Origin: Rhizobiaceae bacterium
Lineage (GTDB): Bacteria > Pseudomonadota > Alphaproteobacteria > Rhizobiales > Rhizobiaceae
Reading direction: 5' to 3'
DNA length: 37,910 nt
Assembly (NCBI GenBank): GCA_027484835.1
Contig: JAIXSF010000149.1
Span: 1 to 37,910, forward strand
Positions 1 to 37,910 of this stretch are shown here, piece by piece (position 1 is the stretch's first letter; every line of letters begins with the position of its first letter). The notes below the pieces were generated by a model. That model saw only the letters and a program-made list of their open reading frames with translations, was not told the DNA's origin and made no database searches. The position numbers were made by a program, and so were the translations under genes.

Positions 1-10
1 CTTACAGTGT

Positions 11-284
11 TTGCACCAGGACTTCCGATGTTCGCATCAACCTCGCAAGACCGCCCTCACCGGGGGCTTACTCTTTTGCTGGCGGATGGGGGGGAGTTAC
101 GATAGCAACGCCATCCGGGCCAAGGCGGCCGAACGAGGGGCTTGGGCCAACATCCCGCCGAAAGCCAACCGCAAGGGAAGCGTCTCATTCTCAGACTGGG
201 TCTACAGGCAACGCAATCTCGTGGAACGGTTCTTCAACAGGATCAAACACTTCCGAGGCATCGCCACCCGTCACGACAAAAACC
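11..284 (+). pseudogene. IS5-family (IS427-like) transposase C-terminal fragment
   Basis: Translation contains YDSNAIRAKAAERGAWANIPPKANRKGSVSFSDWVYRQRNLVERFFNRIKHFRGIATRHDK, characteristic of IS5-family DDE transposases; sequence stops matching after ...TRHDK. Confidence 0.8.
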
Positions 285-452
285 AACACTCAATCCCATC
301 GAGATGGCGTTTTCCAAGCTCAAGACACTCCTGCGAAAACAGAAGGCAAGAACCTAAAATGACCTCTGGAAAGCCGTCGGAAAAGTCTGCGATCTCTTCA
401 CACAAGAGGAATGCTGGAACTATTTCAAACACGTAGGATGCGCTACAGGGTA
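284..452 (+). pseudogene. IS630-family transposase C-terminal remnant with in-frame stop
   Basis: Frame of ORF 142..357 reads LNPIEMAFSKLKTLLRKQKART*NDLWKAVGKVCDLFTQEECWNYFKHVGCATG*, a typical IS630/DDE_3 C-terminus interrupted by TAA. Confidence 0.75.
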
Positions 453-1481
453 AGGGCCCGACGCTCTAATTATATGAATCAACTCGGTAACATGATCCGG
501 CGACGTCTCCGGATGAATTCCGTGGCCAAGGTTGAAGATGAAGGGCCCATTTTCCAGTCCTTCGAGCAGATGTTGCGCGGCATCCCTAAGCGCGGAACCG
601 CCTACCAAAAGGCGCAGGGGGTCTAAATTGCCCTGAACAGGGCCTTGCTTCTGCAACTCAGCGATGAAGGATAGCGGCTGGGTCCAATCTACCCCGAGAC
701 AATCCGCACCAGTGCGATCCCGGACATCTCGAAGCTTCACGCCTGCACCTCTTATGAACACTATGATCCTCGCTTGTGGCCTTTGTGACTTCACCAAGTA
801 AATCATCCGTGCGATCGGCGCGATGGAAAACTGATCGAAATCCTCTTCACCGAGAACATCGGCCCACGATTCAAAAATCTGCAGTACGTCGGCACCTGCG
901 TCAAACTGCCGAATCAGATAATCGGCAGAGACATCCGCGAGCAGGGACAAAAGCCGATTGAACGACTTGCGGTGTGCGTGCGCAAACTTTCGCGCGGGCA
1001 AATGATCGGCAGTCCCCTGACCCGCCACCATGTAAGTTGCGACGGTCCAAGGTGCACCACAGAAGCCAATCAAAGTCTTATCGTCGCCAAGATCTCTTCG
1101 GGCTAACCGGATTGCCTCGAATACTGGCATCAAGTGTTCGCTTATGCCTCCCACATTAAGCGCGGCTATCCGATCGCAATCGACAGGTGTCAGTGTGGGT
1201 CCACGGCTCTCAGAAAATTTCACCCCGCAACCCAAAGAGTCAGGAATCACTAGAATGTCCGAGAACAAGATTGCAGCATCGAGATTATATCTGCGCACAG
1301 GCTGAAGCGTGACCTCAGCAGCCAGTCTGGGCGTATAACAGAGGTCAAGAAATGACCCCACTGAGGCTCGTATTTCCCGATATTCAGGAAGATGCCGGCC
1401 TGCTTGGCGCATAAGCCACACAGGAGGCGGCCATTTCCGATTACCGTCGACAACACTTAAGACTTTCTTTTCCGAATCCAT
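420..1481 (-). CDS. hemE: Uroporphyrinogen decarboxylase
   Basis: 353 aa; MRQAGRHLPEYR, GFCGAPWTVATYMVAG, QGNLDPLRLL, FNLGHGIHPETSPDHV motifs of HemE. Confidence 0.93.
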   Translation of the reverse strand: MDSEKKVLSVVDGNRKWPPPVWLMRQAGRHLPEYREIRASVGSFLDLCYTPRLAAEVTLQPVRRYNLDAAILFSDILVIPDSLGCGVKFSESRGPTLTPVDCDRIAALNVGGISEHLMPVFEAIRLARRDLGDDKTLIGFCGAPWTVATYMVAGQGTADHLPARKFAHAHRKSFNRLLSLLADVSADYLIRQFDAGADVLQIFESWADVLGEEDFDQFSIAPIARMIYLVKSQRPQARIIVFIRGAGVKLRDVRDRTGADCLGVDWTQPLSFIAELQKQGPVQGNLDPLRLLVGGSALRDAAQHLLEGLENGPFIFNLGHGIHPETSPDHVTELIHIIRASGPYPVAHPTCLK

Positions 1482-1508
1482 TTCCGGGTACTTCCTGATA
1501 AACGAACG

Positions 1509-2963
1509 CTATGCCACGCGAGCGCGACCACGGTACGCCTGAGCAAGCCCGAACTTTGCGATGAGTTCGGAGAGTGCGTCTGCGCGCTCCCGAAGACCAA
1601 AGGCAGCAGCTGAAGTCTGCTCCACCATCGCCGCATTCTGCTGCGTAAAATGATCGATCTGAAGCACCGCGGAATTGACTTCGCTCAGGCCGTTTGATTG
1701 CTCGCGTCCGGACGTGACAATTTCGTCGATCAGCTGGTTGATCGCAGTAACTTCTGCAACGATCTGGCTGAGCACCTCGCTGGTGCTGTTCATCAATTGA
1801 ACTCCATGGTCAACACGAGTAGAGCTCACATTGATGAGAGCTCGGATTTCTTTGGCGGCAGACGCGGAACGCTGTGCCAAGGCGCGCACTTCCGACGCAA
1901 CCACAGCGAAACCCTTTCCGGCATCTCCCGCCCGGGCAGCCTCGACACCTGCGTTCAATGCCAGCAGATTCGTTTGAAACGCAATTTCATCAATGACGGT
2001 GACGATTTGGGTGATCTGCTGTGAGCTTTGAGCGATGTCGTCAATCGCACTCTCGGCTTGCTGCACGATACTCTCGGAGCGGTCGGCGTCCGCGTTCGCC
2101 TGAGCAGCGACATCCTTGACCTTCAGCGCGTTGTCCAGCGAGCGCCGGGCTCCCGCAGTTATGGCGTCCAGCGCGGCGGAAGCTTCTTTCAACGACGCCG
2201 CCTCGCTTTCCGTCCTTCGCGCCAGATCTTGCACAGCAGCAGCGATATCATCGGTTCCCGACAGAATATCATTCGATGTCGCGCTGATATGCGTCATGGC
2301 TTGCAGCAGGGTTGCCACCGCCGCGTTGAAGTCACGTTTCGCATCCTCGGTCTTGGTAGGAACGTCATCAGCAATCTGGTAGGCTAGGTTCCTCTCTGCC
2401 AATTCCTTCAATGCAGTGCGGAGTATTTGCATCGAGATGCGATCATTCTCTGTATCCTCAGCACGTTTCTGATCAAACACGGCTCGCTCCGCATCAGCTT
2501 GCTGCACAAGCTCGGCAAAGAAATGGTACATTGCGACCGAGACATCCACGAACACTGATCGCATAAGGCTGTGAATGAATTCGTTTCGTTTCGCTCGGGG
2601 CTTCCAGCGACATTCATCCACCAGCGCTATCATCAACTCGGCCGCGTATGTGGAGTAGGTTGGCGACAGAAATTGCGGATAGTCGATTTCACGGGCGACA
2701 GCCGAGGCTATCTCGGCCTGGGCCTGGAAATACTCCGGCGAAAAAGTGCCGGAGACTATGTTCCTGAAGACGAGTTGTTCCTTTCTGAGCACCTCGTCGT
2801 CGAGACCTTGAAAATTCGGCATGGTAACAGCGTATGTGGCCGTCAACACGTCTCTGAGGCGCGGCTCAAGCAGTGAAAGAACGATAGTCCCGGTTTTTTG
2901 CTGTTCCGCGGTCCATGGTGTGATCTGATCCTCGATCTTTTTCAACGTCTGCCCCCCGGTCAA
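1509..2963 (-). CDS. Methyl-accepting chemotaxis protein with globin-like (globin-coupled-sensor type) N-terminal domain
   Basis: C-terminal half has MCP signalling hairpin ([49 protein letters not shown]); N-terminal ~150 aa helical, resembling protoglobin/HemAT sensors; no transmembrane segment apparent. Confidence 0.85.
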
Positions 2964-3263
2964 ACACCGCTCAAACTGCGGCCACTTTTGTCGTGGAAAA
3001 ATAATCTCTATGCCTTCTTAATATAACGTGTATCAAATTTAGAAACGTTTCGCACCATACGAAACATGGCGCATAACCAAAAATCTTACAGACGACCTGG
3101 TGACGCATGCAGGCTGGCAAATGCCGAGCACTCAGCCCGAACGGAAGTCGATTGCGAAGGCCAATTTCTGCTGCCGATTGCAGCCGAGGAAGGTAAGCGC
3201 GACATCCCCTCCCCGCTGCCGTGAGAACAGCAAACTTCACCAAACGGTCGTTCCACTCGGCTG

Positions 3264-4631
3264 CTAGCCCCGAGCTTCCGACACGCGCTTTTGCTCGCCA
3301 TCCAGCACCTTCTCCATCTCGATCAGAACTTTCTCGAGCCGAACGAGAATTTCCTTCACTTCGTCCGCCGCGATCGTCAAAGGCGGAGTAAGGAGGATAG
3401 AGTTATTGAGAGGTGCCACGCCGGCCGGATAGACGATGAGGCCCAATGTGCGGCATAACTCCGTGAACCTCGCGGATACCATAAAATCCGTGCTCGGAGG
3501 CTCGAGAGTGTCGCGATCCAGTACGAACTCGAAACCCCACAGAAGGCCCCGTCCTCTGACATCGATCATATGCCTGAATCTCTGCGACAAAGTTCGAAGG
3601 CCTGCGCTGAGTTCGTCCCCCCTTTGTCGAACATTGTCGAGAACGTCATTCGATTGCATGTAGTCGAGAACCGCAAGGCAGGTCGCCGCGCTCAAAGGGT
3701 TTCCGGAGAAGGTGTGCCCAAAAGGTGCATGACCGCTCCCCTGGCGAATGGATTCCACGAGCCCCTCCCTCATCAGCACGGCGGCCATCGGAGTGTAGCC
3801 AGCGCTCAATCCCTTGCCGACGAGGAGTATGTCGGGAACCACGTCGAGCCATTGAGATGCGAACCAGTCTCCCGTCCGTCCCATCCCGGAGATCACTTCA
3901 TCGAGAATGAGGAGAACATCGTACTTGTCGCAGATTTCGCGGACACGCCTGAAATAGCCCTCTGGTGGCATAAGAGCACCGCCAGCAGCCCCCACGATCG
4001 GCTCTGCTATGACGGCCGCGACAGTGTCAGGACCAGCCTCCAAAATGGCGTTTTCCCAGGCATCGGCGCATTGGCGATGATATTGCTCGATGCTAAGTCC
4101 CTTCGTCCGGCGCAATGTGTAAACTGGCGGCACAACTGGGAAGGGATGAAGGAGAGGTCCGTAATCCTTTCGGCGAACATCATGGCCGGACATCGACAAG
4201 GCCCCCATCGTCATACCGTGATAGCTGCGCTGGCGGCCGAGAATCTTGGTTTTCGAAGGCCTCCCCCGCTCCTTCCATATATGCAGTGCGACACGTATGG
4301 CATGCTCCGACGCCTCCGATCCACTGTTGAGGAAGAATGCATAGTTCAGGTCTCCCGGTGCAAGCTCGGTGAGGCGCGTGGCAAGCTCCTCAGCGGGCAA
4401 GCTGGTAAACTGTGTGCGGTAGGTGAACGCGACCTTTCGGAGCTGGGCGTCGATAGCGGATGCGATTTCCGGAACGCCATGCCCTATGTTGGCTGTCATT
4501 GCACCGGATGCGGCATCCAGATAGCTGCGTCCTTCGGTGTCGAACAGCCAGACACCCTTCCCGTGGTCCACGACAGGATATACAGCACCAAGGCTCTGCT
4601 TTATCAACGCCGACATCAAGTTTCTCCTCAT
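3264..4631 (-). CDS. Class III (PLP-dependent) aminotransferase
   Basis: 455 aa; LILDEVISGMGRTGDWFASQWLDVVPDILLVGKGLSAGYTPMAAVL active-site motif, SGSEASEHAIRVA. Confidence 0.9.
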   Translation of the reverse strand: MRRNLMSALIKQSLGAVYPVVDHGKGVWLFDTEGRSYLDAASGAMTANIGHGVPEIASAIDAQLRKVAFTYRTQFTSLPAEELATRLTELAPGDLNYAFFLNSGSEASEHAIRVALHIWKERGRPSKTKILGRQRSYHGMTMGALSMSGHDVRRKDYGPLLHPFPVVPPVYTLRRTKGLSIEQYHRQCADAWENAILEAGPDTVAAVIAEPIVGAAGGALMPPEGYFRRVREICDKYDVLLILDEVISGMGRTGDWFASQWLDVVPDILLVGKGLSAGYTPMAAVLMREGLVESIRQGSGHAPFGHTFSGNPLSAATCLAVLDYMQSNDVLDNVRQRGDELSAGLRTLSQRFRHMIDVRGRGLLWGFEFVLDRDTLEPPSTDFMVSARFTELCRTLGLIVYPAGVAPLNNSILLTPPLTIAADEVKEILVRLEKVLIEMEKVLDGEQKRVSEARG

Positions 4632-4796
4632 CCATTTTACGCGCCCGACCCGGCCAGAGCCGTCGAGATTGTTCCTTGAGCGAGATCGGCCTGCTCACCG
4701 ATCGCGATCCAATTGCATAGCCACTCATATCCTTCGTGAGATCGAGGCGAGGCGCCCGTTGCCGAGGTAAGTGGATGATTCCCGACCAGCGTGGCG

Positions 4797-5837
4797 CTAG
4801 AACCTGTCGATGATCACCGCGCCAACGTCCTGGGAGCTATCGAGGTGCGGAAGAGCATTCGCAGCCTCTTCCAGGCTGATCGTTCGACCGATCAGTTTGT
4901 CCGGGTGCAGCTTGCCGGTCGTGATCATTGCCAGCATGTCGGCGTACCTGAACGGCTGCAGACCGTAGCTACCAATGATCTCAAGCTCACGCAAAACCAC
5001 ACGTCCCATTGGGATTGGAGGTAGCGCCTGATCACCTGCAAGCAGCCCTATCTGAACGTGCTTGCCGCGCTTGGTCAGGCATGCGATCGAGTTTCGGCAG
5101 GTCGTCATGCTTCCGAGCGCATCAACCGAGACATTCGCACCGCCTCCCGCCACATCTACAATTGCGCCGGGAACGTCAGGGGTTGTCCGGCCATTTATGA
5201 CGACTTCCGCTCCGAGTGCGGTGGCAAGCTGCAGCTTTTCATCGGTGATATCGACTGCGATGACACGGGCGCCAAGGGCGTTTGCAATCATGATCGCCGA
5301 AAGGCCGACTCCACCACATCCGTGAATGGCGACCCACTGCCCGGGCGCCACGCGAGCCTGATGGGCAATCGCCCGAAAAGCCGTCGCAAAGCGGCAGCCG
5401 AGACCCGCCGCAGTCGCAAAGTCGATCGATTCCGGCAAAGCAACCAGATTGGCGTCAGCGTGATCGATGGCAACACATTCAGCAAACGAACCCCAATGCC
5501 TGAAGCCTGGCTGGAATTGATCGTCACAGAGTTGATGATTGCCCGAGGAGCATTGCGCGCAGGTGCCGCAGACTCCCATGAACGGCATCGTGACGCGATC
5601 CCCCGCCTTCCAATTCCGCACCCCTCGCCCGACTTCCCTGATCACGCCTGCGAATTCGTGGCCCGGCACGTGTGGCAGGTTGATATCGTCGTCATGTCCA
5701 ACCCACCCATGCCAATCGCTCCGACACAGGCCAGTCGCCTTGACATCGATGACAACGCCCAGCTCGGCTGGTATAGGATCCGGAACCGTTTTGACAACGA
5801 TTTCACCTTTGAACTTCTCATATACCGCAGCACGCAT
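4797..5837 (-). CDS. Zinc-dependent alcohol dehydrogenase (MDR superfamily)
   Basis: 346 aa; GHEFAGVIREVGRGVRNWKAGDRV, CGTCAQCSSGNHQLC zinc site, HGCGGVGLSAIMIANALGARVIAVD Rossmann motif. Confidence 0.9.
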   Translation of the reverse strand: MRAAVYEKFKGEIVVKTVPDPIPAELGVVIDVKATGLCRSDWHGWVGHDDDINLPHVPGHEFAGVIREVGRGVRNWKAGDRVTMPFMGVCGTCAQCSSGNHQLCDDQFQPGFRHWGSFAECVAIDHADANLVALPESIDFATAAGLGCRFATAFRAIAHQARVAPGQWVAIHGCGGVGLSAIMIANALGARVIAVDITDEKLQLATALGAEVVINGRTTPDVPGAIVDVAGGGANVSVDALGSMTTCRNSIACLTKRGKHVQIGLLAGDQALPPIPMGRVVLRELEIIGSYGLQPFRYADMLAMITTGKLHPDKLIGRTISLEEAANALPHLDSSQDVGAVIIDRF

Positions 5838-6579
5838 CTCTCACTCCCAGCAGTTCCAACTCAGGTTCATTCATCGCACCAGCCCGCTTTCCGAACGGCT
5901 GCGGTCCGCAACAAGTATGGCGCCTCACCGACGCTATGTTTTGGTCGCCACCATTACGAGCCATTTGAGCTTTCGTAACACAGCGTTTCTTGTAAGGAAA
6001 CATGTGTTACAAACAATCACATGACGAAATCAACGAGATGTGGGGCCCTAGACACTAGCTTTCGAAGCAAAGGTTCGGCCTAACGCCGATAAGCGGAAAG
6101 GTTGGCGACCACGACCGGTTGGCCACTCCTCCACAGTTCCAGGCGCAAGGAATACGGCTCGTATCCGCTACACTCCTGGCGCGTGGTGTGTCTCTGGTTG
6201 TTTCAGGTGGCGCGGAGAGCTTATCTACCAAAAAAAGCACACAAAATTGCGAGAGCTTAGCGAGTTGTTGCGCGACTGTTTCCAATGATGTAAACATGTT
6301 TCGGAGGAAGCAAAAGGATAACGCCATCAGCAACACGGAGGCCGCAAAACAAAATCGGCTCCGAGAGATGTTGAAAGGATATCGAGGAAACGGAGGACGA
6401 GTGCTTTGGGATGGGGCTCTTGTCCAGAACCCGCAAGGATTACAATGACTCTCCTTCAATCGAGAAACAGATCGCTGTCTTCAGCCCAATCCGCACCTGG
6501 CTTGGCAAAGCTTGCACCGCCTCCGGTTCCCGCAGGTACCGCGCAGTCGAAAATCGTGGCGACTTGGGGAGGCGACAAA

Positions 6580-7125
6580 ATGAATGTCGAGAACGCCATC
6601 AGAACTCAGCGTAGCCAAAAGGGCATAAGTCTGAGGACGCTGGCCAATCATTTGGGAATCTCAGCGTCACAACTCTCAAAAATTGAGACTGGGAAATCCA
6701 AGCTTTCGGTCGATCTGGCGCTAAAAATCGCCGAGTTGCTTGAGGTTCCGGCTGCGAACTTCCTGTCGAGAGGCCGACCCGTAGCAAGCGGGCGGCGGAC
6801 GATCACCCGCGGCACGGCAAGTGAGGGCCAGACGACTCCTGGAATGCGTTTCACTCCGCTTTGCTCCGAATTCAAGGACCACAACAGTCTCTATTGGGTT
6901 GTGACGCTGTCCGCAACCAGCCTGGAGGAGAATGGAGGCTGGAGGCAACATCCGGGGCAGGAGTTCTTCTATGTGCTCTCCGGCCAGGCACAACTTTTGA
7001 GCCAGATTTATGAGCCTGCGACGCTTGATGCAGGGGACAGTATATTGTTCGACTCGGATCAGCCGCACGCCTATCTGGCCATTGGCGGACCTGCCAACGT
7101 CCTCATGATAAACAGCCTTCCCTGA
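6580..7125 (+). CDS. XRE-family transcriptional regulator with C-terminal cupin domain
   Basis: ORF 6406..7125, likely start at 6580 (MNVENAIRTQRSQKGISLRTLANHLGISASQLSKIETGKSKLS); HTH followed by cupin-like HPGQEFFYVLSGQAQLL...LDAGDSILFDSDQPHAY. Confidence 0.88.
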   Translation: MNVENAIRTQRSQKGISLRTLANHLGISASQLSKIETGKSKLSVDLALKIAELLEVPAANFLSRGRPVASGRRTITRGTASEGQTTPGMRFTPLCSEFKDHNSLYWVVTLSATSLEENGGWRQHPGQEFFYVLSGQAQLLSQIYEPATLDAGDSILFDSDQPHAYLAIGGPANVLMINSLP

Positions 7126-7231
7126 GTTTCTTGTCAGCACAGACGCTGTTCGCCGTGACGATCGCCAAAACATGAAGCCCGGTCGGGGCCGGCCTTCGCT
7201 GGCCCCGATCGGTAAAGCTCGGATGCATGCG

Positions 7232-8014
7232 TCACCGACCGAGGGATGTTGCGGCTTTTTCAATCCCGACGGCAATCACTTCCGCCATTTCCGAGACGGC
7301 GGATGAGTCATGGATCAGATCGTTTCGGACCTCGATGTAGGCGTTCGGAACGGCGATTGACAGACCATGCCGATCCAATGTGAACCAGTCGCTATCGGCA
7401 AAACTGTAGGGTTGGTTTTCCTCTACCGTAAACCGACGCTGAACGTCCATCGCCTGAATCAGAGGCAATGCAAGGCGGCCGTCACACTTCCACATGACAC
7501 CGATTTGACATGATCTGTAGACCGCCTCCCACACCGGCGAGAAGGAATGGATAGAGACGATCAATTTGCCGATGGGCCGTTCGCCTTCCAATAGATCTTC
7601 CAGGACACGCTCGACCGGAGATCTTGCGATCCTCTCCCGCCGGCACCTTTCCTCATCCGAAATATGCACGTTAGCCGGCACCGGAATGCCCCCCATATCG
7701 GGGCGAATGCAGCTAGGATCAGTGGCCTTGCGATTGTAATCGAGAAACAGCCTCGAATAGTTGGCAAGTACCGCTGTGGCTCCGAGGCGGTCCGCTACGG
7801 CGACCGTTAACTCCCTTGAGCCGATATCATGTGCGTAGTGAGTCTCGAAAAAGGCATCGTGCAAACCGAGGCCCCTCCAAGCAGCCGGGACTTGACTGCC
7901 CCCATGTTCACATAGCACCACGATGTCCGGGCGCCTCGCACCTTCAAGTACCGAAACCGCATCACTTGCGTAGGATGCGATCTCGGCTTCGCTCAACGTG
8001 ACGGGCTGGCTCAT
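7232..8014 (-). CDS. N-formylglutamate amidohydrolase family protein
   Basis: 260 aa; CEHGGSQVPAAW, HYAHDIGSRELTVAVADRLGATAVLANYSRLFLDYNR, SIHSFSPVW typical of the family. Confidence 0.85.
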   Translation of the reverse strand: MSQPVTLSEAEIASYASDAVSVLEGARRPDIVVLCEHGGSQVPAAWRGLGLHDAFFETHYAHDIGSRELTVAVADRLGATAVLANYSRLFLDYNRKATDPSCIRPDMGGIPVPANVHISDEERCRRERIARSPVERVLEDLLEGERPIGKLIVSIHSFSPVWEAVYRSCQIGVMWKCDGRLALPLIQAMDVQRRFTVEENQPYSFADSDWFTLDRHGLSIAVPNAYIEVRNDLIHDSSAVSEMAEVIAVGIEKAATSLGR

Positions 8015-9393
8015 TGCGGATTCCGGATATGAAACGACTTAACGTCCGTAACGCCGTAAAGACCTTCCTTGCCGTTTCCGCGGCCGAGTCCGGACATCTT
8101 CTGTCCACCCCACGGAAGATAGAGGTCAGCATGATCGCAACGATTGACGAAGACCGTACCGGCGTCCAGTTGATCCACAATCTGGAGGCCGGCATCGACG
8201 TCACGGGTCCACACGCTGGCCGTGAGCCCATATTGGTTGTCGTTCATCAGACGCACGGCTTCGTCATCGCTCTTTACGGTCTGCACGCAGGCAACGGGGC
8301 CGAAAGTCTCCTCCTGCATCACTGTCATCGTCCCGTCGACGTCGGTTAGAAGCGTCGGGGCAATGTAGCAATAAGCGTCTTTGACACCTGAGAGATTGAG
8401 TGGTTCCTCGGAATAGGCGGTTGCTCCCTTCATCAACGCGTCGGAAATTTGGCTGCGGATCAGTTCCGCTGCCGACTTCTTCACGACTGGCCCGACGGTT
8501 GCGTTGGGGTCGAGCGGGTTGCCAACCTTGTACTTCTTCATTTCCTGCTTGAAGCGAGCGAGGAACTGGTCGCGGATCGCCTCGTGAACATAGATGCGCT
8601 CGACGGAGCAACAGGACTGACCGGCATTTGAGAAGCAACCATCCGCGATATCCGTGACCGCCTGTTCGATATCCGCGTCGGCGCGCACATATGCTGGGTC
8701 TTTTCCGCCGAGCTCCAGATGGACGTGGGTGAGTGTCCCTGCGGCCGAGCGGTGGATGGAAAGTCCACCTGCGACAGAGCCGATGAAGTTGACCCCCTTC
8801 ATCCTGCCGGAGCGGATGATGCGATCGACCTGATCATGGCTCAGTTCCAGAACCTGAAACACACCTTCAGGTCCGCCGATTGTCTCATAGGCTTCCCGGA
8901 TGATCCGACCGACGTCGACGGTCTGCGCTGCATGCTTCAGGATTACGGCATTACCGCCGAGAAGAGGGGTCACGATCAGCCACGGAAGCAGTCCCACAGG
9001 ATAATTCCACGGCGCGATGGAAAGATGGACACCCTGGGGACTGCGGCGCGTGAACCGTTTGATCGAGGCATCGGAAGGATAAGGGTCGTCGCCGATCGCG
9101 TTGAGCGCCTCGATCTGGGTCACAGTGACGGCCTTGAAGCGCTGGGTTTCGTCGGCTTGCGCCACCGGACGGCCAATCGACAAGGTCAACGCGCGAGAAA
9201 GCTCATCCTTCCGACGGATGAGTTCATCGGCGAGAGCGATGACCAGCCTAGCACGCTCGTCCTTGGAGGAATTCCGCCAAGTTTCAAATGCCGACTCCGC
9301 TTTTGCAAGCGCCGTGTCAACGGCCAAGTCGCTGGCGGTGTCGACTGAAAGAATCTTCGATCCATCAATCGGGGAAACAACCTCGATGGGCAT
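8011..9393 (-). CDS. Aldehyde dehydrogenase (NAD-dependent)
   Basis: Start taken at MPIEVVSPIDGSK (ORF extends to 9471); APWNYPVGLLPWLIVTPLLGGNAVILKHA, HLELGGKDPAYV, NAGQSCCSVERIYV, QEETFGPVACVQTV. Confidence 0.9.
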   Translation of the reverse strand: MPIEVVSPIDGSKILSVDTASDLAVDTALAKAESAFETWRNSSKDERARLVIALADELIRRKDELSRALTLSIGRPVAQADETQRFKAVTVTQIEALNAIGDDPYPSDASIKRFTRRSPQGVHLSIAPWNYPVGLLPWLIVTPLLGGNAVILKHAAQTVDVGRIIREAYETIGGPEGVFQVLELSHDQVDRIIRSGRMKGVNFIGSVAGGLSIHRSAAGTLTHVHLELGGKDPAYVRADADIEQAVTDIADGCFSNAGQSCCSVERIYVHEAIRDQFLARFKQEMKKYKVGNPLDPNATVGPVVKKSAAELIRSQISDALMKGATAYSEEPLNLSGVKDAYCYIAPTLLTDVDGTMTVMQEETFGPVACVQTVKSDDEAVRLMNDNQYGLTASVWTRDVDAGLQIVDQLDAGTVFVNRCDHADLYLPWGGQKMSGLGRGNGKEGLYGVTDVKSFHIRNPQ

Positions 9394-9548
9394 TGTGCTC
9401 TCTCCTATCACAAATGTGTTGATATGGTCAGTTATGTTTCGTATAAAGCAACACGTTTCCAACAGCAACACGATTCTGCAACGAAATTGTTGTTTCGCAA
9501 CGGGGCTCTTGGTGGCGACTTCTCAAACGCGAAAAAGAGGGAGTTTAC

Positions 9549-10301
9549 ATGATCAAGTTTGATTTCAGCGGCCGCGTCGCCATCGTGACCGGCGCTGGCG
9601 GGGGGATGGGGCTGTCGCTCGCCGAGGGGCTGCTTGCGGCCGGTGCGTCGGTCCTGGCGATCGACGTCAAGGAACAGCCGGAAGCACTCAAAGATGGCGC
9701 CAAATGCGTCTACGCCAAAGGCGATCTAACCGACGCAAAGTTCGTCAATGATGCCGTCGATGCGGCATACAAGAAGTTTGGCCGCATCGACTATCTCGCC
9801 AACATCGCCGGCGTGCTCTGGTTTGGCAAGGACGTCTCCCTTCTCAATATAGACCTCGATATCTGGGACAAGGTGATGGATATCAACCTGAAGTCCATGG
9901 TGCATACCATCAAGGCCGCTGTGCCCTACATGCGAAAGTCGGGCGGTGGCTCCATGGTCCACTTTGCAACGGTGCAGTGCCTCCGTGGCGATACTGCGCC
10001 GCAAGATGCCTACGTGGCATCGAAAGCTGGTGTCGTCGCGATCTCCAATTCCATCGCGATGCAGCTCTCCGCTGAGGGCATTCGATCCAATGTCATTCAT
10101 CCGGGAATCACACACACGCCGATGCAGGCTCGCTGGGATTCCCCTGAGAAGCTGAAGAACGCATCCGACTATGTGCCGATGAAGAAGGTCGGCCAGCCGG
10201 AGGACATGGCCAACGCGGCGATGTTCCTGCTTTCCGACGCTGCCGGATATATCACCGGCACCAGCCTCATCGTCGATGGCGGCCTCATGCTCAAGTACTG
10301 A
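9549..10301 (+). CDS. Short-chain dehydrogenase/reductase (SDR)
   Basis: 250 aa; VTGAGGGMGLSLAEGL, NIAGVLWFG, YVASKAGVVAISNSIAMQLSAEGIRSNVIHPG, YITGTSLIVDGGL. Confidence 0.92.
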   Translation: MIKFDFSGRVAIVTGAGGGMGLSLAEGLLAAGASVLAIDVKEQPEALKDGAKCVYAKGDLTDAKFVNDAVDAAYKKFGRIDYLANIAGVLWFGKDVSLLNIDLDIWDKVMDINLKSMVHTIKAAVPYMRKSGGGSMVHFATVQCLRGDTAPQDAYVASKAGVVAISNSIAMQLSAEGIRSNVIHPGITHTPMQARWDSPEKLKNASDYVPMKKVGQPEDMANAAMFLLSDAAGYITGTSLIVDGGLMLKY

Positions 10302-10404
10302 GCATGACCTGTGGTCCGAGGCGACCCGATTTGGTCGCCTCGGCGGTCGAATGTCGTTTTTAGCGTGGGCGATTGCCGACGGCCTACAAGAGGGAAATGC
10401 TTCC

Positions 10405-11910
10405 ATGGATCAAAAAAGTGCATCTGCAGGCGCCGAAATCTGGCGTTCTCGCGCAGCGGACTTGAAGATAGAAGGTCGTGCGCTCATCGATGGCGAGATG
10501 ACCAGAGCGACGGACGGAGCCAGTTTCGATTGTCTTTCTCCGATTGACGGGCGGTTGCTTGCCCAAGTTTCATCGGGTGGCGCTGCTGATATTGACCGGG
10601 CCGTCCGGGCTGCACGCGCGGCGTTCGAGGATCGCCGGTGGGCGGGGCAAGCGCCGGCTGCGCGCAAGCGTATCCTCCAGCGTTTTGCCGCGCTGCTGCG
10701 GGAAAACCTCGAGGAGCTTGCCCTTCTTGAATCACTCGACATGGGCAAGCCGATCTCAGCGGCTCTATCTGTCGACGTAAACGCGACGGCCCGTTGCTAC
10801 GATTGGTATGCAGAGGCAATCGACAAGGTTTACGATCAGATCGCTCCCACCGCGGATCAGGATCTCGCCCTCATTACCCGCGAACCACTCGGTGTTGTCG
10901 GCGCAATCGTTCCATGGAATTTCCCGATGCTGACCGCCGCGTGGAAGACCGCGCCGGCGCTGGCCACCGGCAATTCGGTCGTCCTGAAGCCGGCGGAACA
11001 GTCGCCATTGACGGCAATCCGAATGGGGCAGATCGCACTGGAAGCAGGCATTCCGCCTGGGGTATTCAACGTGGTGCCCGGATTCGGGCATACAGCGGGT
11101 AAAGCTCTCGCCAGCCACATGGACGTCGACGGTATTTTCTTCACGGGTTCGACCTCGACCGGCCGGCTGCTCATGGAATATGCTGGCAAGTCCAACCTGA
11201 AGAAGGTTGGTCTGGAACTTGGCGGGAAAAGCCCGAACATCATCCTGTCGTCCTATGCAGATATCGAGAAGGCGGCCATCACAGCGGCTGAAAGCATGTT
11301 CGCCAATCAGGGTGAAGTCTGCATCGCTCCTTCGCGACTGATTGTGGAGCGACCGATTCACGACAAGGTCGTGGAGATAATCGCCGAGTTTGCAAAGAAC
11401 AGGCAACCGTCTGACCCGCTCGATCCAGCAACGAATATGGGCGCGCTGGTGGATCTGCGCCACGCAGATCGCGTCATGAGCTACATCGAAACCGCGAAGG
11501 CCGAGGGGGCCAGAGTGGCTGCTGGCGGAACCCGCGCCCTGGTGGAGAGCGGCGGGGCATATGTAGCTCCTACGATCTTCGACAATGTCACAAACAACAT
11601 GAAGGTCGCTCGGGAAGAGATATTCGGTCCGGTTCTCTCGGTCATCTCTGTCGATAGCGCCGACGAGGCCGTAGCGGTCGCGAACGACAGCCCTTACGGG
11701 CTTGCCGCCGCTGTCTGGACGGATCGCCTCTCAGACGCTCACAAGGTCGCCAGGGCGCTTCGAAGTGGGATCGTCTATGTCAACTGCTACGACGCTTGCG
11801 ACATGACGACACCGTTCGGTGGATACAAGCAGTCCGGCAACGGCCGGGACAAGTCGCTGCATGCCCTCGACGAGTACACCGAGTTGAAGACGACCTGGGT
11901 GAGGCTCTGA
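10405..11910 (+). CDS. Aldehyde dehydrogenase (PuuC-like, aminoaldehyde type)
   Basis: Likely start MDQKSASAGAEIW at 10405; VPWNFPMLTAAWKTAPALATGNSVVLKPAEQSPLTA, LELGGKSPNIIL, NQGEVCIAPSRLIV, EEIFGPVLSVI. Confidence 0.9.
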   Translation: MDQKSASAGAEIWRSRAADLKIEGRALIDGEMTRATDGASFDCLSPIDGRLLAQVSSGGAADIDRAVRAARAAFEDRRWAGQAPAARKRILQRFAALLRENLEELALLESLDMGKPISAALSVDVNATARCYDWYAEAIDKVYDQIAPTADQDLALITREPLGVVGAIVPWNFPMLTAAWKTAPALATGNSVVLKPAEQSPLTAIRMGQIALEAGIPPGVFNVVPGFGHTAGKALASHMDVDGIFFTGSTSTGRLLMEYAGKSNLKKVGLELGGKSPNIILSSYADIEKAAITAAESMFANQGEVCIAPSRLIVERPIHDKVVEIIAEFAKNRQPSDPLDPATNMGALVDLRHADRVMSYIETAKAEGARVAAGGTRALVESGGAYVAPTIFDNVTNNMKVAREEIFGPVLSVISVDSADEAVAVANDSPYGLAAAVWTDRLSDAHKVARALRSGIVYVNCYDACDMTTPFGGYKQSGNGRDKSLHALDEYTELKTTWVRL

Positions 11911-11942
11911 CCTATGAATGCCCTTAACCCCATGTCGGACCA

Positions 11943-12788
11943 ATGACGATGAGAATACTTATTGCAGAAGGAAACATGCATGCCTCCAGACAGAGATCCA
12001 GGGAGATCGGAGGCTCTACACCCGGCGAAGGCTATGGAGATGTCATCACGGCGCTTTGTCCGTCGATTGAGATCGACATCTACAATCTGCCGGATGCCGG
12101 CGAGAAACCGCCGAAACCGATCGATGTATATGATGGCATCGTGTTAACCGGTTCGTCGCTGACGATCTATGAGGATCGTCCGGAGGTCCGCCGCCAGATA
12201 GAGTTTGCGCAAGAGGTGTTCGCATGTGGCGTCCCCTTCTTCGGATCATGCTGGGGACTTCAGGTTGCGACTGTTGCCGCTGGCGGTGAGGTTCTTCGAA
12301 ATCAGCGTGGCCGGGAGGTGGGCTTCGCCAGAGCTATTCGCCTGACCTCCGAGGGGATTAGCCATCCGCTGCACGATGGAAGACCCGTCACCTTCGATGC
12401 GCCGGCAGTGCATGCGGATCATGTGACGCGCCCGGCCGATGGCACTATCGTTACGGCGTCAAATAGCGTCAGTGATGTTCAGGCGGCTGAGATATCCTAC
12501 AAGAACGGCACTTTCTGGGGAGTGCAATACCACCCTGAATTTTCGCTGAAGGATATCGCAGACGTTCTCGTCCGATACGCTCCGGTGATCGTTGATGAGG
12601 AAAAGTTCTTCGAGGATCCGCAGCAACTCGCCGCCTATGCAGGCAACTTGCGACTGCTTCATGACGATCGGGAACGGCGTTCGATTTCTTGGCAATACGC
12701 AATCGGCAAGGACCTGCTTGATGACCGCGTGCGGTTAACGGAGATCGCCAACTGGTTAAGGGTCAAAGTTGGGGCCGCCGTTCATTAA
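11943..12788 (+). CDS. Class I glutamine amidotransferase-like protein (GMP-synthase-type GATase domain)
   Basis: 281 aa; nucleophile elbow FFGSCWGLQVA and GVQYHPEFS His/Glu motif. Confidence 0.87.
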   Translation: MTMRILIAEGNMHASRQRSREIGGSTPGEGYGDVITALCPSIEIDIYNLPDAGEKPPKPIDVYDGIVLTGSSLTIYEDRPEVRRQIEFAQEVFACGVPFFGSCWGLQVATVAAGGEVLRNQRGREVGFARAIRLTSEGISHPLHDGRPVTFDAPAVHADHVTRPADGTIVTASNSVSDVQAAEISYKNGTFWGVQYHPEFSLKDIADVLVRYAPVIVDEEKFFEDPQQLAAYAGNLRLLHDDRERRSISWQYAIGKDLLDDRVRLTEIANWLRVKVGAAVH

Positions 12789-13175
12789 GTCATCGCACAC
12801 TCTCGGTTTCGAACATAGGCTACTACGCGGTGTTACGATGCGAGATGTCCACGAGTACACACAAGTTCTGTCACGGAAGAATCTGATGAACAATAACTTC
12901 TTGCAGGCGGTGATGTGCCGCGCGGCACCAACTTTCCTGTTTCTCAACGGATTAAGTTCCCCGCCCCCTGGGCCAACTTGCCTGTCGTCTGAACGGCGAC
13001 AGGCGCTTTCTTCCGCGGGCAGTCGCAGACCGGTGGGATGCGGGCGCATTTTTGCCCGCTGGCTACGAAGCTTTGCGACGTAGGCTAGATAATAGCTGAG
13101 AATGCCAGTGGCAACCGCTGTAAGTCCCTACGGTCTCCGAGACCACATGTTCATTAAGTCATTGAGGAGTCCGAC

Positions 13176-16100
13176 TTGCCCATATCCAAGATCCTAGTCG
13201 CCAATCGATCCGAAATTGCCATTCGCGTGTTCCGCGCGGCCAATGAACTTGGCTTGAAGACGGTTGCGATATGGGCGGAAGAGGACAAACTGTCCCTCCA
13301 TCGATTCAAGGCAGACGAGAGTTATCAGGTCGGTCGCGGTTCGCATCTCGCCCGTGAACTCGGGCCGATCGAGAGCTATCTGTCGATCGACGAGGTAATC
13401 CGGGTTGCGAAGCTCTCCGGAGCCGACGCGATCCACCCGGGCTACGGCCTGCTCTCCGAGAGTCCCGAGTTTGTCGATGCCTGCAACGACGCAGGCATTA
13501 CTTTTATCGGGCCGCGCGCGGAAACCATGCGCCAGCTCGGCAACAAGGTGGCGGCGCGCAACCTTGCGATCTCGGTCGGGGTTCCGGTCGTTCCGGCCAC
13601 TGAGCCGCTGCCCGACGACATGGTGGAAGTCGCGCGCATGGCCGAGGAGATCGGCTATCCGGTGATGCTCAAGGCATCCTGGGGCGGCGGCGGCCGCGGC
13701 ATGCGTGCGATCCGTGACCCGAAGGACCTGGCCCGCGAAGTCACCGAGGCGAAGCGCGAAGCGATGGCGGCGTTCGGCAAGGACGAGGTCTATCTCGAGA
13801 AGCTGGTCGAGAAGGCCCGCCACGTCGAGAGCCAGATCCTCGGTGACATGCACGGCAAAGTGGTCCATCTCTTCGAGCGCGACTGCTCAATCCAGCGCCG
13901 CAACCAGAAGGTCGTCGAACGCGCTCCCGCTCCCTATCTCAGCGAGGCACAGCGGCAGGAGCTCGCCTCCTACTCGCTGAAGATCGCCCAGGCCACGAAC
14001 TATGTGGGTGCCGGCACCGTCGAATACCTGATGGATGCCGACAGCGGTAAGTTCTACTTCATCGAGGTCAACCCGCGCATCCAGGTCGAGCACACGGTCA
14101 CCGAAGTCGTGACCGGCATCGACATCGTCAAGGCGCAGATCCACATCCTCGACGGACATGCGATCGGTACGGCGGAATCCGGCGTTCCGGCCCAGTCGGA
14201 CATCCGGCTGAACGGCCATGCGCTGCAGTGCCGCATCACCACCGAGGACCCCGAGCACAACTTCATCCCGGACTACGGCCGCATCACCGCCTATCGTGGT
14301 GCGACAGGCTTCGGCATCCGCCTCGACGGCGGCACGGCCTATTCGGGCGCAGTCATCACCCGTTACTACGATCCGCTGCTCGAAAAGGTCACGGCCTGGG
14401 CGCCGACGCCGCAGGAGGCGATCCAGCGCATGGACCGTGCGCTGCGCGAATTCCGTATCCGCGGCGTGGCGACCAACCTCACCTTCCTCGAGGCGATCAT
14501 CGGTCACCCGAAATTCCGCGACAACAGCTACACCACCCGGTTCATCGACTCGACGCCTGAGCTTTTCGCCCAGGTGAAGCGCCAGGACCGTGCAACGAAG
14601 CTCCTGACCTATCTTGCCGACGTGACCGTCAACGGGCATCCGGAAGCCAAGGGTCGCCCGCGTCCGCCCGAGGACGCGGCCGAGCCCGTCGTACCCTACA
14701 TCGACGCGCCGATCCCGGACGGTACCAAGCAGCTGCTCGACAAGCTCGGCCCGGTCAAATTCGCCGAATGGATGCGCAATGAGACCCGCGTGCTCGTTAC
14801 CGACACGACGATGCGCGATGGCCATCAGTCGCTGCTGGCGACCCGCATGCGCACCTATGACATCGCGCGTGCCGCAGGTGCCTACGCGCGGGCCCTGCCG
14901 AACCTCCTTTCGCTCGAATGCTGGGGCGGTGCGACCTTCGACGTATCCATGCGCTTCCTGACGGAGGACCCGTGGGAGCGTCTCGCGCTCGTGCGCGAGG
15001 GTGCGCCGAACCTGCTGCTGCAAATGCTGCTGCGCGGGGCGAACGGCGTCGGTTACAAGAACTATTCCGACAACGTCGTGAAGTATTTCGTGCGCCAGGC
15101 CGCAGCCGGCGGCATCGATCTTTTCCGCGTGTTCGACTGCCTGAACTGGGTCGAGAACATGCGCGTCTCGATGGATGCCGTGGCGGAGGAGAACAAGCTC
15201 TGCGAGGCAGCCATCTGCTATACGGGTGACATCCTCAATTCCGCCCGGCCGAAATACGATCTCAAGTACTATACCGCGCTGGCGGCCGAACTGGAAAAGG
15301 CCGGTGCGCATATCATCGCGGTCAAGGACATGGCCGGCCTCCTGAAGCCCGCTGCGGCGCGGATCCTGTTCAAGGCGCTCCGCGAAGCGACCAGCCTGCC
15401 GATCCATTTCCACACGCACGACACCTCGGGCATTTCGGCCGCGACCGTTCTTGCCGCCGTCGAGGCGGGCGTCGATGCGGTCGATGCGGCGATGGACAGC
15501 CTGTCGGGCAATACCTCGCAGCCGTGTCTTGGCTCGATCGTCGAGGCGCTGCGCGGTTCGGAACGCGATCCGGGTCTCGACCCCTACTGGATCCGTCGCC
15601 TGTCGTTCTACTGGGAGGCCGTGCGCAACCAGTATGCCGCCTTCGAAAGTGACCTCAAGGGGCCGGCTTCCGAAGTCTACCTGCACGAAATGCCGGGCGG
15701 CCAGTTCACCAATCTCAAGGAGCAGGCCCGTTCGCTCGGGCTGGAGACCCGCTGGCACGAAGTGGCCCAGGCCTATGCCGATGCAAACCAGATGTTCGGC
15801 GACATCGTCAAGGTGACGCCGTCCTCCAAGGTGGTCGGCGACATGGCGCTGATGATGGTCAGCCAGGACCTGACGGTCGAAGACGTCGTCGATCCGGCCA
15901 AGGACGTGTCCTTCCCGGAATCGGTCGTCTCGATGCTCCGCGGCGATCTCGGCCAGCCCCCGATCGGATGGCCGGAGGGTCTGCAGAAGAAGGCGTTGAA
16001 GGGCGAACAGCCCTACACCGTGCGTCCGGGCTCGCTGCTCGAAGACACCGACCTCGAAGCCGAGCGCAAGGCGATCGAGGAGAAGCTCGACCGCAAGATC

Positions 16101-16634
16101 AGCGACATCGAGCTCGCTTCCTACCTGATGTATCCGAAGGTCTTCACCGACTATGCGCTGGCCGCCGACACCTACGGTCCGGTCTCCGTGCTGCCGACGC
16201 CCTACTACTTCTACGGTCTGCCGGCCGGCGAGGAACTGTTCGTCGATCTCGAAAAGGGCAAGACGCTTGTCGTCGTCAACCAGGCCATGGGTGCCACCGA
16301 CGACAAGGGCATGGTGACGGTGTTCTTCGAACTCAACGGCCAGCCGCGCCGCATCAAGGTCCCGGATCGCGCCCATGGTGCGGCCGGCAGCGCGGCACGC
16401 CGCAAGGCCGATCCGGCGAATGCCGGTCATGTCGGCGCGCCGATGCCGGGCGTCATCTCGACCGTGGCCGTGGCTGCGGGCCAGTCGGTCAAGGCCGGTG
16501 ACGTGCTGCTGTCGATCGAGGCGATGAAGATGGAGACGGCGCTGCACGCCGACCGCGACGGTACGATCTCGGAAGTGCTGGTCAAGGCCGGCGACCAGAT
16601 CGACGCGAAGGACCTGCTTGTTTCTTGGAGTTGA
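13176..16634 (+). CDS. pyc: Pyruvate carboxylase
   Basis: 1152 aa; biotin carboxylase (ASWGGGGRGMR, EVNPRIQVEHTVTE), carboxyltransferase (VTDTTMRDGHQSLLATRMRT), biotinyl motif IEAMKMETALHA. Confidence 0.97.
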   Translation: MPISKILVANRSEIAIRVFRAANELGLKTVAIWAEEDKLSLHRFKADESYQVGRGSHLARELGPIESYLSIDEVIRVAKLSGADAIHPGYGLLSESPEFVDACNDAGITFIGPRAETMRQLGNKVAARNLAISVGVPVVPATEPLPDDMVEVARMAEEIGYPVMLKASWGGGGRGMRAIRDPKDLAREVTEAKREAMAAFGKDEVYLEKLVEKARHVESQILGDMHGKVVHLFERDCSIQRRNQKVVERAPAPYLSEAQRQELASYSLKIAQATNYVGAGTVEYLMDADSGKFYFIEVNPRIQVEHTVTEVVTGIDIVKAQIHILDGHAIGTAESGVPAQSDIRLNGHALQCRITTEDPEHNFIPDYGRITAYRGATGFGIRLDGGTAYSGAVITRYYDPLLEKVTAWAPTPQEAIQRMDRALREFRIRGVATNLTFLEAIIGHPKFRDNSYTTRFIDSTPELFAQVKRQDRATKLLTYLADVTVNGHPEAKGRPRPPEDAAEPVVPYIDAPIPDGTKQLLDKLGPVKFAEWMRNETRVLVTDTTMRDGHQSLLATRMRTYDIARAAGAYARALPNLLSLECWGGATFDVSMRFLTEDPWERLALVREGAPNLLLQMLLRGANGVGYKNYSDNVVKYFVRQAAAGGIDLFRVFDCLNWVENMRVSMDAVAEENKLCEAAICYTGDILNSARPKYDLKYYTALAAELEKAGAHIIAVKDMAGLLKPAAARILFKALREATSLPIHFHTHDTSGISAATVLAAVEAGVDAVDAAMDSLSGNTSQPCLGSIVEALRGSERDPGLDPYWIRRLSFYWEAVRNQYAAFESDLKGPASEVYLHEMPGGQFTNLKEQARSLGLETRWHEVAQAYADANQMFGDIVKVTPSSKVVGDMALMMVSQDLTVEDVVDPAKDVSFPESVVSMLRGDLGQPPIGWPEGLQKKALKGEQPYTVRPGSLLEDTDLEAERKAIEEKLDRKISDIELASYLMYPKVFTDYALAADTYGPVSVLPTPYYFYGLPAGEELFVDLEKGKTLVVVNQAMGATDDKGMVTVFFELNGQPRRIKVPDRAHGAAGSAARRKADPANAGHVGAPMPGVISTVAVAAGQSVKAGDVLLSIEAMKMETALHADRDGTISEVLVKAGDQIDAKDLLVSWS

Positions 16635-16679
16635 GGCGATCGGAGACAGACGGCATACCCGTGCTTCTGCGACTCGTAT

Positions 16680-16870
16680 CCCTTCAGCGCGGAATCACGC
16701 TCTACGGTGCGGCTATCCAAGACGTGTTTCCTCCAGACATTGTCGCGGTTCCGATCTCCGATCCTCACGCGAGTTTTGAGATCAGCGTTGCGTGGGACGC
16801 TCGCCGCCATGTACCGATGATTAGGCAGTTCGTGAGCGCTGTAGTCGAATTCTGCTCAAATGGCGGACGC
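16680..16870 (+). pseudogene. LysR-family regulator C-terminal remnant
   Basis: Within ORF 16625..16900: RGITLYGAAIQDVFPPDIVAVPISDPHASFEISVAWDARRHVPMIRQFVSAVVEF resembles the end of a LysR substrate-binding domain; no HTH upstream (pyc lies directly before). Confidence 0.55.
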
Positions 16871-17052
16871 CGTACTCCAACTGATACGTCGGGCAGATAG
16901 ACCGGGTTGTGACCAGCTCTGTCAGCGAGCTCTGACATCACGCATTTTCTGCTTGTCATAGTCAGCAGCATCCAATGGTGACCTGCCCGCACTACACTTT
17001 TGTCGTGCCAAAGGAGGCCCTTCGAGAAGTTGCCTGGGCGGGTCTCCAGAAT

Positions 17053-17517
17053 TCAACGTCGGTTTCGATCTTGGCTTGCCAATACATTGCGGATTGAGAA
17101 ACTGGAATGAATCCGCTGGACGCCGGGCAACTTCGATAGGATTTCTTTATGAATGCCTTCAAACTCGCCCGCATTCGCGACGTCCACCCGAAGAAAGTAG
17201 TCCGAGCCGCCAGTCATCAAATAACATTCGCGGACCTCTGGGTGCTTTCGGACGGCAGCTTCGAAGCGATCCAAATAGTCTTCGGTCTGCTTTTCTAGAG
17301 TGATGTTGATGATGACGGCGATTGTAGCCTCTGCGTTCGACGCATCGACTAGTGTCGTGTAGCCGCGGATGATCCCGGCATGTTCCAAGTTTTTTATTCG
17401 TCTCAAGCACGCGGAGGGGGAAAGCCCCACTTCGGCAGCGAGATCGACATTGCTCATGCGAGCGTTCAGTCGAAGGAACCGCAAAATGTTTCGGTCGATC
17501 GCGTCGATTGAGGACAT
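17053..17517 (-). CDS. Lrp/AsnC family transcriptional regulator
   Basis: Start at MSSIDAIDRNILRFLRLNARMSNVDLAAEVGLSPSACLRRIKNLEHAGIIRGY; C-terminal RAM domain ECYLMTGGSDYFLRVDV. Confidence 0.93.
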   Translation of the reverse strand: MSSIDAIDRNILRFLRLNARMSNVDLAAEVGLSPSACLRRIKNLEHAGIIRGYTTLVDASNAEATIAVIINITLEKQTEDYLDRFEAAVRKHPEVRECYLMTGGSDYFLRVDVANAGEFEGIHKEILSKLPGVQRIHSSFSIRNVLASQDRNRR

Positions 17518-17639
17518 TGCAGAATATTCCAAAAACTCGCTGATAATTGCGAAATATGGACAAATAGGCAATAAAATACTGCACAGTGGCAGGAAATTTG
17601 TCAATCGTTTCAATAGACTTCTGGAAACGAGGGCAAGGC

Positions 17640-18773
17640 ATGAACAGTGTGATTCCGCACTTCTGTATTCGCGAGATGACGAGTGCAGTTGGAGCATCCG
17701 GCTATCTTACCATCGATCTCGGCGGCCTCCGCCGTAACTACGAGAAGCTTTCCGCCTCGGTTTCCCCGGCGAAGGCGGCCGCAGTGATCAAGGCCGACGC
17801 CTACGGACTAGGCGCCACGAAAGTCGCAGCCACGCTTTTTGCCGCCGGCTGCCGGCATTTCTTCGTCGCTCACTTCTGCGAGGCGACCGAGATCAAGCCA
17901 CACCTTTCCGAGGAAGCCCGCATCTTTGTCCTCAACGGTCTTCAGCCGGGCAACGAACCACCAGCTGCGGAGGCCGGCATCATTCCGGTGCTGAACTCGA
18001 TGGAACAGCTGCACCGATGGACCGCGACCGCACGCGCGCTCAGTCATCGTCTGCCCGCCGTACTGCAATTCGACACCGGCATGTCGCGGCTGGGCTTTCC
18101 GCCGGAAGAACGCGCCCTTCTGGCCGAAGAACTGCGTAACAATCAGGACATCGAAATCCTGTTTATCATGAGCCATCTGGCCTCGGCCGACGACGCAGAT
18201 AGCCAGCAGAACGGCGACCAGCTCTCGGAAATGCGCCAGATCGCTGAAGAGTTTCCTGCATTCAGCGTCTGCTTTGCCAATTCAGGCGGTGTCTTCCTCG
18301 GCAGCGAATATCACGGCACGCTCGTTCGCCCTGGTATCGTCCTTTATGGCGGCGCGCCGAACAACGGCGGAACCAATTCGATGGAACCAGTTGTCCGCCT
18401 CGACGTGGCGGTGATCCAGACCCGGACCGTTCCCGCCGAGGCTCGGGTCGGCTATGGCGCAACACATGTCACCAAGACCGAGGCACGGCTTGCGACGCTT
18501 GCTGCCGGCTATGCCGACGGGCTGCCGCGCAGCCTCAGCGATCGCGGCGCCGTCTACTACAATGGCGTGCGCCTGCCGATCGTCGGCCGCGTATCGATGG
18601 ACAGCATAACGATCGATATTTCCGCCCTGCCCGCCGGCACGCTTTCACTGGGCAGCCTGGTCGAAGTCATCGGCCCGAGCCAGACGCTGGAGATGCTGGC
18701 GGCAGACGCCGGAACGATCTCCTACGAAATGCTGACCAGTCTCGGCCATCGCTACCGTCGCCAATACCGCTAA
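17640..18773 (+). CDS. dadX: Alanine racemase
   Basis: Start MNSVIPHFC at 17640; AVIKADAYGLGATKVA PLP-lysine motif, QFDTGMSRLGF, VSMDSITIDIS. Confidence 0.93.
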   Translation: MNSVIPHFCIREMTSAVGASGYLTIDLGGLRRNYEKLSASVSPAKAAAVIKADAYGLGATKVAATLFAAGCRHFFVAHFCEATEIKPHLSEEARIFVLNGLQPGNEPPAAEAGIIPVLNSMEQLHRWTATARALSHRLPAVLQFDTGMSRLGFPPEERALLAEELRNNQDIEILFIMSHLASADDADSQQNGDQLSEMRQIAEEFPAFSVCFANSGGVFLGSEYHGTLVRPGIVLYGGAPNNGGTNSMEPVVRLDVAVIQTRTVPAEARVGYGATHVTKTEARLATLAAGYADGLPRSLSDRGAVYYNGVRLPIVGRVSMDSITIDISALPAGTLSLGSLVEVIGPSQTLEMLAADAGTISYEMLTSLGHRYRRQYR

Positions 18774-18800
18774 CAATTCTCTTCCGTCATTGAGGCATTC

Positions 18801-20051
18801 ATGAAAGTCATCGTACTTGGCGCCGGCGTAGTCGGCGTGACGTCCGCCTATCAGCTCGCGAAGGCCGGACATGAGGTCATCGTCGTTGACCGCCAGCTCG
18901 GCCCGGCACTCGAAACAAGCTTCGCCAATGCCGGCGAAGTATCGTTCGGCTATTGCTCCCCCTGGGCCGCACCCGGTATTCCGCTGAAAGCCATGAAGTG
19001 GCTGTTCATGGAACACGCGCCGCTGATCCTGCGTCCGAAACTCGACATGGCCATGCTGTCGTGGATGTTCAAGATGCTGGCGAACTGCACCACGGAGCGC
19101 TACGCGATCAACAAGAGCCGCATGCTCCGCCTCGCCGACTACAGCCGGACGGCTCTTGCCGCCGTGCGCGAGGAAACGGGCCTTGCCTATGACGAGCGCA
19201 TGCAGGGAACGCTGCAGCTTTTCCGCACGCAGGACCAGCTCGACGCTTCCGCCAAGGACGTGAAGGCGCTTGCCGCAGACGGCATCCCATATGAAGTTCT
19301 GGATCCGGATGGCTGCATTCGGGTTGAACCGGCTCTCCGGCACGTCCGCGAAAAGATCGTCGGGGGTCTGCTGACGCCAAAGGACGAAACAGGAGACTGC
19401 TTCAAGTTCACCAATGCGCTGGCCGAAAAGGCCGCGGCACTTGGCGTCTGGTTCCGGTATGGCACCACCGTCAAGGGCTTCGACATCGAAAGCGGCCGCG
19501 TACGTGGCATCGTGACGGACGGAGCGCCGGTGCACGGCGATGCCGTGGTCGTGGCGCTCGGGAGCTATTCGCCGTTGCTGCTCAAGCAGGTCGGCATCAA
19601 GCTACCGGTCTATCCGGTCAAGGGTTACTCCCTGACGATCCCGATCACGGATGCCACCCGCGCACCGGAATCGACCGTCATGGACGAAACCTATAAGATC
19701 GCCATCACCCGCCTCGGCGACCGCATCCGCGTCGGCGGTATGGCCGAAATCTCAGGCTATACCAACGACCTCGGTGCTACCCGCCGCCGCACGCTCGAGC
19801 ATTCCGTAACCGATCTCTTCCCCGGTGGGGACGTGTCCCAGGCGCTCTTCTGGTCCGGTCTTCGTCCAATGACGCCGGATGGCACACCCGTTATCGGTCC
19901 GACAAAAGTCCAGGGACTGTTCCTCAACGCTGGCCACGGCACGCTCGGCTGGACGATGAGCTGCGGCTCCGCCCGCGTCATCAGCGATCTGGTCAGCGGC
20001 CGCAAGGCTGAAATCGATGCAACCGACCTCGCGATCAGCCGCTACGCCTGA
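18801..20051 (+). CDS. dadA: D-amino acid dehydrogenase small subunit
   Basis: 416 aa; [35 protein letters not shown] motif; [46 protein letters not shown]. Confidence 0.95.
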
Positions 20052-20090
20052 TTCATCGTCATTCAAACCTTACAAACGCAGGAGACGCAA

Positions 20091-20471
20091 ATGCTGACTG
20101 AAATCTCTACAACTGATGCTCCCGGTGCCGTTGGCCCATTCTCGCAGGCAATCAGGGTTGGAAATCTCCTGTTTGTCTCGGGTCAGCTTCCAATCGATCC
20201 TTCGACCGGTGAATTCAAATCCGATGACCCAGTTGTTCAGGCAGAGCAGTGCCTTCGCAATATCGAAGCGATTGCAAAGGCCGCCGGAACGGATCTGGCA
20301 GCGACAGTAAAGACGACAGTTCTCCTTACCGACATAGGACAATTCGCAGACGTGAATCGTGTCTATTCCACCTTCTTCAGGAAGCCGTATCCCGCTAGAG
20401 CATGCTATGAAGTCGCAGCCCTGCCGAAGGGTGCTAAGGTTGAGATCGAAGCAGTCCTTGCTCTGCCGTAA
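20091..20471 (+). CDS. ridA: RidA/YjgF family enamine/imine deaminase
   Basis: 126 aa; APGAVGPFSQAIRVGNLLFVSGQLPIDPSTGEF, RACYEVAALPKGAKVEIEAVLALP. Confidence 0.93.
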   Translation: MLTEISTTDAPGAVGPFSQAIRVGNLLFVSGQLPIDPSTGEFKSDDPVVQAEQCLRNIEAIAKAAGTDLAATVKTTVLLTDIGQFADVNRVYSTFFRKPYPARACYEVAALPKGAKVEIEAVLALP

Positions 20472-20624
20472 GGCACTAGCCAAGATTTGCCAAATCACGA
20501 TCGGCAACGTTCCAATTCACGCTTGTGTCACCTGTATAATAAGTTGACGCAAGCGATGCGCAATCCGGTTTGAAGCTTCCCCTGTATCTGTCCTGCGTCG
20601 CGTGCCTTCTGGCCTGCCAGACTT

Positions 20625-21402
20625 TCACTGTTCCATCGGAATAGTACGACCGGGATTCATGATTCCGTTGGGATCGATCAGTTCTCGAATGGACTGCATC
20701 AGTTTGATTTCGGATCCGTTTCGGCTGTACCGGAGCCACGGCAGCTTGTCGGACCCGATCCCATGTTCTGCAGAAACCGAGCCCCCCAGCTCTCGAACGG
20801 CTCCATAGACGGCAATCTCGATCTCTTGATCGAGGTCAGATTCAGCGCTGCTCACGGACAAGTGCAGTTTCCATCTCCCAAATGACCGAACCACAAGGTT
20901 TCGCGCTTTGGCCCGAGTACGCTGCTGATCGTTCTCACCAACGTCTCCGTCTCGCTCACGCCAATGCTGATATCGAAACCGTGAAGTGTTGGAAAGTAAC
21001 GGAAGAGTTCCGTATTGGCCTCGCGCAGAGCCCAGAAGTCGTTCGCTTGAGATTCGGATTGGGCGACCACCCTATCAAGAATCACTCCTCGCTCTGCCAT
21101 TGCCTTCAGACCGGCAAGAAGTGCGTTGGACAGCGCAGTCCCCTCCCATCCGCGGGTTTTACCAGAAGGACGAGTTGGTCGTTGACCGGGATCTTTTGCA
21201 AGGGATCAAGACCTGTCACTTGCTTAGCGAATCTCCAATAGTCTGGCCACATCCCCTCGATAGCGGCGAGACCTTTCTTGCGCTCCAAAGATCGGAACAC
21301 TTGGCGCGCAGCAGCAACATCTTGAACCAACAGCAAGGCGACAGCTCTTGCCGGTTCCAATTCGACCAGGCGGAGAACCGCTCGGGTAATGATGCCGAGC
21401 AT
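20625..21402 (-). pseudogene. FAD-linked oxidase (glycolate oxidase/D-lactate dehydrogenase type) C-terminal part, two frameshifts, 5' truncated
   Basis: Three consecutive minus-strand ORFs in three frames: LGIITRAVLRL...KPADGRG / MAERGVILDR...FGHLGDGN / LHLSVSSAESDLDQEIEIAVYGAVRELGGSVSAEHGIGSDK..RELIDPNGIMNPGR. Confidence 0.85.
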
Positions 21403-21577
21403 CGAGCGCTTCTACAATCCGAAGCGACGCCATTCGACACTGGGCTATCTCAGCCCGATGGAATTTGAAAACAAGGTCGGATTAGTGCCGCTGTCCGCCG
21501 TTTCGCAAAATCCGCCGGATAACCAGCCGACCTTCATCACTCTCAATCACTTGGTGTCCATCTCCGTTAGGTGGACA
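21397..21577 (+). mobile_element. IS3-family element remnant (transposase C-terminus plus possible terminal sequence)
   Basis: IERFYNPKRRHSTLGYLSPMEFE is the classical IS3-family OrfB C-terminus; TGTCCAtctccgttaggTGGACA at 21555-21577 may be the terminal-repeat region. Confidence 0.8.
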
Positions 21578-21632
21578 CTTCATGCAGCACGGCACTCAAG
21601 GACAAAAGGTGCACGGAAATTCGCGCTTATGA

Positions 21633-22943
21633 TCAATTCCTGTATGAGCTAGGAAACACCATGTCCTGATCGACCACGACGTTGAACTTGTATCCGGGCC
21701 GGATCTCCAGCGTGGGCTGAACATTGAGGTTCCGGCTGATCGTCTGCTCGGCGACGCGCCCGAAGCTTTCCGCAAAATTCCGCCTTGCGGCATCCGAGGC
21801 CGTCTCTTGTGTCGCCAGGGTCGAGCTTTCAGGCATCGAGGCATCGATGCCTGTCCCGATCAGCGCGATTAGCACCGCCGAACCGAAAGTTCGGAAGTAA
21901 TGGTTGTTCACCTTGTCATGGAAGCCGCCATATCCCTCGGCATCCGTGCCGGCCATGCCGCCGATTTGCAGTGTTGAGCCGTTCGGGAAGATCAGGTCAG
22001 TCCAGACAACCAGAACGCGGCTTTGCCCGAACGAAACCTTGCTGTCATATCGGCCGAACAGTTTGGCGCCTTGCGGGATCAGCAGCCGGTGGCCGGTGGC
22101 GCTGTCATAGACGTTCTGGCTGACCTGCGCCGTGATGCGGCCCGGAAGGTCCGAATTGACGCCCGTGATCAGCGTCGCCGGGATCACCGAACCGCGCTTC
22201 AGCTCAAAGAGCGATTGTTGCGGCACGACGCGATTGGGCAGATAGCCGAGCTCCTTGAGATCGCTGTTGAAGAAATCGTCTTTCGAGCGTTGGCCATTCT
22301 GATCGGCGTCCTGGCCGGTCAGGCCGTTCTGGAGTGCTGCGGCATAAAGGTCGGGCAAGGCGGCGCTGGTGTTCGACGCCACTGTGCTCTTGTCGGCCGA
22401 AGTTTGGTCGCTTGATTTCGCATTCGCCTCCAGCTTGCCGCGATCAATGGCGATCGGCGCATCGTAGGCGGCGTCGCTCGCCTGCAGCCGCGCCATGCGC
22501 TGGCGTTGCCGCTCGCGCAGATACTGCTCCTGTTGTTCACGCTGCAGACGCGCCCGCCAGACGGAATCCGGTTCGAGTTCCTGCGTCTTTCGTGTCTCTT
22601 CCCTGCTCGCCGGTTGCGCGACAAAAGGATTGGCGGATTGATCGTCTTGTCTCTCGACCGGCGTCGGCTGGTAGGTCACCTGCTGTTCGGGATCGCCGAT
22701 GATGCCGTCTGTGACACCGCGCTTGATCTGATCGGCGAAGGTCGAGGCGGGCGTTCCGGTGCTGGTCTCCAGGCTATCGTCCTTGTTGAAGAACAGCCCG
22801 CGTGTGGAAAGCCCGTAGAAGATGATGCCGAGGAAGGCGGTCACCAGCACGATCACGACGACGATCGGCAGACGATTGATCCGGCGCATGCCGGCTTGCG
22901 TCTGCTCGTTGGCGGCGGCGCCAAGTTTGAGGGACTGTACCAT
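21633..22943 (-). CDS. trbI: Conjugal transfer protein TrbI (VirB10-like)
   Basis: 436 aa; single TM near N-terminus, C-terminal VirB10 domain (IPATLITGVNSDLPGRITAQVSQNVYDSATGHRLLIPQGAKLFGRYDSKV). Confidence 0.95.
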   Translation of the reverse strand: MVQSLKLGAAANEQTQAGMRRINRLPIVVVIVLVTAFLGIIFYGLSTRGLFFNKDDSLETSTGTPASTFADQIKRGVTDGIIGDPEQQVTYQPTPVERQDDQSANPFVAQPASREETRKTQELEPDSVWRARLQREQQEQYLRERQRQRMARLQASDAAYDAPIAIDRGKLEANAKSSDQTSADKSTVASNTSAALPDLYAAALQNGLTGQDADQNGQRSKDDFFNSDLKELGYLPNRVVPQQSLFELKRGSVIPATLITGVNSDLPGRITAQVSQNVYDSATGHRLLIPQGAKLFGRYDSKVSFGQSRVLVVWTDLIFPNGSTLQIGGMAGTDAEGYGGFHDKVNNHYFRTFGSAVLIALIGTGIDASMPESSTLATQETASDAARRNFAESFGRVAEQTISRNLNVQPTLEIRPGYKFNVVVDQDMVFPSSYRN

Positions 22944-22955
22944 GGTATCCTCCCC

Positions 22956-23420
22956 TCACCCGCGTTTCAGGAGCGACAGCGCGCTTGCCGGCGCCGCCCC
23001 GTTGGCCGTTACAGCATAGGCGCGTCCGAGTTCGACCGTGCCGGTCGAGAGCCGGGCGAGGACCTGTCCCTCGAAGGGCACGACCACATAGGCGAGCGGA
23101 ATGACCTTTGTGCCTTGATCCCTCTTCTGGTCGGTGACGACGGCATAGCCCCAGCCTTTCAGCGCCGCTTCGAGCGCCTGTCCGAAGGGCGAGCCATCGG
23201 GCTTCAGTACAATCGTCGCCTTGCCCTGTCCGATCTGTTCGGCGAGCCGGCTAACCATGTCGCCGGCAATCGCACTCGCCGCCGGACCGGAGATGTCCGG
23301 CGGCGCGCCGCTTTCCAGTAGCCCGCCCATCCCAGGCGACTGGCATCCGGAAAGGAGGAGGGCGAGGGTGCAAGCCGCGGCAAGGCTGCGGAGCGGGCGG
23401 GGAAAGAGGATGCGCATCAC
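22956..23420 (-). CDS. trbH: Conjugal transfer lipoprotein TrbH
   Basis: 154 aa, lipobox LLLSGC near N-terminus, position between trbG and trbI. Confidence 0.9.
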
Positions 23421-24280
23421 CGCCCTCCCCGTCTGATCGTGACCTTCTGCTGTTTCCAGCCGACACCCGAGACCAGCACGGCGCGGTCGACATTGTAGTC
23501 GACGATCATCATGTCGTTCTTCATCCGGTAGTTGACGATCCGGTTCTGCCCACCGGAAACGACGAACAGCACCGGCGCATCCTCACCCGAAATCCGGCGC
23601 GGGAACTGAATATAGGTCTTCTCGCCGTCGCTATAGACGCGCGTCGGCCGCCAGCCGGCGCTGCCCGAGACGGAATAGGCAAAACTCAGGCGTTCTGCGG
23701 GAACGCCGGCGCCAGGAAGTGTGCTCGCCTCAAGCCGCGCATTGATGTCTGCGAGTTTGGCCGACACGTCCTCGGGATATTCGAAGCCGACGCGCGCCAT
23801 ATACTGGGTCGGATGGGACTTGAGCTGGATATGGTAGGTGCGCCGTGAGGTCGTCACCACCATGGAGGTGACAAGGCCCGGCTCCGACGGCTTGACGATC
23901 AGATGGATCGCCTGTCCGCCGGCAGTCCCCGATGTCGCCGGCTCGACTTTCCAGCGCACCGTGTCGCCGACGAGCACGTCGCGCACCACCTCGCCCGGCT
24001 GCAGCTCGATGTCGCAGACCTGCAAGGGCGAGCAGACGACAGAGGGCTGGACCTCGCCATAGAGGAAGACGACCTTGCCGTCGTCGCCCCTGGTCACCAG
24101 GCCGCGGTGGCCCCGCCACTTGCCGGAAATGTCGATCCCCTTCGCTTCGTTTGCGGAGACGTCAGCGGCAACCGCGGCCGGGGATATGGCGGCAGCCAGG
24201 ATCAGGCCGCTTGCGAGCGCAAGCATCGGCCCGGCGCGGCGGATGGTCGTTGTCATATTCATGGTGGGCCGGCCTTTCAA
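23417..24280 (-). CDS. trbG: Conjugal transfer protein TrbG (VirB9-like)
   Basis: Signal peptide and VirB9-type C-terminus ([32 protein letters not shown]); a second ATG (MNMTTT) at 24262 could be the start. Confidence 0.93.
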
Positions 24281-24939
24281 AGCTGTGCAGTCCAGTCGAA
24301 GTCGCGGAGATAAAGACCGATCGGGTTAAGGCGGATGACGGCCTCGTCCTGTGGCGGGGTGAGCGTCACGGTGGCAATGCCGCGAAAGCGGCGTTGGGCC
24401 GTTTCCTTGCCCTTCCGGTCGCGCTCGAATTCCGTCCAGTCGATCTGGTAGGACTGGTTCGAGAGCGCCACGACATTGTTGACCTCGATGGCGACCGTTG
24501 CGGTTTTCGCCTTTTCGAAGGGCGAGTTCGACCGGAACCAGGCATTGATCTTCTCGGTCGCCGGATCGGAGGTTCGAAGCAGCGCATAGGTCCGGTCGAT
24601 ATAGCGCTTCTGGACGACGGCGTCGGGGGTCACGGACCGGAAGTTCGACGCGAAGCCGGCCAGGGTGGCGCGTACCACGCGCGGGTCGGCATACTCGATC
24701 TGTTGCGGCAAACCGGCGGTGACCGCCGAGCCGAGCTTGTCGACCTCGACGATATAGGGGACGAGCTTGACCTCGGTGCTCTGATAAAGCGCATAGGAAA
24801 AGCCGATCACTGCCATGACCATGCCGGTGATGCCGACGATGCGCCATGAAGACGCCGCCTTCACATAGGAGCCGTAGCGCTCGTTCCATTCGTTGCGGGC
24901 GGCAAGATAGGGGTTATCGGGCGGAATGCGGTGAGACAT
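24277..24939 (-). CDS. trbF: Conjugal transfer protein TrbF (VirB8-like)
   Basis: 220 aa; [29 protein letters not shown], typical TrbF N-terminus. Confidence 0.94.
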
Positions 24940-24957
24940 GCGGGCGTCGGCTTTCGA

Positions 24958-26148
24958 TCAGGTGTTTTCATGGAGGGGCGGCGGCGATGTCACCGGCTTG
25001 CCGGGTTTCTTCGCATTATCGAGCTTGGCGTTGGCAAGACCGAGCAATGAGCCGGCGTAAGCGCCGGGTGACGCGATCGTCTTTTCCTTCGCCGCCGATC
25101 CGACGGCGCCAGCTGCCCCACCGATACCGGCTTCCATTCCCTTCAGCGCCGCGCCAGCAAGCGAGGCTCCACCGGCTCTTGCAGCCCCCGCTGCCTGGTA
25201 ACCCCTGTTTGCCGCCCCGGCAGTGAGGAAGGCAGCGCCTGCTGCAAACGAGGCCGCCTGGCCGCCGTGGCGGATCGTCTCCATGCCGCCGGAGACCGAC
25301 GCGCCCTGCACGACGCCCTGGATGATCGGCGGCACATACATGGCGATGACGAACACCACCACGGAAATGCCGGCGATCGCGAGCGTCGTGATGAAATGGT
25401 CGGAGGTCGCGGTCGGGGCTTCGGCCAGACCCAGCAGGATGTCGGAACCGATCTTGGCGATCATCACCAGCGCCATCAGCTTCATGCCGACGCTGAAGGC
25501 ATAGACGAGATAGCGGATCGCGAAATCCTTCGTGTAGGACGAACCGCCAAGCCCGAGCATGATCATGCCGGCAAGCAGGCCGATATACATTTCCACCATG
25601 ACGGCGACGAAGATCGCCGCGACAAGCGAGAAGGAGACGACGACCACGATCATGGCGAAGACGGCGGCGATCGCCAGCGCGTTGTCCTCGAAGACGCCGA
25701 ACTTCGCCTGTTCCGACATTTTTGAGGCGACACGAATGCCGGCGTCGAAGATATTCGCAGGTGAGGCCGACCCGCCGCCGGCGCCGATCTGATAGAGGCT
25801 GTCGACGATTGCCCTGCCGAGCGCCGGACCCTGATCAAGGATGAAGGCGAAAAGCCCGATGAACAGGATCCGGCGGACGAGTTCCGCGAACCAGGCGTCG
25901 AGCGAGGCGGCATTGATGGCAAGCCAGACGGCGGCAATCCCGACCTCGATGCCGGCGAGAATCCAGAACAGCGATCGCGCCGCGTTCATGATGGTCGTTT
26001 CCCAGCCCTTGGCTGCGGCCGAAACCTGGTTCTCAAGGGTGGTGAGGACCGCACCCTGCTGCGCAAGGGCCGGTGCGCTCGCCAGCAGCACAAAGCCGAT
26101 GGCGACAAAGACGAGTTCGAGTTTGCGGGAGGGGTGGACGATCATCAT
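24958..26148 (-). CDS. trbL: Conjugal transfer protein TrbL (VirB6-like)
   Basis: 396 aa polytopic membrane protein between trbK and trbF. Confidence 0.93.
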   Translation of the reverse strand: MMIVHPSRKLELVFVAIGFVLLASAPALAQQGAVLTTLENQVSAAAKGWETTIMNAARSLFWILAGIEVGIAAVWLAINAASLDAWFAELVRRILFIGLFAFILDQGPALGRAIVDSLYQIGAGGGSASPANIFDAGIRVASKMSEQAKFGVFEDNALAIAAVFAMIVVVVSFSLVAAIFVAVMVEMYIGLLAGMIMLGLGGSSYTKDFAIRYLVYAFSVGMKLMALVMIAKIGSDILLGLAEAPTATSDHFITTLAIAGISVVVFVIAMYVPPIIQGVVQGASVSGGMETIRHGGQAASFAAGAAFLTAGAANRGYQAAGAARAGGASLAGAALKGMEAGIGGAAGAVGSAAKEKTIASPGAYAGSLLGLANAKLDNAKKPGKPVTSPPPLHENT

Positions 26149-26381
26149 CGGGGTTTCATCTCCTGTCCGCCTCGCACGTCGCGCTCTGGATCGCCGCTGA
26201 AGAATTTTTCCCGATACTGTCGACGCTCGGCGTCGGAGACGGGATGCGTGGCCGATGCGCTGGCGCCGGCACCGACGCCAGACTGGACGACGGCCTGAGG
26301 CTGGATCAGTATCCAGCTCAATCCGGCGCCAAGCGCGACAATGGCCGCGAAGGCAAGGGCAATGATCAGACGCGGGCTCAC
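26145..26381 (-). CDS. trbK: Entry exclusion protein TrbK
   Basis: 78 aa, N-terminal hydrophobic segment, C-terminal REKFFSGDPERDVRGGQEMKPR; between trbJ and trbL. Confidence 0.88.
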   Translation of the reverse strand: MSPRLIIALAFAAIVALGAGLSWILIQPQAVVQSGVGAGASASATHPVSDAERRQYREKFFSGDPERDVRGGQEMKPR

Positions 26382-27193
26382 CAGCGCGGCTCCATCGTCT
26401 GGCCGCCGCGGATATCGGTCTCGGGTGCGTTGAAGAACTGTTCGCGCCGGGCCTGGGCCAAGTCCTTTTGCGCCTGTTCCGACTGATACCAGGTCCCCAT
26501 CATGGTCATCTGTTGCGAGACGAGGCCCCGCAGCTTCTGCATCTGCGCCACCTGTTGGGTGGCGATCTCGTGGCCCACCTGGAGCGCCTTCATCTGGCCG
26601 TCGGCGCTTTCCGCCATGGAGCGCAGCGACGACATCGTGCTCTCTTCGCTGGAGAACTGCTCGGCCGTCAGATTGGCGGCCTTCAGCGTGCCGGCGATCG
26701 TGTCCCGGTTGGTGTCGGACCAGGACTGATAGGTGGTGGAAAAACTCGCCTGATTGGGCAGGCTGCTCTTCATCTCGGCATAGCTCTGGAACCGCTGCTT
26801 GAGCGTATCGTCTATATTGCCCATCGAAAAGGCTATCCCCTGCCCCTGCCCGACGATGCTCTGAAGCCGGTTGAGATCGCCTTCGACCTCGCCCCAGACA
26901 TGGGCCGGCAGCTGCGCGGTGTTCTGCAGCATGTTCTCGTAGATCCTCAGCTGGTTCTGGATTTGCTCGGCCAGTTGGTTGATCTGGGTTATCTGGTTGT
27001 TGACCTGCTCGGCCGACTTGCCGACCAGTGAGACAAGCTCGGCATTGTTGGCAAGCTGGGTGAACTCTGTCGCCTCGCCGGTGACGCCACCCGCCCGGAC
27101 CGGGCCGGGCATCGATACCGACGCGACCGCCGCCATCGCTAAGGCGGCAATGGTGGTGCGCCGATCAGGCCCCATGAAGATATGTTTGCGCAT
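26378..27193 (-). CDS. trbJ: Conjugal transfer protein TrbJ (VirB5-like)
   Basis: Start taken at MRKHIFMGPDRR (ORF extends to 27259); signal peptide, coiled-coil (NNQITQINQLAEQIQNQLRIYENML). Confidence 0.93.
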   Translation of the reverse strand: MRKHIFMGPDRRTTIAALAMAAVASVSMPGPVRAGGVTGEATEFTQLANNAELVSLVGKSAEQVNNQITQINQLAEQIQNQLRIYENMLQNTAQLPAHVWGEVEGDLNRLQSIVGQGQGIAFSMGNIDDTLKQRFQSYAEMKSSLPNQASFSTTYQSWSDTNRDTIAGTLKAANLTAEQFSSEESTMSSLRSMAESADGQMKALQVGHEIATQQVAQMQKLRGLVSQQMTMMGTWYQSEQAQKDLAQARREQFFNAPETDIRGGQTMEPRW

Positions 27194-29633
27194 TGGCGAT
27201 CCCCCTCTGCTGAAGCCAGTGAAGGGGCCAGTCGGCCCCGTGTTCGAGGCGAAGCGCACGGATGCGCTTCAGGTCTTCCTTTCCGGACGCGCCGACGAAG
27301 GAGAGCGCCACCGGACCGAGCGCCATGTCGAAGAGCCGGCGTCCGTCGGGTGACGAGACGTAATATTCGCGCTTCGGAAGGGCCGTTGCGACGATCTCGA
27401 TCTGCCGTTCGTTGAAGCCGATCCGCTCGTAGAATTCCCGCGTGCCGGGCTCCCGCGCCGCCCCGTTCGGCAGGCAGATCTTGGTCGGGCAGCTTTCCTT
27501 CAGCACATCGATGATGCCGGAGCGTTCCGCATCCGAGATCGACTGGGTGGCGAGCACCACCGCGCAATTGGCTTTGCGCAGCACCTTCAGCCATTCGCGG
27601 ATCTTGTCGCGGAAGAGCGGATGGCCGAGCATCAGCCATGCCTCGTCGAGGATGATGAGGCTAGGGTTCCCCGTCAGCCGCTTCTCGACCCGGCGGAAGA
27701 GATAGGTGAGCACCGGCACGAGATTGCGCTCGCCCATGTTCATCAGCTCTTCCACCTCGAAGCACTGGAAGGCGCCGAGCGTCAGGCCGTCTTCTTCCGC
27801 GTCGAGCAACTGGCCCATCGGCCCATCGACGGTGTAGTGATGCAGCGCGTCCTTGATCTCGCGCATCTGCACGCCGCTCACGAAATCCGAGAGCGAGCGG
27901 CCGCGCGAACTTGCCATCAATCCGATCTGCCGCGAGATCGCATTGCGATGATCCGGCGTCACCGTGACCCCCTGCAAGGCGACCAGCGTCTCCAGCCATT
28001 CGGCCGCCCAGGCGCGATCGCCATCGGTCGCGAGCTCTGCGAGCGGGCAAAAGGCGAGGCTCGAGGAAGCCCCCTCCCCTTCCATGCCCTGGTCGCCGCC
28101 GATCTCATAGTGGTCGCCACCGACGGACCAGGTAAGCGGCAGCATTGAGCGGCCCTTGTCGAAGGCGAAGACCTGGGCGCCGGCATAGCGGCGGAACTGC
28201 GCCGCGATCAGCGCCAGCAGCGTCGACTTGCCCGAACCCGTCGGGCCGAAGACCAGCGTATGGCCGACATCGTCGACATGCAGGTTCAGCCGGAACGGGG
28301 TCGAGCCGGAGGCGACCTGCATCAGCGGCGGCGAACCCGTCGGATAGAAGGGGCATGGGGCAACCGGACTGCCCGACCAGACCGAGTTCAGCGGCACCAG
28401 ATCGGCGAGATTGCGGGTGTTGATCAGCGGCTCACGGATATTGGCGTAGGAGACGCCTGGCAGACTGCCGAGAAAGGCATCCGTCGCATTGAGCGTCTCG
28501 ATCCGGGCGCCGAACCCTTCCGCCTGGATCAGGCGGCGGATAGCTTCACACTTTTCCTGTAGGCGCCGCTGTTCGTCGTCGAAAAGGACGATGACAGGCG
28601 TGTAGTAACCATAGGCGGTCAGCTGGGAGGCTGCTTCCGCGATCGCGTCTTCCGTCTCGGCCACCATCAGCATGGCGTCCTGGTCGAGCGAGCGGCTTTG
28701 CGTCTGGAACAACTGATCGAAGAAGGGCCGAACCTTCTGCTGCCACTTCTTGCGGGTGCGCTCGAGCCGGGCTCGCGCTTCCTGTTCGTCGAGAAAGACG
28801 AAGCGGGACGACCAGCGATAGGTGAGCGGCATCAGATCGAGGGCATTCAATATACCCGGCCAGCTTTCCGCCGGCAGTCCGTCGATCGCCACGACGCCGA
28901 GAAACCGGTTCTCGACGGTCGGGGTCAGGCCGTGCTGCAACTCGGCCGTCACCAGCCAATCGAGATACATCGGAATTTCGGGCAAGCGGATCGGATGGCT
29001 CTCGCCGGTGATAGAGAAGCGGACGAACTGGAAGAGATCGTCGTAACGCGCCGTTCGCAAGCCACCGCGCTCCCCGGCCTCCTGGGTGAGCATGCGGCGG
29101 ATGGAAACGACATTGGTGAGATACTGTTCGACTTCGCGGATCGAGCTCGAAAACGCGTCCAGTGCTCCGTCGGCATAGGTCGTCGATCGGCTTGCCGGAT
29201 CGGAATAGACGTAACGCGTCAGCCCGGAGCGCCGCGGTTCGGGCGGTCGCCAGGTCAGGATCAGCGCATGCCGGCTCTCGAAATGTCCCTTCTCCCGTTC
29301 GAAATGCGCCCGCCGCTCCGCATCGATCGCGCGCGTCACCACATCGGGGAAATGGCAGTCCTCCTCGGCCGCATAGTCGGTCGTCGGCACGCGCACGGCC
29401 TCTACCTGGATCATCCAGCCGGAGCCGAGACGAGCGAGGATCGTATTGATCTGTCGGCTAACCTCGTTTCGCTCGGCATTGGTCGAGCTTTCGCTGTCCG
29501 GCCCCGCGAAATACCAGCCGGCCATCAGGCTGCCGTCCTTCAAGAGCATGACGCCATTGTCGACGAGCCCGGCATAGGGCAGGAGATCGGAAAACGAGGG
29601 TCCGGACGGACGGAAAGGCTTCAAAGCTACCAT
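27165..29633 (-). CDS. trbE: Conjugal transfer ATPase TrbE (VirB4-like)
   Basis: 822 aa; Walker A FGPTGSGKSTLLALIAAQF, Walker B NPSLIILDEAWLMLGHPLFRDKIREWLKVLRKANCAVVLATQS. Confidence 0.97.
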   Translation of the reverse strand: MVALKPFRPSGPSFSDLLPYAGLVDNGVMLLKDGSLMAGWYFAGPDSESSTNAERNEVSRQINTILARLGSGWMIQVEAVRVPTTDYAAEEDCHFPDVVTRAIDAERRAHFEREKGHFESRHALILTWRPPEPRRSGLTRYVYSDPASRSTTYADGALDAFSSSIREVEQYLTNVVSIRRMLTQEAGERGGLRTARYDDLFQFVRFSITGESHPIRLPEIPMYLDWLVTAELQHGLTPTVENRFLGVVAIDGLPAESWPGILNALDLMPLTYRWSSRFVFLDEQEARARLERTRKKWQQKVRPFFDQLFQTQSRSLDQDAMLMVAETEDAIAEAASQLTAYGYYTPVIVLFDDEQRRLQEKCEAIRRLIQAEGFGARIETLNATDAFLGSLPGVSYANIREPLINTRNLADLVPLNSVWSGSPVAPCPFYPTGSPPLMQVASGSTPFRLNLHVDDVGHTLVFGPTGSGKSTLLALIAAQFRRYAGAQVFAFDKGRSMLPLTWSVGGDHYEIGGDQGMEGEGASSSLAFCPLAELATDGDRAWAAEWLETLVALQGVTVTPDHRNAISRQIGLMASSRGRSLSDFVSGVQMREIKDALHHYTVDGPMGQLLDAEEDGLTLGAFQCFEVEELMNMGERNLVPVLTYLFRRVEKRLTGNPSLIILDEAWLMLGHPLFRDKIREWLKVLRKANCAVVLATQSISDAERSGIIDVLKESCPTKICLPNGAAREPGTREFYERIGFNERQIEIVATALPKREYYVSSPDGRRLFDMALGPVALSFVGASGKEDLKRIRALRLEHGADWPLHWLQQRGIANAQTYLHGA

Positions 29634-29643
29634 GATCGCGACC

Positions 29644-29943
29644 TCAATAGCGCCGCCACGGCGTTGACGTGGCGCGGTAGCAGGACCTGTAGGATATGTG
29701 CCGGAGATAAACCCGGCGCATCAGCGGATCGGCTTTCGCCATCATGCGAAGTCCTGCAATCGCCACGAGCCACAGCGCCATCCCGAAGATCGCCGCATAC
29801 CATGTGAGCACCACGAAGATCAGGATCACGGCCGCAAGGGCGGAGAGCAGCACGAATTCACGATCGGCACCCATCAGGAGATTCGGGCGCGACAGGGCGC
29901 GGTGAATACGCGAGCGGACGAGGTTGGAACCGGTCTCAGCCAT
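29644..29943 (-). CDS. trbD: Conjugal transfer protein TrbD (VirB3-like)
   Basis: ~99 aa, [33 protein letters not shown]; order trbC-trbD-trbE. Confidence 0.93.
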
Positions 29944-30343
29944 GAGCACCCTCCCCTTCCGGGCCGAGGAAGGCGATCCGCGTGGTTGGGCTCTCCGATG
30001 TCACCGGCTCAAGGCTGCCGATCGAAGCGCCGGTCGCTCCGAACAGGGCGACGATCTGGGTAGCCCCGAGCAGCACGCCGCCGACGAGCGCGATGTAGCA
30101 AAGGCGTCGCGCAAAATCGTTGAGCTCGCCGCCAAAGATCAGCATGCCGCCGGCAATCGCGACGGCGGCGAGCGCAATGAAGCCGGCGACCGGGCCGGTG
30201 ATCGATTGCTGGATCTGCTGAAGCGGACCTTCCCACGGCAGACCGCCGCCGCCCGATGAGGCAAGCGCGGGCGAAACCAGCATCAGCGACAACAGGAAAA
30301 CGGTAGAGCATGCGGTCAATGTATGATGACGCTTAGGCGGCAT
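29936..30343 (-). CDS. trbC: Conjugal transfer prepilin TrbC (VirB2-like)
   Basis: Probable start MPPKRHH at 30343; signal peptide ...[31 protein letters not shown] then two TM segments. Confidence 0.92.
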
Positions 30344-31304
30344 GGCTGTCCTCATCGATATGGGCGTAATGTTCGGTCTGATAGGTTGTGCCCCTGAATC
30401 CCTCGACATGGATCACGTCACGGACGCGTCGGCTTCGTCCGCTCCGCTCGACCGAGACGACGACATCGACCGCCTCGCCGATCACCTCGCGCATGGGCTG
30501 TTGGCTGGCTTCGGCCGTGAGCTGCTCGAGACGCCGCAACGCGGACATCGCCGTATTGGAGTGGACGGTGGTGACGCCGCCGGGATGCCCGGTGTTCCAG
30601 GCCTTGAGTAATGTCAGCGCCGCCCCGTCGCGCACCTCGCCGACGATGATCCTGTCGGGTCTGAGCCGCATTGTGCTCTTGAGGAGCCGCGCCATGTCGA
30701 CACTGTCGCTGGTGTGCAGCAGGACCGCGTTCTCGGCTTTGCATTGGATCTCGGCGGTGTCCTCGAGGATCACCATGCGATCATCGGGCGCGGTCCTGAC
30801 GATCTCGCCGATGACGGCGTTTGCAAGCGTCGTCTTGCCTGATCCGGTTCCGCCGGAGATCACGATGTTCATTCGTGAGGCAATTGCGTTTTTGAGAACC
30901 GAGGCCTGCGCCTCGGTCATGATCCCGCTCTTCACATAGTCCTCCAACGGGATCAGCCGTGACGCGCGACGGCGGATTGTAAATGTCGGCGCGGAAACGA
31001 CGGGAGGCAACAGGCCCTCGAAACGATGGCCGCCGATCGGAAGCTCGCCGGAGATGATCGGCTGCTCGTGATCGGCCTCCGACTGCAGCGCATGCGCCAC
31101 GCTCCCGATGACGACTTCGGCGGCCGCGGCCGTCATCTCGCCGGCCGGCGCAACCCCGTGGCCTAGCCTTTCGATGAACAGGCGCCCATCAGGGTTCAGC
31201 ATGATCTCTACGACGCTCGCGTCGTCGAGGGCGACGCAAAGCTGGTCGCCGAGCGCGTCCTGGAGTTTGCGGACAAGCCGGGAATGAGAACGGAGCTGAG
31301 TCAT
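30333..31304 (-). CDS. trbB: Conjugal transfer ATPase TrbB (VirB11-like)
   Basis: Start [20 protein letters not shown] at 31304; Walker [55 protein letters not shown]. Confidence 0.96.
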
Positions 31305-31936
31305 GCCGCAGTCCTGGCCGGGGTGGCGCCCTTCCCGGAGAAGCCCAATCTGTAACCGGCCGGGCGGACGCGCTCGAAGCTGGCGGCGTCGGCCGGCAGG
31401 CTGCCTGCGACCGCCATTGTGTTGCCGATCGTCATGGGTTCGCCCAGTCGTGTCATCGGCCATCCGGCGCGTTTCAGGATGCGTTCGAAGCGCAGGTCGG
31501 TGGCGGTGACGATCTCGCTGTAGCCGTTTGCCATGGACCATTCGATGATGCCCGCAAACATCGATAGCGTCACGAGGTGCAGGTGTCCCCCTTCCCTCCC
31601 CGCCTCAAGCGACGTGTCGACGCAAAACCGCGAGCTCTCGATCATGCCCGAATGAGCCGCGAGACGACCCTCCTCCAGCAATTGGGGAAACGTGTCCTGC
31701 AGCATGGTGGGGCCGGTCGCGGGAAGGAGACGGGCGCAGCCGCAGACCGTGCCGGATTTGGTGGCGAGGATATAGGTGGGACGGAGATCGTCGTACTCGT
31801 CCCGTTCACCGTCGTCGGTGGTCGTCACCTCCCAGCCGAGTCGCGATTTGAAGACTTTTGCCCGAAGGCAATGCATCTCCCTGAGAAGGCCGGAATGCTG
31901 CTCGTGGAGGTCTGGTGTTACGGCAATCAAGCGCAT
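31301..31936 (-). CDS. traI: Acyl-homoserine-lactone synthase TraI (LuxI family)
   Basis: Start MRLIAVTPDLHEQHSGLLREMHCLRAKVFKSRLGWEV at 31936; RPTYILA, ESSRFCVD motifs; first gene of trb operon. Confidence 0.96.
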   Translation of the reverse strand: MRLIAVTPDLHEQHSGLLREMHCLRAKVFKSRLGWEVTTTDDGERDEYDDLRPTYILATKSGTVCGCARLLPATGPTMLQDTFPQLLEEGRLAAHSGMIESSRFCVDTSLEAGREGGHLHLVTLSMFAGIIEWSMANGYSEIVTATDLRFERILKRAGWPMTRLGEPMTIGNTMAVAGSLPADAASFERVRPAGYRLGFSGKGATPARTAA

Positions 31937-31996
31937 GATCCACTCCGTGACAATCGATTTGCGCCCGATAGAAATCACCACGTTTCGGCGGTGGCT

Positions 31997-32014
31997 ATGT
32001 GCAGATCTGCATAT
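31997..32014. promoter_or_regulatory. tra-box-like TraR binding site (traI side)
   Basis: ATGTGCAGATCTGCATAT, an 18-bp dyad close to the known Ti-plasmid tra box, ~60 bp upstream of traI. Confidence 0.88.
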
Positions 32015-32075
32015 CGGTGATTCTACCGAATCGCGATTTAGTGACGCCGACGAGGTCTTCGGACGTGTGGATGAG

Positions 32076-32093
32076 ACATGCAGATCTGCATTT
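32076..32093. promoter_or_regulatory. Second tra-box-like site (repA side)
   Basis: ACATGCAGATCTGCATTT; centre 79 bp from the first box. Confidence 0.82.
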
Positions 32094-32182
32094 CCGGAAG
32101 ATCGTCGCTGATCGACTAGGTCGAACTAACTAGCGGAAGTGTAAGGATGAATCTGAATTCGGGGAGGAACTTTAGCGGACGC

Positions 32183-32199
32183 GTTAACTTGTTGTTAAC
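32183..32199. promoter_or_regulatory. GTTAAC-N5-GTTAAC inverted repeat upstream of repA (candidate RepA/RepB operator or centromere)
   Basis: GTTAACttgttGTTAAC, 105 bp before repA start. Confidence 0.4.
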
Positions 32200-32303
32200 C
32201 TTAAATCTCTTGCGGCGGGTTGAGAATCGGATGATAGTTTCGCAAATGATGGCGTTCCAGCCATTTTTTCGAAAGTGAAGACCTCCGGGAAATAGTTCGC
32301 GAA

Positions 32304-33494
32304 ATGAGCAATATGCTGCCCAACCGTTTTGACATTGAGATTGCCCAGCAGGGGTCTAAGATCTCAAGCGCCTTGCATATGTTGCGCAGCCAACAGTATC
32401 CGCCTGACGCTAGCAAGGGGCTGCGCAAGTTTCAGCTTGCGGAAGTTGCGGACTTCATGGGCGTGACCCAAACACATCTCAGGCAGCTCCATGCGGACGG
32501 AAAAGGACCGGCGATCGAGTCCATCGGCGGGCGCCGATACTATACCGCCAATCAGATGCTGGAGCTTCGCGACTATCTTGAGGCCAACAAGAAGTCTGAC
32601 AAGCGATATTACGTCCCCAGGCGGCGGGAAGGCGAATCGATGCAGGTCGTATCGGTCGTCAACTTCAAGGGAGGAAGCGGCAAGACCACGACCGCGGCGC
32701 ATCTGGCGCAGTACCTCGCCCTCACCGGGCACCGAGTGCTGGCGGTCGATCTTGACCCCCAGGCATCCCTCACCTCCCTCTTCGGTATCCAGCCGGAGCT
32801 TGATGACACAGCGTCCCTGTACGAGGCACTCCGTTTTGACGACGAACGCAAGCCGATCAGTGATGTGATCCAACCCACCAACATTCCGGGCCTTGACGTG
32901 GTGCCGGCGAACCTAGTGCTACAGGAATACGAATACGACGTGCCGCTCGCGATCTCGTCGAAGAAGGGAGAAGACGGGCGGTTGTTCTATATGCGGATCG
33001 CCAGCGCCCTGAAGCAGGTCGACGACAAGTACGACGTGGTTGTCATCGATTGCCCCCCACAGCTGGGCTACTTGACGATCACCGCGCTCATGGCCTCGAC
33101 GGGCATCCTCATCACCATCCATCCTCAGATGCTGGACATCATGTCGATGAGCCAGTTTCTCATGATGCTTGGAGGGATCATGGGTCCGGTCGCGGAGGCT
33201 GGGGCTGAAATGCGGGTGCAGTGGTTCCGATATCTCATTACCCGGTTTGAGCCCACCGACATACCGCAGGCGCAGATGGTCGGGTTCATGCAGTCGATGT
33301 TCGCACAGCAGATGCTGAGGAACCACGTGCTTAAATCCACGGCGATCTCCGATGCGTCTATCAAGAAGCAGACCCTGTACGAGGTTGAGCGGGGCGAGTT
33401 CGTCCGCGCAACCTACGACAGGGCGATGGAGAGCTTGAACGCCGCCAACGCCGAAATCGTGGAGCTCATCCATGGTGTCTGGGGGAGAAAATGA
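32304..33494 (+). CDS. repA: Plasmid partitioning protein RepA (ParA-type ATPase)
   Basis: 396 aa; NFKGGSGKTTTAAHLAQYLALTGHRVLAVDLDPQASLTSLFG; first gene of repABC. Confidence 0.97.
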   Translation: MSNMLPNRFDIEIAQQGSKISSALHMLRSQQYPPDASKGLRKFQLAEVADFMGVTQTHLRQLHADGKGPAIESIGGRRYYTANQMLELRDYLEANKKSDKRYYVPRRREGESMQVVSVVNFKGGSGKTTTAAHLAQYLALTGHRVLAVDLDPQASLTSLFGIQPELDDTASLYEALRFDDERKPISDVIQPTNIPGLDVVPANLVLQEYEYDVPLAISSKKGEDGRLFYMRIASALKQVDDKYDVVVIDCPPQLGYLTITALMASTGILITIHPQMLDIMSMSQFLMMLGGIMGPVAEAGAEMRVQWFRYLITRFEPTDIPQAQMVGFMQSMFAQQMLRNHVLKSTAISDASIKKQTLYEVERGEFVRATYDRAMESLNAANAEIVELIHGVWGRK

Positions 33495-33578
33495 GCTACT
33501 TGTCAGCCGTTTTTTTCGCCGTTTTACATAGCTCTGCCAGACCCTTAACGGCGTTGACGCAAGATTTGGAGTGCGCCT

Positions 33579-34574
33579 ATGTCCCGTGAAAATCCATTCG
33601 CCAAGCTGGACATGGCGGCGATTTCGGCGAGCCAGACGCCGACGAAACCTGGTTATGGCATGACAGGCGCCGCCAAGACTGTAGTTCGTTCCATCGAGGA
33701 CATGGCGGAGAACACCAAGAAGCTGATGGAAGGCGAGGTGATCGTCGACCTCGATCCACAATCGATCGACGCTTCCTTTGTGGCCGATCGTCTTTCCGAC
33801 GACGACGAGGAATTTCAGGAGTTGCTCGAGGCTATCAAGCAGTCGGGACAGACAACCCCCATCCTCGTGCGGCCGAGTTCAACAGACGCCAAACGATATA
33901 TGGTGGTGTTCGGTCATCGCCGCCTGAAGGTCGCTCGCGAGCTTGGGGTGCCGGTGAAGGCCATCGTAAAGAAGCTCGACGATATCACCTCGGCGATTGC
34001 GCAAGGACAGGAGAACGCAGCCCGTTCGAATCTGTCGTTCATAGAGCGCGCCTATTTCGCTCAAAACCTTGTCGCATCGGGAATGACGAAGGAGACGGTC
34101 CGTTCGTCTCTCGCCATCGATGAAGCAATGCTCTCGAAAATGCTTGCGGTTGTCGAAGCGATTCCTGCACCAGTAATTCAAGCGCTAGGCGCGTCGAAGA
34201 AGATCGGGCGCGACAAATGGCTCAGCCTTCGACAACTGGTTCTCGCCCCTGCTCTCTCCAAGGTTGCCGTCGAGCATGCCAGCTCAGCCGAGTTTCAGAA
34301 GCTTCCCGAAGCCGAGCGCTTCGATGTGCTGCACGACTACTTGAGGCGATATAAGGCCAAGTCTTCTGCAAAAAAGCCCAAAACAAGTGTTGTGCTAAGG
34401 GATTGGAATTCACGCGACCGCGCACTGAATGTCGTGGTGAAGCCAAAGGCGAAGAAAGTTGCCATCGAGCTTTCGAACGCCGAAGCCAAGCCCTTCACAG
34501 ACTGGCTAACTTCTCGCATGGACCGTTTGTACGATGAGTACAAGGGGTCCAAAAACGAAAGCAACGGAGACTGA
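33579..34574 (+). CDS. repB: Plasmid partitioning protein RepB (ParB family)
   Basis: 331 aa; MVVFGHRRLKVARELGVPVKAIVKKLDD...ENAARSNLSFIERAYFAQNL ParB motifs. Confidence 0.96.
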   Translation: MSRENPFAKLDMAAISASQTPTKPGYGMTGAAKTVVRSIEDMAENTKKLMEGEVIVDLDPQSIDASFVADRLSDDDEEFQELLEAIKQSGQTTPILVRPSSTDAKRYMVVFGHRRLKVARELGVPVKAIVKKLDDITSAIAQGQENAARSNLSFIERAYFAQNLVASGMTKETVRSSLAIDEAMLSKMLAVVEAIPAPVIQALGASKKIGRDKWLSLRQLVLAPALSKVAVEHASSAEFQKLPEAERFDVLHDYLRRYKAKSSAKKPKTSVVLRDWNSRDRALNVVVKPKAKKVAIELSNAEAKPFTDWLTSRMDRLYDEYKGSKNESNGD

Positions 34575-34584
34575 AACGCAAAAG

Positions 34585-34637
34585 AAAAAGGCCCCCAAGC
34601 GGTTAAACCGTGGAAGCCTCTCTCGTCATCTCTAGCA
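34585..34637 (-). ncRNA. Counter-transcribed antisense RNA (incA/ctRNA) in repB-repC intergenic region
   Basis: Minus strand: TTGACT (34672-34667), 17-nt spacer, GATTCT (34649-34644); ends in an imperfect hairpin aggcttccacggtttaaccgcttgggggcct followed by tttttctttt. Position conserved in repABC plasmids. Confidence 0.78.
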
Positions 34638-34732
34638 GGATCGAGAATCGCATTTCCCGGAATCACAGTCAAGAGTCTTGGCGCCATTTTGGTGAGCGGA
34701 TTTCTTTTGCCTGAAGAAAGGTGAGAGAGAAA

Positions 34733-35977
34733 ATGCAGACGGGACATGTGACGACGCCTTTTGGGCGGCGGGCGATGTCGCTCGCCCTGGTCAAGAGACA
34801 GATGGCGGTCGAGGAACCGGATCAAGGCGCACGAATTGAGAAGTGGAAAGTGTTTCGGGATGTCTGCGAGGCGCGAGAACGCCTTGGGCTTAAGGATCGG
34901 GCCTTGGCCGTCCTCGATGCTCTCCTGACGTTCTATCCTCATGCCGAACTTGGTTCAGCGAATGGGCTTGTTGTTTTTCCTTCCAATGCGCAGCTATCGG
35001 TGCGCGCTCATGGGATCACCGATAGCACGCTGCGGCGACAGCTCGCAGCACTGGTCGATGCCGGGCTGATAGTTCGCCGCGACAGTCCTAACGGCAAGCG
35101 ATATGCCCATCGAAATCGCCAAGGCGAAGTCGAACAGGCGTTCGGTTTCGATCTGACGCCACTTCTTGCTCGCGCCACGGAACTCGCTCTTCTTGCTCAG
35201 GCTGTTGCGGCGGAACGAATGCGCTTCCGAAGGGCGAAGGAAGCTCTGACGATCTGCCGGCGAGACGTACGTAAACTCGTCACCGCGGCTATGGAGGAGG
35301 GTGCAGCAGGCAACTGGGCTCAGGTTGAAACGGAGTATGCCGCGATTCTCGGACGACTTCCGCGCAACCCGAACCCGGCTCAAGTTGAAGCCACGCTCGG
35401 CGACATGCAGCTCCTTCGAGAAGAAGTGCTCAACATTTTGGAAAAAGAGCTGAAAATGAAAAATATGAATGGCAATGACATTCAGGATGACGGCCACATA
35501 CAGAATTCAAAAACCGAATCTATCTATGAACTTGAACCTAGCTCTAGAAAAGAGCAGGGCGGAAGCGTGGCGGAAGAACCTCACGTCCGGAGGGAGCCGA
35601 ACGGAGGAGAGAAGGCGAAGCCTGAACCGATAAAGGCCTTCCCACTTGGAATTGTCCTTCGTGCCTGCCTGCAGATTGCCGACTATGGCCCCGGCGGACG
35701 TATAGAAAACTGGCGCGATCTCATGAAGGCGGCCGTCGTGGTGCGTTCCATGCTGGGTGTCAGCCCTTCAGCCTATGAGGATGCGTGCAACGTGATGGGG
35801 CCGGAAAATGCCGCGGTGGCTATGGCCTGCATTCTCGAACGATCGAATTTCATAACGTCAGCGGGCGGCTACCTGCGCGACCTGACCAGACGCGCCGAGC
35901 GAGGCGAGTTTTCGCTGGGTCCAATGCTGATGGCGCTTTTGAGGGTCAACGTCGGGGGAACACAAAGAACGGCCTAG
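34733..35977 (+). CDS. repC: Replication initiator RepC
   Basis: Start MQTGHVTTPFGRRAMSLALV at 34733 (ORF opens with GTG at 34721); SNAQLSVRAHGITDSTLRRQLAALVDAGLIVRRDSPNGKRYA. Confidence 0.96.
   Translation: MQTGHVTTPFGRRAMSLALVKRQMAVEEPDQGARIEKWKVFRDVCEARERLGLKDRALAVLDALLTFYPHAELGSANGLVVFPSNAQLSVRAHGITDSTLRRQLAALVDAGLIVRRDSPNGKRYAHRNRQGEVEQAFGFDLTPLLARATELALLAQAVAAERMRFRRAKEALTICRRDVRKLVTAAMEEGAAGNWAQVETEYAAILGRLPRNPNPAQVEATLGDMQLLREEVLNILEKELKMKNMNGNDIQDDGHIQNSKTESIYELEPSSRKEQGGSVAEEPHVRREPNGGEKAKPEPIKAFPLGIVLRACLQIADYGPGGRIENWRDLMKAAVVVRSMLGVSPSAYEDACNVMGPENAAVAMACILERSNFITSAGGYLRDLTRRAERGEFSLGPMLMALLRVNVGGTQRTA
35440..35550. other. AT-rich segment inside repC, candidate oriV
   Basis: Locally AT-rich stretch (gaaaaagagctgaaaatgaaaaatatgaatgg...) in an otherwise GC-rich gene; the repABC origin is known to lie within repC. 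Confidence 0.6.
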
Positions 35978-36359
35978 TGATCGGCCATATTGATTAGCCG
36001 TCCAAGCTGTTTGTCAGCAGGTTGCGTGTCACTTGTCAGCCGTTTTTTTGGGTAGTTTTCATTGCGATCACAGTGAGTTACCTGCGTTGAGGGTTCAATC
36101 TTTCGGAAAGGGGAGGGTTTCGAAATCCAAAGCTGAAAGCGCAGAGTGCAGCTGGTTCCGACAATTTATCGCAGTCCTTGGCGATGGTAATTGCGCAATT
36201 TCCAATCGTTGCGGATGAGGACAAACGATCGTTTGTGGACGCCTCTTGCACATGTGAACGCAAAACGATGCGCAATCCAGCTCAATTCTAACCATTTCGG
36301 TCATCAATTGCTGAAACCGAGATCGTACAAGTCGCTGGCCCTAGTATGAAACGATCGCG

Positions 36360-37703
36360 ATGGCCAACGGAAAACGACAGTATCGAACTTACCTCATTGA
36401 GCACCGCAACGCGCAAGATGAAGTGGTGAAAAGCTATGTAGGCGTAACCATTAGGTCTCTGGAAGACAGGTTGTCTGCGCACTTGCGGGAGGCCAGCCGC
36501 GCGAAGCGGAGCATATCGCCATACTCGTTGGGGCACGCCATTCGCCGGGAACTTCTTGCCGACCCGGAAAACGCTTCCAGGTTCTCCATCCGGCAACTCA
36601 GCATCCACGAGAGCCAAGCCGAAATGCTCGCGGATGAAACCATCTGGATTGAAAAACTGGGTACGATGGCGCCGAGCGGTTACAACCTCATGCCCGGGGG
36701 CAGAAGTGCGGGCGGTGTTGGCAACAGCCAAGCGATGGAGCTTTTCGTCGACGGCGCGCTGAAAACGTTTCCTTCAATCAAGCGGGCCGCGCACGCGCTC
36801 GCCGAGGCGGCCTCGATCGACCCAAAGAAATTTGCTGCCCGGGTCTACTTTCGACTTGGCAAAGGCTGGCCCATCGCCGAGGCGTTCGACCTCGAGCCCC
36901 ACGAGGATGGCAGAACGACCGTGCGTAGTCGTCGGGCTGCCGCGGCAGGTGTGCTCTTGGCCACGGCCCGTTCAAAGGACCATCGCGACTGGCTGAAAGC
37001 CAGACAGGCGTTGATCAAAAAGGGCAGCTTACTGCCTCATCCAAGGGAACCGGGCCTATTCGTCACGATCGATCAATTCATCGATATCAGCGGTCTGCCG
37101 AAATCCACAGTTACTCGTCGGCTCAAGCGGATCTGGCCGATCGAAAATTTGCCCTCCAAGGACGTGATACTAGCGCTCACCAAGAGAGAGGATCGACGCC
37201 GCATTTTTGAGTTTACACTCAACGGGGAGACTGTAAGGGCTGGCGTGAACGAGCTTGCGGCTCGCTTCGAAAGAGCCAAGGGAAACTCACGATCTGCGAT
37301 CAAGAAGCGGCTCGGGGCTCTTCCTGAACCTGCAAGCGAAGCCGAAATTCTTCAGGCGATTGGCGTTCTGCAGCGGACCAGCAAACGGGTGCTTGTATCC
37401 GCCCAAGCTGTCCCGGTCAGAAATCTTCTCATTGGCAAATGGTCGGTTTGCTATCAGTGCCAACTCAAGGAATTGCCGCGCCAAATGGATTTTGTTCGCT
37501 GGTTGTCGACTTTCATGTTTCCTTTGTTGGAGGGTGAAGATCGGCGAAAAGAAGAGCTGCGGCTACAAAAGACGGTGTCAGCGCTTGCCAAGAAAGGTCG
37601 TCAGCCGTGGGAAATCGCCGCTCTTATTGCGGGCGTGGAGGCGGTGGACGCCCCGGAGCAAGCGCAACAGCTCCCACAGGTGAAGGAGGAGATGGGGAGT
37701 TAA
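36360..37703 (+). CDS. GIY-YIG nuclease domain protein with C-terminal putative DNA-binding modules
   Basis: Residues ~8-114: YRTYLIEH..KSYVGVTIRSLEDRLSAHLREA...ETIWIEKLGTMAPSGYNLMPGG, as in GIY-YIG endonucleases; remainder has HTH-like repeats. Confidence 0.75.
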   Translation: MANGKRQYRTYLIEHRNAQDEVVKSYVGVTIRSLEDRLSAHLREASRAKRSISPYSLGHAIRRELLADPENASRFSIRQLSIHESQAEMLADETIWIEKLGTMAPSGYNLMPGGRSAGGVGNSQAMELFVDGALKTFPSIKRAAHALAEAASIDPKKFAARVYFRLGKGWPIAEAFDLEPHEDGRTTVRSRRAAAAGVLLATARSKDHRDWLKARQALIKKGSLLPHPREPGLFVTIDQFIDISGLPKSTVTRRLKRIWPIENLPSKDVILALTKREDRRRIFEFTLNGETVRAGVNELAARFERAKGNSRSAIKKRLGALPEPASEAEILQAIGVLQRTSKRVLVSAQAVPVRNLLIGKWSVCYQCQLKELPRQMDFVRWLSTFMFPLLEGEDRRKEELRLQKTVSALAKKGRQPWEIAALIAGVEAVDAPEQAQQLPQVKEEMGS

Positions 37704-37835
37704 GCTTCCCCGAAAGCTTTCGACACTTCGCGATTATACCGGGGCCTTCGGCGGCACGTTGGAGATCGTCGCGGATGTCGCGGGCATGCGTCACGGCTTA
37801 AACCTGAGTGGATTCGCTAATAGGGGAGGGGCAGT

Positions 37836-37910
37836 CTACAACCCCGCCGCTTTTGTGAGGTTAACCCGGAACCGGTCGCGCCGACGCTGGTAGCGACGGG
37901 TCATTTCGGC
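37836..37910 (-). CDS. C-terminus of a probable tyrosine recombinase/integrase (partial, runs off window)
   Basis: Minus-strand frame reads AEMTRRYQRRRDRFRVNLTKAAGL*, with the T..Y context of phage-type integrase C-termini. Confidence 0.45.
   Translation of the reverse strand, partial: AEMTRRYQRRRDRFRVNLTKAAGL

Follow-up and report, generated by a model that had tools for sequence, protein, structure and literature searches.

A rare, intact GIY-YIG endonuclease gene of probable homing type in a variable slot of a rhizobial repABC plasmid

Introduction

Free-standing GIY-YIG genes of the homing type are known mainly from phages, and the life cycle of a homing gene is comprised of gain, constraint and decay. 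The phage enzymes include SegA-G and MobE of T4 as well as proteins annotated as SegB in Enterococcus and Staphylococcus phages, in which an N-terminal GIY-YIG domain is followed by a modular DNA-binding tail and no intron is present. Similar catalytic domains occur in I-TevI and other GIY-YIG endonucleases of group I introns (TIGR01453). GIY-YIG proteins are also encoded by plasmids of the cyanobacteria Calothrix PCC 7716 and Tolypothrix PCC 7601. In addition, it was reported that Odn (origin-directed nuclease) of phage ICP1, a stand-alone member of the GIY-YIG superfamily that carries a fused DNA-binding domain, cuts the replication origin of a phage satellite (PMC8263062).

The gene described here is located on contig C92 of a Rhizobiaceae assembly (GCA_027484835.1; 512 contigs, 84% complete, 4.8% contamination). 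The entire contig of 37,910 nucleotides was analysed and is referred to below as the window. The window protein has the same catalytic set as the phage Seg/Mob-type enzymes, as well as their N-terminal GIY-YIG domain, modular tail and lack of an intron. However, the phage matches span aa 24-128, only the catalytic domain can be aligned and the tail sequences are unrelated; moreover, the window family resides on rhizobial plasmids and proteobacterial chromosomes, whereas Seg/Mob-type enzymes are found in phages. With regard to the group I intron enzymes, the likeness of the catalytic domain amounts to a weak TIGR01453 match (E=0.0017) below the family cut-off, and no intron is found at the window gene. 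The cyanobacterial proteins share GIY-YIG and a similar GW-type module with aa 24-163 of the window protein (31-33% identity), but they are 597-897 aa long and their GIY-YIG domain is internal, with other repeats around it. The DNA-binding domain of Odn resembles the RepA of its target, whereas the tail of the window protein showed no similarity to RepA, RepB or RepC of the window, and an Odn-type anti-replicon nuclease was rejected on the comparison with these three proteins.

The GIY-YIG Gene and Its Catalytic Domain

The features of the locus are listed in Table 1. The open reading frame starts with ATG, contains no internal stop and lies 382 bp downstream of repC; a promoter scan of the region gave no signal above chance. 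Residues Y26, G28, R37, H41, E93, G107, Y108 and N109 are invariant in an alignment of 24 sequences, and the catalytic set (Tyr and Gly of the YIG motif, Arg of helix 1, His, Glu and the C-terminal Asn) is complete in the window protein. A Pfam profile search gave no match to the window protein itself, while PF01541 was found in two full-length homologues (4.3e-8 and 9.6e-5, both above cut-off) and PHROG 314 (homing endonuclease) matched the window protein weakly (2.7e-5). An AlphaFold2 model of aa 1-182, for which the 24-sequence alignment served as input, reached a pLDDT of 87, with values of 90-98 over most of the GIY-YIG domain. The domain was modelled in the strand and helix order of GIY-YIG, beta-beta-alpha-alpha-beta-alpha, with one additional short helix before the third strand. 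Its best fold match in the PDB was the GIY-YIG domain of UvrC (1yd6; probability 0.69, TM 0.46); the E-value of this match was non-significant, and the GIY-YIG assignment thus rests on residues and profiles together. Judged from the sequence and the model, the GIY-YIG domain of the 447-aa product is real. The original prediction had read a GIY-YIG domain from the N-terminal motif and had named an AlphaFold model as a check; the invariant catalytic residues, the PF01541 matches in homologues and the predicted fold all agree with it.

Table 1. Features of the window around the GIY-YIG gene
Feature	Position	Strand	Remarks
repA	32304..33494	+	
repB	33579..34574	+	
repC	34721..35977	+	
Left flank	36085..36240	.	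Matches one end of contig C363 (same assembly) at 96.8% identity
16-bp perfect palindrome ACAAACGATCGTTTGT	36221..36236	.	Left boundary of the GIY segment
GIY-YIG endonuclease ORF	36360..37703	+	Intact, 447 aa
GIY-YIG catalytic domain, aa 1-119	36360..36716	+	Invariant residues in 24 sequences, AlphaFold2 model, fold match
Tail module 1, aa 126-175	36735..36884	+	Beta-hairpin plus helices, with GWPIAEAF as the last residues of the module
Tail module 2, aa 229-275	37044..37184	+	HTH; equivalent region of homologues matches HTH_psq and MerR
Tail module 3, aa 282-320	37203..37319	+	Beta-hairpin plus helices; moderate confidence
C-terminal module, aa 346-425	37395..37634	+	Beta-hairpin plus helices; moderate confidence
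XRE-type antitoxin 3'-end remnant	37714..37830	+	No longer open; directly after the GIY stop
repABC-associated tyrosine recombinase, C-terminus	37836..37910	-	24 codons plus stop; cut by contig end

The DNA-Binding Tail

The remainder of the protein was modelled with moderate confidence as a series of modules built of beta-hairpins and HTH-like helices, in line with the HTH-like tail modules that had been proposed. The region of homologues equivalent to module 2 matched HTH_psq (2.7e-4) and MerR (1.5e-3), a stretch like module 1 is present in the cyanobacterial GIY-YIG proteins, and the C-terminal module is conserved around QxxFVR in the full-length relatives (L021 and L022). A full-length model built from three sequences had a mean pLDDT of 65 and a pTM of 0.26, and all matches of a fold search with it were non-significant. 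Similarity among the modules was undetectable by sequence, and comparison of the tail with RepA, RepB and RepC of the window revealed no similarity to these three proteins. The suggested resemblance to homing endonucleases holds for this plan of a nuclease with a DNA-binding tail outside an intron or intein.

Distribution, Constraint and Decay

Close copies of the gene, a full-length and a truncated one, were found in 2 of the 72,556 plasmids searched, both from Sinorhizobium meliloti and both situated between repC and a site-specific recombinase. The copy of pSmeAK21a is 85% identical in DNA over the whole gene and carries five frameshifting deletions, one 30-base deletion and one in-register stop; that of pSymA in strain M162 (88% DNA identity) has one frameshift and is truncated after aa 169. 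Decay thus affects two of the five copies. The dN/dS values of the window gene against these two decayed copies are 0.23 and 0.21, which, together with the lesions, point to constraint through most of the divergence and breakage afterwards. The low dN/dS could alternatively be caused by a function beneficial to the host.

Intact, full-length relatives of 451 aa with the architecture of the window protein are encoded by Aureimonas sp. AU12 (39% identity) and Herbaspirillum sp. SJZ107 (38% identity), neither of which has rep genes near the gene. The Aureimonas gene is part of an island that holds an integrase, a RES-domain gene and further accessory genes close to tRNA-Phe and gyrB. Its integrase is not detectably related to that of the plasmid; a common integrase partner was therefore rejected, and the convergent GIY/integrase layout was treated as a coincidence. 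The Herbaspirillum gene is found among chromosomal genes of a 664-kb contig, where about 3.7 kb, consisting of the GIY gene and an S9 peptidase gene, separate an acyl-CoA synthetase-like gene from a SET-domain gene. In six relatives of this genome (L089-L094), no more than about 300 bp separate the same two flanking genes. Other relatives have different DNA between them, and no exact empty site was found. This interval (L022, 7950-11687) has the appearance of an insertion hotspot.

No further member was detected in partly overlapping samples of genomes from the family (398), the order (398) and the phylum (349). A class-level search of 385 genomes with a profile of GIY plus module 1 gave five weaker matches, all GIY-YIG-like proteins of other lengths or with poor tail coverage, and the viral contigs searched matched the GIY-YIG domain only. 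A whole-length scan of genome contigs, a method that depends on short identical peptides and may overlook members, also yielded none. Across the family, order, class and phylum genomes, no repC-linked homologue was found besides the two S. meliloti plasmids. No small partner gene is common to the neighbourhoods of the window, L021 and L022, and a toxin-antitoxin system was rejected for the lack of such a gene. The locus had also been put forward as a candidate for an undescribed system, which overstates the case for a single gene of known kind without a conserved partner. The gene is best read as a member of a sparse, mobile family.

The Host Plasmid and the Link to repABC

The repABC operon of the window is complete (TIGR03453, TIGR03454, NF040974), with a Ti-type traI/trb region upstream, and the plasmid is conjugative. 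The gene is indeed a neighbour of a plasmid replication locus, as had been noted. Its description as free-standing is likewise sound: the Rfam search returned solely the repC S-element and the ctRNA. These two elements of repABC plasmids (ctRNA at 34578-34623 on the minus strand, S-element at 34667-34735 on the plus strand, both above gathering scores) represent normal replication control. Elsewhere (420-20048), the window holds a metabolic cargo of a URO-D family protein, a class-III aminotransferase, two aldehyde dehydrogenases, a 1152-aa pyruvate-carboxylase-like protein, an alanine racemase and an FAD oxidoreductase.

Homology between the window and the S. meliloti plasmids begins at about 36245, shortly before the GIY gene, and extends into the recombinase in pSmeAK21a. 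The GIY segment shows 85-88% DNA identity among the three repC-adjacent copies, while repC of S. meliloti is about 66% identical to that of the window. As a like GIY segment lies beside an unlike repC, GIY and recombinase must have been exchanged together between unlike repABC replicons, and the three repC-linked copies are therefore not three independent associations. A specific link to repABC, which a neighbourhood survey had been proposed to reveal, is thus not borne out: three of the five copies are linked through one shared segment, and the two full-length members elsewhere lack it. The GIY gene is absent from 119 plasmids that match the repABC region of the window (barring the two S. meliloti records if these are included), and a search of plasmids with the repC-GIY spacer DNA gave no match. 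A variable slot that extends from repC to the tyrosine recombinase accounts best for the position of the gene, better than a role in replication would, and the gene is probably a passenger and not part of the replication system.

The Toxin-Antitoxin Slot and the Palindrome

In several repABC plasmids, the order is repC, a RelE/ParE toxin, an XRE antitoxin, a convergent recombinase, DUF1403 and ScpB, with variations; the slot after repC may hold Fic, ars genes, serine recombinases, hypothetical genes or toxin-antitoxin pairs. The window lacks the toxin as well as most of the antitoxin. With the palindrome on the left and the antitoxin remnant on the right, the GIY gene sits in the place of the toxin-antitoxin pair, bordered by a conserved site and the recombinase. 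The flanks are not those of a clean single insertion, as toxin-antitoxin coding sequence was also lost on the plasmid.

A counterpart of the palindrome precedes relE by about 100 bp in three toxin-antitoxin-bearing loci (L012, L075 and L079), and its arms show compensatory changes (ACAAACGATCGTTTGT versus ATAACCGATCGGTTGT). It was located at 3347 in L075, 3340 in L079, 4690 in L012 and 3341 in L080. In L075 and L079, it is flanked by relE and a divergent serine-recombinase gene and may be a res site or a toxin-antitoxin operator. Contig C363 (L008), which matches the left flank, has toxin-antitoxin genes and a recombinase/integrase and is devoid of GIY. It contains a perfect (3503-3518) and a degenerate (1283-1297) copy of the palindrome, with a 2.2-kb LysR/SDR/reductase cargo between them; this cargo is situated upstream of the relE/xre pair and is flanked as by attL/attR. 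The palindrome may thus serve repABC plasmids as a site at which cassettes integrate. Given the completeness and contamination of the assembly, C363 and C92 may come from different cells.

Homing and Its Alternatives

Taken as a whole, the locus is reasonably well explained as a free-standing GIY-YIG endonuclease that belongs with the homing enzymes (Seg/Mob-like) and occupies a variable plasmid slot, which we consider probable. The N-terminal domain is predicted to make a metal-dependent DNA cut at a site that would be chosen by the modular beta-hairpin/HTH tail. According to the usual scheme, DNA without the gene would be cut and then repaired from a copy bearing it, by which the gene and its flanks would spread; the target would probably lie within or close to the toxin-antitoxin/palindrome region of repABC plasmids. 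Cleavage, sequence specificity, target and homing are inferred. The data themselves show the domain with its intact catalytic set, the tail of several modules, full-length relatives in three genetic settings, the interruption of otherwise conserved DNA both in the plasmid slot and in the Herbaspirillum chromosome, past purifying selection and the decay of two copies. Gain, constraint and decay of the gene fit the cycle of a homing gene without proving it. The toxin-antitoxin-type allele of C363, with its near-identical left flank and in the same assembly, is uncut and speaks against homing, provided that both contigs come from one cell.

The loss of toxin-antitoxin coding sequence and the presence of a peptidase gene in the Herbaspirillum insert indicate that the gene may also be carried passively on other elements. 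In a stricter form, the palindrome would be a recombinase site in a hotspot of site-specific recombination, at which the gene arrived as passive cargo without the action of its own nuclease. The palindrome does bound the GIY segment, two copies enclose the cargo of C363, a serine-recombinase gene adjoins it in L075 and L079, and a tyrosine recombinase is nearby. However, the GIY segment has a single copy of the site, it ends on the right within the antitoxin gene instead of at a palindrome, the palindrome could be a toxin-antitoxin operator instead, and the Herbaspirillum insertion would be left unexplained; we assign this explanation a low probability. It seems similarly unlikely that the nuclease is a competition weapon or plasmid-maintenance factor which would cut incoming or sibling repABC plasmids, such as toxin-antitoxin-type alleles of the same slot. 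Odn sets the precedent of an origin being attacked by a nuclease of the GIY-YIG superfamily (PMC8263062), but it owes its specificity to a Rep-like domain, whereas the tail showed no similarity to RepA, RepB or RepC; rep genes are absent from the vicinity of two of the five relatives, a toxin-antitoxin-type allele persists in the same assembly, and plasmids with similar repABC lack the gene. These points stand against the location beside repC on a conjugative plasmid, the replacement of a toxin-antitoxin module and the purifying selection on the gene, all of which would suit competition. Quite unlikely is the particular version in which a sequence-specific nuclease took the place of the toxin-antitoxin module on the conjugative plasmid and cuts the toxin-antitoxin-type alleles of sibling plasmids, the slot beside repC being a site of alternative competition devices and the palindromic operator being inherited.

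A defence or DNA-repair nuclease serving host or plasmid, for instance in phage restriction, might be suggested by the Aureimonas island with its RES-domain and other accessory genes, but no full-length match to any defence family and no conserved partner genes were found, and this role appears highly improbable. A PADLOC match to mad1, which covers the HTH part only (25/60 positions, E about 1e-4), was rejected as a defence assignment.

Significance

The homing-type reading leaves a genuine, intact and rare GIY-YIG endonuclease gene, whose association with repABC is most likely incidental to the variable plasmid slot. A sparse family on rhizobial plasmids, in an integrase island and on a betaproteobacterial chromosome widens the range of such genes, and the gene comes with nameable alleles that lack it. 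If the toxin-antitoxin-type alleles are cut, selfish homing would be linked to plasmid competition.
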